A stretch of 64,000 bases of DNA from Rhizobium sp. Q54 (GTDB lineage Bacteria; Pseudomonadota; Alphaproteobacteria; Rhizobiales; Xanthobacteraceae), in assembly GCA_945861265.1 (NCBI GenBank), contig CAMAUC010000005.1:1-64000 (forward strand), read 5' to 3'. The translations under genes and the position numbers were made by a program. The notes below the pieces were generated by a model. It worked only from the letters and a program-made list of their open reading frames with translations, was not told where the DNA came from and ran no database searches. Of the stretch, positions 1-64,000 are shown piece after piece. The first letter of the stretch is position 1. Each line of letters starts with the position of its first letter.

Positions 1-1
1 G

Positions 2-196
2 GCGCGCGGCTATGACCGGACCGGCTATTTTGAAGTCGATACCAACGAACAGCGCTCCTGGACGGTGCAGTTGACCGACACGGCGGAACAACCGCCTGAC
101 CGGCCGCTGCCATCCCGCACTCCGAGCGGTCCATCACGACCGCCGTCCAACGCGCCACAGGCGCCGGCGGACGGCAGAGAAGGTTTGAAGCGATGA
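2..196 (+). CDS. DUF1036 domain protein, C-terminal part (cut by window edge)
   Basis: An open frame enters from the left edge and ends at TGA 194-196. It encodes about 64 residues beginning ARGYDRTGYFEVDT, then ...RSWTVQLTD, then a proline/serine-rich tail. From memory, this resembles the end of DUF1036 proteins, which are often encoded directly upstream of pyk in Rhizobiales. The stop overlaps the pyk ATG in an ATGA arrangement, so the two genes are probably translationally coupled. The start lies outside the window. Its function is not known. The family call rests on a short C-terminal piece plus synteny. Confidence 0.6.
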   Translation, partial: ARGYDRTGYFEVDTNEQRSWTVQLTDTAEQPPDRPLPSRTPSGPSRPPSNAPQAPADGREGLKR

Positions 197-1626
197 GACG
201 TCTGCGCCGCGCCAAGATCGTCGCCACCCTCGGTCCCGCCTCGTCCAGCGCGGAGATGATCGGCAAACTGTTCGCCGCCGGCGCCGACGTGTTCCGCATC
301 AATATGAGTCACACCAGCCAGGACCGCATGCGCGAGTTGATCGCCATGATCCGCGGCGTCGAGGCCGACACCGGCCGGCCGATCGGCATTCTGGTCGATT
401 TGCAGGGACCGAAGCTGCGGCTCGGCACCATTGCCGGCGGCGCGATAGCGGTGAAGACTGGCGACACCGTTGTGCTCGATTCCAATCCGGCGATCGGCGA
501 TGCCTCGCGCGTTTATCTGCCGCATCCGGAAATTCTCGCCGCCGTGCAGGTCGGCCATACGTTGCTGATCGACGACGGCAAGGTGCGGCTGACCGTGACC
601 AAGGTCGAGCCGAACCGCGTGACGACGCGCGTCGAGGTCGGCGGCAAACTGTCCGACCGCAAGGGTGTCAGCGTTCCCGATTCGACGATCCCCCTGTCCG
701 CATTGGCCGAGAAGGACCTGTCCGATCTCGAAGCCGCGCTCGAGGCCGGTATCGACTGGATCGCTTTATCCTTCGTGCAGCGGCCCGAGGACGTCGCCGA
801 AGCCAAGAAGCTGACTCGCGGCCGCGCGCTGCTGATGGCCAAGATCGAAAAGCCGCAGGCGGTGCATCGCCTCGCCGAAATTCTCGAAGTCGCCGATGCG
901 CTGATGGTGGCGCGCGGCGATCTCGGCGTCGAGATGCCGCTGGAGAAGGTGCCCGGCGTGCAGAAGCTGATGACGCGCATGGGCCGTGCCGCCGGCAAGC
1001 CGGTGGTGGTGGCGACGCAGATGCTGGAGTCGATGATCTCCTCGCCGGTGCCGACGCGCGCCGAAGTGTCCGACGTCGCCACGGCGATTTTTGAAGGCGC
1101 CGACGCGGTGATGTTGTCGGCGGAGTCCGCGGCGGGGCAATATCCGATTGAGGCGGTCGGCACCATGAACCGCATTGCCGAGGAAATCGAAAGCGAACAG
1201 CTTTTCCGCGGCATCATCGACGCGCAGCGATCGGTGCCGGAACCGACCGGCGCCGACGCCATCGCCGATGCGGCGCGCCACATCGCCGATACGCTCGATC
1301 TCGCCGCCGTGGTGTGCTGGACCTCATCGGGCTCGACCGGCCTGCGCATGGCGCGCGAGCGGCCGCGCCCGCCCATCGTGGCGCTGTCGCCGAATATCGC
1401 GACCGGCCGCCGGCTCGCCGTGGTGTGGGGCGTGCATTGCGTCGTCACCGAGGACGCGCACGATCAGGACGACATGGTCGACCGCGCCTGCCGCATCGCC
1501 TTCAAGGAGGGCTTCGCCAAGCCGGGCCAGCGCATTATCGTCGTCGCCGGCGTGCCGCTCGGCACACCGGGCGCGACCAACATGCTGCGCATTGCCTATG
1601 TCGGGGCGGAGACGACGGGCGATTGA
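193..1626 (+). CDS. pyk: pyruvate kinase
   Basis: Pyruvate kinase converts phosphoenolpyruvate and ADP to pyruvate and ATP, the last step of glycolysis, in the cytoplasm. The 477-residue length is normal for a bacterial enzyme. The N-terminal barrel carries FRINMSH (residues 34-40) and DLQGPKLRLG (69-78). AKIEKP (216-221) contains the catalytic Lys217 and metal-binding Glu219, and ARGDLG (240-245) supplies the second metal ligand. ATQMLESM and the ADAVMLSAESA block follow in the usual order, and the C-terminal allosteric domain is complete. The ATG overlaps the stop of the upstream DUF1036 gene by 4 bp. The start is followed directly by the RAKIVATLGPAS signature, so it is secure. Confidence 0.97.
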   Translation: MRRLRRAKIVATLGPASSSAEMIGKLFAAGADVFRINMSHTSQDRMRELIAMIRGVEADTGRPIGILVDLQGPKLRLGTIAGGAIAVKTGDTVVLDSNPAIGDASRVYLPHPEILAAVQVGHTLLIDDGKVRLTVTKVEPNRVTTRVEVGGKLSDRKGVSVPDSTIPLSALAEKDLSDLEAALEAGIDWIALSFVQRPEDVAEAKKLTRGRALLMAKIEKPQAVHRLAEILEVADALMVARGDLGVEMPLEKVPGVQKLMTRMGRAAGKPVVVATQMLESMISSPVPTRAEVSDVATAIFEGADAVMLSAESAAGQYPIEAVGTMNRIAEEIESEQLFRGIIDAQRSVPEPTGADAIADAARHIADTLDLAAVVCWTSSGSTGLRMARERPRPPIVALSPNIATGRRLAVVWGVHCVVTEDAHDQDDMVDRACRIAFKEGFAKPGQRIIVVAGVPLGTPGATNMLRIAYVGAETTGD

Positions 1627-1629
1627 GCC

Positions 1630-2049
1630 TCAGGCCCGTGGCAAGGGAGCGTAAAACGTCCCCTCCACTTCGAAGAAGTCATCCTGGTTGAGCGCAGCCA
1701 CTTCAATAATCGAACGGGGCGGACAAGGCCCGTCAGCCCACAGTTCCGATTGCACTTTGTTGACCAGTGGGCGAATGCGTTTCATGTCGGTGACATAGAC
1801 CACCAGACGCACCGCATCGCGCAGACTCGCGCCTTCGGTCTTCGCGATCTGCTGCATATTCAGGAAGGCTTGGCGGATACGGGCTTCGTCGCCCTCCACC
1901 AGAGTATCGGATAGCGGATCGATACCGCGCATGCCGGCGACAAAGACAAAATCGCCCGCACGGGAGCCCAAGCTCCAAGGACCTGTCGGCTTGATCGCAC
2001 CTGTGGGTGAAAGGGTTTTGACGCCATTCGGCGAACGCGTTTCAGTCAT
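1630..2049 (-). CDS. RidA/YjgF-family protein
   Basis: This 139-residue protein belongs to the Rid (YjgF/YER057c/UK114) family. Archetypal RidA hydrolyses reactive enamine/imine intermediates such as 2-aminoacrylate. The family core is visible in FVFVAGMRGIDP, QAFLNMQQIAK and the C-terminal PPRSIIEVAAL, whose Arg corresponds to the carboxylate-binding Arg of active Rid proteins. There is no signal peptide, so it should be cytoplasmic. It converges on pyk with 3 bp between stops and is divergent from the TRAP binding-protein gene. This orientation would allow shared regulation with the TRAP cluster, but that is inference. It may be a RidA paralogue rather than RidA itself. Confidence 0.85.
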   Translation of the reverse strand: MTETRSPNGVKTLSPTGAIKPTGPWSLGSRAGDFVFVAGMRGIDPLSDTLVEGDEARIRQAFLNMQQIAKTEGASLRDAVRLVVYVTDMKRIRPLVNKVQSELWADGPCPPRSIIEVAALNQDDFFEVEGTFYAPLPRA

Positions 2050-2383
2050 TTAATCAACCTACAATAATCGTCGACCCAATTAGAAGCTCTGTTTGCGTGC
2101 GATACAAATGGGCGCAGAAAAGCACAACGTATGGGCGTAATCCGGCGCGCGCCATTTTCTCAAATTTAGCATCCTGAAATGATGATATGCCGAAACGCCC
2201 CGACCTAACCGCCGGATCAATTCGGACCGTGCGGCGATCAATTGCGCTCGTACCGCGACGTCGGATGCTGTAGGCTGCCTCTTAACCCGTTGCAATGATC
2301 GATGTCGGGATTAATGGTGAGTTCGAGCTGACCGCTCTCGAATGTATCCTAGGAAAGAATTCGATCAACTTGGGAGTGAAATT
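2050..2383. other. divergent intergenic region, no gene supported
   Basis: This 334-bp stretch separates the RidA gene from the TRAP binding-protein gene and must hold both promoters. It is less GC-rich than its neighbours near 2050-2120 and 2290-2383. A 71-codon minus-strand frame (2080-2295) has no recognisable motif, low-complexity features or convincing ribosome binding site, so it is not called. No clear operator palindrome was seen. Confidence 0.5.
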
Positions 2384-3454
2384 ATGAAAGTGGGAGCATA
2401 CGCGCTGGCCGCGGCAATTTTATTGTCGGTCGCGCCGGCCTCGGCACAGGAGAAGACTGAAACAATCCGACTGACGATCGCATCGAGCCATCCGCCGGTG
2501 ATCCCGTGGGTGCTTGCGATGAAGAACACCGTTGTGGAAAAATCCAATAAGGCGCTCGAAGCGAAGGGATCGAAATACCGTATCGAGTGGAACGAAGCCT
2601 ATGGCGGCGTGCTCTACAATTTCGAAAACACGATCGAGGCGATCGAACAGGGCATCACCGACTTCGGCTGGGTCGGCACCCTGTGGGAACCAGCCAAGAT
2701 GCCGCTGCAGAACATCATGTTCGCGACGCCCTTCGTCAACGATGATCCGACCATCTCGGTCAAGGTAATGGACGAGATGATGAAGAAGCCGGAATTCCAG
2801 AAGGAGTGGTCGTCGCAGAACGCGATCTACTTCTCCGCGACGACGTCCGATTCCTATCAGCTCTTCACCAAATTCCCGGTCAAGACGCTGGAAGACCTAA
2901 AAGGCCGCAAGATTCTGGCGGCTGGCGCGGTCGGCACCTGGGTCGAAGCCCTCGGCGGCACTTTCGTAAACTCCGGCATTCCGGCGATGTACAATGGCGT
3001 ACAGACCGGCGTCGGCGAAGGTGTGGCACTGATCCCGTCGGGCGCCATTCCGATCAAGCTGCATGAGGTCGCGCCTTACGTGACCTATGTCGACCTCGGC
3101 TCCGTCACTTTCGGCGCTTTCGCGGTCAACAAAAAGCGGTGGGAAAGCCTGCCGAAGGAAGTCCAGGACGTATTGCGGCCGCTCGCAATGGAATACGCGG
3201 CCGAGAATATCAAGATCGTCAAGGCGCGTGAAACGGCGGGCCTGGAGCGCATCAAGAATGAAGGCGCCAAGATTTCGACCTTGCCGCCGGAAGAGCGCAA
3301 ACGCTGGGCCGCGGCGATGCCTAACCTTGCCAAGAAGTGGGTCGAGGAGAACGAGAAGAAGGGCCTGCCGGCGCGGCAGATCATGATCGACTATATGACC
3401 GCAATGCGCGCCGCCGGTGCCAAACCGGCCCGCGATTGGGACAAGGGTCTCTGA
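2384..3454 (+). CDS. TRAP transporter substrate-binding protein (DctP family)
   Basis: This is the periplasmic binding protein of a tripartite ATP-independent transporter, which captures an organic acid and delivers it to the membrane subunits. I chose the ATG at 2384 over an in-frame ATG at 2342. It gives a clean signal peptide (MKVGAYALAAAILL then APASAQ, cleavage near residue 22) and is preceded by GGGAG. The mature protein is about 334 residues, normal for DctP proteins. DctP-like segments include EDLKGRKILAAG and the late SVTFGAFAVNKKRWESLP. The substrate cannot be read from sequence. The next gene is the fused DctQM permease, separated by a hairpin terminator, which suggests the binding protein is made in excess. 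Confidence 0.9.
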   Translation: MKVGAYALAAAILLSVAPASAQEKTETIRLTIASSHPPVIPWVLAMKNTVVEKSNKALEAKGSKYRIEWNEAYGGVLYNFENTIEAIEQGITDFGWVGTLWEPAKMPLQNIMFATPFVNDDPTISVKVMDEMMKKPEFQKEWSSQNAIYFSATTSDSYQLFTKFPVKTLEDLKGRKILAAGAVGTWVEALGGTFVNSGIPAMYNGVQTGVGEGVALIPSGAIPIKLHEVAPYVTYVDLGSVTFGAFAVNKKRWESLPKEVQDVLRPLAMEYAAENIKIVKARETAGLERIKNEGAKISTLPPEERKRWAAAMPNLAKKWVEENEKKGLPARQIMIDYMTAMRAAGAKPARDWDKGL

Positions 3455-3474
3455 TCTACTCCATGCAAGACAAG

Positions 3475-3509
3475 CGGGCGCCCGACCCCTCGGGCGCCCG
3501 AACTTTTTG
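3475..3509 (+). terminator. Rho-independent terminator/attenuator between TRAP binding protein and permease
   Basis: Arms CGGGCGCCCGA (3475-3485) and TCGGGCGCCCG (3490-3500) are perfectly complementary, with a CCCC loop. AACTTTTTG follows. It lies 20 bp after the binding-protein stop and 96 bp before the permease start. Partial read-through would let the binding protein be made in excess over the permease. Confidence 0.85.
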
Positions 3510-3605
3510 TGATAGTTTCCGTCTGGGCGCCACGCATGCGCGACGCTCGTGTTCTAATCCGCGGTTTCACTACCACACCGGCCGGGCCTAAAGGCAATCA
3601 AGACG

Positions 3606-5561
3606 ATGCAGGTTTCTTCCCCTGAGTTAGCGGCCGCTTCAGCGACCGGATTAGTGACCCGCTGCAACGGCGCCTTCACTTTCAGTCTGTCGGTCGTCAG
3701 TTCGGTCTGGATCTTCGCCATCATGGCGCTGGTCTGCGTCGACGTCGCCATGCGCAACATCCTCAATGCGCCGATCTCCGGCGTCGCCGAGTTCATCGCG
3801 CTTTCGGTTCCGGCTTGCGTTTTCCTGCAGTTGCCAAGCTCGATCGCGCAGCGCCGCCTGATGCGCGCCGAATTGGCGATCGACCAATTGGAAGCGACCC
3901 GGCCGCGGGCCGCCTCTGTTTTCAACTTTGTATTCATGCTGATCGGCATGCTGGTGTTCTGGAAGATTCTGGTCTGGGCCTGGCCGGATTTCGAGAAGGC
4001 TTTCAGTTCCGGCGAATATGCCGGCGCGCAAGGCGCCTATACGATCCCGGTCTGGCCATTCAAGCTGACATTGATCGTCGGCTGCGGTCTCGGCTTTCTG
4101 CAATTCGCGCGGCAGCTTGTCCTGGAAGGGATGATCCTGTTCGGCCCGACGAAGCCCGGCTCACACGACGACGGCCGCAGCATCCTGATCGTTGTGGCGT
4201 TCCTCTCCGGCATCGCCGGTTTCGTCGCGTTCCTGTTCCTGGCCGATCCGCGCCCGTTGGAAGTTGGCATTTACTGCCTGGCCGCCATGCTGGTTTTGGT
4301 CCTGCTCGGCATGCCGATCGCGCTGGTCCTGATGAGCCTGTCCTATATCGGCATCTGGATCGCTCGCAGCGGCGAGTTCATGGCGGTCAACACGCTCGGA
4401 CTCGCCGCGTCGTCGGCGGTCTCTTCTTACGAATTTGGCGTCATCCCGCTGTTCATCATGATGGGCCTGGTGCTGGAAAAGGCCGATGTCGGCCGCGACG
4501 CTTTCGCCGCCGCCGCCAGCCTGCTGCGCCGCGTGCGCGGCGGGCTCGGCATTGCGACGGTTGCCGCCAATGCGATATTCGCTGCGATCGTCGGCAGTTC
4601 GATCGCCTCCGCCGCCGTGTTCAGCCGGATCGCCGTGCCGCAAATGGTGTCGCACGGCTACACCAAGAAATTCTCGGTCGGTTGCGTGGCCGGCTCGTCG
4701 GTGCTCGGCATGCTGATTCCGCCGAGCCTGCTGCTCATCATCTACGGCCTGATGGCCGAGGAATCGGTCGGCAAACTGTTCGTCGCCGCCGTCGTCCCCG
4801 GCATCATTCTCGCGATTGCCTTCGCGATTGCAATCTATGCCATGACCTGGCTGATGCCGCGTTTCGTCGGCAATACGCGCGCAGCGAGCGACATCCCGTC
4901 CTCCACACCGCGGGAGCTATTATCCCAGCTCGGGCCGATTGCCCTGCTGGTGGTGCTGGTGATCGGCGGCATCTATGGCGGCATTTTCACGCCGACCGAG
5001 GCCGCCGCCGTCGGCACCGCCTTCGCGTTCATTATTGCTTTGGCAAAACGGCGAATAAACTGGACGGCCTTCAGGGAGATCGTACTGGAATCCGGCTATG
5101 TCTCGGCAGCCATTTTGTTCCTGATCGTCGCCGCCAATCTTTACACGAGACAAGTGGCGCTCACCGGCATTCCGTCCAAGGTGGCGAATTGGGTGGCCAG
5201 CGCCGGCCTCGAAATGGGCGGTTTCCTCACCGTCTACTTCGTCATCTTGTTCCTCCTCGGCATGATCCTCGATTCGGTCTCGATCATGCTCATCATGCTG
5301 CCGATCATGATGCCGGTGCTCGCCGTACTCGGCGGCGACAAGATCTGGTTCGGCGTCATCACCGTCATCGTGGTCGAAATCGGGCTGCTGACGCCGCCCT
5401 TCGGGCTGTCGGTTTATGTGGTCAAAGGCGTGCTGCCGAAGGATTTCGTTTCGCTGCCGACGATATTCGCCGGCGCGCTGCCCTTCGTCCTGGTGATGAT
5501 CCTGGTATCGCTCCTGTTAATGGTCGTGCCCGAACTCAGCCTGTGGCTGGTGCGGCTCTAG
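3606..5561 (+). CDS. TRAP transporter fused permease DctQM
   Basis: A 651-residue membrane protein in which the small (DctQ, 4 TM) and large (DctM, about 12 TM) TRAP subunits form one chain. Residues about 25-185 are the DctQ part, including CVDVAMRNILNAPISGVAEF and RRLMRAELAIDQL. A linker near FGPTKPGSHDDGR leads to the DctM part from about residue 195. This part shows VIPLFIMMGLVLEKAD, AIVGSSIASAAVFSRIAVP and LGMLIPPSLLLIIYGLMAEE, typical of the gating and transport domains. Such fusions are known in the family. It follows the binding-protein gene and precedes a cytochrome b561 and an LVIVD protein, suggesting import coupled to an oxidative step. Confidence 0.93.
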   Translation: MQVSSPELAAASATGLVTRCNGAFTFSLSVVSSVWIFAIMALVCVDVAMRNILNAPISGVAEFIALSVPACVFLQLPSSIAQRRLMRAELAIDQLEATRPRAASVFNFVFMLIGMLVFWKILVWAWPDFEKAFSSGEYAGAQGAYTIPVWPFKLTLIVGCGLGFLQFARQLVLEGMILFGPTKPGSHDDGRSILIVVAFLSGIAGFVAFLFLADPRPLEVGIYCLAAMLVLVLLGMPIALVLMSLSYIGIWIARSGEFMAVNTLGLAASSAVSSYEFGVIPLFIMMGLVLEKADVGRDAFAAAASLLRRVRGGLGIATVAANAIFAAIVGSSIASAAVFSRIAVPQMVSHGYTKKFSVGCVAGSSVLGMLIPPSLLLIIYGLMAEESVGKLFVAAVVPGIILAIAFAIAIYAMTWLMPRFVGNTRAASDIPSSTPRELLSQLGPIALLVVLVIGGIYGGIFTPTEAAAVGTAFAFIIALAKRRINWTAFREIVLESGYVSAAILFLIVAANLYTRQVALTGIPSKVANWVASAGLEMGGFLTVYFVILFLLGMILDSVSIMLIMLPIMMPVLAVLGGDKIWFGVITVIVVEIGLLTPPFGLSVYVVKGVLPKDFVSLPTIFAGALPFVLVMILVSLLLMVVPELSLWLVRL

Positions 5562-5685
5562 CAATGCGCTGATACAAGCCGCGCGCGCCAGTTTTCACAG
5601 GGCCAAAACCGTCGCCGCCCGAAGTTAGCTGATAGCAATCAAAGCTCGCCGAACTGTTAATATTGATATTCGACCAGACAGTTGG

Positions 5686-6414
5686 ATGGAGAGGACAGTG
5701 CCTGGAACTCAACTTCACATTCCGACCGAAGTGACCCTGGATTTTCTGGGAATGACGATTCCCGTTCATTGGGATTACCACGCCATCCTGATGGTCTCGG
5801 TCTGGTTCGTGCTGGTGCCGATCTGCATCATCATCATCCGCTTCGGCAAACCAAAGCCGACTTTGACCGGCCTGCACCGGCAGGTCGCCGTCAAACACAT
5901 CGAGTGGTGGTGGTTCAGCATTCACAAATACGGGCTGATTTTTTCGATCAGCCTCGCGCTCGCCGGCGCGATCGTGGCGGTGACGGTCAGCCGTGGCTTC
6001 AGCGGCTCGCTGCATTCGCTGTTCGGTCTTGCAACCGTTGCGCTGGGATGTTTGCAGATCATGGGCGGCTGGTTGCGCGGCAGGCACGGCGGCAAGAACT
6101 ACTATCTCGCCGATCCGAACGATCCGAAGACCTGGTTCGGCGACCATTACAACATGACCAAACGCCGGCGCATCTTCGAGGCCTATCACAAGACCGCCGG
6201 CTATTTCGTTTTCTTCTTCGCGGCCGGCGCGGTCACCAGCGGCCTGATGCAATATCCGATGCCGGGGCTGGGCGAATTCATCGTCGCGATGGTAGTCATC
6301 GCGTTTCTGGTGTCGATCGTGCTGGAATACAAAGGTTACCGCTACGACGGCTACCGCGCGGCGCATGGCTACACCATGGATGCGCCCTTCAACAAAGAAC
6401 GCGAATTTCTGTAA
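5686..6414 (+). CDS. cytochrome b561 domain membrane protein
   Basis: A 242-residue protein with about five hydrophobic segments (near 30-51, 82-102, 108-128, 171-186 and 196-214). It has the four-histidine pattern of the cytochrome b561 fold: His32 (DYHAILMV), His80 (SIHKYG), His110 (SLHSLFG) and His168 (AYHKTAG). In this family, two hemes are bound by two such His pairs and move electrons across the membrane. No signal peptide is seen. The loop 131-160 (RGRHGGKNYY...FGDHYN) is polar and His-containing. It starts 124 bp after the permease and ends 35 bp before the LVIVD gene. It is probably the electron-transfer partner of that protein, which is inference. The donor and acceptor are unknown. 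Confidence 0.8.
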   Translation: MERTVPGTQLHIPTEVTLDFLGMTIPVHWDYHAILMVSVWFVLVPICIIIIRFGKPKPTLTGLHRQVAVKHIEWWWFSIHKYGLIFSISLALAGAIVAVTVSRGFSGSLHSLFGLATVALGCLQIMGGWLRGRHGGKNYYLADPNDPKTWFGDHYNMTKRRRIFEAYHKTAGYFVFFFAAGAVTSGLMQYPMPGLGEFIVAMVVIAFLVSIVLEYKGYRYDGYRAAHGYTMDAPFNKEREFL

Positions 6415-6449
6415 CACCGCTACGCCGCGCGATATCGGGGACGACACAC

Positions 6450-7709
6450 ATGTCCAGTCAAGATCTGCCCAAGCCGGACTTTGCCAAAAACATGAAATTG
6501 ATCGGCCACACCGATCAGGGCGGCCGGCCGGATGGCGTGCAGGTGATGGTCAACAAGGGCCATGCCTATGTCGGCCACATGTTTTCCAAGGGCTTCAGCG
6601 TCATCGACGTGCGCGATCCGCGCAATCCAAAACCGGTCAAATATGTGCCGGCGCCGCCCAATACATGGACCATTCATCTGCAGACGCATGGCGACCTGTT
6701 GCTGGTGATCAACGCCATGGACATGTTCGCGGCGGAGGAATTCCAGGACGAGCGCGCGTACTACATCGGCTCGCACGCCGAGAAGGCCGAGCATACCTAC
6801 GCCGAGCCCAAGAAGCGCAACTGGACCGCCGGCATGGTGGTCTATGATATTTCCAGGCCGGAAGAGCCGCGGCAGATCGGCTTCATGCCGGTGGAAGGCG
6901 GCGGCATTCATCGCATCTGGTATACGGGCGGCCGCTGGGCCTATGTCTCGGCGATGCTCGACGGCTTCACCGATTACATCTTCATGACCATCGACATGGC
7001 CGATCCGACCAAGCCGAAGGAAGCCGGCCGCTACTGGCTGCCCGGCATGAACACCGCCGCCGGCGAGACGCCGACCTGGGCGGCGAACCGGCGCTTCGGC
7101 CTGCATCATGCCATCGTCCATGGCGACACCGCTTACGGCGCCTGGCGCGACGGCGGGCTGGTGATGATGGATGTGTCGGACCGCAGCAAGCCGACGCTCA
7201 TCAAGCATCACAACTGGTCGCCGCCCTTCGGCGGCGGCACGCATAACTGCCTGCCGTTGCCCGACCGCGATCTGCTGGTGGTGGCCGACGAGGCCGTGCT
7301 CGACAATTGCGAGGACGGCATCAAATACACCTGGATGTTCGATATCCGCCAGCCGACCAATCCGGTGAGCATCTCAACCTTCCCGACGCCGGACGAGGCG
7401 GACTACTGCAAAAAGGGCGCGCATTTCGGCCCGCACAATATTCACGAGAACCGGCCTGACACCTTTGTCAGTTCGGAGCTGATTTTCGCGACCTATCAGA
7501 ACGCCGGCATTCGCGTGTTTGACATCCGCGATGCGTTCAGGCCGGAGGAAATCGCGGCTTTCGTTCCGCCGACACCCAATCGTCTGGTCGATGGGCGTCT
7601 GAACCGGACCAAAGTGATTCAGTCCTGCGACGTGCTGGTGACCGCCGACGGCGTCGTTTACAGCACCGACTTCAACGGCGGCCTGTACATTCTGGAGTAT
7701 CAGGGTTGA
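6450..7709 (+). CDS. LVIVD-repeat beta-propeller protein with one His per blade
   Basis: A 419-residue protein built from about seven repeats of the form x-V-x-D-[IV] followed by a Pro-containing turn. Examples are SVIDVRDPRNPKP (50), VVYDISRPEEP (130), MTIDMADPTKP (179), VMMDVSDRSKP (238), WMFDIRQPTNP (295), RVFDIRDAFRP (355) and a closing LYILEY (412). Between repeats, a His recurs at similar places: WTIHLQ (His76), GGIHRI (His154), GLHHAI (His219/220), GTHNCL (His265) and GPHNIH (His329/332). There is no signal peptide or Tat motif, so it is predicted cytoplasmic. The start is an ATG after GGGGA. LVIVD proteins have no established general activity. A metal-centred oxidoreductase working with the upstream cytochrome b561 is my inference. 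Confidence 0.8.
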   Translation: MSSQDLPKPDFAKNMKLIGHTDQGGRPDGVQVMVNKGHAYVGHMFSKGFSVIDVRDPRNPKPVKYVPAPPNTWTIHLQTHGDLLLVINAMDMFAAEEFQDERAYYIGSHAEKAEHTYAEPKKRNWTAGMVVYDISRPEEPRQIGFMPVEGGGIHRIWYTGGRWAYVSAMLDGFTDYIFMTIDMADPTKPKEAGRYWLPGMNTAAGETPTWAANRRFGLHHAIVHGDTAYGAWRDGGLVMMDVSDRSKPTLIKHHNWSPPFGGGTHNCLPLPDRDLLVVADEAVLDNCEDGIKYTWMFDIRQPTNPVSISTFPTPDEADYCKKGAHFGPHNIHENRPDTFVSSELIFATYQNAGIRVFDIRDAFRPEEIAAFVPPTPNRLVDGRLNRTKVIQSCDVLVTADGVVYSTDFNGGLYILEYQG

Positions 7710-7767
7710 GGTATGGCAATGCCGTATGCCGGGTTTCGCCAGGCCCGGCCGGCGCGGAGGAAATTCG

Positions 7768-9576
7768 ATGGCAGCGCCGATCAATATCGACGCCTATAGC
7801 GACGCGCTGGTCGTGCTGGGGACGGCCGGTATCGTTGTTCCAGTTGTCCGCCGGCTGGGCATCAGTCCGGTGCTGGGCTATCTCACCGCCGGCGCCTTGC
7901 TCGGCCCGCTCGGTCTCGGCTCGCTGATCGGCGTCTTGCCGTTCCTGTATTGGGTGACCGTCGTCGACGCCAAGAATGTGGCCGGCATCGCCGAGCTTGG
8001 CGTCGTCTTCCTGCTGTTCCTGATCGGCATGGAGTTGACATTCGAGCGCCTCAAGGCGATGCGTCGGCTGGTGTTCGGGCTCGGCAGCCTGCAGATCGTA
8101 CTATCCAGCGCCGTCATCGGCGCCGTTGCTTTTCAGTTCGGCAATTCGCCCGCGGTGGCGATCATCCTCGGCGCCTGTCTCGCTCTCTCGTCGACCGCGA
8201 TCGTCATCGAGGTGCTTTCTGACCAGGGCCGCCTTTCGACCATCGCGGGCCGCGCCAGTTTCTCTGTGTTGCTGGCGCAAGATCTGGCTGTCATTCCGAT
8301 CCTGCTCTTCGTATCCATCCTCGGCGTCAGCACCGGCGATTCGGTCGTAACAAGCCTGCTATTCGCGTTGATGAACGCGGCGATAGCGGTCGGCGCGATC
8401 GTCATCGTCGGCCGCCTGCTGCTTCGGCCGCTATTTCGCATGGTCGCGTCTGCCGGGTCGTCGGAACTGTTCGTAGCCGCCGCGCTGTTCGTGATTATCG
8501 GCACCGGCGTTGCCGCCGCCATGGCCGGTATGTCGATGGCACTGGGTGCCTTCATTGCCGGTCTGGTGTTGGCCGAAACCGAATTCCGCAAGGCGATCGA
8601 AGCGACCATCGCCCCTTTCAAAGGACTGTTGCTCGGACTTTTCTTTTTTACCGTTGGCATGAACATCGACGTGCGCGAATTGGCCCGCGATCCGATCTTG
8701 CTGCTTGCCTCCGTTGCCGGACTGATCGGCATCAAGTCGGTTCTGCTGACCGGCCTCGCCCGTCTCTTTCGCCTGCCCTGGCCAGCGGCCATCGAAACCG
8801 GATTTCTGCTTGGCCCGGGCGGCGAATTCGCCTTCGTCGGCATAGGCATGGCGGCCGCTCTCGGAGTGATCGACGCACGGGTATCGAGTTTCGTTCTGGC
8901 GGTGACGTCAATCACGATGGCGCTCATTCCGGCTTTGTCCTTGCTCGCTCGGCGAATGGCGCCGCGATTCAGCGAGGCCAAGGCGCTCGACCCGGAACTG
9001 GCGGTCGCGCCCGAATACTTGACCCAACATGCCATCGTCATCGGCCATGGCCGCGTCGGCCAGGTCGTCTGCGCGCTGCTCGACCAGCACGACATTCGCT
9101 ATCTCGCCGTCGACAACGACGCGCGGGCGGTGCCGGAACAGCGCCGCAGCGGCCGCGACGTCTATTACGGCGATGCGAGCACTCCGGATTTTCTACGCAG
9201 TTGCGGCGTCATGGACGCCAAGGCGGTGATCGTCACGGTCGCCGCGCCCGATGCGATCGACGAAATCGTGCAACAGGTGCGCGCGCTGCGCTCCGACATC
9301 GTCATCGTGTCGCGCGCCCGAGACGCCGCTCATGCGCGCCATCTTTATGCCATCGGCGTCACCGACGCGGTGCCAGAAACCATCGAAGCCAGCCTGCAAC
9401 TGTCCGAAGCCGCGCTGTTCGGGCTCGGCCGCGCCGCCGGACCGGTCATCGCCTCGATCCATGAAAAGCGCGACGAATTCCGCCGCGAGTTGCAGCAGGC
9501 CGCCGGCAAGGTTCAGGCTGAGAATACTTATGCCGTGCGCCGTAAGACGCGACCACCGTCAAATACGGCGCCCTGA
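7768..9576 (+). CDS. Kef/CPA2-type cation:proton antiporter with C-terminal RCK (TrkA-N) domain
   Basis: A 602-residue monovalent cation:proton antiporter-2 family protein. The N-terminal two-thirds is a multi-helix antiporter domain including GVVFLLFLIGMELTF, ALSSTAIVIEVLSDQGRL and FLLGPGGEFAFVGIG. A cytoplasmic Rossmann/TrkA-N domain follows from about residue 418 (HAIVIGHGRVGQVV, GDAST). The likely job is K+/H+ or glutathione-gated K+ efflux. I chose the ATG at 7768, preceded by GGAGGAAA, rather than an ATG 42 bp upstream. It lies 58 bp after the LVIVD gene on the same strand and may be co-transcribed. No ancillary KefF/KefG gene is adjacent. Confidence 0.88.
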   Translation: MAAPINIDAYSDALVVLGTAGIVVPVVRRLGISPVLGYLTAGALLGPLGLGSLIGVLPFLYWVTVVDAKNVAGIAELGVVFLLFLIGMELTFERLKAMRRLVFGLGSLQIVLSSAVIGAVAFQFGNSPAVAIILGACLALSSTAIVIEVLSDQGRLSTIAGRASFSVLLAQDLAVIPILLFVSILGVSTGDSVVTSLLFALMNAAIAVGAIVIVGRLLLRPLFRMVASAGSSELFVAAALFVIIGTGVAAAMAGMSMALGAFIAGLVLAETEFRKAIEATIAPFKGLLLGLFFFTVGMNIDVRELARDPILLLASVAGLIGIKSVLLTGLARLFRLPWPAAIETGFLLGPGGEFAFVGIGMAAALGVIDARVSSFVLAVTSITMALIPALSLLARRMAPRFSEAKALDPELAVAPEYLTQHAIVIGHGRVGQVVCALLDQHDIRYLAVDNDARAVPEQRRSGRDVYYGDASTPDFLRSCGVMDAKAVIVTVAAPDAIDEIVQQVRALRSDIVIVSRARDAAHARHLYAIGVTDAVPETIEASLQLSEAALFGLGRAAGPVIASIHEKRDEFRRELQQAAGKVQAENTYAVRRKTRPPSNTAP

Positions 9577-9698
9577 GGGTAATATTGCACTTCCGCGCCT
9601 GGATAATTCACGTCCGCGCCGGATATGGCGAGTTTCGGGTGAACGAACTTGCGCGACCCGCATTGCCCTAATGTCTAATACCAGACGGAGGGCGACCG

Positions 9699-10076
9699 AT
9701 GGAACAAGCAACACCGTTCAAGCCGATTGCGTTGGTGGTCGAGGACGACGAAATCCAGCGAGAATTGGTCGCGCTGCTGCTGGAAGAATGCGACATGGGG
9801 GTAATTCAGTGTGGAAGCGCCGAAACCGCGCTGGAAGTTCTCAACAAGCTCGGAACGTCGCTGTCGATGCTCTACGCCGATGTTAATCTGAGCGGCGACA
9901 TGAACGGCGTGGAACTCGCGCACATCGCAACAAAGGAATACCCGGACATCCATATCGTTGTGACATCCGGCAAAGCCCTCCCGAAAGACCTCCCGCATCA
10001 GGCTTTGTTCATGCCGAAGCCCTGGCTAACGCTTGACCTGTTGCGCGAGGCCGAGCGGTCTCAAATCGCACATTAA
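9699..10076 (+). CDS. single-domain response regulator (receiver only)
   Basis: A 125-residue CheY-like receiver with no output domain. The acidic pocket EDDE (residues 15-18), phospho-acceptor Asp61 (LYADVNL), the TS pair at 89-90 and Lys107 (MPKPW) are all present, so phosphorylation is expected. The start is supported by GGAGGG about 7 bp upstream. No histidine kinase lies nearby, so its partner is unknown. Its stop overlaps the stop of the convergent hydrolase gene by 4 bp. It could feed a distant phosphorelay or a general-stress kinase; nothing in the sequence decides this. Confidence 0.85.
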   Translation: MEQATPFKPIALVVEDDEIQRELVALLLEECDMGVIQCGSAETALEVLNKLGTSLSMLYADVNLSGDMNGVELAHIATKEYPDIHIVVTSGKALPKDLPHQALFMPKPWLTLDLLREAERSQIAH

Positions 10077-11029
10077 CGCGCGGCCATTTCATCGATGGCC
10101 CGCACGATGTCATCCGCCGCCACATAGTGCACCATGTGGCCGACGCCCGGCAGCACAGTGAGCGTGGCCTGCGGCACTTGCCGCGCGATCGCGCGCGAAT
10201 GAATGTCGGTATAGACGACCGGATCCTTGTCGCCTGAGATAATCGTCACGGGCATTTTCAATTCGCCGTAGCGCGGCGCCTGCTGGCGCACGAAAGCTTT
10301 CAGGCCGGCGAGGTCCTGCGCATTGGCAATGAACTCGTTCGGCCGCAGCAGTAGCGCAACGCCGGTGTCCGGTCCGTAGTCCGTCGGCGGTATGTCCGGG
10401 CGAAACACGCCGGCGACACCGGGCTTCAGCATGAAATAACCGGACGGCAGAATGAGCGTGTGCGCGATCAGCGGTCCTAACACCGGCAGCGCCACCACAT
10501 CGTTGATCCAGCCAATGCCGCCGGGCCAGGGGTGCGTGACCGGCGCGAGCAGAACGAGCGCGCGTATCTCCGCCGGATAGGCCAGCGCATAGGCGGTGGC
10601 GAGCGCGCCCGCCCAGGAATGACCCAGCACGATCGGCCGCGCGACGCCGAGCGCGACAAGCGCCTGATGGATGAGCGTGGCCTGCGCCGCGGGCGAGGCA
10701 TCGGCGGCGGCGCCGGGGCGGTCGCTCCAGCCGTGACCGGGCCGGTCAATCAAAATGACGCGGTAGCGCGCGGCGAGCCGGTCGCCGAGCGCGACCTGCA
10801 TATCGCGCAGATTGCCGCTGGCGCCATGCAGCAACACGACCGGCGGCGCGTCGGCGCGCCCCAGTTCCACGACGTGCAGGCGGCCGCCAGCGACATCGAC
10901 AAAGCGGCCGGCCGGCGGATTGGCGAGCTCGATCGCAATGGTGCCGGCGAAAGTCAGCGCGGCGAGCGCCGCGAGGACGACGACGGTCAGGAGGATTAGC
11001 ATTCGGAGGAAACGCAGGGGACCGGCCAC
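10073..11029 (-). CDS. alpha/beta hydrolase, membrane-anchored or secreted
   Basis: A 318-residue alpha/beta-hydrolase-fold protein. Residues 7-31 form a hydrophobic segment (MLILLTVVVLAALAALTFAG), either an uncleaved anchor or a signal peptide. The oxyanion segment is LLHGASGN (67-74), and the nucleophile elbow is GHSWAG with Ser138. An acid follows in SGDKDP (about 266-271), and the catalytic His lies in GVGHMVH near the C-terminus. The triad is therefore complete. The substrate cannot be assigned; esterases, lipases and haloalkane-type hydrolases share this pattern. It converges with the receiver gene, overlapping by 4 bp. Confidence 0.85.
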   Translation of the reverse strand: MAGPLRFLRMLILLTVVVLAALAALTFAGTIAIELANPPAGRFVDVAGGRLHVVELGRADAPPVVLLHGASGNLRDMQVALGDRLAARYRVILIDRPGHGWSDRPGAAADASPAAQATLIHQALVALGVARPIVLGHSWAGALATAYALAYPAEIRALVLLAPVTHPWPGGIGWINDVVALPVLGPLIAHTLILPSGYFMLKPGVAGVFRPDIPPTDYGPDTGVALLLRPNEFIANAQDLAGLKAFVRQQAPRYGELKMPVTIISGDKDPVVYTDIHSRAIARQVPQATLTVLPGVGHMVHYVAADDIVRAIDEMAAR

Positions 11030-11100
11030 ATTCAGTCAATACGGTCCAACGATGACATTGGATGACTCGACGCGCGATATTTTTGGCCCGCGCACTTTTG

Positions 11101-11155
11101 TTGTTTTGTCGCGTTTTCTTCACGCGAACCGGTACCCACTTCGCTCGAAAACGCT
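11101..11155. repeat. palindromic intergenic repeat, copy A (55 bp, identical to copy B)
   Basis: These 55 bases are identical to 35766-35820. The arms GCGTTTTC and GAAAACGC flank a core ACCGGTACCCACTT. The repeat abuts the TPR gene stop codon (11156-11158). It belongs to a five-member family in this window sharing ACCGGTnCCCACTT. Confidence 0.85.
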
Positions 11156-11773
11156 CTAAATGTCGCGGCCTTCGACCTTTTCCTGCAGCGTCTTCACCAG
11201 ATCGGGAATGCGCGGCAGCTTCGGATAGACGGCGAGCGCGCGGCGATAGACCTCAAGCGCCTGTTTGTCGTCCCCGACATCCTGCAGGATCATGCCGAGC
11301 CCCATCAGCGCGCCGAAATGGCGCGGCTCGCGCTTGAGCACTTCACGGATATCGGCAATCGAATGGCCGTAATCCTTCTTGCCGTAATAAATGGTCGCGC
11401 GCCGGTTCCAGGCTTCGATGTAGTCCGGCTTGATCCGGACAATCCCGTCGAGCAGCTTGATGGCGAGATCGGTGTCCTTTGCTTCGATCGCGGTGCGCAC
11501 CCGCGTCATCAACAAATTGGCGGTGTCGCTCGGCGACACGACCCACAGCGCCCAGATGCGCTGCTCGATCGCCTTGGCGCTGGTCTCATCGGGCGCCACT
11601 TTCAGCGCGCCGAACAGGAAATCGAGATTTTTGGTGCGGTCGCCACGCGCGACCTTGGGCAGATTTTTCGGCGACGGCGGTTCAAGCCAGCTGCCCGGTT
11701 CCGCCCCAGCGGGCGCGGCAAAGCTCACGGCCAAAGCCGCTGCGAAAATGGGCGCGAGGAATCGCATGTCCAT
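11156..11773 (-). CDS. secreted TPR-repeat protein
   Basis: A 205-residue protein with a signal peptide (MDMRFLAPIFAAALAVSFAAPAG, cleavage near 24) and tetratricopeptide repeats from about residue 90. Repeat-like segments are AIKLLDGIVRIKPDYIEAWN, HSIADIREVLKREPRHFGAL and QALEVYRRALAVYPKLPRI. TPR proteins act as protein-interaction scaffolds in the periplasm or membrane; the partner is unknown. It lies about 100 bp downstream of rpmJ on the same strand. The stop directly touches palindromic repeat A, which may form its mRNA 3' end. Confidence 0.85.
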   Translation of the reverse strand: MDMRFLAPIFAAALAVSFAAPAGAEPGSWLEPPSPKNLPKVARGDRTKNLDFLFGALKVAPDETSAKAIEQRIWALWVVSPSDTANLLMTRVRTAIEAKDTDLAIKLLDGIVRIKPDYIEAWNRRATIYYGKKDYGHSIADIREVLKREPRHFGALMGLGMILQDVGDDKQALEVYRRALAVYPKLPRIPDLVKTLQEKVEGRDI

Positions 11774-11873
11774 GGGCGGAGATTAATCGCTCCGCGCCGC
11801 AAGGCAAATCAACGGCTTTTGAACGGCTACGGCCTGCCTGAAGGCCAGGCGGCTGGGAGCCTTAGCCAGAGCC

Positions 11874-11999
11874 TTAGCCCTGACGGGCCTTAAAGCGGGG
11901 ATTCGTCTTGTTAATGATAAAAACGCGGCCCTTGCGCCGGACAATCTTGTTGTCCCGGTGGCGGCCACGCAACGATTTCAATGAGTTACGAACTTTCAT
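11874..11999 (-). CDS. rpmJ: 50S ribosomal protein L36
   Basis: A 41-codon gene reading [18 protein letters not shown] and ending NPRFKARQG. This matches the C-minus (zinc-free) form of L36, which lacks the Cys/His zinc ligands of the other form. It is rich in Arg and Lys, as expected for a small subunit of the large ribosomal particle. It stands alone rather than in the main ribosomal operon, which is usual for this paralogue in alphaproteobacteria. GAGAG lies just upstream of the ATG. Confidence 0.95.
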
Positions 12000-12146
12000 C
12001 ACAGTCTCTCAATGCAGGTTTGGAGGGTTCATAAGGGTCATGGGGGCCCCTGTCAACGCGAAGTGTCCCGGGCGGTGGTGGCCGCGCCTGCCCTGCATTA
12101 CAGTCCGCCACCCGAAGGCCTCCCAGGATACCAGTGAGCCCCAGCC

Positions 12147-13292
12147 ATGCACCGTAGCCGCGACCGCTTTCTGACCACGCATACCGGCAGCCTGCCCCGC
12201 CCGGACGACCTCATCCGCATGATGTACGCCAAGGAGGAAGGCATCCCGGTCGAGGCCGACGCGCTCGCCGCGCGGGTCAAGACAGCGGTGGCGGAACTCG
12301 TCGAGAAGCAGGCGGCGTCCGGCGTCGACCTGATCAATGACGGCGAGATGTCGAAGCCAAGCTACGCCACCTATATCAAGGACCGGCTCGACGGTTTCGG
12401 CGGCACCGGCAACACTTTCGTTTATCAGGACGTGCACGAGTTTCCGGCACTGGAGAAGAAAGTGTTCGGCGACCCCGGCCGCTCGCGCCGCAAGACGCCG
12501 GCCTGCAATGCGCCGATCTCGGTGCGCGACAAGCAAGCGCCGATCGTCGATGCCGACAATCTCAAAGTCGCGCTCGCCGGCGTGAAATCGACCGGCGGTT
12601 TCATGAGCGCCGCCTCGCCCGGCGTCGTGTCGCTGTTCTTCCGCAACGACTATTACAAGGACTTCGAGAGCTACATCTACGCCATCGCCGACGCGATGCG
12701 TTACGAATACGAGGTCGTCGCCAAAGCCGGGCTCGTTCTGCAGATCGACTGCCCCGATCTCGGCATGGGCCGGCATATTCAATATGCCGACCTCAGCCTC
12801 CCTGAATTCCGCAAGCGCGCGCAGTTGCACGTCGAGGCGCTCAACCACGCCGTCGCCAATATTCCAGCCGAGCAACTGCGCATGCATGTTTGCTGGGGCA
12901 ATTACGAAGGCCCGCATCACCGCGACGTGCCGATGGCCGACATTATCGATATCGTGTTTAGCGCCAAGCCGAACGCGATTTCGTTCGAGGCCGCCAATCC
13001 GCGCCACGCGCATGAATGGGTTTTGTTCGAGACCGTCAAGCTGCCGGACGGCAAGGTGTTGATCCCCGGCGTGCTCGAATCCAAATCGAATTTCATCGAG
13101 CACCCGGAACTGATCGCGCAGCGCATCGGCCGCTACGCTAATCTGGTCGGCCGCGAGAACGTCATCGCCGGCTCGGATTGCGGCTACGGCACTTGGGTCG
13201 GCCAGGCCGCGGTCGATCCGCAGGTGGTGTTCGCCAAACTGGCGGCGATGGCCGAAGGCGCGGCGATCGCGTCAAAGCAGTTCTGGAAATAA
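12147..13292 (+). CDS. MetE C-terminal-like (cobalamin-independent methionine synthase II family) protein
   Basis: A 381-residue protein with the catalytic barrel of cobalamin-independent methionine synthase and without the N-terminal MetE half. Visible elements are TTHTGSLPRPDDL near the start, GVDLINDGEM, LQIDCPDLGMGR, MHVCWGN (His and Cys zinc-ligand candidates) and GSDCGYGT (a second Cys candidate). Relatives include methyltransferases and epoxyalkane:thiol transferases, which use a zinc-activated thiol. It cannot be a complete MetE because the substrate-folate half is missing. It stands alone between rpmJ and a convergent VTT protein, so context does not point to a pathway. Confidence 0.85.
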   Translation: MHRSRDRFLTTHTGSLPRPDDLIRMMYAKEEGIPVEADALAARVKTAVAELVEKQAASGVDLINDGEMSKPSYATYIKDRLDGFGGTGNTFVYQDVHEFPALEKKVFGDPGRSRRKTPACNAPISVRDKQAPIVDADNLKVALAGVKSTGGFMSAASPGVVSLFFRNDYYKDFESYIYAIADAMRYEYEVVAKAGLVLQIDCPDLGMGRHIQYADLSLPEFRKRAQLHVEALNHAVANIPAEQLRMHVCWGNYEGPHHRDVPMADIIDIVFSAKPNAISFEAANPRHAHEWVLFETVKLPDGKVLIPGVLESKSNFIEHPELIAQRIGRYANLVGRENVIAGSDCGYGTWVGQAAVDPQVVFAKLAAMAEGAAIASKQFWK

Positions 13293-13304
13293 TTCGGCAA
13301 GCCG

Positions 13305-13958
13305 CTACTTGCGGCGAAAGCGCTTGTAAAAGCGCGGCGCCATGATCACGACGGCGATCAGGCCGAGCGCGGCCAGCGCGTAGCGGATGTTGGCGGTGTC
13401 GCCGGCCACCGCTTCGCGGCTGGCGTGGCCGATCCAGGTATAGGCCACCGTCGACGGCATCATGAACACCACAGTGGCGAGCATGTAGTGGTGGAATGGG
13501 ATGCGCGTCACGCCGAGCAGATAGTTGACGATGGTGTAGGGAAAGATCGGCACCAGCCGCACGAAGGCGACGAATTGCCAGCCGTCGGTCTCGACGCTGC
13601 GCACGACCTTTTGCAGGCGCGGCCCGGCGCGGCGCTCGACCCAGTCGCCGGCGATATAGCGCGCGATCAGGAACGCGGCCGCGGCGCCGAGCGTGGCACC
13701 GGCCAAGTTGATCAGGCTGCCCCAGACCGGCCCGAACAGAACGCCGCCGACGAGGTCGAAGATACCGCCCGGGATCATGGCGACGGTGGCGATCGCGTAA
13801 AGCAGAATGAAACCGACCGGGGCCCAGTCGCCCAGGCTGGATATGCGGGCCTGCACGCCGGCGGCGCTGGTCGCGCCGTCAAAGACCCAGAACAGCGCCA
13901 GACCGCTGGCCATGATCAGCAGGACGATCAGCGCGATGAGCCATCGTCGTTGCGTCAT
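13305..13958 (-). CDS. VTT-domain (TVP38/TMEM64/DedA-like) membrane protein
   Basis: A 217-residue protein with about five hydrophobic segments and the VTT/SNARE-associated motif region MIPGGIFDLVGGVLFGPVWG, then GAALGAAAAFLIARYIAGD-type sequence and FRLVPIFPYTIVNYLLG-like sequence. Family members are implicated in lipid scrambling or membrane homeostasis. The frame continues upstream to 14042, but those extra residues (MEGVTGSIPVAPT) are the antisense of the tRNA gene, a classic annotation artefact. I therefore start at the ATG at 13958 (MTQRRWLIALIVLL), directly before the first membrane segment. Confidence 0.82.
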   Translation of the reverse strand: MTQRRWLIALIVLLIMASGLALFWVFDGATSAAGVQARISSLGDWAPVGFILLYAIATVAMIPGGIFDLVGGVLFGPVWGSLINLAGATLGAAAAFLIARYIAGDWVERRAGPRLQKVVRSVETDGWQFVAFVRLVPIFPYTIVNYLLGVTRIPFHHYMLATVVFMMPSTVAYTWIGHASREAVAGDTANIRYALAALGLIAVVIMAPRFYKRFRRK

Positions 13959-14002
13959 GCGTCTAAGAAGGATTGCCGCTCTATGGATAGGGCCTAAAGG
14001 GA

Positions 14003-14077
14003 TGGTGGGCGCGACAGGGATCGAACCTGTGACCCCCTCCATGTCAAGGAGGTGCTCTCCCGCTGAGCTACGCGCCC
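14003..14077 (-). tRNA. tRNA-Val (anticodon GAC)
   Basis: The minus strand folds into a full cloverleaf: acceptor GGGCGCG/CGCGCCC, D arm GCTC/GAGC, and anticodon stem CCTCC/GGAGG around the loop TTGACAT (anticodon GAC, valine). The T arm is ACAGG TTCGATC CCTGT, the discriminator is A, and the CCA is encoded. The length is 75 nt including CCA. It is intact, and no integrated element is seen at its 3' end. Confidence 0.95.
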
Positions 14078-14150
14078 TTTAGTGATGTGGTCTTATCGGC
14101 TCCAAACAGGCGAAGCAAGGCCGGTCGGGCAGAGATTTTGGCGCCGAGGG

Positions 14151-14510
14151 TCAGGCCGCCAGCATCTTGTGGACCTCGTTGACGAGGTCGCGCAGGTGGA
14201 TCGGCTTGGACAGGACCTTGGCCTGCTTCGGCGCGCTCGAATCGGCGTTCAGCGCCACGGCGGCAAAGCCGGTGATGAACATGATCTTGATGTCGGGGTC
14301 GAGTTCGGCGGCCCGGCGGGCCAGCTCGATACCGTCCATTTCCGGCATCACAATATCGGTCAAAAGCAGTTCGAACGGCTCTTCGCGCAGACGCTGATAG
14401 GCCGAAAGGCCGTTGTCATAGGAGGTGACATCGAATCCAGCATTTTGCAGGGCCTTCACCAGAAAGCGCCGCATATCGGTGTCGTCTTCAGCCAACAGGA
14501 TTTTCGACAT
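14151..14510 (-). CDS. cpdR: CpdR-type response regulator
   Basis: A 119-residue single receiver domain closely matching CpdR, the Caulobacter regulator that, when unphosphorylated, primes ClpXP for cell-cycle-dependent proteolysis. The receiver residues are present: acidic pocket EDD (8-10), phospho-acceptor Asp52 (LLTDIVMPEMDG), Thr80 and Lys102 (SKP). The chain ends MLAA; a C-terminal Ala pair is important in Caulobacter CpdR. It is divergent from the N-formylglutamate amidohydrolase gene, a pairing I recall in Rhizobiales. Phosphorylation by the CckA-ChpT relay is expected from family knowledge, not shown here. Confidence 0.92.
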   Translation of the reverse strand: MSKILLAEDDTDMRRFLVKALQNAGFDVTSYDNGLSAYQRLREEPFELLLTDIVMPEMDGIELARRAAELDPDIKIMFITGFAAVALNADSSAPKQAKVLSKPIHLRDLVNEVHKMLAA

Positions 14511-14726
14511 CGTCTCAAAACGCCCCTAACGCCACACTACGCCCGGCCCAAGTACCGGCTTTCGCCGCCCATAAGAACGATGCCGGGTAAATAACGGGTG
14601 AACCAAAACCAAGGCTTGGCTTTATCCCCCGGCCTATGGACAATAGAACGTATAGTGCGCCTAAATTCTGTCTATTCCCAATGGAATCAGCCGGTTTGAC
14701 GGAAGTCCCCGCCATGAACGTTTGCC

Positions 14727-15614
14727 ATGACTGATTCAAAGGACGAGCTAGACCCGCCATTTGAAATCGTCGAGCCGGAGATCGTCCGGGGTCCGGCTTT
14801 GTTCAATTCGCCCCATTCGGGCTCGACCTACCCGCACGAATTCCTGACGCTGTCCCGGCTCGATATCGGCACGCTGCGGCGCTCCGAGGACAGTTTCGTC
14901 GACGAACTGATGGCCGGGGTGGTGGCGCAGGGCTACCCGCTGATGCGGGCGCATTTCCCGCGCTGTTTCGTCGATGTGAACCGCGAGCCCTATGAGCTCG
15001 ATCCGCGCATGTTCGACGGCCGCCTGCCCTCCTTCGCCAATACCCGCTCGATGCGGGTGGCCGGGGGCCTGGGAACCGTGGCGCGGGTGGTCGGCGACGC
15101 CCAGGAAATCTACAATTGCCGTATCCCGATCGACGACGCGCTCGCCCGGATCGAGAGCCTGTACAAGCCCTATCACCGGGCGCTGCGGAAGCTTTTCAGC
15201 CGCCTGCACCGCGATTTCGGCGCCGCCATTCTGGTCGATTGCCACTCGATGCCATCGTCGGCCGGGCATAAGGACGAACGGCCGCGTCCTGAATTCGTCA
15301 TCGGCGACCGCTATGGCACCAGCTGCGTTGGCGTCGTGGCCGAGACCGTGGAACGGACCCTGCGCGGCATGGGCTACACGGTCAGCCGGAACAAGCCCTA
15401 TGCCGGCGGCTTCATCACCGAACACTACGGCAACCCGGCCGCCGGGCTGCATTCGGTGCAGCTCGAGATCAACCGCGCGCTTTATATGGACGAGCGCCGC
15501 TATTTGCGCTCCAGCGGCTTCGACCGGCTGGCGGCCGATCTGGTGACGTTGGCCTGCCGTCTTGGCGAGATCCCGCTGGAGGAGCTGCGGCCCTATCGCG
15601 CGGCGGCGGAATAG
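14727..15614 (+). CDS. N-formylglutamate amidohydrolase family protein
   Basis: A 295-residue enzyme of the N-formylglutamate amidohydrolase (HutG-like) family, zinc-dependent hydrolases that release glutamate from N-formylglutamate. Typical segments are FNSPHSGSTYP (27-37), CFVDVNREPYELDPRMF, LVDCHSMPSSAG, NKPYAGGFITEHYG and SVQLEINRALYMDE. No other histidine-degradation genes are nearby, so a role in Hut catabolism is unproven. In Rhizobiales this gene is commonly parked between cpdR and an mmgR-type sRNA, as here. The start at 14727 overlaps the end of a chance 6-codon frame at 14713 and has no strong ribosome binding site. Confidence 0.88.
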   Translation: MTDSKDELDPPFEIVEPEIVRGPALFNSPHSGSTYPHEFLTLSRLDIGTLRRSEDSFVDELMAGVVAQGYPLMRAHFPRCFVDVNREPYELDPRMFDGRLPSFANTRSMRVAGGLGTVARVVGDAQEIYNCRIPIDDALARIESLYKPYHRALRKLFSRLHRDFGAAILVDCHSMPSSAGHKDERPRPEFVIGDRYGTSCVGVVAETVERTLRGMGYTVSRNKPYAGGFITEHYGNPAAGLHSVQLEINRALYMDERRYLRSSGFDRLAADLVTLACRLGEIPLEELRPYRAAAE

Positions 15615-15652
15615 CGCGCGGCACTTTCTTCGCTTAGACCAAACCGGCCAGC

Positions 15653-15734
15653 ACAAAAAAAAGGGCCGCTCACGAAGAGCGGCCCAAGTCTAGGGAGGAA
15701 ACGCCCAAGGAGGGCAACGGTATCGCTACCGCAT
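15653..15734 (-). ncRNA. mmgR/suhB-like (alpha-r8 family) trans-acting small RNA
   Basis: Read on the minus strand, the segment forms three hairpins: CGGTA-GCGA-TACCG, then GCCC-TCCTT-GGGC with CCTCC at its start and loop, then a single-stranded TTTCCTCCC. It ends in a perfect 9-bp terminator stem GGGCCGCTC/GAGCGGCCC followed by eight Ts. The predicted length of about 80 nt, the exposed anti-Shine-Dalgarno CCTCC motifs and the position between N-formylglutamate amidohydrolase and a SuhB-like phosphatase gene match what I recall of mmgR/suhB RNA. A promoter lies at the right distance upstream. The family assignment is from memory. Confidence 0.75.
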
Positions 15735-15740
15735 TGCAAT

Positions 15741-15768
15741 AAGATACACCGCAGCGCACAAAAATCAA
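15741..15768 (-). promoter_or_regulatory. sigma70-type promoter of the mmgR-like sRNA
   Basis: On the minus strand, TTGATT (15768-15763) and TATCTT (15746-15741) are separated by 16 bp. Transcription would start near 15734, which fits the first hairpin of the sRNA. Confidence 0.55.
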
Positions 15769-15810
15769 GAACGAGAAGTCGTTTTGCCATGCTTATTTGC
15801 ATGACTGAGT

Positions 15811-15830
15811 GCTGAATTCGAGAATTCAGC
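15811..15830. promoter_or_regulatory. perfect inverted repeat, possible operator
   Basis: Arms GCTGAATTC and GAATTCAGC are perfectly complementary around a GA centre. No T-run follows, so it does not look like a terminator. It lies 43 bp upstream of the sRNA -35 box and about 190 bp upstream of the phosphatase gene. It could bind a dimeric regulator of either, or be a chance AT-rich palindrome. The rest of 15831-16018 shows no gene. Confidence 0.4.
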
Positions 15831-16018
15831 CACCGGCTATGCGATAAATTGCGAGCAGCCGGAACCCCGCGCAATTAAATAACAACGACATTCGTAAGCA
15901 GACATACGATTATAAATCCCGCGCAAGCCGGCCAATGGCCTAGTCGGTCATCCCCGGACTGGCCGTCGGTTGCCGCCGCCGCCAGTCTCCGATAGGCCGG
16001 GACACTTAAAGGGCCTCC

Positions 16019-16798
16019 ATGACCGCCATCGATTTCACCAGCTTCGTCGACAGACTCGCCACCGCGTCCGGCGAAACCATTCTGCCGTTCTTCCGTACCG
16101 CGCTGGCGGTCGAGAACAAGCTGTCCCGCGGCTTCGACCCGGTCACCGTCGCCGACCGCGCTGCCGAAGACGCCATGCGCAGCCTGATCCGCGAGACCTT
16201 CCCCGAGCACGGCATCCTCGGCGAGGAATATGGCTCCGAGCAGACCGACGCCGAATATGTCTGGGTGCTCGACCCGATCGACGGCACGAAGTCTTTCATC
16301 TCCGGCATGGTGGCCTGGGGCACCTTGATCGGCCTGATGCGCTTCGGCGAGCCGGTCTACGGCATGATGCATCAGCCCTTCACGCGCGAGCGGTTCACCG
16401 GCGACAGCGGCGCCGCGCATTATCGCGGGCCCGCCGGCGAGCGCGATCTGCATGTCCGCAAGTGCGACGGCTTGAGCGACGCGGTTTTATTCACCACCAG
16501 CCCGCTCCTGATGAACGCGACCGACCGCGCCAGTTTCGGCAAGGTCGAGAACAAGGCCAAGCTGTCGCGCTATGGCGGCGACTGCTACGCCTATTGCATG
16601 CTGGCGGCGGGGCAGATCGATCTGGTGATCGAGACCGAGATCAAACCGCACGACATCGTCGCGCTGATCCCGATCATCCTCGGCGCCGGCGGCCTCATCA
16701 CCACCTGGGAGGGCGGCCCGCCACAGGCCGGCGGCCGCATCATCGCGGCGGGTGATGCACGCACGCACGCCGCGGCGATGGAACTGCTTAAGGGCTAA
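16019..16798 (+). CDS. hisN: inositol-monophosphatase family phosphatase, probably histidinol-phosphatase
   Basis: A 259-residue member of the Mg-dependent inositol monophosphatase/FBPase superfamily. The metal-binding signatures are complete: GEEYGSE, then VLDPIDGTKSF, and the C-terminal IKPHDIVALIPII that replaces the usual WDxAA element. The last feature and the overall length fit the HisN-type histidinol-phosphate phosphatases of alphaproteobacteria, the penultimate step of histidine synthesis, better than inositol phosphatase. Other His-pathway genes are absent from the window, so the substrate is inferred from family similarity. It follows the mmgR-like sRNA in opposite orientation. Confidence 0.75.
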   Translation: MTAIDFTSFVDRLATASGETILPFFRTALAVENKLSRGFDPVTVADRAAEDAMRSLIRETFPEHGILGEEYGSEQTDAEYVWVLDPIDGTKSFISGMVAWGTLIGLMRFGEPVYGMMHQPFTRERFTGDSGAAHYRGPAGERDLHVRKCDGLSDAVLFTTSPLLMNATDRASFGKVENKAKLSRYGGDCYAYCMLAAGQIDLVIETEIKPHDIVALIPIILGAGGLITTWEGGPPQAGGRIIAAGDARTHAAAMELLKG

Positions 16799-16877
16799 CG
16801 CGCGGCCGCTGTAAATTTAATGCGCCGCCGCCGATCCAAACAGCGTTGTGGTGCGTATTCGTCATAATGCGTCCACG

Positions 16878-17267
16878 ATGAGACCGAGCGCCATGCATCT
16901 GCGGTACATAATTACCCTTTCGTTGTTGCTGTCCGGATCGGCGGTCGCCACGGCATCGTCGCACGACATATTCGGGACCTGGACGCGCGGCGACAACGCG
17001 GCGCGCGTCAAGATGGCCACCTGTGGCGAACAGATTTGCGCGACCAATATCTGGATCAAGGATCCGGCGCAGCAGAACGAGAAAGTCGGCGATCGACTTA
17101 TTTTCAAAATAAAGCAATCGGGGGATAGCTGGTCCGGAACGGGCTACGATCCGCAGCGCAAGCTCAATCTGTCCGCCAAACTCCATGCCTCGGCCGACAG
17201 CATGACGACGACCGGCTGCGTGCTCGCCGGCCTTATCTGCCGTTCGACGACATGGACACGGAATTAG
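16878..17267 (+). CDS. secreted DUF2147 protein
   Basis: A 129-residue protein with a signal peptide (hydrophobic run IITLSLLLSGSAVATASS) followed by the DUF2147 pattern. This pattern is FGTWTRGDNAARVKMATCGEQICATNIWIKD, split around a Cys pair, then a GTGYDPQRKLNLSAKLH-like strand and a CVLAGLICRSTTWTR end. The family is a small periplasmic beta protein of unknown function. The start is uncertain: ATGs at 16878 and 16893 both leave a good signal peptide, and the frame opens further upstream at a GTG (16848). Its 3' end overlaps the convergent MarR gene by 35 bp. Confidence 0.75.
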   Translation: MRPSAMHLRYIITLSLLLSGSAVATASSHDIFGTWTRGDNAARVKMATCGEQICATNIWIKDPAQQNEKVGDRLIFKIKQSGDSWSGTGYDPQRKLNLSAKLHASADSMTTTGCVLAGLICRSTTWTRN

Positions 17268-17838
17268 GCCGGGACGCCTTGCGCTTGCGCGGCCGCCGCG
17301 CCGGCGGTTTCTTCGCAAGTCGCGCCAAAGCGCGCGTCGACGGCATATGCAATTCGGCGACGGTTTCGTCGCGGTCGAGATTTTCGATGATTGCGAGCAG
17401 GACCTCGCGCGTTGTCGCGATCGCCGAAGGCTTTATCCCATTTGCCGCGACGTTGTTGACGTCCTCGGCCAGCGGCACCAGCACGTCGCGCAAGGCGCGG
17501 CCCTTGGCGGTCAAAAGCACATAAACTTTCTTGCGGTCGCCGGCGAATTTGCGGCGGCGGACATAGCCGCGCCGCTCCATCGCCTTGAGCGCCGAGAATG
17601 TCGTCGGCTCCATCACGCCGGCGCGTTCGCTCAGTTCGCGCTGGGTCAGCCGGTCGCCTTCCCAAAGGATACGCAGAAACGTCCAATGCCCGAACGATAC
17701 CGCGTGCTCGGCAAGCCGCATTTGCAGTGCCCGCACCAGCGCGCGGGTCGCATCCTTCACCAGATGCGCCAGACGATCGTCGGGCACCGCCTCGCGCCAA
17801 TGGCGCAGGATCGCCTGCGTATCGGGTTGCGCGCTCAT
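17233..17838 (-). CDS. MarR-family transcriptional regulator
   Basis: A 201-residue MarR-type winged-helix regulator. The DNA-binding core spans roughly residues 45-125: HWTFLRILWEGDRLTQRELS, VMEPTTFSALKAMERRGYV and the wing RRRKFAGDRKKVYVLLTAKG. The C-terminal 35 residues are a basic Pro/Arg/Lys tail. The ATG overlaps the stop of the Gfo/Idh/MocA gene (ATGA), so the two are co-transcribed. A 16-bp palindrome in the divergent promoter in front of that gene is the likely operator. MarR proteins of this type usually repress until an aromatic ligand binds, so control of the Rieske oxygenase genes together with autoregulation is the natural reading. Confidence 0.87.
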   Translation of the reverse strand: MSAQPDTQAILRHWREAVPDDRLAHLVKDATRALVRALQMRLAEHAVSFGHWTFLRILWEGDRLTQRELSERAGVMEPTTFSALKAMERRGYVRRRKFAGDRKKVYVLLTAKGRALRDVLVPLAEDVNNVAANGIKPSAIATTREVLLAIIENLDRDETVAELHMPSTRALARLAKKPPARRPRKRKASRPNSVSMSSNGR

Positions 17839-19031
17839 GCGAGAGCGACCTGATGACTTAACGCGACGTCACAGCCTTCGCGGGCGGAACGCAACATGGC
17901 GAAGACGATCTCCATCGTCGCCATCGCCCAGGCGCCGTCATGCAGCGGCGCGACGCCATCGACGACCGCGCGATACAATTCATCGATGACTTCGCTGCGC
18001 GGTACCGAAGGCGGCGGCAAAGCGTCGAGCCGGGCAACGCCGTTCTCATAGATCATCACGCCATTCGGCAGTGCCCGCAGATCGGCGCGCTCGCAGCTCA
18101 CCAGCAAGGTGCCGAAATGATTGTGCGCCACCGGCGGCGCGGCGATGCCGGGGTCGTAATTTTCGCCGCCATAGTTGCGCGCGTTCTTGAAGGCTGCCTC
18201 TTCACTCTGGCTGGCGAAGACCTTGCGCGGTGCGGCTGTCCCCGGCAGTTTCTGCTGGCCCATCTCGCCAATCCAGCCCTGCCATTCATCTGAATCAAAA
18301 TGGCCGTAGCCATTGTAAGTGAGCGAGGCGAAGGCGCCGCCGGCGAACGTCATAAGCGCCGCATAGGCGCCTTCCGTTGGCCGCGCGCGATCCCATGCGC
18401 CGGTGACGGCACGCACGCTCGTCACCTCGCCGCCGGCGACGAAGCGCACGACATCGACCTGATGCGCCGCCTGATTATAGACGGCGCCGCCGCCTTGCGC
18501 GGTGTCGAGTTCTTCCAGCCGGCGCGGCCGGTACAGATAATCGGTGTAGTTGATGGCGTTGATCATGCGCACGGCGCCATAGACGCCGCTTGCGACCAGC
18601 GCGCGCAGCCGCTGCACCGGCGCATCGAAGGAATGCGAGTGGCCGACGACGAGATGAACCTTCGCCGCGCGCGCGGCTTCGGTGATCGCCGCGCAGTCCT
18701 CCAGCGTCAGCGCCAACGGCTTTTCGATCAGCAGGTGCTTGCCGTGCCGCGCCGCGAGCAGCGCATGTTGCGCATGAAACTGATGTGGCGTTGCAACATA
18801 TATCGCATCGACGGCGGGATCGGCGCAAAGTTCTTCGGCCGTGGCGTAGGCTTGGCCGCCAAAATCCGCTGCAAAACGCCGCCGCGCCGCCTCCCGCGTA
18901 TCGGTGGCCGCGACCAGCGAAACACGGCGATCGCCGGCAAATGTCGGCAGCATCAGGCCGAACGCGCGGCCGAGGCCGATAACGCCGAGTTTCAGTGCAG
19001 GCCCGCCAACGCCGCTCAAGGTCCACTCCAC
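17835..19031 (-). CDS. Gfo/Idh/MocA-family oxidoreductase (Pht4-like cis-dihydrodiol dehydrogenase candidate)
   Basis: A 398-residue NAD(P)-dependent dehydrogenase. The N-terminal Rossmann domain has KLGVIGLGRAFG (14-25) and YVATPHQFHAQHA. The conserved EKPLALT and the catalytic-region GGGAVYNQAAHQVDVVRF follow. Phthalate 4,5-dihydrodiol dehydrogenase (Pht4) is in this family, and the divergent neighbour is a phthalate-4,5-dioxygenase-like oxygenase. A dihydrodiol dehydrogenase role is therefore plausible but not shown. The called start is a GTG at 19031; a TTG at 19019 behind GGTGGAG is an alternative. Co-transcribed with the MarR gene. Confidence 0.83.
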   Translation of the reverse strand: MEWTLSGVGGPALKLGVIGLGRAFGLMLPTFAGDRRVSLVAATDTREAARRRFAADFGGQAYATAEELCADPAVDAIYVATPHQFHAQHALLAARHGKHLLIEKPLALTLEDCAAITEAARAAKVHLVVGHSHSFDAPVQRLRALVASGVYGAVRMINAINYTDYLYRPRRLEELDTAQGGGAVYNQAAHQVDVVRFVAGGEVTSVRAVTGAWDRARPTEGAYAALMTFAGGAFASLTYNGYGHFDSDEWQGWIGEMGQQKLPGTAAPRKVFASQSEEAAFKNARNYGGENYDPGIAAPPVAHNHFGTLLVSCERADLRALPNGVMIYENGVARLDALPPPSVPRSEVIDELYRAVVDGVAPLHDGAWAMATMEIVFAMLRSAREGCDVALSHQVALA

Positions 19032-19058
19032 CTCGACAAGAATGCCTTCCGTGGTTTA

Positions 19059-19074
19059 TCTTAGATATCTAAGA
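19059..19074. promoter_or_regulatory. perfect 16-bp palindrome, candidate MarR operator
   Basis: TCTTAGATATCTAAGA is a perfect palindrome in the 90-bp divergent region, 28 bp from the dehydrogenase start and 48 bp from the Rieske oxygenase start. Its size and TTAGATATCTAA core are typical of MarR operators. The MarR gene sits at the end of the left-hand transcript. Confidence 0.7.
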
Positions 19075-19121
19075 ATAGATGCGCGAGCGAAATCAGCGCC
19101 GCCGCCGGGAGTAACGCCGCC

Positions 19122-20426
19122 ATGATGACGCAAGAGGAAAATGACCTGCTGTGCCGCGTCGAGGGCGATGCGCCGATGGGCCAGATCATGCGCCGGCACT
19201 GGATCGCCGCCTGCCTGTCCGAGGAAGTGGCGCAAGCCGACGGCGCGCCGATCAAGGTCCGCCTGCTCGGCGAGGACCTCGTCGTCTTCCGCGACAGCAA
19301 TGGCCGCGTCGGCGTGCTCGACGAATATTGTTCGCACCGGCGCGCCTCGCTGGTGTTCGCGCGCAACGAGGATTGCGGCCTGCGCTGCCTCTATCACGGC
19401 TGGAAGTTCGACGTTGACGGCAACATCGTCGAGATGGCGTCGGAGCCGGCCAACAGCCTCATTCCCGATCGCGTGAAGCACAAATCCTATCCGGCATGCG
19501 AAGCTGGCGGATTTGTCTGGTGCTACATGGGGCCGGCTGACGAAATGCGCGATTTCGAACCGCCGGCCTTCGCGCCGACGAGGGACGCCAAGGTCAGCGC
19601 CACCAAGGTGCGGGTCAACTGCAATTGGGCGCAAATTCTGGAAGGCCAGATCGACTCGGCGCATTCGTCCAGTCTGCATTCCTCCGACATGTTGCCGGCG
19701 AATGTCGACGTCGCCAAGGCAACCGATTCCAGCTGGCTGCGGCCCTCGACCGACAAGGCGCCGCGCTTCCAGATCGAACGCACCAGCTACGGCTTTCGCT
19801 ACGCGGCGATCCGCCGGCCGATCAGGGACGAGGAAACGCACGATTACATCCGCACGACGGTCTATATTGCGCCCTATACGGCGCTCATTCCGCCGAACAG
19901 CTCCTACAACGTCGCCACCGTGCTGACGCCGGAAGACGACAACACGACGATCTTCTATTTCATCGCCTGGGCCGGCGCCGACAAGCCCGGCATCGACGCC
20001 GACACCTGGCGCAAATTCAACAAACTGCAATGGGGCGTCGACGTCGATGAACATTTCAACGGCGTGCGTAATCGCGACAATCTCTACGGCCAGGATCGCG
20101 CGGCGATGAAGGCCGGCAATTTCACCGGCATCAGCGGCATTCCCAATCAGGATATCGCCATGTGGGAATCGATGGGGCCGATCAGCGACCGCTCGAAGGA
20201 CCGCGTCGGCGCCAGCGATACCGCGGTGGTCGCCTTCCGCCGCCTGATGGTCGAAGCGGCCCGCAATATGCAAAGCAGCGGAACTGCCATCGGCACTACC
20301 GAGCCGCGCATCGCCCACGCCACCATCAGCTCTTATGAAGGCGTGGTGCCGAAAACGACGAACTGGCGCAGCCTCGGCGGCGGCAGCGAGGCCCCGCTCG
20401 AACGGGTCAAACAGACGGCCAAATAA
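19122..20426 (+). CDS. Rieske non-heme iron oxygenase, large subunit (phthalate 4,5-dioxygenase-like)
   Basis: A 434-residue aromatic-ring hydroxylating oxygenase. The Rieske [2Fe-2S] ligands are C70-x-H72 (EYCSHR) and C89-x2-H92 (RCLYHGWKF). The mononuclear iron site is D178-x2-H181-x4-H186 (QIDSAHSSSLH). Length and the N-terminal DAPMGQIMRRHWIAACLSEE resemble the one-component-alpha phthalate/3-chlorobenzoate group, which dihydroxylates or demethylates aromatic carboxylates using electrons from a separate reductase. No reductase gene is present here. The ATG follows GGGAG. An ABC binding-protein gene starts 33 bp downstream, making a likely two-gene operon. Confidence 0.9.
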   Translation: MMTQEENDLLCRVEGDAPMGQIMRRHWIAACLSEEVAQADGAPIKVRLLGEDLVVFRDSNGRVGVLDEYCSHRRASLVFARNEDCGLRCLYHGWKFDVDGNIVEMASEPANSLIPDRVKHKSYPACEAGGFVWCYMGPADEMRDFEPPAFAPTRDAKVSATKVRVNCNWAQILEGQIDSAHSSSLHSSDMLPANVDVAKATDSSWLRPSTDKAPRFQIERTSYGFRYAAIRRPIRDEETHDYIRTTVYIAPYTALIPPNSSYNVATVLTPEDDNTTIFYFIAWAGADKPGIDADTWRKFNKLQWGVDVDEHFNGVRNRDNLYGQDRAAMKAGNFTGISGIPNQDIAMWESMGPISDRSKDRVGASDTAVVAFRRLMVEAARNMQSSGTAIGTTEPRIAHATISSYEGVVPKTTNWRSLGGGSEAPLERVKQTAK

Positions 20427-20459
20427 CCGATAAAAATAAATCTCTGGGAGGATAACACG

Positions 20460-21416
20460 ATGAACAGCAAGACAATTGCCTGCACTTTTGCCGCACTATC
20501 GCTGCTGGCCGGCATTTCAACGGCGGCGGCGGATGACACCATCAAGCTCGCCGTCGGTCAGCGCGGCAACTGGGACACATCGATGTCCGAAGTCGGCCAA
20601 CTGGCGGGCATCTTCAAGAAGCACGGTCTGGTTCTCGAGATCGTCTATACGCAGGGCGCCGGCGAGACGCAGCAGGCGGTGATTTCCGGCAGCGTCGACA
20701 TCGGCATCGCCGCCGGCGTCATGGGCGTGCTCAGCGCCTATTCCAAGGGCGCGCCGGTGCGCGTGATCGGCGCCGAGACCACCGGCGCCGGCGACCTTTA
20801 CTGGTATGTGAAGGCGGACTCGCCGATCAAGACACTGAAGGACACCGACGACAAGATCCTGGCCTATTCGACCAACGGCTCGTCGACGCACGGCGTCGTC
20901 ACTGCCTTTACGAAAGAATACAATTTGAAGGCCAAGCTGACCGCCATGGGCGGTCCCGCCGCCAATATCACGGCGGTGATGTCGGGACAGATCGATGTCG
21001 GCTGGGCGGCGCCGCCCTTCGGCCTCGACCAGCTCGACGCCAAGCAGATCCGCATCATCGCCACCGGCAACGACGCTTCCGTGTTCAAGGGTCAGACGGT
21101 GCGGCTCAACATCGCCAATGCCGATTATCTCAAGACCCATAAGGATGTGGTTGCGCGTTACATGAAGGCGTATCGCGAGACGGTGAATTATATGTACACC
21201 GACCCCGCCGCGCTGAAAGTCTATGCCGACTGGCTGAAAATCACCGAAGCCAAGGCGAAGCGCACGCGCGACGACTTCTTCCCCCGCGCATCGGTCGAGC
21301 CGGACAAGATCACCGGCCTCGATACCATCGTGAAGGACGCGGTGGCGCTCAAATTCACCGCCAGCGAGCTGACCAAGGCGCAGCTCGACGACCTGATCCA
21401 GATCCCGCCGCGCTGA
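20460..21416 (+). CDS. NitT/TauT-type ABC substrate-binding protein
   Basis: A 318-residue periplasmic binding protein with a signal peptide (MNSKTIACTFAALSLLAG then TAAADD) and a type-2 fold. Typical segments are QLAGIFKKHGLVLEIVYTQG, AVISGSVDIGIAAGV and VMSGQIDVGWAAPPFGLD. Relatives bind nitrate, sulfonates, pyrimidine precursors or aromatic acids such as phthalate. Here the preceding oxygenase suggests the substrate may be the aromatic acid. GGGAGGA lies 7 bp before the ATG. No permease or ATPase gene is adjacent, so it is an orphan that must use components encoded elsewhere. A good terminator follows. Confidence 0.88.
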   Translation: MNSKTIACTFAALSLLAGISTAAADDTIKLAVGQRGNWDTSMSEVGQLAGIFKKHGLVLEIVYTQGAGETQQAVISGSVDIGIAAGVMGVLSAYSKGAPVRVIGAETTGAGDLYWYVKADSPIKTLKDTDDKILAYSTNGSSTHGVVTAFTKEYNLKAKLTAMGGPAANITAVMSGQIDVGWAAPPFGLDQLDAKQIRIIATGNDASVFKGQTVRLNIANADYLKTHKDVVARYMKAYRETVNYMYTDPAALKVYADWLKITEAKAKRTRDDFFPRASVEPDKITGLDTIVKDAVALKFTASELTKAQLDDLIQIPPR

Positions 21417-21440
21417 TCGGCGCATCCGCAACCCGCAAAG

Positions 21441-21468
21441 CCGGCGGTCGTCATGGCCGCCGGTTTTT
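21441..21468 (+). terminator. Rho-independent terminator after the binding-protein gene
   Basis: CCGGCGG (21441-21447) pairs with CCGCCGG (21457-21463) across a 9-nt loop, and five Ts follow. It ends the oxygenase/binding-protein transcript before the nap promoter. Confidence 0.85.
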
Positions 21469-21543
21469 CGTTCACGCCTGGACCGCAAATGCGGCACCGG
21501 ATGTCCGTAAATTGTGCGGTTTTGCTCAGGATTCCGCACCGGC

Positions 21544-21557
21544 TTGATCTACATCAA
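21544..21557. promoter_or_regulatory. FixK/FNR-type anaerobox upstream of nap
   Basis: TTGATCTACATCAA matches the symmetrical TTGAT-N4-ATCAA box exactly. It lies 208 bp before the napE start. If bound in class-II position, transcription would begin near 21592. It implies low-oxygen induction of nitrate reduction. The remainder of the 349-bp gap (21417-21765) shows only the preceding terminator. Confidence 0.8.
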
Positions 21558-21765
21558 GTCCACTGCCCAGTTTTCATGCAAAAATTTCTTGTTTGGAAAA
21601 GTAGCGTCCAATGACGGGCGCCAAGCACTTCGATACCGCCGACCTTTTCCGACTCAGCCTTTGAATTTTTGCGATGCAACGACGCATCCGCATCGCCGCT
21701 CTTAGCGGCAGCGGAAACGCGAATCGACGATGCACCGGACTTCGCGCACAGACGGAATTCTCGAC

Positions 21766-21951
21766 ATGTCTGACCTCGAAAGCCCCAGAAAAGATCACCT
21801 GCGCCGCCGGCGCATGGAAATCTTCGCGTTCCTTTTTCTCACCGTCGTTCTGATGCCGGCCATCGCGGTCGCCACCGTCGGCAGCTACGGCCTTTCGGTG
21901 TGGATCTATCAGATGATCGCCGGGCCGCCGGGCCCGCCGTCGAACCAGTGA
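21766..21951 (+). CDS. napE: periplasmic nitrate reductase subunit NapE
   Basis: A 61-residue single-span membrane protein: charged N-terminus MSDLESPRKDHLRRRR, then a helix with AFLFLTVVLMPAIAVATVGSYG and a short Pro-rich tail. This matches NapE, a small membrane subunit of unknown exact role found in many nap operons. The frame is open back to 21730, but starting at 21766 gives the usual length. It is first in napEDABC, downstream of the FixK/FNR box. Confidence 0.85.
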   Translation: MSDLESPRKDHLRRRRMEIFAFLFLTVVLMPAIAVATVGSYGLSVWIYQMIAGPPGPPSNQ

Positions 21952-21958
21952 GATCATC

Positions 21959-22288
21959 ATGACAAAGTCCGCGCCCGAAACCATCGACCGCCGCGCCTTC
22001 ATCACCGGCCGAGTCGTCAATACCGACAAGGTCGTCGCGCCGCCGGAAGGCGAGATCGCCAGCATCCTGGTGCAGGCGCGTCCCGAGCATCTGGACGAAG
22101 TCGAAGCAACCATCGCCGCGCTCGAATTCTGCGAAATCCACGCCCGCGACCCGAAAGGCAAGCTGGTCGTGGTGATCGACGCGCCGCGCTCCGGCGCCAT
22201 CGGTTCGACGCTCAATATTATTGCTCTGTTGCCGCACGTCTATTCGGCGGCGCTCGTCTTTCACGCCATCGATACCGACCAAGCCTGA
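21959..22288 (+). CDS. napD: NapD, NapA-maturation chaperone
   Basis: A 109-residue cytoplasmic protein with the NapD core. It has a ferredoxin-like fold with ASILVQARPEHLDEVEATIAAL, then KLVVVIDAPRSG and a closing VYSAALVFHAIDTD. NapD binds the Tat signal of NapA and helps cofactor loading before export. The N-terminal extension (about 20 residues before the fold) is typical of alphaproteobacterial versions. It starts 8 bp after napE and ends 36 bp before napA. Confidence 0.92.
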   Translation: MTKSAPETIDRRAFITGRVVNTDKVVAPPEGEIASILVQARPEHLDEVEATIAALEFCEIHARDPKGKLVVVIDAPRSGAIGSTLNIIALLPHVYSAALVFHAIDTDQA

Positions 22289-22324
22289 CGCCGCGCCTTC
22301 AAGAATTTTTCCGGGAGAAGACCG

Positions 22325-24835
22325 ATGACCGAAAAACTGGACCGCCGCCAGGTGCTCAAGCTGGAAGCCGCCGCGGTCGCTGCGCTGGCCGGCGGCATGA
22401 CCATGCCGGCAACGGCCGCCAACCTCGTCACCGAGCGCGCCGCCAACGAGTTGAAGTGGGACAAGGCCGCCTGCCGGTTCTGCGGCACCGGCTGCAGCGT
22501 TATGGTGGCGACCAAGGAAAACCGGGTCGTTGCAACGCATGGCGACATCAAGTCCGAGGTCAACCGCGGCCTCAACTGCGTGAAGGGCTATTTCCTCTCC
22601 AAGATCATGTACGGCCACGACCGGCTGACCAGGCCGATGCTGCGCAAGACCAATGGCAAATACGACAAGAACGGCGAGTTTACGCCGGTGTCATGGGACG
22701 AAGCTTTCGACATCATGGCGGTCAAGTTCAAGGATGCGCTGAAGAAGCGCGGTCCGAGCGGCGTCGGCATGTTCGGCTCCGGCCAGTGGACGATCTGGGA
22801 GGGCTATGCCGCGTCCAAGCTGTTCAAGGCTGGCTTCCGCACCAACAATATCGATCCGAACGCGCGCCATTGCATGGCGTCAGCGGTCGCGGGTTTCATG
22901 CGCACCTTCGGCATCGACGAGCCGATGGGCTGCTATGACGATATCGAAGCCGCCGACGCCTTCGTGCTGTGGGGCTCGAACATGGCGGAGATGCATCCGC
23001 TGCTGTGGACGCGCGTCACCGACCGGCGCCTGAGCAATCCGCATGTCCGCGTCGCGGTGATGTCGACCTTCGAGCACCGCTCCTTCGACCTCGCCGACCT
23101 TGGCATCATTTTCAAGCCGCAGACCGATCTGGTAATCCTCAACGCCATCGCCAATCACATCATCAAGACGGGCCGCGTCAACAAGGACTTCGTCGCCAAG
23201 CACACCACGTTCCGGCGCGGCCAGACCGATATCGGCTATGGCCTTCGTCCCGAACATGCCTTGCAGAAGGCCGCCAAAGGCGCCGCCAAGGCCAATGACT
23301 CGACCGACATGACGTTCGACGAATACGCCGCGTTCGTTTCCGAATACACGATCGAGAAGGCGTCGCAGATTTCCGGCGTGCCGGCGAACCAGATCGAGGC
23401 TTTGGCCGAACTTTATGCCGATCCGAAGACCAAGGTCACCAGCTTCTGGACCATGGGCTTCAACCAGCACACGCGTGGCGTCTGGTGCAACAATCTCGTC
23501 TACAACATTCATCTGCTGACCGGAAAAATCTCCGAGCCCGGCAACAGCCCGTTCTCGCTGACCGGCCAGCCGTCGGCCTGTGGCACCGCGCGCGAGGTCG
23601 GCACCTTCTCGCACCGCCTGCCGGCCGACATGGTCGTCACCAACAAGGCGCACCGCGATATCGCCGAAAGAATATGGAAGCTGCCGGAAGGCACCATTCC
23701 CGACAAGCCGGGCTATCATGCCGTGTTGCAAAGCCGCATGCTGAAGGACGGTCTGCTCAACGCCTATTGGGTTCAGGTCAACAACAACCTGCAAGCCGGC
23801 CCCAACGCCAATGAGGAGATCTATCCCGGCTTCCGCAACCCGGACAATTTCATTGTCGTCTCGGAAGCCTACCCGTCGGTCACCGCGCGCGCCGCCGATC
23901 TCATCCTGCCGACCGCGATGTGGGTCGAGAAGGAAGGCGCTTACGGCAATGCCGAGCGGCGCACCCAGTTCTGGCACCAGCTCGTTCCGGCGCCGGGCGA
24001 ATCGCGCTCCGACGTCTGGCAGCTCATGGAATTTTCCAAGCGCTTCAAGATCGAACAAGTATGGCCGGAGGAACTGCTGGCGAAAAAGCCGGAGTATCGC
24101 GGCAAGACCTTGTTCGACGTGCTGTACAAAAACGGCCAGGTCGACAAGTTCCCGGTCACCGACATCGAAGCCGGTTACGAAAATCACGAATCCAAGGCCT
24201 TCGGCTTCTATGTGCAGAAAGGACTGTTCGAGGAATACGCCGCGTTCGGCCGCGGCCATGCCCACGATCTGGCGCCGTTCGATATCTATCATCAGGTGCG
24301 CGGTCTGCGCTGGCCGGTCGTCAACGGCGAAGAGACCAAGTGGCGCTTCCGCGAAGGCAGCGACCCTTATGTAAAACAGGGCAAGGGCGTCGAGTTCTAC
24401 GGTTTCCCGGACGGCCGGGCGCGCATCTTCGCGCTTCCTTACGAGCCGGCGGCTGAATCTCCCGATGCCGACTATCCGTTCTGGCTGTCGACCGGCCGCG
24501 TGCTCGAGCACTGGCATTCCGGCACGATGACGCGCCGCGTGCCCGAACTCTACAAGGCGTTCCCCGAGGCGGTGTGCTTCATGCATCCGGATGACGCGGT
24601 CGCGCTCAAGCTTCGGCGCGGCGACGAAATCCGCGTGCAATCGCGGCGCGGCTTCATCCGCACCCGCGTCGAGACGCGCGGACGCAACAAGCCGCCGCGC
24701 GGCCTGGTCTTCGTGCCCTGGTTCGACGAAGCGCAAATGATCAACAAGGTGACGCTCGACGCCACCGATCCGATCTCGCTGCAAACCGATTACAAGAAAT
24801 GCGCCGTGCGCATCGAGAAAGTGGGGACGATATGA
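22325..24835 (+). CDS. napA: periplasmic nitrate reductase catalytic subunit NapA
   Basis: An 836-residue molybdenum (bis-MGD) enzyme that reduces nitrate to nitrite in the periplasm. The Tat signal [19 protein letters not shown] carries the twin arginine at 7-8, though RRQVLK departs from the common RRxF pattern. The [4Fe-4S] ligands are C50, C53, C57 and C85. The Mo-ligating Cys is C183 (ARHCMAS). Later markers include [16 protein letters not shown] and [17 protein letters not shown]. The ATG is preceded by GGGAGAAG. The stop overlaps the napB start (ATGA). Nothing is truncated. Confidence 0.96.
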
Positions 24836-25302
24836 TCGCTAGCCCGCGAATCCTGGTACTGGCGGCGGTTTTCGCCGCGCTTTCGACCTCGCTTCTGGCG
24901 CAATCGGTCAGCACCGGTCTGCGCGGCCCGACCCCGCTCGATCAGGAAGGCCCGGCGGCGCAGATGACGCCGCTCAAAAACACCGCGGAAAAGGAAGTGC
25001 GCAATTATCCGGAACAGCCGCCGGTCATCCCGCACAGCATCGAGGGCTACCAGATCGACATGAACGGCAACAAATGCCTGTCATGCCACGCCCGCGCCCG
25101 CATCGCCGAGTCGCTGGCGCCGATGATCAGCATCACGCACTTCATGGACCGCGACGGTCAGTTCCTGGCGACCGTGTCGCCGCGCCGCTTCTTCTGCACC
25201 GAATGCCACGTGCCGCAGCATGTCGCGACGCCGCCGGTGACCAATGACTTCGTCGACATCGACTCAATGCTGAACAAGGCGACGCCGGGCGGCCGCCGAT
25301 GA
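24832..25302 (+). CDS. napB: NapB, diheme cytochrome c subunit of nitrate reductase
   Basis: A 156-residue periplasmic diheme cytochrome that passes electrons from NapC to NapA. A signal peptide ([18 protein letters not shown]) precedes the two heme sites CLSCH (82-86) and CTECH (122-126). The NapB-typical [17 protein letters not shown] block lies between. The start overlaps the napA stop and has GGGGA upstream. An upstream in-frame start (24799) lies inside napA and would spoil the signal peptide. Confidence 0.94.
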
Positions 25303-25931
25303 GTGTCACGGGCGAAACCAAGCCGTCAAAGCTCGCGCAGGTCCGCGGCTTTGTCGTCGATCTCTGGTATGTCCTGATCCGCCCCAGTTCGGTATTCGGA
25401 CTAGGCGTTCTTGTGCTGGCTGGCTTCGTCGCCGGCGTCATCTTCTGGGGCGGCTTCAACACCGCGCTCGAAATCACCAATACGGAAAAATTCTGCACCG
25501 GCTGTCACGAGATGCGCGACAACGTGTTCGCCGAATTGAAGTCGACAACCCATTTCTCCAACCGCTCCGGCGTGCGGGCCAGTTGCCCGGATTGTCACGT
25601 CCCGCACAACTGGACCGACAAGATCGCCCGCAAGATGCAGGCCTCGAAGGAAGTCTGGGGCCACTTGTTCGGTACTATAAACACGCGCGACAAATTCCGC
25701 GATCACCGCCAGGAACTGGCGCTGCACGAATGGGCGCGCTTCAAGGCCAATGATTCGCTGGAATGCCGCAACTGCCACTCCGCGCAGTCGATGGACATCA
25801 CCAAGCAGTCGCCGCGCGCCTCGGTCGCGCACCAGCGCTTCCTGTTTACCGGGGAAAAGACCTGCATCGATTGCCACAAGGGCATCGCCCATCAGTTGCC
25901 CGACATGCGCGGCGTGCCCGGCTGGCAATAA
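25299..25931 (+). CDS. napC: NapC/NirT-family tetraheme cytochrome c
   Basis: A 210-residue membrane-anchored quinol dehydrogenase that feeds electrons from the quinol pool to NapB/NapA. One transmembrane helix (about residues 31-52) is followed by four heme motifs: CTGCH (66-70), CPDCH (96-100), CRNCH (156-160) and CIDCH (189-193). Its ATG overlaps the napB stop, so napB and napC are coupled. No napF, napG or napH is present, so this is the minimal EDABC form common in alphaproteobacteria. Confidence 0.95.
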
Positions 25932-25946
25932 ACCGGCGTGGCGAAG

Positions 25947-26891
25947 CTAATAGCGCGGCGTGCCGGGCACGAAGGCGTCGAACGCCGCCCAGAACTGCGC
26001 GCGGAACGAATCCTGTTCCTGCAAGATCTCATGCTTGGCGCCAGGCAGAATGAGATGCCGCCAGGCCAGCAGGCGCATGCCGAAGGCTTCGATCGCCGAG
26101 GTCGAAACCACCTCGTCGTAGCCCGCCGCCACCAGCAGCATCGGCTGGCGGATGCGCGCTGCATAAGACGGCTCGGCGAATTTCTTCATCAGGCGGATGG
26201 CGGAGTCGGCCCAGGCAATGGTCGGCGCGCCGAGTCCAAGCTCCGGCGCCTCCTGCAACACCGCGGCGTTGCGCGCGAAGCGCACCGGATCGGACGTCAG
26301 CACATTGCCGATGAAATTCTCGGCGCCGGAAGCGTCGCCGTGGCCGGTCGGCACATAGGCCGAGCCGCGGCCGATCATGCGCATGAAGCGCGCCAGGGGA
26401 CCGGCGATATGGGTGAGCTTGCCGGGCCGCAACGCGATCATCGGCGCGGTCAGCACGATGCGCTCGAACCAGCGGCTACCGTCGTGACAGGACGCAATGA
26501 TATTGGCGCCGCCCATCGAATGACCGAGTGCGAAATAGGGCGGCGGGCAATCCGGCAGCACGACCTGCGTCATGAAGGCGTCGAGATCGACGGCATATTG
26601 CGAGAAGTTCTTGACGTGGCCCTTGTGGCGGTCGGCGAGCGCGCGTTCGGAAAGACCCTGGCCGCGCCAGTCGAAGGTCACGACCGCGAAGCCGCGCGCG
26701 CGCAAATCGCGCACCGTCTCGAAATATTTTTCAATGTATTCGGCGCGGCCCTGCAGGATGACGACAGTGCCCCTGCGGCTCGGCGGCGGCTGCCAGCGGC
26801 CAAAGCGCAAAGTCACCCCGTCCGGGGTCTTGAAGACGCCGGCCAACCCGTGATCGGGCACCGGATTGGCGGGAATAGAGATGAATTTCAT
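25947..26891 (-). CDS. lysophospholipase-like alpha/beta hydrolase
   Basis: A 314-residue serine-hydrolase of the S33/monoacylglycerol-lipase-like group. The family blocks are VVILQGRAEYIEKYFETV, VVTFDWRGQGLSER, the nucleophile elbow GHSMGG, LVAAGYDEVVS with the acid, and the C-terminal GAKHEIL with the catalytic His. Related proteins are annotated PldB lysophospholipases. No signal peptide is visible. I start at 26891 (MKFISIPANPVP) rather than the 18-codon-longer frame because the family pattern begins there. It converges with napC, 15 bp away. Confidence 0.82.
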   Translation of the reverse strand: MKFISIPANPVPDHGLAGVFKTPDGVTLRFGRWQPPPSRRGTVVILQGRAEYIEKYFETVRDLRARGFAVVTFDWRGQGLSERALADRHKGHVKNFSQYAVDLDAFMTQVVLPDCPPPYFALGHSMGGANIIASCHDGSRWFERIVLTAPMIALRPGKLTHIAGPLARFMRMIGRGSAYVPTGHGDASGAENFIGNVLTSDPVRFARNAAVLQEAPELGLGAPTIAWADSAIRLMKKFAEPSYAARIRQPMLLVAAGYDEVVSTSAIEAFGMRLLAWRHLILPGAKHEILQEQDSFRAQFWAAFDAFVPGTPRY

Positions 26892-27042
26892 GACGCCGCG
26901 AATGAGCCGCTGGACGAGGGCTGTGCGCCTTATAGTGCATGACACCGGAAAGTGTGAACCGGATTCCGGCGCCTCGGCTCCCGGCCGCCGGTGGCGCTAA
27001 AATATATGCAATTTCAATGTCTTAATGATTCGACGCAGGCCT

Positions 27043-27071
27043 CTTGCAGGGCCGAAACGGCGTTCCCATAT
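27043..27071 (+). promoter_or_regulatory. RpoH (sigma32)-type promoter of the Hsp20 gene
   Basis: CTTG (27043-27046) is followed 18 bp later by CCCATAT (27065-27071). This is close to the alphaproteobacterial RpoH consensus CTTG-N17/18-CYTATNT. It would place the transcript start about 90 bp before the Hsp20 gene. Confidence 0.65.
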
Positions 27072-27076
27072 CCTGT

Positions 27077-27168
27077 TTGCGCAGGCCATAACGGCTGCGC
27101 ACGGGCGTTAAAGGTTCGGCCAATCGGCGGACTGCCCGCATGTCGCTCAACTCTGGAGGACCTGCACG
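27077..27168 (+). promoter_or_regulatory. ROSE-like RNA thermometer leader
   Basis: The predicted 5' leader holds a hairpin TGCGCAG (27078-27084)/CTGCGCA (27095-27101). A second possible stem follows (GGGC near 27103, GCCC near 27134). The last element places TCGCT (27143-27147) close to the GGAGGA Shine-Dalgarno (27155-27160). ROSE elements of rhizobial small heat-shock genes end in a U-U/C-GCU motif pairing with the Shine-Dalgarno, melting on heating. Together with the RpoH promoter and the Hsp20 gene, this is a good candidate. Folding was done by eye. Confidence 0.6.
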
Positions 27169-27639
27169 ATGCGTACTTTCGATCTTTCCCCCCTTTATCG
27201 TTCCACCGTCGGCTTCGACCGGCTGTTTTCGATGATGGACGGCGTCGACGCCGCCCCGGGCTATCCGCCCTATAACATCGAACGCACCGGCGAGAACGAC
27301 TACCGCGTCACCGTCGCGGTTGCCGGCTTCGGCGCGGATGAACTTTCGATCGAAACGAAAGAGAACACGCTGACCATCAAGGGCGGCAAACAGACCGCCG
27401 CCGAGCAGTCTGGCGAGGTGCTTTATCAGGGCATCGCCGCGCGCGCCTTCGAGCGCGTGTTCCAGCTCGCCGACTACGTCCAGGTGAAGAACGCGGCGCT
27501 CGAGAACGGGCTGCTGCACGTCGACCTGGTGCGGGAAATCCCCGAGGCGAAGAAGCCGCGGCAGATCCCGATCGGCAACGCTCAGGCAAAGCCGCAAACC
27601 TTGAACAACAACGTGGTCGAGAATAAAGTCGCCGCCTGA
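27169..27639 (+). CDS. Hsp20-family small heat-shock protein
   Basis: A 156-residue IbpA-like small heat-shock chaperone. The N-terminus MRTFDLSPLYRSTVGFDRLF is typical of the class. The alpha-crystallin domain follows (YNIERTGENDYRVTVAVAGF ... ELSIETKENTLTIKG ... FERVFQLADYVQV) with VKNAALENGLLHVDLVREIPE at the end. It holds unfolding proteins for refolding by DnaK/ClpB. GGAGGA lies 8 bp before the ATG and may be sequestered by the leader. A strong terminator follows, so it is monocistronic. Confidence 0.94.
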   Translation: MRTFDLSPLYRSTVGFDRLFSMMDGVDAAPGYPPYNIERTGENDYRVTVAVAGFGADELSIETKENTLTIKGGKQTAAEQSGEVLYQGIAARAFERVFQLADYVQVKNAALENGLLHVDLVREIPEAKKPRQIPIGNAQAKPQTLNNNVVENKVAA

Positions 27640-27674
27640 ACCTCGGCGAACTCCAAAACATCATGAAGACGTCG

Positions 27675-27704
27675 GCGCCCCGGATATCCGGGGCGCTTTT
27701 TTTT
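27675..27704 (+). terminator. strong Rho-independent terminator of the Hsp20 gene
   Basis: Positions 27675-27696 form a perfect 22-bp palindrome (GCGCCCCGGAT half) followed by eight Ts. It lies 35 bp after the Hsp20 stop, and the convergent gene ends just beyond. Confidence 0.92.
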
Positions 27705-27716
27705 GTTTTGGCGGAC

Positions 27717-28286
27717 TTAATTTCCCGCCGGCGGCGGCGTCGTCGGCGGCGTGTAGCCGATCGGCGGCGAGGTCTCGCTGATCATCGGCGATGGTCTTGC
27801 CGGCTCGCCCGGAATAGCGAACTTTTCGCCCGACGCGGCCTTGCCGTCGAAACGCGGAGTCGGCCGCATCGGCGTCGGGCCATCGGCGGACGGCGGTGGT
27901 GCGCTTAACACGGCGCGGCTCGGCCCCGAAGGCGGCGGCTCGGACGCAGGCGGCGGCTCGTTGCGCAATTTCCAGCGTGGGGCGACCGCGGCGGGCGGCT
28001 GCGGCGGCGTGGCGACGGCCCGCGGTTTCGGTACGGATACGCGCGGGCGCGGCAGCGGCGGCGGCGCGGCGACCTCATTGTCATCATCGTCGTCATCGGT
28101 CACGGCCGGCTCGGGACGCCGATCAAGATTGGCGCCGGTTGCGGGCCGGGCGGCTTCGCCCGGCTGCGGCACATGGATGATGCGCGGGCCGCGCTGATAA
28201 TCGAGCGAATACGACTGCCCCACAGCCGACGGCGCGCTTGCGACCGAAGCCGCAAACACGAGGCTGAGGGTCAATGCCTTTTTCAC
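27717..28286 (-). CDS. secreted proline-rich protein, function unknown
   Basis: A 189-residue protein with a signal peptide (MKKALTLSLVFAASVASAPSAVGQ, cleavage near 24). About 28% of the mature chain is proline, in runs such as APPPLPRPRVSVPKP and PPPASEPPPSGP, plus a run of six Asp near residues 64-69. No known domain is visible. Such chains are usually disordered periplasmic or wall-spanning linkers. It lies 20 bp downstream of the DoxX gene on the same strand, so the two are probably co-transcribed. The start is secure from the signal peptide. Confidence 0.7.
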   Translation of the reverse strand: MKKALTLSLVFAASVASAPSAVGQSYSLDYQRGPRIIHVPQPGEAARPATGANLDRRPEPAVTDDDDDDNEVAAPPPLPRPRVSVPKPRAVATPPQPPAAVAPRWKLRNEPPPASEPPPSGPSRAVLSAPPPSADGPTPMRPTPRFDGKAASGEKFAIPGEPARPSPMISETSPPIGYTPPTTPPPAGN

Positions 28287-28306
28287 CGCCGTTGCCTTTG
28301 TGTCGT

Positions 28307-29041
28307 CTAACGGCGCGCGATGTAACGGATGATGTGATCGACCGAGATCTGTCCGGCGCCGAGCGACAGCAACACCGTGAGGAGCGCCGCCCAGTAAACA
28401 TGCGCGGTAAAGAGATCCTGCGGCATCACGTAAACCGAGATCATCGCGGTCATGATCAACAGGCCGAGCGCGGCGAAGCGCGTGCCGAAGCCGATCACCA
28501 GCATGATTGGCAGGATGAATTCGGCATAGCTCACCAGATAGGCGGCCAAGACCGGCGGTATCGGCATCGGCGGATACTGCGTCTGGAAAGCGGCGAAGGT
28601 TTCCGCTTTCACCTGCAAGGGCAGCACGACGGAAAAATCGATGTTGCGCAGGAAATCGAGGCTGACGAGGTCCTGGATATTGAACGGCACACGCGGGCCG
28701 TCGACCCGGGCCTGGCCATCGAGAAAGAACACCCGCGCCATGATCAGCCGCAGCGCCAGCGCCACCAGCGCATAGGGGATGAACGAACAGGCCGACACAA
28801 AACTGTCGACCGTCAGCCCGATGACCGAGCGTGAGCGGCGCGCCCGCTCGTCCGCGCGCCGGGCAATGGCCTCGCTGGTCGAATACGCCGCCGCTTCGGC
28901 CGGCGAATGGCGCTCATGTGGACTGTCCGAATGGTCCATCGGCGCCGGCCCTATCGCGATCAGCCGGTCGGCCAGCCGTTCCATGGCCGCTTCGCCGGAC
29001 GCGGTTTCGGCCGGATTCGCCTGACTAATGCTATTGGTCAT
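28307..29041 (-). CDS. DoxX-family membrane protein with long N-terminal extension
   Basis: A 244-residue protein whose C-terminal half is a four-helix DoxX domain (ALRLIMARVFFLDG, AYLVSYAEFILPIMLVIGFG, RFAALGLLIMTAMISVYVMP, and a final AALLTVLLSLGAGQISVD). DoxX proteins are linked to thiol/redox stress or quinone-associated functions in different bacteria. The first 75 residues are a hydrophilic, charged extension not usual for the family. The start at 29041 has GGAG 9 bp upstream; the frame opens 39 bp earlier. It heads a two-gene unit with the proline-rich protein. Confidence 0.75.
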   Translation of the reverse strand: MTNSISQANPAETASGEAAMERLADRLIAIGPAPMDHSDSPHERHSPAEAAAYSTSEAIARRADERARRSRSVIGLTVDSFVSACSFIPYALVALALRLIMARVFFLDGQARVDGPRVPFNIQDLVSLDFLRNIDFSVVLPLQVKAETFAAFQTQYPPMPIPPVLAAYLVSYAEFILPIMLVIGFGTRFAALGLLIMTAMISVYVMPQDLFTAHVYWAALLTVLLSLGAGQISVDHIIRYIARR

Positions 29042-29552
29042 GATTGCCACTCCATCTCTCATTTTCCGCACCATAGCCAACCCACCAGGGTCTGCGGCGA
29101 TTTCCCCGTTGCACGGTTAAACGGTTAATCGGGCTGGCGATTTGTCGGCGTCGGACGGGCGCAATGCCATTGCGCAAATTGAGCGCGCGTGGTCCTGTTC
29201 TTGCTTGTTGGGAAGGCACTGCCGCAACAAAGCGCAAGGTTTGGTCAATTCCAGCGTGGACCCGTCTTGTGCGGCGAGGCAAAATTTGGCATGGTCTATT
29301 AGGACAGCAATGCTGTCCTAATAGCGGTGGCCCCGGTGCGGGCCCTGCGGTTTCGGGGCAGACATCGGTGGCGCCCAAAGGGAGCGGCCACAGGTTAAGA
29401 CGACCGGGCACGTGAACGGTCTTTGGCTGCCCTTCTCGAGTTTGGTTACGTAGAGCCTGCGGTACCCATAGCGCTAGTGAAATCTGGCATTGTTGAACAT
29501 GGGCTCCGCGGACAAGGCGAGTACGCCGGATGCGCCGGCGAGGCAGGACGAT
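29042..29552. other. 511-bp intergenic region upstream of gltB
   Basis: The region between the divergent DoxX and gltB genes contains no supported gene. An 83-codon plus-strand frame (29164-29415) and a minus-strand frame spanning the same part show no family pattern. The notable feature is the long inverted repeat at 29296-29324. I looked for a sigma54 -24/-12 pair, expected for some nitrogen genes, and found none. Confidence 0.6.
29296..29324. repeat. perfect 14-bp inverted repeat upstream of gltB
   Basis: CTATTAGGACAGCA (29296-29309) and its exact complement (29311-29324) flank a single A. No T-run follows on either strand. It lies about 230 bp before the gltB start. It could be an operator, an RNA hairpin in the gltB leader or a small palindromic repeat. 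Confidence 0.7.
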
Positions 29553-34277
<4,725 letters not shown>

Positions 34278-34278
34278 T

Positions 34279-35721
34279 ATGGGCAAGATCACCGGGTTTC
34301 TCGAAATCGACCGCCACGACCGCAAATACGCGCCCGTCGAGGAGCGTATCAAGCATTGGCATGAGTTCGTTCTACCGCTGCCGGACAAGGAAGTGCGCGA
34401 GCAGGCGGCGCGCTGCATGGATTGCGGCGTGCCCTATTGCCACGGCACCAGCCGCATCTCGGGCGCACCGACCGGCTGCCCGGTCAACAACCAGATTCCG
34501 GACTGGAACGATCTGGTCTATCGGGGCAACTGGGAAGAAGCCGCGCGCAACCTGCACTCGACCAACAATTTTCCGGAATTCACCGGCCGCGTCTGTCCGG
34601 CGCCATGCGAGGCGTCCTGCACGCTCAACATCGACGACAACCCGGTCACCATCAAGACGATCGAATGCGAGATCGCCGATCGCGCCATTGCGCAGGGCCT
34701 CAAAGCCGACGTTGCCGCCGTTAAAACCGGCAAGAAGGTCGCCGTCATCGGTTCGGGGCCCGCGGGCCTTGCCGCGGCGCAGCAGCTCGCGCGCGCCGGC
34801 CACGAGGTGCATGTCTACGAGCGATGGGCCAAGGCCGGCGGCCTGCTCCGCTACGGCATTCCCGACTTCAAGATGGAAAAGGTCCACGTCGACCGCCGCA
34901 TTGCGCAGATGGAAGGCGAAGGCGTCACCTTCCATTACAACGCCGATGTCGGCGTCAATGTCGATATCGCCAAGTTGGTGAAGGAGCACGACGCGGTCAT
35001 CCTGTCGGGCGGCTCGGAAAAGCCGCGCGATCTGCCGATCCCCGGCCGCGAGTTGAAGGGTATCCATTTCGCCATGGATTTCCTGCCGCAGCAGAACCGC
35101 CGCGTCGGCAACGAGCCGCTCGGCAAGCTCGAGCCGATTCTCGCCACCGGCAAGAAGGTCGTCGTCATCGGCGGCGGCGACACCGGCTCGGACTGCATCG
35201 GCACCTCGATCCGCCAGGGCGCGGTGTCGGTCGCCAATTTCGAAATCATGCCGCAGCCGCCGGCGCTGGAAAACAAGCAGTTGACCTGGCCGGACTGGCC
35301 GCTCAAACTGCGCACGTCGTCGAGCCATCAGGAAGGCGTCGAGCGCGACTTCGCGGTCGGCACGCAGAGCTTTTCCGGCGAGAACGGCCAGGTGAAGAAA
35401 TTGCATTGCGCCCGGCTCGACGCCAAGTTCAAGCCGGTGCCCGGCACCGAGTTCGACATCGAGGCCGATCTGGTGCTGCTGGCCATGGGCTTCGTGCATC
35501 CGCTGCACGAAGGCATGCTCAAGTCACTCAACGTCGCGCTCGACCCGCGCGGCAATGTGAGCGCCGATACCAACGCCTATCTCACCTCGGTGCCGAAAGT
35601 GTTCGCCGCGGGCGACATGCGCCGTGGTCAGTCATTGGTGGTGTGGGCGATCCGCGAAGGCCGCCAGTGCGCGCACGCGGTCGACAAATTCCTGATGGGC
35701 AAGACGACGCTGCCGCGCTAG
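34279..35721 (+). CDS. gltD: glutamate synthase (NADPH) small subunit
   Basis: The 480-residue GOGAT beta subunit oxidises NADPH and passes electrons to GltB. N-terminal Cys clusters [11 protein letters not shown] and CPAPCEASC bind the [4Fe-4S] centres. [21 protein letters not shown] is the FAD-binding site, split here by [20 protein letters not shown], and [16 protein letters not shown] is the NADPH site. It closes with [20 protein letters not shown]. The start at 34279 ([12 protein letters not shown]) matches the family. Earlier in-frame codons lie within gltB. The stop leads directly into a hairpin. Confidence 0.96.
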
Positions 35722-35758
35722 AGCCCTTCCGGCTTTGATGAAATCAAAGCCGGGGCTC
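35721..35758 (+). terminator. hairpin at the gltBD 3' end
   Basis: CCGGCTTTGAT (35729-35739) pairs with ATCAAAGCCGG (35743-35753) around GAA, extended by GAGCC/GGCTC. The following bases TTTGTTTTG are only moderately T-rich. It begins on the last base of the gltD stop. It probably ends or protects the gltBD transcript and is immediately followed by repeat copy B. Confidence 0.7.
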
Positions 35759-35765
35759 GAGCCAT

Positions 35766-35820
35766 TTGTTTTGTCGCGTTTTCTTCACGCGAACCGGTAC
35801 CCACTTCGCTCGAAAACGCT
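35766..35820. repeat. palindromic intergenic repeat, copy B (identical to copy A)
   Basis: These 55 bases are identical to 11101-11155, with arms GCGTTTTC/GAAAACGC and core ACCGGTACCCACTT. The repeat sits between the convergent gltD and SGNH genes, 19 bp from the latter's stop. Confidence 0.85.
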
Positions 35821-35839
35821 ATAACCGCCGACCGACGGC

Positions 35840-37465
35840 TTACCGCATCCAGCCGAACGGACCGCCGGTCGACGCCGCCGCGCGCGGCTGTTTGGCTTCG
35901 GCCGGTTTGGGCGCTGCGGCAGGCTGCCCCGGCTTCGGCTTAATCTCTGTCGTTGACGTGGGTTTCACAGCCGGTTCGCGCTTCACCGTGTCCTGGCCCG
36001 TCGGCGCAATCGCGGCCGACGCACCGGCTTGCGGCACGGCGGCGGCTTGCGGCGCGGCACCGCCGCGCGGCCAGATAAAATCGTCGGCGCGACCCGATGG
36101 CGCCGCCACCGCGCCGCCATTCACCAGAACGCCGGCCGCGGTCGCGTCGGCGCGCGCGGACGTGACGCCCGCGGCGCCGAGCAGTTCGTCGGAATTGCCG
36201 GGCGTCAGCGTCAACGGCACCACCGGCCCGGCCAACGGCCGCGCCACCGATTTCGGATCGATCGTCAGCGGCCCCATCGGCCCGGACGGCAGCGCCACCG
36301 GCCCGCGATTGCTCATGGTACGGCGCAGTTCGCGCTCGACATAATGCGCCAGCTTGCGCGCGCCGTACTTGGTGAAAAACACGCCGTCGGCCGAGCGCAG
36401 ACGGCGCATCTGGCCTTCATAGTCGGGGCCGAAATTGGTGTACTTGCCGGCCTCATCGACAAAACCGTCCCACACATCGATATAGATGGCGCCGGCCTTC
36501 TCGGCGCGGGCGCGATAAAGATCGTTGAGATAGACGACGTCGGCGGTCGACTTGGTGCCGCGGATGGAGGGCAGGCCGACCCAGAATACCGGCACGCCCT
36601 TGCTCTTGAGCGCGGCGACGGTCTCGTCGATGCGGCGGCTGTAGATCTTTTCCCACGCATCGCCGCGGAATTCGATAATGCCATTGGCTCTCTTGCCGGG
36701 CGCCGGTTCAGGCGCGGCGATTGACGGCGGTTCGTCGTCATCGGCCTCTTTGGTCAGGGCGGTCTTGTCGGCGGCGTCGGAATCCTTGCTGGCCGCGTCC
36801 TTGCTGCTTTGATCCTTGTTGGTCTGATCCTTGGCGCCGGCGCCTTTAGCGTCGGCCTTTTTGTCAGCTTCCTTTTTGGCGGCTTCTTTTTTATCCGATT
36901 CCTTTTTGTCTGTTTCCTTGGCGACATCCTTTTCGCGGATATTCTGCCGGTCGCCGACGCCGAGCATCATGATCACGTAATCGGGCTTCTCGGCACCGAG
37001 GATGTCGCGGGCGACGTGCCACCAGTCGAGATCGCCTTTGACGTCGTAACGGATCAGGCCGGAATGAATCTTGTTCTTGCGGACGATGCCTATCTCAGGC
37101 GCGTCGGCGAATGCATCTTCAAGACCATAGGCCAGCCAATCGGCCATGCCGTCGCCGAGCACCATCACCGACGTCGTCGTCGGCACCGGCTCGGCTTTCG
37201 GATCCACCTTGCGCGCGGCCGGCGCGCGCGAATTATCGGCCGGCGCCTGTTGCTGAACATCGCGATCGTCCTGCCGCCGGTTAGCCGGTCCGAACAACTG
37301 CTGGAAAAAGCCCTCGCTGCGCGCCGGGCGCTGACGGCTGAGGAATGGATAATCCTGCGCCATCGCCGGGCCGGCCAGGCCCAGGACGGCCAGTCCTGCG
37401 TAGTCGGCGGCGCCCAGAATGGCGACGATCGCCAAACGCTGCAAAAACCGGTTTTTCCGCGTCAT
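35840..37465 (-). CDS. secreted SGNH-hydrolase-like (DUF459) protein with Lys/Asp-rich insert
   Basis: A 541-residue exported protein. After a hydrophobic signal region (AIVAILGAADYAGLAVLGLA, ending near PAMAQ) comes an SGNH-type fold. It has VMVLGDGMADWLAYGLEDAF (block I), DYVIMMLGVGDRQNIR (block III-like GxND region) and a late FFTKYGARKLAHYVE. The fold is interrupted by about 65 residues very rich in Lys, Asp, Ala and Glu (from EKDVAKETDKKESD to KEADDDE). The C-terminal 150 residues are Pro/Ala-rich. Block I reads GDGMAD rather than GDS, so hydrolytic activity is doubtful. DUF459 proteins often accompany cell-wall or alginate-like acetylation genes; here a lytic transglycosylase is next door. 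The ATG at 37465 is chosen over a TTG at 37477. Confidence 0.75.
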   Translation of the reverse strand: MTRKNRFLQRLAIVAILGAADYAGLAVLGLAGPAMAQDYPFLSRQRPARSEGFFQQLFGPANRRQDDRDVQQQAPADNSRAPAARKVDPKAEPVPTTTSVMVLGDGMADWLAYGLEDAFADAPEIGIVRKNKIHSGLIRYDVKGDLDWWHVARDILGAEKPDYVIMMLGVGDRQNIREKDVAKETDKKESDKKEAAKKEADKKADAKGAGAKDQTNKDQSSKDAASKDSDAADKTALTKEADDDEPPSIAAPEPAPGKRANGIIEFRGDAWEKIYSRRIDETVAALKSKGVPVFWVGLPSIRGTKSTADVVYLNDLYRARAEKAGAIYIDVWDGFVDEAGKYTNFGPDYEGQMRRLRSADGVFFTKYGARKLAHYVERELRRTMSNRGPVALPSGPMGPLTIDPKSVARPLAGPVVPLTLTPGNSDELLGAAGVTSARADATAAGVLVNGGAVAAPSGRADDFIWPRGGAAPQAAAVPQAGASAAIAPTGQDTVKREPAVKPTSTTEIKPKPGQPAAAPKPAEAKQPRAAASTGGPFGWMR

Positions 37466-37571
37466 GCCGATACCCAAATCTGAAACAAGCCTGGAAAATG
37501 GTGCCTAGAGGGCATGGACCAATAGCCAGCCAAAAATGTCAACTCGAAGGTCGGGCGTTGGTTAGTTGCGC

Positions 37572-37659
37572 GCGCATGACCCCGAAAAGTGGGAACCGGT
37601 TTCCCGCCTTCGCGAAGCCCGCTTCGGCGGGCGAAGGAAGGTCGGGCAAGGTCATGCGC
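37572..37659. repeat. palindromic intergenic repeat, copy C (opposite orientation)
   Basis: Outer arms GCGCATGACC (37572-37581) and GGTCATGCGC (37650-37659) enclose AAGTGGGAACCGGT and an inner CTTCGC/GCGAAG hairpin. It ends 8 bp from the lytic transglycosylase stop. Confidence 0.75.
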
Positions 37660-37667
37660 CAATAAGA

Positions 37668-38993
37668 TCAACGCCGGCGCAGCCGCTCCAGCACATCCGC
37701 CGAGGCAAAGCCGTCCGGGACGTGGCCGATCCGGGACTGGAAATCGCGCAGCGCGTCGCGGGTTTTCAGGCCGAGCCGGCCATCCGGCTCGCCGACCTCG
37801 AAACCATGGCGTTCCAGCAGTTGCTGGAGTTCCAGCCGCTCGGCGCGGGTCAGCAGCCGTTCATAGCGGGGCCAGGCTTGTGCGAACGGCCCGGCGCCGC
37901 GCAGCCGGTCGGCCAGATGGCCGATCGCCAATGCATAGGCCTCGGCCGGGTTGTAGCGCATGATCGCCTTGAAGTTCGGCAGCATCAGGAATCCCGGCCC
38001 CTGCACGCCGGCGGGCACCAGCAGATACGCGCTGTTGCCCGGATGCGGCAGCGGCTTGCCGTCCGGCCGGGTGATGCCGTGACGTTCCCACTCCGCAACG
38101 GTCATGCTGCGGTGCTGGTCCGCCAGCCGGAAATCGAAATTCGCCGGGATCACCACCTCGTAGCCCCAGGTCTGGCCGCTGGCCCAGCCGATCGTCTTGA
38201 GGTTGTTGGCGGTCGAGGCGATCAGATCCGGCATCGAGTCGATGACGTCGCGATGGCCATCATTGTCGAAGTCGACGGCGTACCGCTTGAACGCCGTCGG
38301 CATGAACTGCGTCGGCCCGAAAGCGCCGGCCCAGGAGCCAACCAGCCGGCCCGCCGGCACATCGCCGCGATTGACGATATCCAACGCGGCCAGGAATTCG
38401 TCGCTGAAATAGCGCTGGCGCCGGCCGACGCAGGCGAGCGTCGCGGTCGACCGCAACACCGGCCGGTCGCCGCCAATGGTGCCGTAATTGGTTTCGACGC
38501 CCCAGATCGCGGCGATGATGAAGCGGTCGACGCCATAGGCCCGCTCGACCGCATCGAAGGTAGTGCGGTATTTTTCCAGCACCGCGCGGCCTTTGGCAAT
38601 GCGCGCATCGTTGACCAGAACGTCCAGGTAGTCCCACACCGCCTTGGTGAATTCGGGCTGGCTGTCGAGCAGATCCATGATGCGCAGGTCCGGCGACAGC
38701 GACGCGGTCAGGCGCTCGAACGTGGCGCGCGATATGCCGCGCCGGGCGGCCTGCGGCCATAGCCGTTCAAGGCAGGCGGGAAAGTCCGCGGCCGCCTGGC
38801 GGATCGCGGTCGCCGTCATCAGCGGATGGCCGGAAGTCCCGCCCTCGCCGCTCCATTCGCGCGCATCCGGCGGACCGGGCAGCGCCGCCGATGGAATCGC
38901 ACCTGTCCTGTCGCCGCCGTCCTGCGCCGGGGCGCCACCGCAAACGGCGACGAGCAGCGTGGTGGCCAGGAATAAGGTTCGGATTGTTCGCAT
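37668..38993 (-). CDS. lytic murein transglycosylase (MltB-like) with peptidoglycan-binding domain
   Basis: A 441-residue periplasmic enzyme that cleaves peptidoglycan glycan strands to 1,6-anhydro products. A signal sequence (RTIRTLFLATTLLVAVCGGAPA) contains a Cys, but VAVC is a poor lipobox, so lipidation is uncertain. The catalytic domain shows AAIWGVETNYGTIGG with the catalytic Glu, then GAFGPTQFMPTAFKRYAVD and LIASTANNLKTIGWASG. A C-terminal PG_binding_1-type domain (about 385-441, RLELQQLLERHGFEVGEPDG then DALRDFQSRIG) completes it. I start at 38993, 12 codons inside the longest frame, to fit the signal peptide. Confidence 0.9.
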   Translation of the reverse strand: MRTIRTLFLATTLLVAVCGGAPAQDGGDRTGAIPSAALPGPPDAREWSGEGGTSGHPLMTATAIRQAAADFPACLERLWPQAARRGISRATFERLTASLSPDLRIMDLLDSQPEFTKAVWDYLDVLVNDARIAKGRAVLEKYRTTFDAVERAYGVDRFIIAAIWGVETNYGTIGGDRPVLRSTATLACVGRRQRYFSDEFLAALDIVNRGDVPAGRLVGSWAGAFGPTQFMPTAFKRYAVDFDNDGHRDVIDSMPDLIASTANNLKTIGWASGQTWGYEVVIPANFDFRLADQHRSMTVAEWERHGITRPDGKPLPHPGNSAYLLVPAGVQGPGFLMLPNFKAIMRYNPAEAYALAIGHLADRLRGAGPFAQAWPRYERLLTRAERLELQQLLERHGFEVGEPDGRLGLKTRDALRDFQSRIGHVPDGFASADVLERLRRR

Positions 38994-39183
38994 CGATACA
39001 GCCGGCCTGTTTTTCTGAATGTGGCCCACATATAGGGGTGCCGCGATTTCGTTGCGAGGACGTTAACAGTCTTGGCCTATCGACCTATCCCGCCGCAATG
39101 TGGACTAATCTGGACCTTAGGACGCGGCCGTGCTTTTTATCCGCGCCGGCGTTTCCCGGTTCCGCAACGAGTTTTCCCGCATC

Positions 39184-40065
39184 ATGAGCCATATCCGCAA
39201 AGCCATTTTCCCCGTTGCCGGTCTGGGCACCAGGTTCCTCCCTGCCACCAAGGCCATGCCGAAGGAAATGCTGCCGGTGGTCGACCGGCCCCTGATCCAG
39301 CACGTCGTTGATGAGGCGCGTCAGGCCGGCATCGAGCACTGCATTTTCGTTACCGGCCGCAACAAGAGTGTGATCGAGGATCATTTCGACCGCCAGTTCG
39401 AACTTGAGGTGACCCTGATCGAGCGCGGCAAGAAGAACGAACTCAAGCTCCTTGAAACCGACTTGCCCGACGCCGGCGGCACCAGCTTCACCCGTCAGCA
39501 ATCGCCGCTTGGCCTTGGCCACGCCGTCTGGTGCGCGCGCGACCTGGTCGGCAACGAGCCCTTCGCCGTCATCCTGCCGGACGTGCTGGTGAAAAACCCG
39601 CGTGGCTGTCTGGCGCAAATGATGGATGCGGCCAAGGACCTCGACGCCAATGCCAACATCGTCGCGGTCGAGGAAGTGCCGATGGACCGCATCCATATGT
39701 ACGGCGTGGTCGGCGTCGGCAAGCCGAAGGGCAAGGCGTTTGAAATCACCCAGATGGTCGAGAAGCCGAAGGCGGCGGACGCACCATCCAATCTGTCGAT
39801 CACGGGGCGCTATATTTTGCAGCCGCAAATATTCGAACTGCTCGGCAAGCAAGCGGCCGGCGCCGGCGGCGAAATCCAGTTGACTGACGCCATGCTGGCG
39901 CTGGCGAAGACCCAGCCGTTCTATGGCCTCAAATTCGACGGCCGCAGCTATGACTGCGGATCGAAGATCGGCTTCCTCACCGCGAACGTCGCTTATGCCC
40001 TCGACCGGCCCGACCTCGCGCCGGAGTTTCGCAGCGAGTTGAAGCGTATTCTCGGCGAGCAATAG
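39184..40065 (+). CDS. galU: UTP-glucose-1-phosphate uridylyltransferase
   Basis: A 293-residue GalU that makes UDP-glucose from UTP and glucose-1-phosphate for surface polysaccharides and osmoprotectant glucans. The nucleotide-binding N-terminus FPVAGLGTRFLPATKAMPKE (9-28) and the LPVVDRPLIQHVVDEA block are complete. GLGHAVWCARDLVG and FAVILPDVLV follow. The C-terminal FDGRSYDCGSKIGFL is standard. The ATG at 39184 is preferred over one 54 bp upstream because the protein family starts here. A palindromic repeat follows 11 bp after the stop. Confidence 0.95.
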   Translation: MSHIRKAIFPVAGLGTRFLPATKAMPKEMLPVVDRPLIQHVVDEARQAGIEHCIFVTGRNKSVIEDHFDRQFELEVTLIERGKKNELKLLETDLPDAGGTSFTRQQSPLGLGHAVWCARDLVGNEPFAVILPDVLVKNPRGCLAQMMDAAKDLDANANIVAVEEVPMDRIHMYGVVGVGKPKGKAFEITQMVEKPKAADAPSNLSITGRYILQPQIFELLGKQAAGAGGEIQLTDAMLALAKTQPFYGLKFDGRSYDCGSKIGFLTANVAYALDRPDLAPEFRSELKRILGEQ

Positions 40066-40076
40066 CTTTCTGACTT

Positions 40077-40125
40077 GAGCATGATCTTTTCCGAAAACCG
40101 GTTCCCACTTTTCGGGATCATGCTC
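40077..40125. repeat. palindromic intergenic repeat, copy D
   Basis: Outer arms GAGCATGATC (40077-40086) and GATCATGCTC (40116-40125) enclose CCGAAAACCGG and TTTTCGG, with core ACCGGTTCCCACTT. It lies between convergent galU and the barrel gene, and its last base is the last base of the latter's stop codon. It can act as a bidirectional transcript end. Confidence 0.85.
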
Positions 40126-41798
40126 TACTGCTGGAAACGCAGGCCGAGCATGAAGATGCTGGCGGTGTAGTCGTTGCCGCTGACATTGGAGCGCAGCCAG
40201 TCCTGGCGGAATTCGCCCTTGATCTGGGTCGTGCGGTTGAGCTTGTAGGTCAGTCCGAAGCCGGCCGAGTACCGCTTGTCCTCGCGCGACAGGCCTACAT
40301 AGTCGTCAAGGCCGAAGCCGAGTTTGACGCTGCCGATCAACCAGCGCCGGAGCGAATGGTCGACCTGCAATCCAACGTCGCGGTAGAACGAGCCGGACAC
40401 GCCGGGCACGTTCGATTCGCCGATCGCCGACGCCGCCGTGAACTTGGCGGAAGTCAGCGCATTGGCGGTCCACACCAAAGAGGCATTGCCGATCAGGCCG
40501 CCGAGTTGTGCCAGCCGCGCATCGTCGTAATCGCGCCGCGTATAGCCGGCGGCGACCTCGCCAGTGAGCAGGCGCGACAACTCGAATGTCGAGCCGACCT
40601 GGCCGGTGATGCCTTTGGAATTGCGTTGATAGCCGTAGGAATCGGTAACGAGATCGTGGCGCCGCGTGTCGGTGCCGGCTTCGACGAAGGGCGTGACGCC
40701 CGGAGTCAATTCGTAACCGCCGCGCAATTTCACCCCGTATTGATCGTAGTTGCGGTCGTCATTGCTGGCGGTCGAACCGTCGGTCAGTCTGGAGGCTTGA
40801 TAGGCGGTGCGTTCGGCATCGCCTTTCAGTGACAGATCGAAGCGGTTGATCTTTTGCCCGACGCCGGCGCTGCCGCCCACGGTCGTATAGACGGGCAATC
40901 TCGCAAGACCGGCCTGCAAATTCGGACTGCCCGGATTGTCGGTCGCCACCAGCAGCCGGCCGCCAAGGTCGATGCGCGTCATACTGGTGACATCGACACG
41001 GCCATCGACTTTGCCGTTGACGTTCGGGCGGCTCAATGTTGGCTCGGCATCGGGGCTGTAGCCGGTATAGCTGCCGCGCAGTTCACCTTTGAGTTCGTGG
41101 CGCGACCAGTTCGATTGCGCGCGCAGCTCCGGCGCGACCGCGTAAAGCGTCGCGCCCTTGGCGCTTGGCGCGCGCGCCGGATTGGTGTCGTAGCCGCCGA
41201 TCACTTCGATGGCTGGATAAAGCAGGAAGCTGCCGGCGTGCACGCCGAGCGGCGCGTAAGGATCGTCGGGCTCGCTATGCGCCTTGCGTTTCTGGACCGG
41301 CTTGCGGATCGGCCCGATCTCGACTGGCGGGGCGCCCGGCGGCGCCGCGGCGTAAGCGCCCTTGCCCGATGCCTGAAACGGTTTCTGATAGGGCGAGATC
41401 GCCGGTGCCGGCGCGACGTCAGGCGTCGCGGCCAATGCATCGGTGGCGGTCTTCGGCTTCGGCTTGGCTTTGGCCGCGGCTTTCGCTTTGGCCTTGTTCT
41501 TGTTGGTCGAGTCAAAACCCGTATCGCCGGCAGCCGAAGGCGGCGGCGTGAAATTCGTCGGCGGTCCGAGTTGCGGCTGCGTCGCCTGGCCGAACTGCTG
41601 GAAGCGCGGCGGCTTGCGCGGATCGGTCTGCAGCTTCGGCGCCAGCGGGTCGGGAAAATCCGGCGCCGACATTTGCGCCAATGCCGCGCCGCAGCCGAGC
41701 GCCAGGGCGCAGGCAGCCGTCATCAGGCCTGCGCCGTAAAGCGCGGCCGACATTGGGCGAGAAAGGCGCGGCACGCTCAGTCGATAGCCTCCGTCCAT
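40125..41798 (-). CDS. outer-membrane beta-barrel protein
   Basis: A 557-residue protein with a signal peptide (LMTAACALALGCGAALAQ, cleavage near 42). A disordered Pro/Ala/Lys region of about 130 residues includes a KAKAKAAAKAKPKPK stretch. From about residue 195 a barrel follows, with many alternating amphipathic strands ending in aromatic residues, and the chain terminates in ASIFMLGLRFQQ, close to the usual C-terminal aromatic. It resembles the BBP2-type barrels found with exopolysaccharide export genes. Its neighbour galU supplies sugar nucleotides, but no export operon is present. The substrate is unknown. Confidence 0.78.
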   Translation of the reverse strand: MDGGYRLSVPRLSRPMSAALYGAGLMTAACALALGCGAALAQMSAPDFPDPLAPKLQTDPRKPPRFQQFGQATQPQLGPPTNFTPPPSAAGDTGFDSTNKNKAKAKAAAKAKPKPKTATDALAATPDVAPAPAISPYQKPFQASGKGAYAAAPPGAPPVEIGPIRKPVQKRKAHSEPDDPYAPLGVHAGSFLLYPAIEVIGGYDTNPARAPSAKGATLYAVAPELRAQSNWSRHELKGELRGSYTGYSPDAEPTLSRPNVNGKVDGRVDVTSMTRIDLGGRLLVATDNPGSPNLQAGLARLPVYTTVGGSAGVGQKINRFDLSLKGDAERTAYQASRLTDGSTASNDDRNYDQYGVKLRGGYELTPGVTPFVEAGTDTRRHDLVTDSYGYQRNSKGITGQVGSTFELSRLLTGEVAAGYTRRDYDDARLAQLGGLIGNASLVWTANALTSAKFTAASAIGESNVPGVSGSFYRDVGLQVDHSLRRWLIGSVKLGFGLDDYVGLSREDKRYSAGFGLTYKLNRTTQIKGEFRQDWLRSNVSGNDYTASIFMLGLRFQQ

Positions 41799-41828
41799 GG
41801 CACACGGCCCGCGGAACCGGCGGGAAGT

Positions 41829-41858
41829 GGTTAACGGACGTTAAAGGGCTATGGTTAA
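41829..41858 (-). promoter_or_regulatory. possible CtrA-type half-sites upstream of the barrel gene
   Basis: On the minus strand, the 60 bp before the barrel start contain TTAACCAT (41858-41851) and TTAACGTCCGTTAACC (41844-41829). TTAACCAT matches a CtrA half-site; the second pair has a 6-bp rather than the canonical 7-bp spacer. Cell-cycle control is only a suggestion. Confidence 0.3.
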
Positions 41859-41898
41859 TGAGGCGTTGATGGCGGCAATGCCCCGTATTTTGGGCCGT

Positions 41899-42930
41899 TC
41901 AGAGCCAGCCCTGCAGTTCGCGCATCGCCACGTCGCGGATGACCGCAATACCGCCCGGGCTGTCGTTGAGGCAGGGAATCGCCGCGAAATTCTCGCCGCC
42001 GGCATGCCGGAAGATCTCGGCATTCTCCATGGCGATCTCCTCCAGAGTCTCCAGACAGTCGGAGGAGAACCCGGGCGTAATGACGGCGAGATTTTTCACG
42101 CCGCGCTCGGCCAGCGCCTTCACCGTCATATCGGTATAGGGCTTGAGCCATTCCGCCGGCCCGAAGCGCGACTGGAATGTCAGCATCAGTTGCTTGTCGT
42201 CGAGTTTCAGGCGCTCGCGCAGCAGCCGGGCCGTGGCGTGACACTGGCAATAATACGGATCGCCCTTGCGCAGGTATTCTTCCGGCATGCCGTGAAATGA
42301 AGCCAGGATAACCTCCGGCTTGAAGGTCAATTTGGCAAGGCTTTGCTCGAGCGACGTCGCCAGCGCGTCGATATAGACACGGTTGTCAAAATAGGCCGGT
42401 GCCACACGCAGCGCCGGCTGCCAGCGCATCGCGGCAAGTGCCTCGAAGGCTTTGTCACAGACGGTCGCCGTGGTCGCTGCCGCGTATTGCGGATAGAGCG
42501 GCACGATCAAGATACGGTCGCAGCCGGACGCCTGCATCGCATCGAGCTTCGAGCGGATCGACGGATTGCCGTAACGCATCGCCCAGTCGACCAATATGCG
42601 CGGCTCGCCGGCGAGCGCAGCGCCGAGCTTGTCGGATTGCGAACGGGTAATCGTCTTGAGAAAGGACTCGTTGCGCTCCTTGTTCCATATCTTGTCGTAG
42701 TCGCGCCCCTTTCGGCCGGGGCGCACCGTCAGAATGATCAGGTTGAGCACCAGCCACCACTTGATCCGGTTTTCCTCGATCACGCGCCGGTCGGACAGAA
42801 ATTCCTTCAGGTAGCGCCGCATCGACCAGTAATCGGTTGCGTCGGGCGTGCCCAGATTGACCAGCAGCACGCCGATCCGGCGGGCCGGCAGCACCGGATG
42901 GCCCGGCGGCAAATGGGATACGGATGTCAT
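41899..42930 (-). CDS. hemH: ferrochelatase
   Basis: A 343-residue ferrochelatase that inserts Fe2+ into protoporphyrin IX, the last step of heme synthesis, on the cytoplasmic face of the membrane. Family blocks are GVLLVNLGTPDATD, RRYLKEFLSDRRVIE, RILIVPLYPQYAAATTATV-type sequence and SFHGMPEEYL with the metal-ligand His213. FQSRFGPAEWLKPYTD and the final GFSSDCLETLEEI follow. No Cys cluster of the [2Fe-2S] form is evident. It lies 42 bp after the PaaK-like gene on the same strand, which may be coincidental. Confidence 0.95.
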   Translation of the reverse strand: MTSVSHLPPGHPVLPARRIGVLLVNLGTPDATDYWSMRRYLKEFLSDRRVIEENRIKWWLVLNLIILTVRPGRKGRDYDKIWNKERNESFLKTITRSQSDKLGAALAGEPRILVDWAMRYGNPSIRSKLDAMQASGCDRILIVPLYPQYAAATTATVCDKAFEALAAMRWQPALRVAPAYFDNRVYIDALATSLEQSLAKLTFKPEVILASFHGMPEEYLRKGDPYYCQCHATARLLRERLKLDDKQLMLTFQSRFGPAEWLKPYTDMTVKALAERGVKNLAVITPGFSSDCLETLEEIAMENAEIFRHAGGENFAAIPCLNDSPGGIAVIRDVAMRELQGWL

Positions 42931-42972
42931 GGCGGCTATCAGCGGGAAATGGCGGGCGCGGTCAAGAGCCGC

Positions 42973-44205
42973 TTAGCCGACCGGCCGCTCGTCGGCGATC
43001 ACCTTGCCGTCATTCGGCAGCGCGCCCGGCTTTACCAATGTCACCGCGCCCTTGAGCTTGGTAACCGACTGCAAGGTGGCGGCGACAGCCTCGGCCAAAG
43101 CAGCGTTGGCGGTGGCGGATTCGGCCAGCAAGGTCATGGTGTCCTGCTCGGCCTCGCGGCCCACCACCAGACGCAGGCGAGCCAGTTCGGGATGGCGCTG
43201 GCCAATCTCGGCCACTTGTTTGGGATGGACGAACATTCCCTTGACCTTGGCGGTCTGATCGGCCCGACCCATCCAGCCTTTGATACGGATGTTGGTGCGG
43301 CCGCAGGGCGACACGCCCGGCAGCAGCGCCGACAGGTCGCCGGTGGCAAGCCGGACCATCGGATAATCGGGATTGAACGTCGTCACCACGATCTCGCCGA
43401 CCTCGCCCGGAGCGACCGGGTCGCCGGTGCCGGGCCGCACGATTTCAAGGATCAGATTCTCGTTGACGATCATGCCCTGCATGGCATCGCTCTCGTAAGC
43501 GACAATGCCGAGTTCGGCGGTGGCGTAGCACTGCACCACCGCGACGCCGCGCCCGCGCAATTCATCGCGCAAGGAGCCCGGCAATGCCGCGCCCGACACC
43601 AGACTGCGTGTGAGCGAAGTGGCGTCCTTGCCCGTCTTCAGCGCGGTATCGAGCAGAATCTTGAGAAAGTCCGGCGTACCGACATAACCAGTCGGCCTGT
43701 ATTGCTCGATGGCTTCCAGTTGTTGTTCGGTATTGCCGACGCCGCCCGGGATCACCGCGCAGCCGACCGCATGCGCGCCGGATTCCAGCATGAAGGCGCC
43801 GGGCGTGAGATGATAGGCAAACGAATTATGAACAATGTCGCCGGCGCGAAAGCCGGCGGCGTAGCAAGCGCGCGCGGCGCCCCAGCCATCGGCGCTCAGG
43901 CTTTCCGGCTCGAAGATCGGCCCCGGCGACATCAGTAGCCGCTTGGCCTTGCCGGGCGGCGTGACGTTGAGACCGCCGAACGGCGGATGCTCTTTTTGCA
44001 GGCCCACCAGATCGGATTTGCGGAATACCGGCAGCCTGGCCAGCGCCGCACGCGACGTCACCGATGCCGGATCGACGCCGGATAAATGCCTCGTCCAGCC
44101 GGGCGCGGTCAGCGCGTGCCTGATGATAGCCGGCATAGCATCGAACAATGCGCGCTCACGCTGCGCCGTCTCGCGGACCTCAAGCTGATCGTAGTAGTCG
44201 GTCAT
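42973..44205 (-). CDS. phenylacetate-CoA ligase-like (PaaK family) AMP-forming enzyme
   Basis: A 410-residue member of the PaaK group of adenylate-forming ligases, which activate aryl acids as CoA thioesters. Visible elements are the LPVFRKSDLVGLQ N-terminus, ARACYAAGFRAGDIVHNSFAYHLTPG, RSLVSGAALPGSLRDELRGR, YATAELGIVAYESD and a C-terminal TNIRIKGWMGRADQTAKVKG with the hinge. The usual glycine/serine-rich P-loop is weak (RLLMSPGPIFEPE), as in several PaaK paralogues. It starts 5 bp after livF, so it belongs to the transporter operon and probably activates the imported acid. Confidence 0.87.
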   Translation of the reverse strand: MTDYYDQLEVRETAQRERALFDAMPAIIRHALTAPGWTRHLSGVDPASVTSRAALARLPVFRKSDLVGLQKEHPPFGGLNVTPPGKAKRLLMSPGPIFEPESLSADGWGAARACYAAGFRAGDIVHNSFAYHLTPGAFMLESGAHAVGCAVIPGGVGNTEQQLEAIEQYRPTGYVGTPDFLKILLDTALKTGKDATSLTRSLVSGAALPGSLRDELRGRGVAVVQCYATAELGIVAYESDAMQGMIVNENLILEIVRPGTGDPVAPGEVGEIVVTTFNPDYPMVRLATGDLSALLPGVSPCGRTNIRIKGWMGRADQTAKVKGMFVHPKQVAEIGQRHPELARLRLVVGREAEQDTMTLLAESATANAALAEAVAATLQSVTKLKGAVTLVKPGALPNDGKVIADERPVG

Positions 44206-44210
44206 TTCGG

Positions 44211-45050
44211 CTATGCCAGCCAGCGCTTGCGGCGGCGATAGTGCTTGCCGTCGCGGAATGATTTGCGGCGGCCATCGGAGATGCCGAGGTAGAATTCCTT
44301 GACGTCCTCGTTCTCGGACAGCGATTTGGCGTCGCCATCCATCACCACGCGGCCGTTTTCGAGAATGTAGCCGTAGCGCGCATAGCGCAGCGCCATATTG
44401 GTGTTCTGTTCGGCCAGCAGGAACGATACCTGTTCCTTTTCATTGAGATGCTTCACGATCTCGAAAATCTCCTCGACGATCTGCGGCGCCAGGCCCATCG
44501 ACGGCTCATCGAGCAGGATCATCTTTGGCCGCGACATCAGCGCGCGGCCAACCGCGCACATCTGCTGCTCGCCGCCGGAGGTATAGCCGGCCTGCGAATT
44601 CCGGCGCTGCTTCAGCTTGGGGAAATAGCCATAGACCAGTTCGAGGTCGCGCATCACCGCGGCCTTGCCGTCTGTGCGCGTGAACGCGCCGGTCATCAGG
44701 TTTTCCTCGATGGTGAGATGGCCGAAACAGTGACGGCCTTCCATCACCTGGATGCAGCCACGCCGAACGAGTTCGTTCGGCGACAGGTTCTGCACCTCGT
44801 TGTCCCCGAACAAAATCGTACCCTTGGTGACGTCGCCGCGCTCGGCGCGCAACAAATTGGAAATCGCCTTCAGCGTTGTCGACTTGCCGGCGCCGTTGGC
44901 CCCCAACAGCGCGACGATGCCGCCCGCCGGCACGTCGAGCGACACGCCCTTGAGCACCAGAATGACGGAATTGTAGATCACCTCGATGTTATTCACCGAG
45001 AGCAGAGATTTCTTCGGCAACGTCGATGCGGCGGTGGCGACGGATGACAC
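44211..45050 (-). CDS. branched-chain-type ABC transporter ATPase (LivF family)
   Basis: A 279-residue ATP-binding subunit. Walker A is GANGAGKST (50-58), the signature is TSGGEQQ, Walker B is MILLDEPSMGLAP, and the switch His is replaced by the LivF-typical AEQN. The basic tail GKHYRRRKRW is unusual. It belongs with the LivG, LivH, LivM and binding-protein genes on the same strand and is separated from the binding-protein gene by a terminator-like hairpin. Given the ligases on both sides, the importer more likely carries an aromatic or other organic acid than leucine. Confidence 0.93.
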   Translation of the reverse strand: MSSVATAASTLPKKSLLSVNNIEVIYNSVILVLKGVSLDVPAGGIVALLGANGAGKSTTLKAISNLLRAERGDVTKGTILFGDNEVQNLSPNELVRRGCIQVMEGRHCFGHLTIEENLMTGAFTRTDGKAAVMRDLELVYGYFPKLKQRRNSQAGYTSGGEQQMCAVGRALMSRPKMILLDEPSMGLAPQIVEEIFEIVKHLNEKEQVSFLLAEQNTNMALRYARYGYILENGRVVMDGDAKSLSENEDVKEFYLGISDGRRKSFRDGKHYRRRKRWLA

Positions 45051-45075
45051 GCGATCAACTCCGATCTCAAGTCAG

Positions 45076-45107
45076 AAAAAGTGGGAGGCGGCGGCATGCC
45101 GCCTCCC
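45076..45107 (-). terminator. terminator/attenuator between the Liv-type binding protein and LivF
   Basis: On the minus strand, GGGAGGCGGC (45107-45098) pairs with GCCGCCTCCC (45092-45083), and ACTTTTTC follows. It lies 16 bp after the binding-protein stop and 26 bp before the livF start. It should let most transcripts stop after the binding protein, keeping that protein in excess. Confidence 0.82.
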
Positions 45108-45123
45108 GATTGTCGTCAGGCGA

Positions 45124-46443
45124 TCAGCTCTCCTTCGAGCAGTCGCGCGCGGTGATCTTCTTCTCGGTCGCATACTTGGCGGCGTTTTCCTTGACCAGCG
45201 GCGCAAGGATCTTTTCGTCGGCCTTGTAGTAGTCCGAGATCGTCTTCCAGGCCTTGCCGTCCCACTGCTGCATGCGGGCAACGTCCGCGCCCTGGTGATC
45301 TTCGCAGGAGAAGCGCAGGGGTTGCAGCATGCCTTCGAAGCCAAGCTCCTTGATGCGCGCGGCGGTCAGGTTGAGGTTTTCAAAACCCCAGCGAACCTGT
45401 TCGCCGGTCATCGGCTTGTTGCCATACTTCTTCATCGCGGTGCGGATCGCTTCCGTGCCGATCATTGAGTTGATCAGGCCGCGGTTGTAGAGCACCTGCG
45501 CGAAGTCTTCCTTGGCTGCCGCCTTGCCTTTCGACACGACGTTCTTTTCGAGGTCGGCATGGACGGCGAACTTGCCGGGGCCATGCTGCAGCATCAGCGC
45601 CTTGTAGCCAGTCGACTGATCGCCGGCAGGCGTCACGTCGGGCTCGGCACCCGACCACCACACGCCGATGACCTTGTCGCGCGGAAAGCCGACCGCTGCC
45701 GCTTCCTTGATCGAGGTCGAGTTCATCACGCCCCAGCCCCAGAGCAGGACATAGTCGGGACGATCCTGGCGGATGGCGAGCCACTGCGACTTCTGTTCGA
45801 CGCCCGGATGCGTGACCGGGATCGCCTTGAAATCGAAGCCGTTGACCTTGGCGCGCGCTTCAAGCGCCGCGATCGGCTCCTTGCCATAGGGGCTGTCGTG
45901 ATAGACGAGGCTGATCTTCTTGCCTTTGAGCTTGTCGAAGCCGCCAAGCTCCTTGGCGATGTGCTGAATGGCGACATCGGCCGCGGTCCAGTAGCTGCCG
46001 ACGGCGATGAAGTTCCACGGGAACACCGCGCCGTTGCGGCTTTCCGAGCGGCCATAGCCCATGGTCAGCAGCGGGATCTTGTCGCCCGGCACCTTGTCGG
46101 TCAGCGCGAAGGTGATGCCGGTCGAGAGCGGCGAGAAATAGGCGGCGCCGGTTGGGCCTTTGCCCTTCAGACGCTCGTAGCATTCGACACCCTTGTCGGT
46201 GGCGTAGCCGGTCTCGCATTCCTCGAACACGATCTTGACGCCGTTGATGCCGCCGTCGCGCTCGTTGAGAAGCGTCCAGTAGTCGGCAACGCCGTTGGCG
46301 AACGGGATGCCGTTCGGCGCGTAAGGTCCGGTGCGGTAAACCAGCGCCGGGATGAACTGCTCGTTCGTCTGCGCCGTCGCCGGTCCGGTCATCGCCGTCG
46401 CACCTAGTGCTAGAGCGGTGAGAGCCAAAGTAAGCTTTCTCAT
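45124..46443 (-). CDS. ABC transporter substrate-binding protein (branched-chain amino acid type)
   Basis: A 439-residue periplasmic type-1 binding protein. The signal peptide is MRKLTLALTALALGATAMTG with cleavage near ATAQ. The fold is seen in LVYRTGPYAPNGIPFANGVADYW (split here), GVKIVFEECETGYATDKGVECYERL, YHDSPYGKEPIAALEARA and VLLWGWGVMNSTSIKEAAAVG. It is longer than LivJ (about 370 residues) and belongs to the group often found with aryl-acid CoA ligases. The ligand is unknown. A hairpin precedes its start and a terminator follows its stop, consistent with separate mRNA stabilisation. Confidence 0.92.
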   Translation of the reverse strand: MRKLTLALTALALGATAMTGPATAQTNEQFIPALVYRTGPYAPNGIPFANGVADYWTLLNERDGGINGVKIVFEECETGYATDKGVECYERLKGKGPTGAAYFSPLSTGITFALTDKVPGDKIPLLTMGYGRSESRNGAVFPWNFIAVGSYWTAADVAIQHIAKELGGFDKLKGKKISLVYHDSPYGKEPIAALEARAKVNGFDFKAIPVTHPGVEQKSQWLAIRQDRPDYVLLWGWGVMNSTSIKEAAAVGFPRDKVIGVWWSGAEPDVTPAGDQSTGYKALMLQHGPGKFAVHADLEKNVVSKGKAAAKEDFAQVLYNRGLINSMIGTEAIRTAMKKYGNKPMTGEQVRWGFENLNLTAARIKELGFEGMLQPLRFSCEDHQGADVARMQQWDGKAWKTISDYYKADEKILAPLVKENAAKYATEKKITARDCSKES

Positions 46444-46500
46444 GTCGTCCTCCCTGTGAGTCGGCCTGTGAAGCCGGGTCGTTGAAGCGATTATTGCTTT

Positions 46501-46536
46501 TGAGGTGCCGGTGCGCCGCTCCGTTTGCGCACCTCA
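46501..46536. promoter_or_regulatory. inverted repeat in the livM-binding protein gap
   Basis: TGAGGTGC (46501-46508) pairs with GCACCTCA (46529-46536) across a GC-rich loop. It lies in the 118-bp space between livM and the binding-protein gene, without a T-run. A 5' stabilising or processing hairpin for the binding-protein message is plausible. Confidence 0.5.
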
Positions 46537-46561
46537 CCTTCGAAGCCTCAAGCCTATGCTT

Positions 46562-47683
46562 TCAATACGGGTATGGCCAGAGCCTCAGCTTTTCCTTTCC
46601 AGTCAACCAAAGTCTCGCAAAACCACGCGGTTCGACGATCAAAAGCCAGCAGATCAGCGCCCCGGTGATGATGAACACCAGCAGCGATACCGTCTCGACC
46701 GAGATCGGCACGCCGAGCGCATGCGGCACCTGATCGAGCAGGATCGGCAGCACAAGGATAAAGGCGGCGCCGAGGAACGAGCCCAGGATCGAGCCGAGGC
46801 CGCCGATGATGACCATGAACAGAATCTGGAACGACCGATCGATGCTGAAGGCCAGCGGCTCCCAGGCGCCGAGATAGACGAAAGCCCACAACGCGCCGGC
46901 CACACCCATGATGAATGACGAGATGGCGAAGGCCGAGAGCTTCGCATAAAGCGGCCGGATGCCCATCAGTTCGGCGGCGATATCCATGTCGCGCGTCGCC
47001 ATCCACTGCCGGCCGATATTGCCGCGCACCAGGTTTTTCGCCAGCAGCGCGAAGATGGCGACAAAGACGAGGCACAACAGATAGCGCTCAATCGGCGCAT
47101 TGACGACGAAACCGAAGAAATTCAGATCGGGCGCGCTCACCGAACCGGACGAATTGTAGTTGGTGAACCACTTCACCCGGATGAACACCCAGTCGAAGAA
47201 GAACTGCGCGGCCAAAGTCGCCACCGCCAGATAGAGCCCCTTGATGCGCAGGCTCGGAATGCCGAACAGGATGCCGACGACAGCCGACATCAGCGCGCCG
47301 AGCAGGATCGACGGCAGCATCGGCAAAGGCGGAATCGAAAGATCGAACAGGCCGAACGGAAGGTGCACGCCGGTGGCGAACTTGTAGGCGCTGTAGGCGC
47401 CAATCGCCATGAAGGCGCCGCTGCCGAGCGACAGCTGGCCGCAATAGCCAGTCAGAATGTTGAGGCCAATAGCGGCAAGCGAAAGGATCAAAAACGGAAT
47501 GAGGATCGCGCGCAGCATATACTCGCTGCCGAACGGCCAGATGTGAAAGGCATTGAGCAGCGGAATGCCGATGAAGGCCAAGGCCAAAACGACCCACAGC
47601 GCGATGCGATCCTGCCTGATCGGAAAGATCTGCATGTCGGCGGCGTAACTGCTCTTGAACTGGCCGGTCTCGCGATAGAACAT
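46562..47683 (-). CDS. branched-chain-type ABC transporter permease (LivM family)
   Basis: A 373-residue integral membrane permease with about nine helices. The LivM pattern is clear: LSLAAIGLNILTGYCGQLSLGSGAFMAIGAYSA (split here), MSAVVGILFGIPSLRIKGLYLAVATLA and MGIRPLYAKLSAFAISSFIMGVAGALWA. It forms the pore with LivH. The ATG is preceded by AAGGA. The 69-bp gap to livH contains palindromic repeat E. The C-terminus RLWLTGKEKLRLWPYPY is longer than usual. Confidence 0.93.
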   Translation of the reverse strand: MFYRETGQFKSSYAADMQIFPIRQDRIALWVVLALAFIGIPLLNAFHIWPFGSEYMLRAILIPFLILSLAAIGLNILTGYCGQLSLGSGAFMAIGAYSAYKFATGVHLPFGLFDLSIPPLPMLPSILLGALMSAVVGILFGIPSLRIKGLYLAVATLAAQFFFDWVFIRVKWFTNYNSSGSVSAPDLNFFGFVVNAPIERYLLCLVFVAIFALLAKNLVRGNIGRQWMATRDMDIAAELMGIRPLYAKLSAFAISSFIMGVAGALWAFVYLGAWEPLAFSIDRSFQILFMVIIGGLGSILGSFLGAAFILVLPILLDQVPHALGVPISVETVSLLVFIITGALICWLLIVEPRGFARLWLTGKEKLRLWPYPY

Positions 47684-47702
47684 GCCGTCCTTATCCTATT
47701 TT

Positions 47703-47751
47703 GCGCATGATATGATCCGAAAACCGGTACCCACTTTTCGGGATCATGCGC
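47703..47751. repeat. palindromic intergenic repeat, copy E, inside the liv operon
   Basis: Ends GCGCATGAT (47703-47711) and ATCATGCGC (47743-47751) enclose CCGAAAACCGGTACCCAC and TTTTCGG. It lies 1 bp from the livH stop and 19 bp from the livM start, so it is transcribed within the operon. Confidence 0.85.
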
Positions 47752-47752
47752 G

Positions 47753-48682
47753 CTAAATCCGCTCGATGATGCGCTCGCCGAACAGTCCTTGCGGCCGCGC
47801 CATCAGCACGGCTAGCGCCAGGACATAGGCGAACCAGTATTCGATGCCGCCGCCGATGAACGGACCGAGATAGGCTTCGGCCAGTTTCTCGCCGGCGCCG
47901 ACGATCAGGCCGCCGACAATGGCGCCGGGCACCGAGGTGAAGCCGCCGATGATCAGCACCGGCAGCGCCTTCAGCGCCAGGAAGGTGATGGAGAACTGCA
48001 CGCCGAGCTTGGTGCCCCAGACGGTGGCGGCAACCAGCGCCACCAGGCCGGCGACCAGCCAGACGATGAACCAGATCCAATTGAGCGAAATGCCGACCGA
48101 CTGCGCCGCGGCGTGATCGTCGGCGACGGCGCGCAGTGCGCGACCGGTCTTGGTCTTCTGGAAGAACAGCGCCAGGCCGACGACAAGCACCGCCGCGATC
48201 ATGCCGCCCCAGACGTCGATCTTGCTGACCAGAATGCCGCCGGGAAACGAACTCTCGAACAGGAACCAGGCGTCGCTCGGAAACAACCGCAGCGGATAGA
48301 CGTCCGAGCCGAACAGCATCTGCGCGCCGCCTTCGATCATGAAAGTGACGCCGATGGTCGACATGAACAGTGTCAGCCCATCCTGATTAATCAGCGGACC
48401 AAGCACGAAACGCTCCACCATCCAGGCGGTAATCGCCATGACGACGGCGGCAAACAGCAAGGCGATGACGATGGCCGCCCAGAACGGCAGCCCTTTGCCG
48501 ACCATGAAGTCGAGCGAGCGCACCAAAGCGAGGCCGGCGAGCAGCACCATCGCGCCTTGCGCGAAGTTGAACACGCCGGACGCCTTGAAGATCAACACGA
48601 AGCCGAGCGCGACCAGCGAATAGAGCACGCCGGCCAGGAGGCCGCTGACGAGGACTTCGAGGAATTGGCCAAAGGCGATCAT
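47753..48682 (-). CDS. branched-chain-type ABC transporter permease (LivH family)
   Basis: A 309-residue permease with about eight helices. Features are LVSGLLAGVLYSLVALGFVLIFKASGVFNFAQGAM (the classic LivH opening, split here), LRAVADDHAAAQSVGISLNWIWFIVW and VQFSITFLALKALPVLIIGGFTSVPGAIVGGL. It pairs with LivM. Its ATG overlaps the livG stop in a TGATG arrangement, so translation is coupled. Confidence 0.94.
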   Translation of the reverse strand: MIAFGQFLEVLVSGLLAGVLYSLVALGFVLIFKASGVFNFAQGAMVLLAGLALVRSLDFMVGKGLPFWAAIVIALLFAAVVMAITAWMVERFVLGPLINQDGLTLFMSTIGVTFMIEGGAQMLFGSDVYPLRLFPSDAWFLFESSFPGGILVSKIDVWGGMIAAVLVVGLALFFQKTKTGRALRAVADDHAAAQSVGISLNWIWFIVWLVAGLVALVAATVWGTKLGVQFSITFLALKALPVLIIGGFTSVPGAIVGGLIVGAGEKLAEAYLGPFIGGGIEYWFAYVLALAVLMARPQGLFGERIIERI

Positions 48683-49482
48683 CAGTGCGCCACTCCCAGA
48701 TAGGCGTCGATCACCGCCTGATTGCTTTTGACTTCGTTCGGCGTGCCGTCGGCGATCTTGATGCCATGATCGAGCACGACCACACGGTCGGACAGGTCCA
48801 TCACCACGCCCATGTCGTGCTCGATCAGGGCAATCGTGGTGCCATAATGATCGTTCACATCGAGAATGAAGCGCGACATGTCTTCCTTCTCTTCGATGTT
48901 CATGCCGGCCATCGGCTCGTCGAGCAGCAGCAATTCCGGTTCCATGGCGAGGGCGCGGCCGAGTTCGACGCGCTTCTGCAAGCCATAGGGCAGCCGGCTG
49001 ACCGGCGTGCGGCGGATTTCCTGAATCTTGAGAAAGTCGATGATCTCCTCGACCCGGTGGCGATGCTCGACTTCCTCGGCCAGAGCCGGCCCGACTCGCA
49101 GCATCTGCCAGAACATGTTGCGGCGCATCTTGAGCGTACGGCCGGCCATGATGTTGTCGAGCGCGGTCATGCCGCGAAACAGCGCGACGTTCTGGAAGGT
49201 GCGGGCAATGCCACCGTCGGCGGCGTCGTGCGGCCGCATCCTGGAGCGCGCCTCGCCCTTGAAGGTGATGACGCCTTCCTGCGGGTGATAGAACCCGTTG
49301 ATGATGTTGAGCATCGACGTCTTGCCGGCGCCGTTCGGCCCGATGATGGCGCGAATTTCGCCCTTGCGAATATCGAACGACACGCCGCTCACGGCTTTGA
49401 CGCCGCCGAACGACAGCGAAACGTTATCGATCGACAGCAGTACGTCGCCGGCTGTGACCGGTGGTCCGTCGGGCGCCCTCAT
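48682..49482 (-). CDS. branched-chain-type ABC transporter ATPase (LivG family)
   Basis: A 266-residue ATP-binding subunit. Walker A is GPNGAGKTS, preceded by the LivG-typical LSFGGVKAVSGVSF. GIARTFQNVALFRGMTALDN is the family Q-loop region. The signature is degenerate (LPYGLQKRVELGRAL), as in many LivG proteins. Walker B is LLLLDEPMAGMN, and the switch His is in IEHDMGVVMDL. The start overlaps the end of the acyl-CoA ligase gene (ATGA), tying import to CoA activation. Confidence 0.94.
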   Translation of the reverse strand: MRAPDGPPVTAGDVLLSIDNVSLSFGGVKAVSGVSFDIRKGEIRAIIGPNGAGKTSMLNIINGFYHPQEGVITFKGEARSRMRPHDAADGGIARTFQNVALFRGMTALDNIMAGRTLKMRRNMFWQMLRVGPALAEEVEHRHRVEEIIDFLKIQEIRRTPVSRLPYGLQKRVELGRALAMEPELLLLDEPMAGMNIEEKEDMSRFILDVNDHYGTTIALIEHDMGVVMDLSDRVVVLDHGIKIADGTPNEVKSNQAVIDAYLGVAH

Positions 49483-51461
49483 GCCGCTTTCCCCAAGGTC
49501 CCGGAAATCGCGACCGGCTGCATGTCGGCGATCTTGACGCGCGCGCTGAGCGTGCCCTTGCGGCCGTCCTCGAACGTCACTTCGGTGGAGATATCGGCTG
49601 CGCTGGACCCGTTATAAAGCGCATCGATCAGCGGCGCATAGCGCTCGGCGACGAAGCCACGCCGCACCTTCTGCGTGCGCGTCAGTTCGCCGTCGTCGGC
49701 GTCGAGTTCCTTGTGCAGGACCAGGAAGCGCTTGATCTGCGCCCCGGCCATCACCTTGTCGTCGGCAAGCGATTTATTCACTTCGGCGATGTGCTTTTCC
49801 ATCATCGCGTAGACCTGCGGGTGGCCAGCCAGTTCCTGGTAAGAGCCATACGACACGTTGTTGCGCTCGGCCCAGCTGCCGACCGCCGTGAGGTCGATAT
49901 TGAGCATCACGGTGACGAAGTCACGCTGGTCGCCGTAAGCCACGGCTTCGCGAATGTCGGGAAAGAATTTGAGCTTGTTCTCGATATATTTCGGCGGAAA
50001 CATCGTGCCATCATTGAGCCGGCCGACATCCTTGGCGCGGTCGATGATCTTGAGATGGCCGGTCTTCTCATCGAAATAGCCTGCATCGCCGGTTTTCACG
50101 TAACCGTCCGGCGTCATCACTTCGGCGGTCTTGTCGGCGTCCTTGAAGTAGCCGATGAACATGCCCGGCGATTTAAACAGAACCTCGCCATTGTCGGCGA
50201 TGCGGATATCGACATGCGGACAGGCCGGACCGACCGTGTCGGAATGGATTTCGCCGTCCGGCTGAGCGGTGACGTAGAGGAAGGCTTCGGTCTGGCCGTA
50301 AAGCTGTTTGAAGTTCAGCCCGATCGACCGATAGAAGGCGAACAGGTCCGGGCCGATCGCTTCGCCGGCGGTATAGGCGACGCGCACGCGCGAGAAGCCG
50401 AGCACATTCTTGAGCGGCGCATAGACCAGAATATTGCCGAACCAATAGAGAAGACGGCCACCCAGCGGCACGCTGTCGCCATTGAGAATGCGCTCGCCGT
50501 ATTTGCGCGCGACGCCGATGAAGTAGTGGAACATCTTTCGCTTCAGCGCGCTGGCGTCCTCCATGCGGATCATCACCCGCGTCAGCAGGACCTCGAGCGT
50601 ACGCGGCGGCGCAAAGTAGAAGCTCGGGCCGATCTCGCGCAGATCGGAGGTCGCGGTGTCGGCACTCTCCGGGCAGGCCATGCAGAAGCCGGCCACCAGC
50701 CCTTGCGCGTAATTGAGATAATGATCGCCGACCCAGGCCAGCGGCAAATAGGCCAGCGCGACATCCTTCTCAGTCAGTCTGTCGAATTTGACGGTGTCGG
50801 TCGCCGCCTGGATCGATCGCTCGCCGGACAGCACCACGCCTTTCGACGCGCCCGTGGTGCCGGAGGTGTAGAGAATGATCGACGGGTCGGATCCCTTGCC
50901 AGCGGCGATCTCGCCATCGAGCCATTCGCCGAGTTTGGGATCGGCGGCCAGCGCCTTGCGGCCGTCGGCGATGACATCGTCCATCGCGCGCAGTTTGGCG
51001 TGGTCATAGTCGCGCAGGCCGCGCGTTTCGTCATAGACCATCAGTTCGAGCTTCGGCAGACGGTCCAGCACCGACTGAATCTTGTCGATCTGCTCCTGAT
51101 CTTCGACCGCGGCGAAACGCACATCGGCATGCGCCAGCACGAAGGAGAGTTCGTCGGCGACCGCGTCGGCATAGACCGGCACCGGCACCGCGCCGAGCAT
51201 CTGCGCCGCCATCACCGACCAGTAAAGCTTGGGACGGTTGGAGCCGACGATAGCGATCGTCTCGCCGCGCTTGAGGCCGAGCCGGCTGAGGCCGACGGCA
51301 TAGGCACGCACCAGCTCAAGCGCCTGGGCCCAGGTCCAGGTCTGCCAGATGCCGAGGTCCTTGTGCCGCATCGATGGCCGGGAGCCATACAGGCGGGCAT
51401 TGCGAACCAGCAATTTAGGAAACGTATCCGCTTTCGCGGCGGCATCGAACGCCACAGCCAT
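49479..51461 (-). CDS. AMP-forming long-chain-type acyl-CoA ligase
   Basis: A 660-residue adenylate-forming synthetase of the FadD15/long-chain group. The P-loop is SIILYTSGTTGASKG, followed by PLAWVGDHYLNYAQGL, VRVAYTAGEAIGPDLFAFYR, YGQTEAFLYVTAQP (motif A4-like) and YVKTGDAGYFDEKTGHLKII (split here) with the hinge DRAKDVGRLNDG. It activates a carboxylic acid as acyl-AMP and then acyl-CoA. I take the ATG at 51461, behind GAGGGGGAGG, rather than one 96 bp upstream. First gene of the livGHM unit; its stop overlaps livG. Confidence 0.92.
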   Translation of the reverse strand: MAVAFDAAAKADTFPKLLVRNARLYGSRPSMRHKDLGIWQTWTWAQALELVRAYAVGLSRLGLKRGETIAIVGSNRPKLYWSVMAAQMLGAVPVPVYADAVADELSFVLAHADVRFAAVEDQEQIDKIQSVLDRLPKLELMVYDETRGLRDYDHAKLRAMDDVIADGRKALAADPKLGEWLDGEIAAGKGSDPSIILYTSGTTGASKGVVLSGERSIQAATDTVKFDRLTEKDVALAYLPLAWVGDHYLNYAQGLVAGFCMACPESADTATSDLREIGPSFYFAPPRTLEVLLTRVMIRMEDASALKRKMFHYFIGVARKYGERILNGDSVPLGGRLLYWFGNILVYAPLKNVLGFSRVRVAYTAGEAIGPDLFAFYRSIGLNFKQLYGQTEAFLYVTAQPDGEIHSDTVGPACPHVDIRIADNGEVLFKSPGMFIGYFKDADKTAEVMTPDGYVKTGDAGYFDEKTGHLKIIDRAKDVGRLNDGTMFPPKYIENKLKFFPDIREAVAYGDQRDFVTVMLNIDLTAVGSWAERNNVSYGSYQELAGHPQVYAMMEKHIAEVNKSLADDKVMAGAQIKRFLVLHKELDADDGELTRTQKVRRGFVAERYAPLIDALYNGSSAADISTEVTFEDGRKGTLSARVKIADMQPVAISGTLGKAA

Positions 51462-51658
51462 ATCCTCCCCCTCAGCCGGCGCCATCGACGCCGGCCCGCG
51501 TCTTCTTCCCCTCAGCCGCCATTCAGGACGGTCTTGTTTGTATTGATATGAAATCACCGCCGAAGGCGGGTCAAGCCTTCGACGGTTCAGTAATTGGTCG
51601 CAAGCGCTACCAATTCACTTTTTTTGTAACTATCAGGCCGAGGCGAACAATAATTCGC

Positions 51659-54600
51659 CTATTCCGCCGCCTTGAGGAAGGACGCGGCACCGGCACGGAA
51701 TTGCTCGGTCAGCGCCTGTTCCTCGGCTTTGGCGACGGCGAGCGTGCGTTGCTTGATTGGTCCAAAGCCACGAATTTTTTCCGGGACTGAGGCCAACGCA
51801 ACCGCCGTCGCATGATTGAGCGGCGTCAGCTCGGCCAGGATCGTCTCTAGCTTGTCACGGTACTCCACCACCAGCCTGCGTTCCATCCGGCGTTCTTCGG
51901 TGTAGCCGAACGGATCGAGCGGCGTGCCGCGCAGGAACTTGAATTTCGCCAGCACAGCGAATGCTTTCAGCATCCACGGGCCGAACGACATCTTTTTCGG
52001 CTCGCCGGTTGCCGGATCGACCTTGGCGAGCAGCGGCGGCGCCAGGTGGAATTCAAAGCGCAGGTCTCCGGCAGCGAAAGTCGACTTCACGCGCTCGATA
52101 AATGACGTGTCGGTATAAAGCCGCGCGACTTCGTATTCGTCCTTGTAGGCCATCAGCTTGAACAGATAGCGCGCCACCGCTTCCGACAGCGCGCTCTGCC
52201 CCGCCGCCTTCTCCGCCTCGGTGGCAACGACCTTGTCGACAAAGGCGCGATAACGCCGCGCATAGCGCGCGCTCTGATAGGCGGTGAGGAAAGCAACGCG
52301 GCGCGCGACGGTTTCGTCGAAACTCTGCGACAACCGCAGCGAGTCGTTTTCTTCCGCCGGACGCGGTGCGATCAAAGACTCGACCGCCGCCGGGTCGACC
52401 GCGGCGCGGCGTCCATAGCGGAACGCGGCGATGTTCATCGCCACCGCCTCGCCATTCATCTCAATGGCTTTCTCGACCGCCTCCGCCGACAACGGCAGAC
52501 CGCCGTTCTGGTAGGCATAGCCGAGCATGAACATGTTGGCGCCGATGGAATTGCCAAGAAGCGCGGTCGCCAGACGCGTGGCGTCGACAAAATGACTGCG
52601 GTCACGACCGGCGGTGCCGACGATGGCGCGCTTGAGCTTTTCGGTCGGCAGCGAGAAGTCGGCATTTCGGGTGAAATCGCCGGGCTGGAATTCGGCGGTG
52701 TTGACGATCATGCGGGTATTGCCCGGTTTGATGGCGCCCAGCACCTTTTTCGAGCCGACCACGACGATGTCACCGCCGAGCACGAGATCGGCGCCGCCCG
52801 CGGCGACGCGGATGGCGTGAATGTCGTCCGGCGTATTGGCGATGCGAATATGGCTGTATACCGCGCCGCCTTTCTGGGCGAGACCGGCCATGTCGATGAT
52901 GCCGACACCCTTGCCTTCGAGATGCGCCGCCATGCCGACGATGGCGCCGATGGTGACAATGCCAGTGCCGCCGATGCCGGTGACGATGATGCCGTAGGGA
53001 TGATTGATCAGCGGCACGGAAGGCGCCGGCAAGGCAGGCCAACCGGCCGGCTCGGCGATGCCCTCGCCTCTTTTCAGTTTGGCGCCGTGCACCGTGACGA
53101 AGGACGGGCAGAAGCCCTTCACGCAGGAATAGTCCTTGTTGCAGCTCGACTGGTCGATGGTGCGCTTGCGGCCCCATTCGGTGGTGAGAGGCTGCACCGA
53201 CACGCAATTCGATTTGACGCCGCAGTCGCCGCAGCCTTCGCAGACCAGATCGTTGATGACGACGCGCTTGTCCGGATCGGGGAAGGTGCCGCGCTTGCGG
53301 CGGCGGCGCTTCTCGGCGGCGCAGGTCTGGTCGTAGATCAGGATGCTGACGCCGGAAACCGTCGCCAGGTCGCGCTGCAACGCATCGAGATCGTCGCGAT
53401 GGTGAATGGTCAGGCCTTTCGGCCATTCAATATCGCTCGGATATTTATCCGGTTCGTCGGTGACGACGATGATGCGCTTGGCGCCTTCGGCCGCCACCTG
53501 CGCCGCGATCTGCGGCACGGTGAGGCCGCCTTCGTGGTGCTGGCCGCCGGTCATCGCCACCGCATCGTTGTAGAGAATCTTGTAGGTCATGGTCACGCCG
53601 GAGGCGATCGCGGCGCGAATGGCGAGATAGCCGGAGTGATTGTAGGTACCGTCGCCGAGATTCTGGAACACATGGTCGCGCTTGGAGAACGGCGCTTCAC
53701 CGATCCAGTTGGCGCCTTCGCCACCCATCTGCGTAAAGCCGAGCGTTTTGCGCTCCATCCATTGCGACATGAAGTGGCAGCCGATGCCGGCATAGGCGCG
53801 ACTGCCTTCCGGCACGCGGGTCGAAGTGTTGTGCGGACAGCCGGAGCAGAAATACGGAACGCGCAAGGCGACGTCGCCGGTATCGTGCAATATCTGCTGC
53901 GCCGACTTCAGCCGCGCGACATTGGCCGCCATCTCGTTATTGGCGCCGAGCTTGAGAATGCGTTCGCCGATGGCGATGGCGATGTCGTTGGCATCGAGTG
54001 CGCCCTTGACCGGGAACAGCCAGTTGCCGTTCTCGTCTTTCTTGCCGATGCAAACCGGTTGATTGACCGTGCCGTAGAGCTCCTCGCGCACCTGGACTTC
54101 GATCAGCGAGCGCTTTTCCTCGACGACGATGATAAGATCGAGCCCGGCGGCGAATTCCAGCAATTCCGCGCGCGGAATCGGCCAGACGCAGCCGATCTTG
54201 AACAGTCGCACGCCGATGTCGTTGCACTTGATTTCGTCGAGACCGAGTTCGTCGAAGGCCTGACGTACATCGAGATAGGCCTTGCCTGTCGTAATGATGC
54301 CTATCTTCGGCGTGCGGCCGCCCGACATGATCGTCTTGTTGATCTTGTTGGCGCGCACGAAGGCCAGCATGGCGTCGCGCTTGTAGTCGTGCAGGCGCGC
54401 TTCCTGGCCGAGGATGGTGTCGACCAGACGCACATTGAGGCCACCCTCGGGCATGACGAAGTCGGTCGGGGTCACGATATTCAGACGCTCGAGCGAGCCA
54501 TCGATCACGCCGGTCGACTCGACCGTCTCGTGCATGCATTTGAGCGCGGTCCAGGTGCCGGTGTAGCGCGACATCGCCCAGCCGAGCTGCGCGTAGTCGA

Positions 54601-55138
54601 CAATCTCCTGCACGCCGGCCGGATTGAGGATCGGCATCATCACGTCGACGAAATGGAATTCGGATTGGTGCGCGGTGGTGGAGGATTCGGCGGTGTGGTC
54701 GTCGCCCATCAGCGCCAGCACGCCGCCGTTCTTCGAAGTGCCGGCGAGATTGGCATGGCGGAAGACGTCGCCGGAGCGATCGACGCCCGGGCCTTTGCCG
54801 TACCACAAGCCGAAAACGCCATCGAACTTGCCTTCGCCGCGCAATTCGGCCTGCTGCGCGCCCCAGACGGCGGTGGCGGCGAGTTCCTCGTTCAATCCGG
54901 GAAGGAATTTGACGTCGGCGGCGGCCAGTTCGCGCCCCGCGCGCATGAACTGCTGGTCCAAACCGCCCAAAGGCGAACCGCGATAGCCGGTGAGATAGCC
55001 GCCGGTGTTCAGGCCGGCACGGCGGTCGCGCTCCTTCTGCATCAGAATGGCGCGGATCAGGGCCTGATAGCCGGTCACGAGAACGTGCGACTGGTTGAGG
55101 TCATATTTGTCGGCGAGACTGACCGGTTTGAGCGTCAT
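51659..55138 (-). CDS. indolepyruvate ferredoxin oxidoreductase (fused, three-domain)
   Basis: A 1159-residue enzyme joining the IorA-like and IorB-like parts of 2-oxoacid:ferredoxin oxidoreductases. It oxidatively decarboxylates aryl-pyruvates (indolepyruvate, phenylpyruvate) to aryl-acetyl-CoA, reducing ferredoxin. In order: a pyrimidine-binding domain (GGYLTGYRGSPLGGLD), a TPP domain with FSGCP-like YFCSGCPHNTST and NLGDGTYNHSG (near 493-503), ferredoxin-like Cys clusters CEGCGDCGVKSNC and CNKDYSCVKGFC (633-677), and the gamma domain from GIIVTGIGGTGIVTIG. The start at 55138 (MTLKPVSLADKYDL) is the family start. A 7-bp hairpin overlaps the stop. It lies 197 bp upstream of the ligase/liv unit. 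Confidence 0.93.
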   Translation of the reverse strand: MTLKPVSLADKYDLNQSHVLVTGYQALIRAILMQKERDRRAGLNTGGYLTGYRGSPLGGLDQQFMRAGRELAAADVKFLPGLNEELAATAVWGAQQAELRGEGKFDGVFGLWYGKGPGVDRSGDVFRHANLAGTSKNGGVLALMGDDHTAESSTTAHQSEFHFVDVMMPILNPAGVQEIVDYAQLGWAMSRYTGTWTALKCMHETVESTGVIDGSLERLNIVTPTDFVMPEGGLNVRLVDTILGQEARLHDYKRDAMLAFVRANKINKTIMSGGRTPKIGIITTGKAYLDVRQAFDELGLDEIKCNDIGVRLFKIGCVWPIPRAELLEFAAGLDLIIVVEEKRSLIEVQVREELYGTVNQPVCIGKKDENGNWLFPVKGALDANDIAIAIGERILKLGANNEMAANVARLKSAQQILHDTGDVALRVPYFCSGCPHNTSTRVPEGSRAYAGIGCHFMSQWMERKTLGFTQMGGEGANWIGEAPFSKRDHVFQNLGDGTYNHSGYLAIRAAIASGVTMTYKILYNDAVAMTGGQHHEGGLTVPQIAAQVAAEGAKRIIVVTDEPDKYPSDIEWPKGLTIHHRDDLDALQRDLATVSGVSILIYDQTCAAEKRRRRKRGTFPDPDKRVVINDLVCEGCGDCGVKSNCVSVQPLTTEWGRKRTIDQSSCNKDYSCVKGFCPSFVTVHGAKLKRGEGIAEPAGWPALPAPSVPLINHPYGIIVTGIGGTGIVTIGAIVGMAAHLEGKGVGIIDMAGLAQKGGAVYSHIRIANTPDDIHAIRVAAGGADLVLGGDIVVVGSKKVLGAIKPGNTRMIVNTAEFQPGDFTRNADFSLPTEKLKRAIVGTAGRDRSHFVDATRLATALLGNSIGANMFMLGYAYQNGGLPLSAEAVEKAIEMNGEAVAMNIAAFRYGRRAAVDPAAVESLIAPRPAEENDSLRLSQSFDETVARRVAFLTAYQSARYARRYRAFVDKVVATEAEKAAGQSALSEAVARYLFKLMAYKDEYEVARLYTDTSFIERVKSTFAAGDLRFEFHLAPPLLAKVDPATGEPKKMSFGPWMLKAFAVLAKFKFLRGTPLDPFGYTEERRMERRLVVEYRDKLETILAELTPLNHATAVALASVPEKIRGFGPIKQRTLAVAKAEEQALTEQFRAGAASFLKAAE

Positions 55139-55456
55139 CAGAGGGCCCTTTGGGTGGCCTTTGGCCAATGCGGCATTGTCGAAAAAGACCATCGAACCGG
55201 CGTCGACGTCTCTCTCATATAGGCTACGGCGGCGTTAGGCAAAGCCGCTGGAACTCGAATAAAAGCTTACACCGCATCGGCTTTCGGTCAATTTCGTTTG
55301 CAGCATGCGGCGGAGAAGGATGTTTCAGCGGCATCGCATTTGACGCAGTTTGGCGCAACGCAGCAAACGGCCCGCAGCAATACAGCCTCCTAACGAAGCA
55401 TCTGGTCAAATCGTGGGCGCTCTGTAATAGGGGTTCGCCAGCCGGGACTTTTTTCA
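55139..55456. other. divergent intergenic region, nothing recognised
   Basis: This 318-bp region separates the oxidoreductase gene from the MFS gene and holds both promoters. A short direct repeat (TTTGACGCA, TTTGGCGCA near 55340) is the only pattern noticed. No gene, RNA or convincing operator was found. Confidence 0.5.
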
Positions 55457-56680
55457 ATGCTGCAATCGCCGTCATCGTCCATCGAAACCAGGGCGTCGTG
55501 GGTTGTCGCCAGCGCGGCGCTTTGCGCACTTATGTTATCGTCCGGAGCCGCCTGGATCGCGGCGGTCGCGCTCAAGGATATCGCCGCGGAAGTCGACGGC
55601 GTACGCTCGATTCCGGCGCTGGCCAGCGCTTTGGCCTGGTTCGGTTCCGGCATCGGCGGCATCATGATGGGCCGGATCGCCGATCGTATCGGTACGCGAT
55701 GGACCGTTGCCTTCGGCGCGGTGATGATCGCGGTCGGTCTGGCGCTGTCGAGCCTGGGGCCGTCCTGGCCGCTGTGGATCGGTCACGGCCTGTTCATCGG
55801 CCTGATCGGCTTCGGCGGCATCAATGCGCCGCTTTATGTTTACGTCAGCCGCTGGTTCGACAAACGCCGCGGCTCGGCGCTGGCGCTGATTTCGAGCGGC
55901 ACCTATCTTGCCGGCGCGTTATGGCCGCCGGTGTTCGAGCGCGCCATCGCCGCGCTTGGCTGGCGCGAGACCATGCTGTGGTACGCTTTGCTCGAAGGCG
56001 CGGTCGTCGTGTCGATCGCGCTGATCTTTTTCAGGCACCCGCCGGAAGTCATTCAGCCCGCGCCCGCGCCGGTTCCCGGCAGCGCCCCGGCGCGCGTCCT
56101 CGGCCTGCCGCCTAATCTCGTCTTCGGCGCGATGTGCGTGGCAGCGATCATGTGCTGCATTCCGATGGCGATGCCGCAGGGCCACCTCGTCGCCTTCTGC
56201 AGCGACCTCGGCATCAGCCGCTCGGTCGGCGCGGTGATGTTGTCGGTGCTGCTCGGCACCGCCTTTCTCAGCCGGCAGATCTGGGGCGCGGTGTCTGACC
56301 GCATCGGCGGACTGACCACTGTGCTGGTCGGCTCGCTGTGGCAATGCGCGGCGATGATCGCTTTCCTGCTGACGCAGAGCGAGGTCGGCCTGTTCACGGT
56401 GTCGGCCGTGTTCGGCCTGGGCTTTTCCGGCATCATCCCGGCCTACGTGCTGGCGTTGCGTGAGATGTTTCCGGCGTCGCAGGCCTCGTGGCGCATCCCG
56501 ACGCTGTTGATGTTCACCGCGCTCGGCATGGCGTCGGGCGGCTGGCTGGCCGGACTTTTGTACGATCATTTCGGCTATTACGCGCCGGCCTTCGCCGTCG
56601 GCGTCGGCGCCAATCTCATCAACCTGACGATTGTCGGCACGCTGGTGGCGCGCCGGCGCTGGCGCGCGAATTACGTATGA
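55457..56680 (+). CDS. MFS transporter
   Basis: A 407-residue major facilitator with twelve predicted helices. The conserved loop between helices 2 and 3 reads GRIADRIGTRW, and its repeat-half counterpart is GAVSDRIGGL. GINAPLYVYVSRWFDKRRGSALAL resembles the oxalate/formate-antiporter and monocarboxylate-type branches. The central loop is rich in Pro/Ala (QPAPAPVPGSAPA). An organic acid substrate is likely from the subfamily look but not certain. The Bug-type binding-protein gene follows 96 bp downstream. Confidence 0.9.
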   Translation: MLQSPSSSIETRASWVVASAALCALMLSSGAAWIAAVALKDIAAEVDGVRSIPALASALAWFGSGIGGIMMGRIADRIGTRWTVAFGAVMIAVGLALSSLGPSWPLWIGHGLFIGLIGFGGINAPLYVYVSRWFDKRRGSALALISSGTYLAGALWPPVFERAIAALGWRETMLWYALLEGAVVVSIALIFFRHPPEVIQPAPAPVPGSAPARVLGLPPNLVFGAMCVAAIMCCIPMAMPQGHLVAFCSDLGISRSVGAVMLSVLLGTAFLSRQIWGAVSDRIGGLTTVLVGSLWQCAAMIAFLLTQSEVGLFTVSAVFGLGFSGIIPAYVLALREMFPASQASWRIPTLLMFTALGMASGGWLAGLLYDHFGYYAPAFAVGVGANLINLTIVGTLVARRRWRANYV

Positions 56681-56776
56681 TTGCGTAGCGCGAACCTCTG
56701 GTGAAGCATCTCGAACCGTGAAACATTTGCCCCCAATAGAACGCCCGCCGGGGCGTATCGCATATGGGGAAACGCC

Positions 56777-57772
56777 ATGAGCACCGATCGTCACGCTTTT
56801 TTCGCCGCCGTTATCGTCGCAACCGCGCTGGCCGCGGGCGCGGCCGTCACCGCACCGCCAGTCTTAGCGCAGAGCTATCCGACGCATCCGATCCGCCTGA
56901 TCGTGCCCTACCCGCCAGGTGGCGGCACCGATTTCTTCGCCCGCGTGGTGGCGACCGAGATGGGCGCTGGCCTTGGCCAGACCGTCGTGGTCGAGAACCG
57001 TCCCGGCGCCGGCACTCTTATCGGCGCCGAGGCCGTCGCACGCGCGCAGCCCGACGGCTACACGTTCTTGCTCGGCGACACGTCGACCTATGCCTCGAAC
57101 CGCAGCCTTTACGCCAAACTGCCTTACGATGCCGACAAGGACTTCGCGCCGGTGACGTTGACCGGGCGCTTCGCCATCGTGCTGCTGGTCAACACCGACA
57201 AGCTCAAGGTCAATTCGGTTAAGGAATTGATCGACGCCGCGAAGAAATCGCCGGGCGCCATCGACTATGGCAGCGCCGGCATCGGCAGCCCGTTCCATCT
57301 CGCCGGCGAACTGTTCGCGCAAGGCGCAGGCGTCAAGCTCAACCATGTTCCGTATAAAGGCGCGGCGCCGGCAATCCAGGATCTCGTCTCCGGCCAGATC
57401 GGCATGATGTTCGTCGACTACGCCACCGCGCGCGGCCAACTGGCCATGAAGCAGATCAAGGCGATCGCGGTTGCGTCGCCCGGCGAGTTCGCTGGCCTGC
57501 CCGGAGTGCCGCCGGTGTCCAAGGATGTGCCGGGCTTCGAGGCATGGGCCTGGCAGGGCTTTGCCGTCCCGGCGGCGACGCCGAAAGACGCGATCGCCAA
57601 ACTCAATGCCGCTTACGCCAAGGCGGTTGGCAATGCCGAGATCAAGCAGAAGCTGATCGGCGCCGGCATCGATCCGCTGCAAAGCTCGCCCGCCGAAATG
57701 GCCGCCTACATCAAGAGCGAAGCGGCCAAGTGGGAAAAGGTGATCAAGACGGCGGGCATCAAGCTGGATTGA
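56777..57772 (+). CDS. Bug-family (TctC-like, TTT) substrate-binding protein
   Basis: A 331-residue periplasmic binding protein of the Bug/TctC family. The signal peptide ends near APPVLAQ (about residue 33). The first mature block SYPTHPIRLIVPYPPGGGTD is diagnostic, followed by VVENRPGAGTLIGAEAVARA, LNHVPYKGAAPAIQDLVSGQ and GFEAWAWQGFAVPAATP. These proteins bind carboxylates and usually serve tripartite tricarboxylate transporters. No TctA/TctB genes are nearby, so it is an orphan, as is common for Bug proteins. Its 3' end faces a palindromic repeat. Confidence 0.93.
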   Translation: MSTDRHAFFAAVIVATALAAGAAVTAPPVLAQSYPTHPIRLIVPYPPGGGTDFFARVVATEMGAGLGQTVVVENRPGAGTLIGAEAVARAQPDGYTFLLGDTSTYASNRSLYAKLPYDADKDFAPVTLTGRFAIVLLVNTDKLKVNSVKELIDAAKKSPGAIDYGSAGIGSPFHLAGELFAQGAGVKLNHVPYKGAAPAIQDLVSGQIGMMFVDYATARGQLAMKQIKAIAVASPGEFAGLPGVPPVSKDVPGFEAWAWQGFAVPAATPKDAIAKLNAAYAKAVGNAEIKQKLIGAGIDPLQSSPAEMAAYIKSEAAKWEKVIKTAGIKLD

Positions 57773-57779
57773 GATTAAG

Positions 57780-57866
57780 TCGTCATGCCCGCGCAGGCGG
57801 GCATCCAGCAATTTCTTGATTCTCAGCAAATAAGAGCTGGATCCCCGCCTTCGCGGGGATGACAAC
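57780..57866. repeat. double-hairpin palindromic repeat between convergent genes
   Basis: ATGCCCGC/GCGGGCAT (57785-57804) and ATCCCCGC/GCGGGGAT (57841-57860) form two hairpins. They are joined by mutually complementary ATCCAGC and GCTGGAT segments and lie in opposite orientation. This is the arrangement of two inverted REP-like units. It abuts the TRAP binding-protein stop and probably ends both transcripts. Confidence 0.8.
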
Positions 57867-58801
57867 TAGGCCTTCGGCACCATTTTAAACATCGCCTCGC
57901 CGTATAGGCCGCGCGCCTCGGCGAGCAGCGGCTGCACGGCGGCGACGAAGGCGTCGTGCTCGGCGTTCGACAACTCGACGATCTCGCAGCCGGCCGCTTC
58001 GATCGCCTGGCGCGACTGCGTGTTCTCCTCGACCGCGAGCTGGCGCTGGAACGCCACTGCCTCGGTGACCGCATCGCGCATGGCCTGCTGCAAATCCGCC
58101 GGCCAGGCGTCGAACGAGGCGCGGTGCAGGAAGATCGGCCGCGAAATATAGAAGTGCGATGTCAGCGTGTGGTACTTGTGAAAGTTATGCACGCCATAGG
58201 TGACCGTATTGGCGAGCGGATTTTCCTGCGCATCCAATGTGCCGGCCTTGATCATGGCGATGGCCTCGGTGAGGTCCATGCGCATCGCCTGCGCACCGAG
58301 TAGTTCGAAGGTGCGGCGCTGGATTTCGCTCGGCAGCACGCGAATCTTCATGCCCTTCATGTCGGCCGGCAAATGAATCGGCCGCAGCTTGTTGGAGATG
58401 TGGCGGAAGCCGTTCTCGAACCAGCCAAGAATACGGTAGCCGACGCTGGCCTCTATCTTTTGCGCAAGGAAGCGGCCGAGATCGCCGTCCATCGCGCCGC
58501 GCGCCTGCGCGTTGTCGGCGAACAAAAACGGCAGATCGACGAAGCCCAATTCCGGCACGCGGTCGGTCAGATAGCTCGACGACTGATAGCCGAGCGTGAT
58601 CTCGCCGCTCTCGACCAATGTGAGAATGTCCTCGGCCTTGTGGCCGTGATCCATGATGTTCCAGATGTAGTCAACCGAGATGCGGCCGCCGAACTGCGCT
58701 TGCAGCGTGTTGCCGATGAGCTTGAGCGATTTGCTGAAGCCGGTATTGGCCGGGCCGTAGCCGCCCATGACGATTTTGATCGGCGTCGACTGAACTGGCA
58801 T
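57866..58801 (-). CDS. TRAP-type (DctP) substrate-binding protein without signal peptide
   Basis: A 311-residue DctP-family protein. Family blocks are TLVESGEITLGYQSSSYLTD, VDLPFLFADNAQARGAMDG, LPADMKGMKIRVLPSEIQ with the ligand-binding Arg, and GTLDAQENPLANTVTYGVHN. The N-terminus MPVQSTPIKIVMGGYGPANT goes straight into the first strand, with no export signal and no further in-frame start upstream. It is therefore predicted to stay in the cytoplasm unless exported unusually. Matching DctQ and DctM genes lie 2.6 kb upstream on the same strand, separated by three unrelated genes. Confidence 0.85.
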   Translation of the reverse strand: MPVQSTPIKIVMGGYGPANTGFSKSLKLIGNTLQAQFGGRISVDYIWNIMDHGHKAEDILTLVESGEITLGYQSSSYLTDRVPELGFVDLPFLFADNAQARGAMDGDLGRFLAQKIEASVGYRILGWFENGFRHISNKLRPIHLPADMKGMKIRVLPSEIQRRTFELLGAQAMRMDLTEAIAMIKAGTLDAQENPLANTVTYGVHNFHKYHTLTSHFYISRPIFLHRASFDAWPADLQQAMRDAVTEAVAFQRQLAVEENTQSRQAIEAAGCEIVELSNAEHDAFVAAVQPLLAEARGLYGEAMFKMVPKA

Positions 58802-58876
58802 GTTTCACGTCCTGAAAGCGCCGATGCCCGGCGCGCCGGACATTAGCCACGCTTTGCCCAGAAGTGAAAGAGCAGA

Positions 58877-60100
58877 CTACGGCGCGTTCTTGCGCCCCTC
58901 GCCCGGACCCCATTGCCAGAAGTCGCGGCCCTCATTGCGCATGAATTTCGCCAGCACCATCATGTGCACTTCGGAGGCGCCGTCGACGAGCTTGGCCGAA
59001 CGCGCGTAGCGATAAATCCACTCGACCACCGTGTCCTTGGAATAGCCGCGCGCGCCCTGCAACTGGATCGCCATATCGGCGGCGCGGTGCAGCGTCTCGG
59101 CGACATGGACCTTGGCCATCGACACTTCCTTGCGGGCGCGGCCGCCTTGATCGAGCATCCAGGCGGCGTGCATAGTGAGCAGGCGGCCAATCTGGATCTG
59201 CTGGCCGATCTCGCCGAGCTTCATCTGCACGCTTTCGCGATCGGCAAGCTTGATGCCGAAGCCTTCGCGCTCGGCGACATAGGCTTGCGCGATCTCGACG
59301 CAGCGTTTGGCGAAGCCGGTCCAGCGCATGCAATGCGTCAGTCGCGCCGGCCCAAGCCGCACCTGCATCAGGCGCAAGCCCTCGCCCTCGCCCATCAATA
59401 TGTTTTCTTCCGGAATTTCGAGGCCGTCGAATTCCAGCTCGCAATGACCGCCATGCTCTTCCGGGCCCATGATCGGAATGCGGCGGACGATGCGCCAGCC
59501 CGGCTGGTCCTTGTGATACAGAAACGCGGTGAGGCCCTTGCGCGCGTCGTCGGAGGTGCGCGCCATCAAAATGAAATGCGCCGCGCCGTCGGCCCCGGTG
59601 ATGAACCATTTGCGGCCGCTGATAATGTATTTGTCGCCACGCTTTTCGGCGCGGGTGCGGATCATGGTCGGATCGGAGCCGCCGCCCGGCGACGGTTCGG
59701 TCATGGCGAAAGCGGAACGCACCTTGCCGGCAACAAGCGGCGCCAGCCATTTGTCCTTCTGCGCCTGCGTACCGGCAAGCCGCAGCATGTTCATGTTGCC
59801 GTCATCCGGCGCCATGCAGTGGATCGCCAAAGGCCCGAAGATCGAGCGCGCGGCTTCCTCGTAAACCGCCGCCCAGGCGACCATCGGCAACTCCATGCCG
59901 CCATATTCCTTCGGCGCCTGCGGCGCCCAAAGCCCGGCGGCGCGCGCCTTGACGCGGACCGCTTCGAGACGGTCGTGCGGGATGTTCTCGTTGTCGGCGA
60001 AATTGGCCGGGTCTTTTTCCAGCGGCAGCACATGTTCGTCGATGAAGGCGCGAACCTTGAGGCGCAGCGCTTCGATTTCAGGCGAGAGTGAGAAGTCCAT
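58877..60100 (-). CDS. acyl-CoA dehydrogenase (ACAD10/11-like)
   Basis: A 407-residue FAD-dependent acyl-CoA dehydrogenase. The N-terminal helical domain starts MDFSLSPEIEALRLKVRAFI. The FAD/substrate signatures FAMTEPSPGGGSDPTMIRT and DKYIISGRKWFITGADGA are typical. The C-terminal domain has the IQLQGARGYSKDTVVEWIYRYAR FAD-binding block (split here) and GASEVHMMVLAK. It resembles the ACAD10/11-like group, which acts on branched or hydroxylated acyl-CoAs. It lies 42 bp after the SDR gene on the same strand, suggesting the pair degrades an acid delivered by the local TRAP system. Confidence 0.93.
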   Translation of the reverse strand: MDFSLSPEIEALRLKVRAFIDEHVLPLEKDPANFADNENIPHDRLEAVRVKARAAGLWAPQAPKEYGGMELPMVAWAAVYEEAARSIFGPLAIHCMAPDDGNMNMLRLAGTQAQKDKWLAPLVAGKVRSAFAMTEPSPGGGSDPTMIRTRAEKRGDKYIISGRKWFITGADGAAHFILMARTSDDARKGLTAFLYHKDQPGWRIVRRIPIMGPEEHGGHCELEFDGLEIPEENILMGEGEGLRLMQVRLGPARLTHCMRWTGFAKRCVEIAQAYVAEREGFGIKLADRESVQMKLGEIGQQIQIGRLLTMHAAWMLDQGGRARKEVSMAKVHVAETLHRAADMAIQLQGARGYSKDTVVEWIYRYARSAKLVDGASEVHMMVLAKFMRNEGRDFWQWGPGEGRKNAP

Positions 60101-60142
60101 GACGTTTCCTTTTCATCCCGATTTATTCGCGGGATTAGCAGC

Positions 60143-60919
60143 TCAAGCGATCTTCACCACCTGCCCACCATCGACAACAATCGTCGCGCCGGCCATGTAG
60201 GCGCCCGCGTCCGACACCAGCAACAGTAGCGCGCCGTCGAGATCGCCCTCATTGCCGAAGCGGCCCATGGGAATATCCCGTTTCAAGGCCTGACCTGCCT
60301 CGCTTTCGAGATAGGTGTCATTGATCTCGGTCACGAACCAGCCCGGCGCGATGGCGTTGACCCGCACGCCCTTGAAGGCCAGCTCCACCGACAACGCCTT
60401 GGTGGTCTGCACCACCGCCGCCTTGGCGACCGCGTAGGCCGCCGTTCCCTTGGACACGCCGAAACCGAGCACCGAAGCGATGTTGACGATGGCGCCCGGT
60501 TTCTTGGCCGCAATCATGCGGCGGGCCGCTTCCTGCGCCCAATAGAACACCGCGTCGAGATCGACGCCGAGCACGCGCCGCCATTCTTCGGGGGTGACAT
60601 CGGTGGCGCGCACCGACTGCTGCGCCACGCCGGCATTGTTGACGAGGATGGTGACAGTGCCGAAGGCCTTTTCGGCCGCATCGAAGGCGGCGACCATCGC
60701 GGCGCGGTCGGTGACGTCGGCCTCGATGGCGAGCGCCTTGCCGCCCTTGGCTTCAATCTCCTGTTGCAAATCGAGCAGCCGGTCGGTGCGCCGCGCCACC
60801 AAAGCCACCGCCGCGCCGTTATCGGCGAGCGCGCGAGCGAATTGCTGGCCGAGCCCGCTCGACGCGCCGGTCACCAGCGCGACGCGGCCGGTGAGATTGA
60901 ACATATCGGCGGCTTTCAT
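60143..60919 (-). CDS. short-chain dehydrogenase/reductase
   Basis: A 258-residue classical SDR. The cofactor site is TGASSGLG (17-24), followed by NNAG (about 93-96) and the catalytic S/Y/K set in NIASVLGFGVSKGTAAYAVAK. An Arg at RRTDR after the second strand suggests NADP preference. The C-terminus IVVDGGQVVKIA is typical. The frame opens 61 codons further upstream into the dgkA side, but AGAGGA before 60919 and the family start decide for 60919. Probably co-transcribed with the acyl-CoA dehydrogenase. Confidence 0.92.
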   Translation of the reverse strand: MKAADMFNLTGRVALVTGASSGLGQQFARALADNGAAVALVARRTDRLLDLQQEIEAKGGKALAIEADVTDRAAMVAAFDAAEKAFGTVTILVNNAGVAQQSVRATDVTPEEWRRVLGVDLDAVFYWAQEAARRMIAAKKPGAIVNIASVLGFGVSKGTAAYAVAKAAVVQTTKALSVELAFKGVRVNAIAPGWFVTEINDTYLESEAGQALKRDIPMGRFGNEGDLDGALLLLVSDAGAYMAGATIVVDGGQVVKIA

Positions 60920-60991
60920 TCGACGTCCTCTGCGATAGGGCTGTTCTGCGCGGGAGAAACCTACATCGGCATGGCGGGATGGACACCATAA

Positions 60992-61393
60992 ATGATGCTG
61001 GCTAGGTTGGCCGCCTTGCGCAAGACGGGGCGGACAAATTGCTTGCATAGAATTTGGCGTGCGACCATCAACAGCTGGAAGGGCCTTCTTGCTGCGGCGC
61101 AATCGGACCTGGCCGTTCGCCAGGAGCTTGTGCTGCTGGCGCTGTCGATCCCGCTATCGCTGTTCTTGACCCCGGACTTTCCCAAGCGTCTGGCGCTGGT
61201 CGGCTCGCTGGTCTTCGTCATGGTGGTCGAGTTGCTAAATACCGCCATCGAGAAACTTTGCGACCGCCTCACCGCCGAACAGGACCCCGCCATCGGCCGC
61301 GTCAAGGACATGGCGTCGGCCGCCGTCGGCCTGTCGCTCCTGTTGGCCGGCGCGATCTGGCTCTGGGTCGTGATCGAGTGGGTGTGGCGCTAG
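60992..61393 (+). CDS. dgkA: diacylglycerol kinase
   Basis: A 133-residue integral membrane diacylglycerol kinase, which recycles diacylglycerol to phosphatidic acid. Three hydrophobic segments and the signatures VVELLNTAIEKLCDRL and GRVKDMASAAVGLSL are diagnostic, as is the N-terminal ATINSWKGLLAAAQSD amphipathic part. The N-terminus has about 20 extra basic residues; a start at the second Met or a later codon is possible. It is transcribed opposite to its neighbours and interrupts the second TRAP locus. Confidence 0.92.
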   Translation: MMLARLAALRKTGRTNCLHRIWRATINSWKGLLAAAQSDLAVRQELVLLALSIPLSLFLTPDFPKRLALVGSLVFVMVVELLNTAIEKLCDRLTAEQDPAIGRVKDMASAAVGLSLLLAGAIWLWVVIEWVWR

Positions 61394-61431
61394 TTCGCGG
61401 CGATTGGGTCGCGAACGTCAAATCCGCTCCA

Positions 61432-62808
61432 CTAACGATAGAAAAAGTGTGGCAGCGCGGTGGCAAGCCCCGGCACGAACCACAGCACCACCAGCGCGAA
61501 AAGCTGGATGACGACGAACGGGATGATGCCAACGTAAATATGCCGGGTGGTGATTTCCGGCGGCGCAACGCCGCGCAGGAAAAACAAGGTCGGCCCGAGC
61601 GGCGGGTGCATGTAGGAAGTCTGCAAATTCACCGCCATCATGATGCCGAGCCAGACCGGATCGACGCCGGGCATTTTCAGCAAGGCCGGCGCGACGATCG
61701 GCACCACCACAAAAATGATCTCGAAGGCGTCCATCACGAAGCCGAGCAAAAACATCGCCACCATCACGACCAGTACCGCGCCGGAAACGCCGCCCGGCAG
61801 TTCGGACAATGCGCGCTCGACCATGGCGTCGCCGCCGAGCGCGCGAAACACCAGGCTGAACAAGGTCGCGCCGATCAGGATGAGAAAAATCATCGCCGTG
61901 ATCTGCGTGGTTTTTTCAACCACCGGCTTGAGCAGCGGCGCAAGCGCCGCCTTGCGCCAGGCGAGCAGGATCGCGCCGACCGCGCCGACCGACGCGGCTT
62001 CGGTCGGCGTCGCGATGCCGAACAGAATCGAGCCGAGCACGGCTGCGATCAGCAGCACCGGCGCCAGCAAGGCCTCAAACAATCCGGTGGCGGGCGGTAC
62101 ATCGGTCGCCGGTAATGCCGGGCAGCTTGCCGGGCGCAGCACGGCCATGGCGATCAGATAGACCAGATACAGACCGACCAGCAGCAAGCCCGGCAAAATC
62201 GCGCCGGCGAATAGATCGCTCACCGAAATAACATTCGGCGCGAACGAACCTGTCGACAGTTGCGCCGCCTGATAGGAATTGTTGAGTTGGTCGCCGAGCA
62301 ACACAAGCACTGTGGATGGCGGAATGATCTGCGCCAGGGTCGCGGACGCCGCCACCGTGCCGGCGGCCAGACGCGGATCGTAACCGTGGCGTAGCATCGC
62401 CGGCAGCATGATGAGGCCGATGGTCACGGTCGTCGCGCCGACCATGCCGGTCGAGGCCGCCAGCAATGCGCCTACCAGCACGACGGAATAGCCGAGACCG
62501 CCGCGCAAGGTGCCGAACAGGCGGCCCATGCGTTCAAGCAGGTCCTCGGCGATGCGGGAGCGCTCCAGCATCACGCCCATGAAGATGAACATCGGGATCG
62601 CCAGCAACACGTCATTGGTCATCACGCCGAAGATGCGTTGCGGCAGCGCGCCGATGATGGAGAAATTCATCGCGCCAATTGCGTGACCGAACACGGCAAA
62701 GGCGAGCGACACGCCGGCGAGCGTCAGCGCCACCGGATAGCCGGCCATCAGCGCCACGACGACAGCGGCGACCATGACGATGGCAAGAAGTTCGGGCAGC
62801 GAAAACAT
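61432..62808 (-). CDS. dctM: TRAP transporter large permease subunit
   Basis: A 458-residue DctM with about twelve helices. Blocks are GAMNFSIIGALPQRIFGVMTN, LLAIPMFIFMGVMLERSRIAEDLLERM (split here), ASTGMVGATTVTIGLIMLPAML and LAQIIPPSTVLVLLGDQLN. The C-terminal part has FLLGFVMDAFEIIFVVVPIVAP and a LQTSYMHPPLGPTLFFLRG end typical of the family. The start overlaps the dctQ stop (TAATG). Its cognate binding protein is probably the signal-less DctP gene at 57866-58801. Confidence 0.93.
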   Translation of the reverse strand: MFSLPELLAIVMVAAVVVALMAGYPVALTLAGVSLAFAVFGHAIGAMNFSIIGALPQRIFGVMTNDVLLAIPMFIFMGVMLERSRIAEDLLERMGRLFGTLRGGLGYSVVLVGALLAASTGMVGATTVTIGLIMLPAMLRHGYDPRLAAGTVAASATLAQIIPPSTVLVLLGDQLNNSYQAAQLSTGSFAPNVISVSDLFAGAILPGLLLVGLYLVYLIAMAVLRPASCPALPATDVPPATGLFEALLAPVLLIAAVLGSILFGIATPTEAASVGAVGAILLAWRKAALAPLLKPVVEKTTQITAMIFLILIGATLFSLVFRALGGDAMVERALSELPGGVSGAVLVVMVAMFLLGFVMDAFEIIFVVVPIVAPALLKMPGVDPVWLGIMMAVNLQTSYMHPPLGPTLFFLRGVAPPEITTRHIYVGIIPFVVIQLFALVVLWFVPGLATALPHFFYR

Positions 62809-63353
62809 TAAACGCCCCCACCCGACCGGCTTCGCCGGTCACCCTCCCCCGCAAGCGGGGGAGGGATAAGAAGAGCGGCGGCCCTGATCGCTTGCGCGAA
62901 CCCCTGCAAGGCCATCAAGACGGCAAAGATCGGGATCAATGTCTTGAGCGCGAAAACCATCGGCAGGCCGCTTGCTTCCTGTGAGCGCTCGAATATCAGC
63001 CATGAGCGCGCCGCATAGGGCACCGACAGCCAGGCCAGCACCAGTGCAAAGGGCAACAACAGCAGCAGCGCGCCGACAAGGTCGACAATCGCCCGCGTGC
63101 GCGGCGTCGCATCGGCGTAAAAAATATCGACCCGGACATGGCCGCCGGCGCGCAAGGTCCAGGCCGACGCCATCAGGAACAAAGTGGCATGGCCGTAGAT
63201 GATCGCCTCGGTCAGCCAGATCGAGCCGAGGCCGAAAACGTAGCGCGCCACAACCAGAGCGAATTGCAGCACGACGACAGCAAGGACCAGCCAGGACGAA
63301 ACACGTCCAAGGGTTGTCGTCAGCAAATCGACGGTATTAGCAAACCGATTCAT
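62808..63353 (-). CDS. dctQ: TRAP transporter small permease subunit with repeat-derived C-terminal tail
   Basis: A 181-residue four-helix DctQ protein: VSSWLVLAVVVLQFALVVARYVFGLGSIWLTE at the start (split here), then ASAWTLRAGGHVRVDIFYAD, VDLVGALLLLLPFALVLAWL and a last helix to residue 162. The final 19 residues, IPPPLAGEGDRRSRSGGGV, are translated from an intergenic-type palindromic repeat (62824-62865) and are not part of the normal family. The original stop was evidently lost, and the new stop overlaps dctM. The tail is probably cytoplasmic and tolerated. Confidence 0.88.
   Translation of the reverse strand: MNRFANTVDLLTTTLGRVSSWLVLAVVVLQFALVVARYVFGLGSIWLTEAIIYGHATLFLMASAWTLRAGGHVRVDIFYADATPRTRAIVDLVGALLLLLPFALVLAWLSVPYAARSWLIFERSQEASGLPMVFALKTLIPIFAVLMALQGFAQAIRAAALLIPPPLAGEGDRRSRSGGGV
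62824..62865. repeat. palindromic repeat inserted in the dctQ 3' end
   Basis: Two perfect hairpins lie side by side: GACCGGC/GCCGGTC (62824-62840) and CCCTCCCCCGC/GCGGGGGAGGG (62842-62865). From memory, this kind of sequence is very common between genes in Bradyrhizobiaceae-type genomes. Here it is inside a reading frame. Confidence 0.8.
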
Positions 63354-63422
63354 GCTTCCGATGATGACACAGACGCCGGAGTTCCGCTAAATTTAGCCCA
63401 ATTGAATCGGCAATCGGGCTTT

Positions 63423-63896
63423 ATGAAACCGACAGACGAAGACCTCTTGCGGCGCGCCTTCGCGGTCGCCGCGCGCGCCGAAGAACGCGGCAATCATCCG
63501 TTCGGCGCCATTCTCGTCGGTCCCGACGGCGAAGTGCTGCTGGAGGCGGAAAACGGTTACCTGCCGGACGGCGACATGACCGCTCATGCCGAGCGGCTGC
63601 TGGCGACCGCGGCGTCCAAGACCTTCGAGCCGGACGAATTGTCGGAGTGCACGCTGTATTCCTCGGCCGAGCCCTGCGCGATGTGCGCCGGGGCGATCTA
63701 CTGGGTCGGCATCGGGCGGGTGGTTTACGGTCTGTCCGAAACCCGCCTGAAACAGATGACCGGCGACCACGAGGAAAATCCGACGCTGGATTTGCCCTGC
63801 CGCACCGTTTTTGCCTCCGGCCAGCGCAAGGTCGAGGTCATTGGCCCGCTGCTGGAAGACGAGGCGGCGGCGCAGCACGAGGGCGTCTGGGATTAG
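63423..63896 (+). CDS. nucleoside deaminase (cytidine/deoxycytidylate deaminase superfamily)
   Basis: A 157-residue zinc deaminase. The active site is complete: TAHAERL with His55 and Glu57, and AEPCAMC with Cys85 and Cys88. The fold markers HPFGAILVGPDGEVLLEAEN and VVYGLSETRLKQMTG match guanine-deaminase-like and related nucleoside deaminases rather than TadA, which has a different C-terminus. The substrate (guanine, cytosine or another base) is not decided by sequence. The start at 63423 is followed by the family N-terminus; the frame is open for 95 codons upstream within the dctQ antisense. Confidence 0.88.
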   Translation: MKPTDEDLLRRAFAVAARAEERGNHPFGAILVGPDGEVLLEAENGYLPDGDMTAHAERLLATAASKTFEPDELSECTLYSSAEPCAMCAGAIYWVGIGRVVYGLSETRLKQMTGDHEENPTLDLPCRTVFASGQRKVEVIGPLLEDEAAAQHEGVWD

Positions 63897-63922
63897 GCGC
63901 ACGGCCAGGGTATAGTGCCGTC

Positions 63923-64000
63923 ATGGCTCACGATCACGATCACCACCATCATCATCACGACCACGATCACGACCATTCCGAGCTGTCGGAGACGCAGTTG
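63923..64000 (+). CDS. probable nitrile hydratase alpha subunit, N-terminal fragment (cut by window edge)
   Basis: Only the first 26 codons are present: MAHDHDHHHHHHDHDHDHSE, then LSETQL. From memory, a His/Asp-rich leader followed by SELSE-type sequence is typical of alphaproteobacterial nitrile hydratase alpha subunits, which bind non-corrin cobalt or iron. The His-rich leader may help metal acquisition. It lies 26 bp after the deaminase gene on the same strand. A metal-chaperone or other His-rich protein is possible, since the catalytic CxxCSC motif is beyond the window. Confidence 0.5.
   Translation, partial: MAHDHDHHHHHHDHDHDHSELSETQL

Follow-up and report, generated by a model that had tools for sequence, protein, structure and literature searches.

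Among the LVIVD beta-propellers (COG5276), the closest described relative comes from enterobacteria, where a probable methylthioribose ABC transporter is followed by one further gene in the order mtrACB-mtrY; a 2011 study names this gene mtrY and calls its role a mystery (PMC3228920). Literature searches on LVIVD, mtrY and COG5276 found no later work on that role. The locus described here lies in a 64,000-nucleotide stretch of the Rhizobium sp. Q54 genome (the window), and encodes an LVIVD protein with MtrY/COG5276 similarity over its full length. At 32 loci in enterobacteria, the gene directly after one for a sugar-type binding protein has a product 63–66% identical to it. From this place after sugar-type ABC genes, taken together with the 2011 study, the 32 enterobacterial proteins would be mtrY products (PMC3228920).

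Gene organisation of the locus

Four genes follow one another on the forward strand, 151, 124 and 35 bp apart, and gene calls and Pfam searches agree with the initial annotation on their order. They encode a TRAP substrate-binding protein with a signal peptide (DctP, 2384–3454; PF03480, 102 bits), a fused TRAP permease (DctQM, 3606–5561; PF04290 and PF06808), a b561-like five-helix membrane protein (5686–6414) and an LVIVD (COG5276/MtrY-like) beta-propeller (6450–7709; PF08309). The divergent RidA-family gene was likewise confirmed on the reverse strand (1630–2049; PF01042). The LVIVD family assignment stands, with Pfam seeing a single LVIVD repeat where the initial annotation counted seven. 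The DctP, DctQ and DctM domains all score above their Pfam cut-offs. A strong terminator-like hairpin (3475–3500, forward strand; 11 pairs and a T tail, –29.6 kcal/mol, z –6.4) separates DctP from DctQM, so that a single transcript of all four genes cannot be taken for granted. An Rfam search of positions 1–12,000 gave no match, and thus no regulatory RNA was seen near the genes.

Conservation of the b561–LVIVD pair

A b561 gene of the window's type is present in 13 of the 296 genomes sampled from the family, and an LVIVD gene lies beside it in 10 of these 13, which bears out the proposed linkage of the two genes. Several of the same genomes recur among the 19 b561 loci of our 80 named loci (e.g. 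L030 = G290, L034 = G545, L036 = G506), and the two counts therefore overlap and are not independent. In two loci (L032 and L033) the b561 and LVIVD genes overlap by an ATGA. In a tree that omits 25 near-identical enterobacterial rows and carries group labels assigned by hand, the LVIVD proteins linked to b561 fall almost into a single clade, with 2 changes where shuffling gives a mean of 18.2. The pair persists, with varying gene order, in records from Rhizobiales/Hyphomicrobiales, Rhodospirillales and Rhodobacteraceae, which argues against a cluster of hitch-hiking genes with no joint function. Such a cluster would account for the three b561 genomes that have no intact adjoining LVIVD gene as far as their contigs reach, one with an interrupted LVIVD remnant (G293) and two with no LVIVD start before the contig ends ~240 bases on (G313 and G374), although we consider it unlikely. 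The conserved unit is the b561–LVIVD pair, and the four-gene module of the initial annotation is only partly real.

The TRAP importer, by comparison, looks like a recent neighbour of the pair rather than part of it. A lineage-specific block (1615–5684) is present in the window and in its near twin L030 and is missing at the same site in two relatives (blastn breakpoints 1614/5685 in L031 and 1618/5679 in L037), where pyruvate kinase, b561 and LVIVD genes are neighbours; by parsimony, the change was probably an insertion. Apart from the window itself, a 97% identical relative is the only place where this TRAP adjoins the pair, and at five orthologous TRAP loci elsewhere neither b561 nor LVIVD is found among the called genes. 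The TRAP was therefore rejected as a constant component of the module. RidA lies inside the same block and, among the 80 named loci, occurs beside the pair only in L030, so its proposed link to the module was dropped as well. The initial annotation had itself named a pair not conserved beside TRAP genes as an outcome that would refute it, and this is largely what we see, although TRAPs of other kinds do occur close to the LVIVD gene: directly upstream of it in L044 and L050, and in L047 and L110 a short way off on the opposite strand.

The broader association of LVIVD genes with importers did hold up, in that they often adjoin an ABC transporter, a TTT system (near LVIVD in L201–L203) or a TRAP unlike the window's. 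A sugar-type binding-protein gene is directly upstream of the LVIVD gene in 32 of 32 enterobacterial loci, and that binding protein is a relative of 4ry8 (E 5e-50), which we take to be a methylthioribose binder. In the window's genome, mtnA is on another contig (C77) and no methionine-salvage or sugar-type ABC genes adjoin the LVIVD gene, leaving methylthioribose unsupported as its substrate here; by analogy with the enterobacterial relatives, it may serve as a lead. The nearest solved relatives of the window's DctP are 4nap and 4pgn (E about 2e-17), presumably binders of indole-type acids, a similarity too low for substrate inference. Telling against this association, importer genes abound in the window's genome (48 TctC and 19 DctP genes), such that a TctC or DctP gene would fall within 5 kb by chance at ~16% of places.

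A predicted metal site in the LVIVD protein

The structure model of the LVIVD protein is nearly all strands and propeller-like (AF2 pLDDT 88.5). No signal peptide is predicted, which places the protein in the cytoplasm and answers the initial annotation's concern that it might be exported. Five residues (H154, H219, H265, E281 and H329) show no variation across 19 divergent members (alignment A2: the window, 13 of 18 other loci from homologue searches and five named loci, leaving out L010, L012, L013, L014 and the duplicate L019). The same positions are invariant in all 48 sequences of alignment A1 (the window and 47 of the 80 named loci), 10 of them enterobacterial. "Invariant" is valid for these two alignments and not for every LVIVD protein, since those of L013 and L014 lack these histidines and that of L012 keeps some. 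We predict that the five residues form a metal site, and in the model they begin strands expected to line the propeller channel. Invariant His and Glu at presumed channel-lining positions would be unusual for a scaffold, and this weighs against a reading in which the LVIVD protein, rather than being an enzyme, acts as a scaffold or sensor linking importers with the enzymes of a pathway while b561 works alone. Propellers often serve as scaffolds, and the gene does follow importers of several classes; even so, that reading seems distinctly improbable.

The best solved match of both the model and the family profile is the phosphotriesterase of Sphingobium TCM1 (Sb-PTE, 5hrm), a metal hydrolase. 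Foldseek aligns the model to 5hrm with E 3.2e-17, the next protein following at 1.4e-9, and the family profile reaches E 2.9e-17, whereas a profile from close LVIVD members alone reaches only E 1.1e-4. We take the Sb-PTE metal ligands to be E201, H258, H389, E407 and H475. The middle three (H258, H389 and E407) align with LVIVD H154, H265 and E281, whereas H475 aligns with H332, which is not invariant, and not with the invariant H329, so that its counterpart is ambiguous. Because E201 aligns with W73, the two sites are not the same, and the full five-ligand set of Sb-PTE is absent from the LVIVD protein. Taken together, sequence and model make a cytoplasmic metal-dependent hydrolase, with a ligand set not identical to that of Sb-PTE, the most likely identity of the LVIVD protein.

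Kinship to the SBP56 methanethiol oxidases would instead suggest a metal-dependent oxidase or dioxygenase, for example of methylthio compounds, with b561 taking the electrons. Eight of the 19 family members match Pfam SBP56 weakly (best 2.4e-6), four invariant histidines are available, the enterobacterial loci have a sulfur-metabolism setting (mtnK and mtnA), and two rhizobial plasmids carry SfnB genes close to LVIVD. However, the window's own LVIVD protein has no match to Pfam SBP56 at E 0.1, hhalign of the LVIVD profile against five SBP56 proteins reaches 88% probability over only 77 columns, which represent the general propeller repeat, and Sb-PTE is a far better match. SBP56 kinship was rejected insofar as the profile comparison reflects generic repeat similarity, with the weak Pfam matches remaining, and we regard oxidase chemistry of this kind as rather unlikely.

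A b561-like membrane protein with four invariant histidines

Neither Pfam nor NCBIfam recognises the window's b561 protein, and PF03188 is matched weakly, below the Pfam threshold, by 9 of 18 homologues (best E 0.13). The four-histidine claim of the initial annotation fared better, as His 32, 80, 110 and 168 are invariant in 18 of 18 aligned homologues (alignment A3: the window and 17 of the 19 named b561 loci, leaving out the twin L030 and the cut L044). The structure model has five helices, with the four histidines on four of them, although two of five AlphaFold runs gave a mean pLDDT near 50. The name b561 rests on these histidines, on the five-helix model and on a homologue named "cytochrome b561 domain-containing protein" in the public record. 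The model has no match among PDB folds at E < 0.001, no solved relative was found by sequence or by fold, and no further domain was seen. From the predicted topology, His 32 and 110 would face the outer side of the membrane, and His 80 and 168 the inner side, where the loops are conserved.

These inner-side loops, together with the missing signal peptide of the LVIVD protein, the shared strand and order of the genes in the window and L030, and the other TRAPs near LVIVD genes (L044, L047, L050 and L110), are what favours the model of the initial annotation, in which the TRAP imports an organic acid, the LVIVD protein oxidises it, electrons leave through b561 and RidA removes reactive imines. 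That model does not survive well. TRAP and RidA form a lineage-specific block, five TRAP orthologue loci are without the pair, and the LVIVD protein has no redox cofactor domain in a domain search and a hydrolase as its best solved relative, the weak SBP56 matches notwithstanding. We therefore judge it very unlikely.

Proposed role of the pair

We favour, at a probability of roughly 0.45, a reading in which the b561–LVIVD pair is a functional unit, an operon of alphaproteobacteria that places an MtrY-type metal hydrolase and a di-heme b561 in one pathway. The LVIVD protein would be a cytoplasmic MtrY-type beta-propeller with one or two metal ions held in the channel at its centre, and its most likely activity would be hydrolysis of a small organic compound taken up from outside. 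The b561 protein would serve the same pathway as a transmembrane di-heme protein, probably passing electrons, not from the LVIVD protein itself, between a cytoplasmic dehydrogenase of the pathway and the quinone pool or the periplasm. In relatives, the locus also contains a Zn-alcohol dehydrogenase gene. LVIVD genes would have gained neighbouring importers from several unrelated classes; in the window's lineage, a TRAP ended up upstream of the pair and may have taken on part or all of the importer role. A closer partnership is conceivable but improbable: b561 and the MtrY-type propeller might form a two-protein membrane complex whose phosphotriesterase-fold metal centre, using the di-heme b561 as electron partner, acts on an imported metabolite by redox or redox-gated chemistry. 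If true, such a complex would give the MtrY/LVIVD family its first activity and represent a new kind of b561 partner.

For the mtrY question, the predicted five-residue metal site, the structural relative and the b561 partner allow a plain enzyme test. They may also show with what sort of native enzyme the flame-retardant hydrolase Sb-PTE shares kinship.

Comparison with known systems

Like members of the cytochrome b561 family, the window's membrane protein has four conserved histidines on neighbouring membrane helices, apparently two per membrane side, but it falls below the Pfam b561 cut-off, shows no other domain and has no solved relative that we found; the subgroup it resembles is presumably the FRRS1-like one. 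The TRAP has all three domains of DctP/DctQM-type transporters and nothing unusual, with a hairpin between DctP and DctQM. With Sb-PTE, the haloalkylphosphorus hydrolase of Sphingobium TCM1 (PDB 5hrm, 5ioj), the LVIVD protein shares fold, profile and three aligned ligands, but it differs in having W73 in place of E201, an extra invariant H219 and only 17–19% identity in the structural alignment. Kinship is closest with enterobacterial MtrY, to which it is 63–66% identical over the whole protein with the His/Glu positions invariant. In the stretches examined, however, the enterobacterial mtrY loci carry no b561; what accompanies mtrY there is a probable methylthioribose transporter, joined in many cases by mtnK and mtnA, whereas the window's locus is set apart from the mtrACBY operons by its b561 and, in this lineage only, by this TRAP.

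The TRAP block at the window locus

The locus carries four genes on the forward strand, encoding the TRAP substrate-binding protein DctP (2384-3454), the TRAP permease DctQM (3606-5561), a b561-like membrane protein (5686-6414) and the LVIVD propeller protein (6450-7709), separated by gaps of 151, 124 and 35 bp; together with the divergent RidA gene (1630-2049), the arrangement is as the initial annotation described. Between DctP and DctQM, a GC-rich hairpin of 11 pairs with a T tail (3475-3500; folding energy -29.6 kcal/mol, z -6.4) may limit read-through out of DctP. In a blastn comparison of window positions 1-12000, the block from ~1615 to 5684, which contains RidA, DctP and DctQM, is missing from both L031 and L037, relatives in which the order runs pyruvate kinase, b561, LVIVD with nothing between, and whose LVIVD proteins are 96% and 82% identical, respectively, to that of the window. 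The block is present in the near twin L030 (97% identity across 11 kb), which is also the only fetched LVIVD locus (best 80 of 320 matching) with the window's TRAP system. DctP of at least 75% identity occurs in 7 of 120 related genomes: the window's own (G000), the near twin G290, and G293, G310, G314, G305 and G357. Around DctP in the latter five (stretches of 5.7 to 11 kb), the called genes include TRAP and lack b561, LVIVD and RidA. Given the block's absence from L031 and L037 and the five DctP loci elsewhere without the pair, TRAP and RidA do not hold as fixed parts of the originally proposed module. The TRAP genes look like newcomers at this locus, and parsimony favours gain of the block in the window lineage rather than loss in the relatives.

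On the other side, the KefC-type antiporter gene (7757-9683) is also missing at the corresponding place in L031, such that both flanks of the b561–LVIVD pair differ between these two lineages. Further along the window, 19122-21413 and 22325-24832 hold a Rieske oxygenase with a LigXa-type C-terminal domain, an NMT1-type binding protein and then a molybdopterin oxidoreductase gene, which appears NapA-like.

Conservation of the b561–LVIVD pair

The b561–LVIVD pair is old. Among the named loci around LVIVD homologues (the 80 best of 320 matches), b561 is found in 19 of 80, comprising 18 within the fetched stretch and a copy in L044 cut by the contig end. A family sample of 296 genomes, partly overlapping these 80 loci, was searched with cut-offs of E <= 1e-50 for b561 and E <= 1e-195 for LVIVD, which yielded b561 in 13 genomes and LVIVD in 26. 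Ten of the 13 have LVIVD next to b561 and in the same orientation; in one of these, G634, a 2-hydroxyacid dehydrogenase gene sits between the two. The genome search for co-occurrence with and without TRAP, suggested at the outset, upholds the pair, which also stands without TRAP in L031 and L037. The ten b561-adjoining LVIVD genes have the top ten LVIVD scores of the sample. As for the remaining b561 genomes, an intact b561 in G293 (contig C70; L026) is followed by an interrupted LVIVD remnant, and no LVIVD start occurs in the about 240 bases between b561 and the contig end in G313 and G374. The other 16 LVIVD genes (67-74%) lie in 13 genomes without any b561 match and on other contigs of G293, G313 and G374. 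The b561 and LVIVD genes overlap by four bases in L032 and L033. When linkage to b561 is mapped onto a tree built from 67 LVIVD proteins, 21 of them linked, it requires 2 changes versus a shuffled mean of 18.2; L048, whose contig is short, and L050, where b561 was not found, are placed inside the b561-linked part.

Gene company of LVIVD across clades

Clustering of neighbours, with clusters named through Pfam and NCBIfam searches of representatives, indicates that LVIVD keeps different company in different clades. In enterobacteria (L078-L109), whose LVIVD proteins are 63-66% identical to that of the window, a sugar-type binding-protein gene of a single cluster directly precedes LVIVD in every one of the 32 loci, and the fetched stretches contain the mtnK cluster in 18/32 and the mtnA cluster in 16/32. 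In PMC3228920, the gene that follows mtrACB, a probable methylthioribose ABC transporter of enterobacteria, is named mtrY. An excerpt of PMC5566837 gives for Klebsiella the same gene order, ending in an 'LVIVD repeat family protein', and two excerpts of PMC7843439 name mtrB as a methylthioribose binding protein. Burkholderia-type loci have a different sugar-type ABC system near LVIVD. In a mainly alphaproteobacterial group, an FAD monooxygenase gene lies upstream of LVIVD, constituting a second recurrent pairing, without b561; the best solved relative of one such enzyme is 2,6-dihydroxypyridine hydroxylase (E 2e-48). An FAD monooxygenase gene directly precedes LVIVD in L063 (8778-11266, four-base overlap) and L057 (1016-3511, abutting).

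Within the b561 clade, a Zn-dependent alcohol dehydrogenase lies at most five genes away in L034, L036, L039, L041, L042, L043, L045, L047 and L049, and some loci add 2-hydroxyacid dehydrogenase, TTT or LIV-type ABC genes. TRAP systems unlike the window's occur near LVIVD in L044, L047 and L050 (DctP 28-32% identical), a still more distant one in the plasmid locus L110, and another distant one in L052, about 2.5 kb past the LVIVD gene and on the opposite strand. Importer genes abound in G000 (48 TctC and 19 DctP binding-protein matches in a genome of 3.75 Mb and 133 contigs), and TctC or DctP is expected within 5 kb of about 16% of random places. The LVIVD–importer link is therefore weaker for alphaproteobacterial loci and firm for the ABC operons.

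Predicted topology of b561

Eighteen b561 homologues have His 32, 80, 110 and 168 in common. The model contains five long helices (29-53, 72-102, 109-129, 159-189 and 193-215), with a pLDDT of 82.5 in the best of five runs and about 50 to 54 in two runs. Most positive charges are found in two loops (54-71 and 130-158) and at the C-terminus, which would place His 32/110 on the outer side and His 80/168 on the inner side. Public-model support for the b561 assignment is thin: searches returned no match above the Pfam cut-off, none by sequence in the PDB, and nothing below E 0.001 by fold.

Fold, putative metal site and proposed function of LVIVD

The initial annotation named export of LVIVD as evidence against its scheme; the hydrophobic N-terminus present in DctP is absent from LVIVD, which should therefore be cytoplasmic. 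The AlphaFold2 model (48 homologues; pLDDT 88.5, pTM 0.90) has as its best Foldseek PDB match 5hrm, the phosphotriesterase of Sphingobium TCM1 (Sb-PTE; E 3.2e-17); second among the proteins comes a WD40 propeller (1.4e-9), trailing by almost eight orders of magnitude. The title of the 5hrm paper, as cited in PMC11656708, refers to a binuclear metal centre in a seven-bladed propeller. The 5hrm protein was also matched at E 2.9e-17 by a profile built from 19 divergent LVIVD members, and at 1.1e-4 only by one from 48 close members. H154, H219, H265, E281, H329 and D394 are identical in 19/19 divergent members; the distant L013 and L014 proteins, outside this set, lack the invariant His.

G000 encodes two further LVIVD proteins. 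A paralogue (56%; contig C30, 26823-28031; L002, L165), with 25 rows at 52-60% identity among relatives, lies between an aromatic-acid MFS transporter gene and a TIM-barrel gene, the latter followed by a Kelch-repeat protein gene. The third (42%; contig C7, 24326-25237; L003, L166) comes after NMT1-type ABC genes and before a CobW-type gene.

We propose that a small organic compound enters via whichever transporter a lineage has, and that LVIVD, as a predicted cytoplasmic metal protein, most likely hydrolyses this compound or a product of it. In this scheme, which beyond homology is our inference, b561 would form the electron side of the same path, perhaps together with dehydrogenases encoded at the b561 locus of relatives. 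Direct oxidation of the substrate by LVIVD, as initially proposed, is less likely; the positive evidence for it is limited to the pairing with b561 and a weak similarity to SBP56. The family is known, as one with no assigned function; searches of open-licence papers found no earlier description of its pairing with b561 or of the phosphotriesterase-like site.

For comparison with Sb-PTE, we take E201, H258, H389, E407 and H475 to be the 5hrm metal ligands, in role and number; residue types were checked (numbering offset 87) and LVIVD was aligned to 5hrm fragments. Three of the five ligands align (H258 with H154, H389 with H265, E407 with E281), whereas H475 aligns with H332, three residues off the invariant H329, and E201 with W73, so LVIVD is not classifiable as an Sb-PTE. 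The predicted fold and most of the putative metal site are common to the two proteins.
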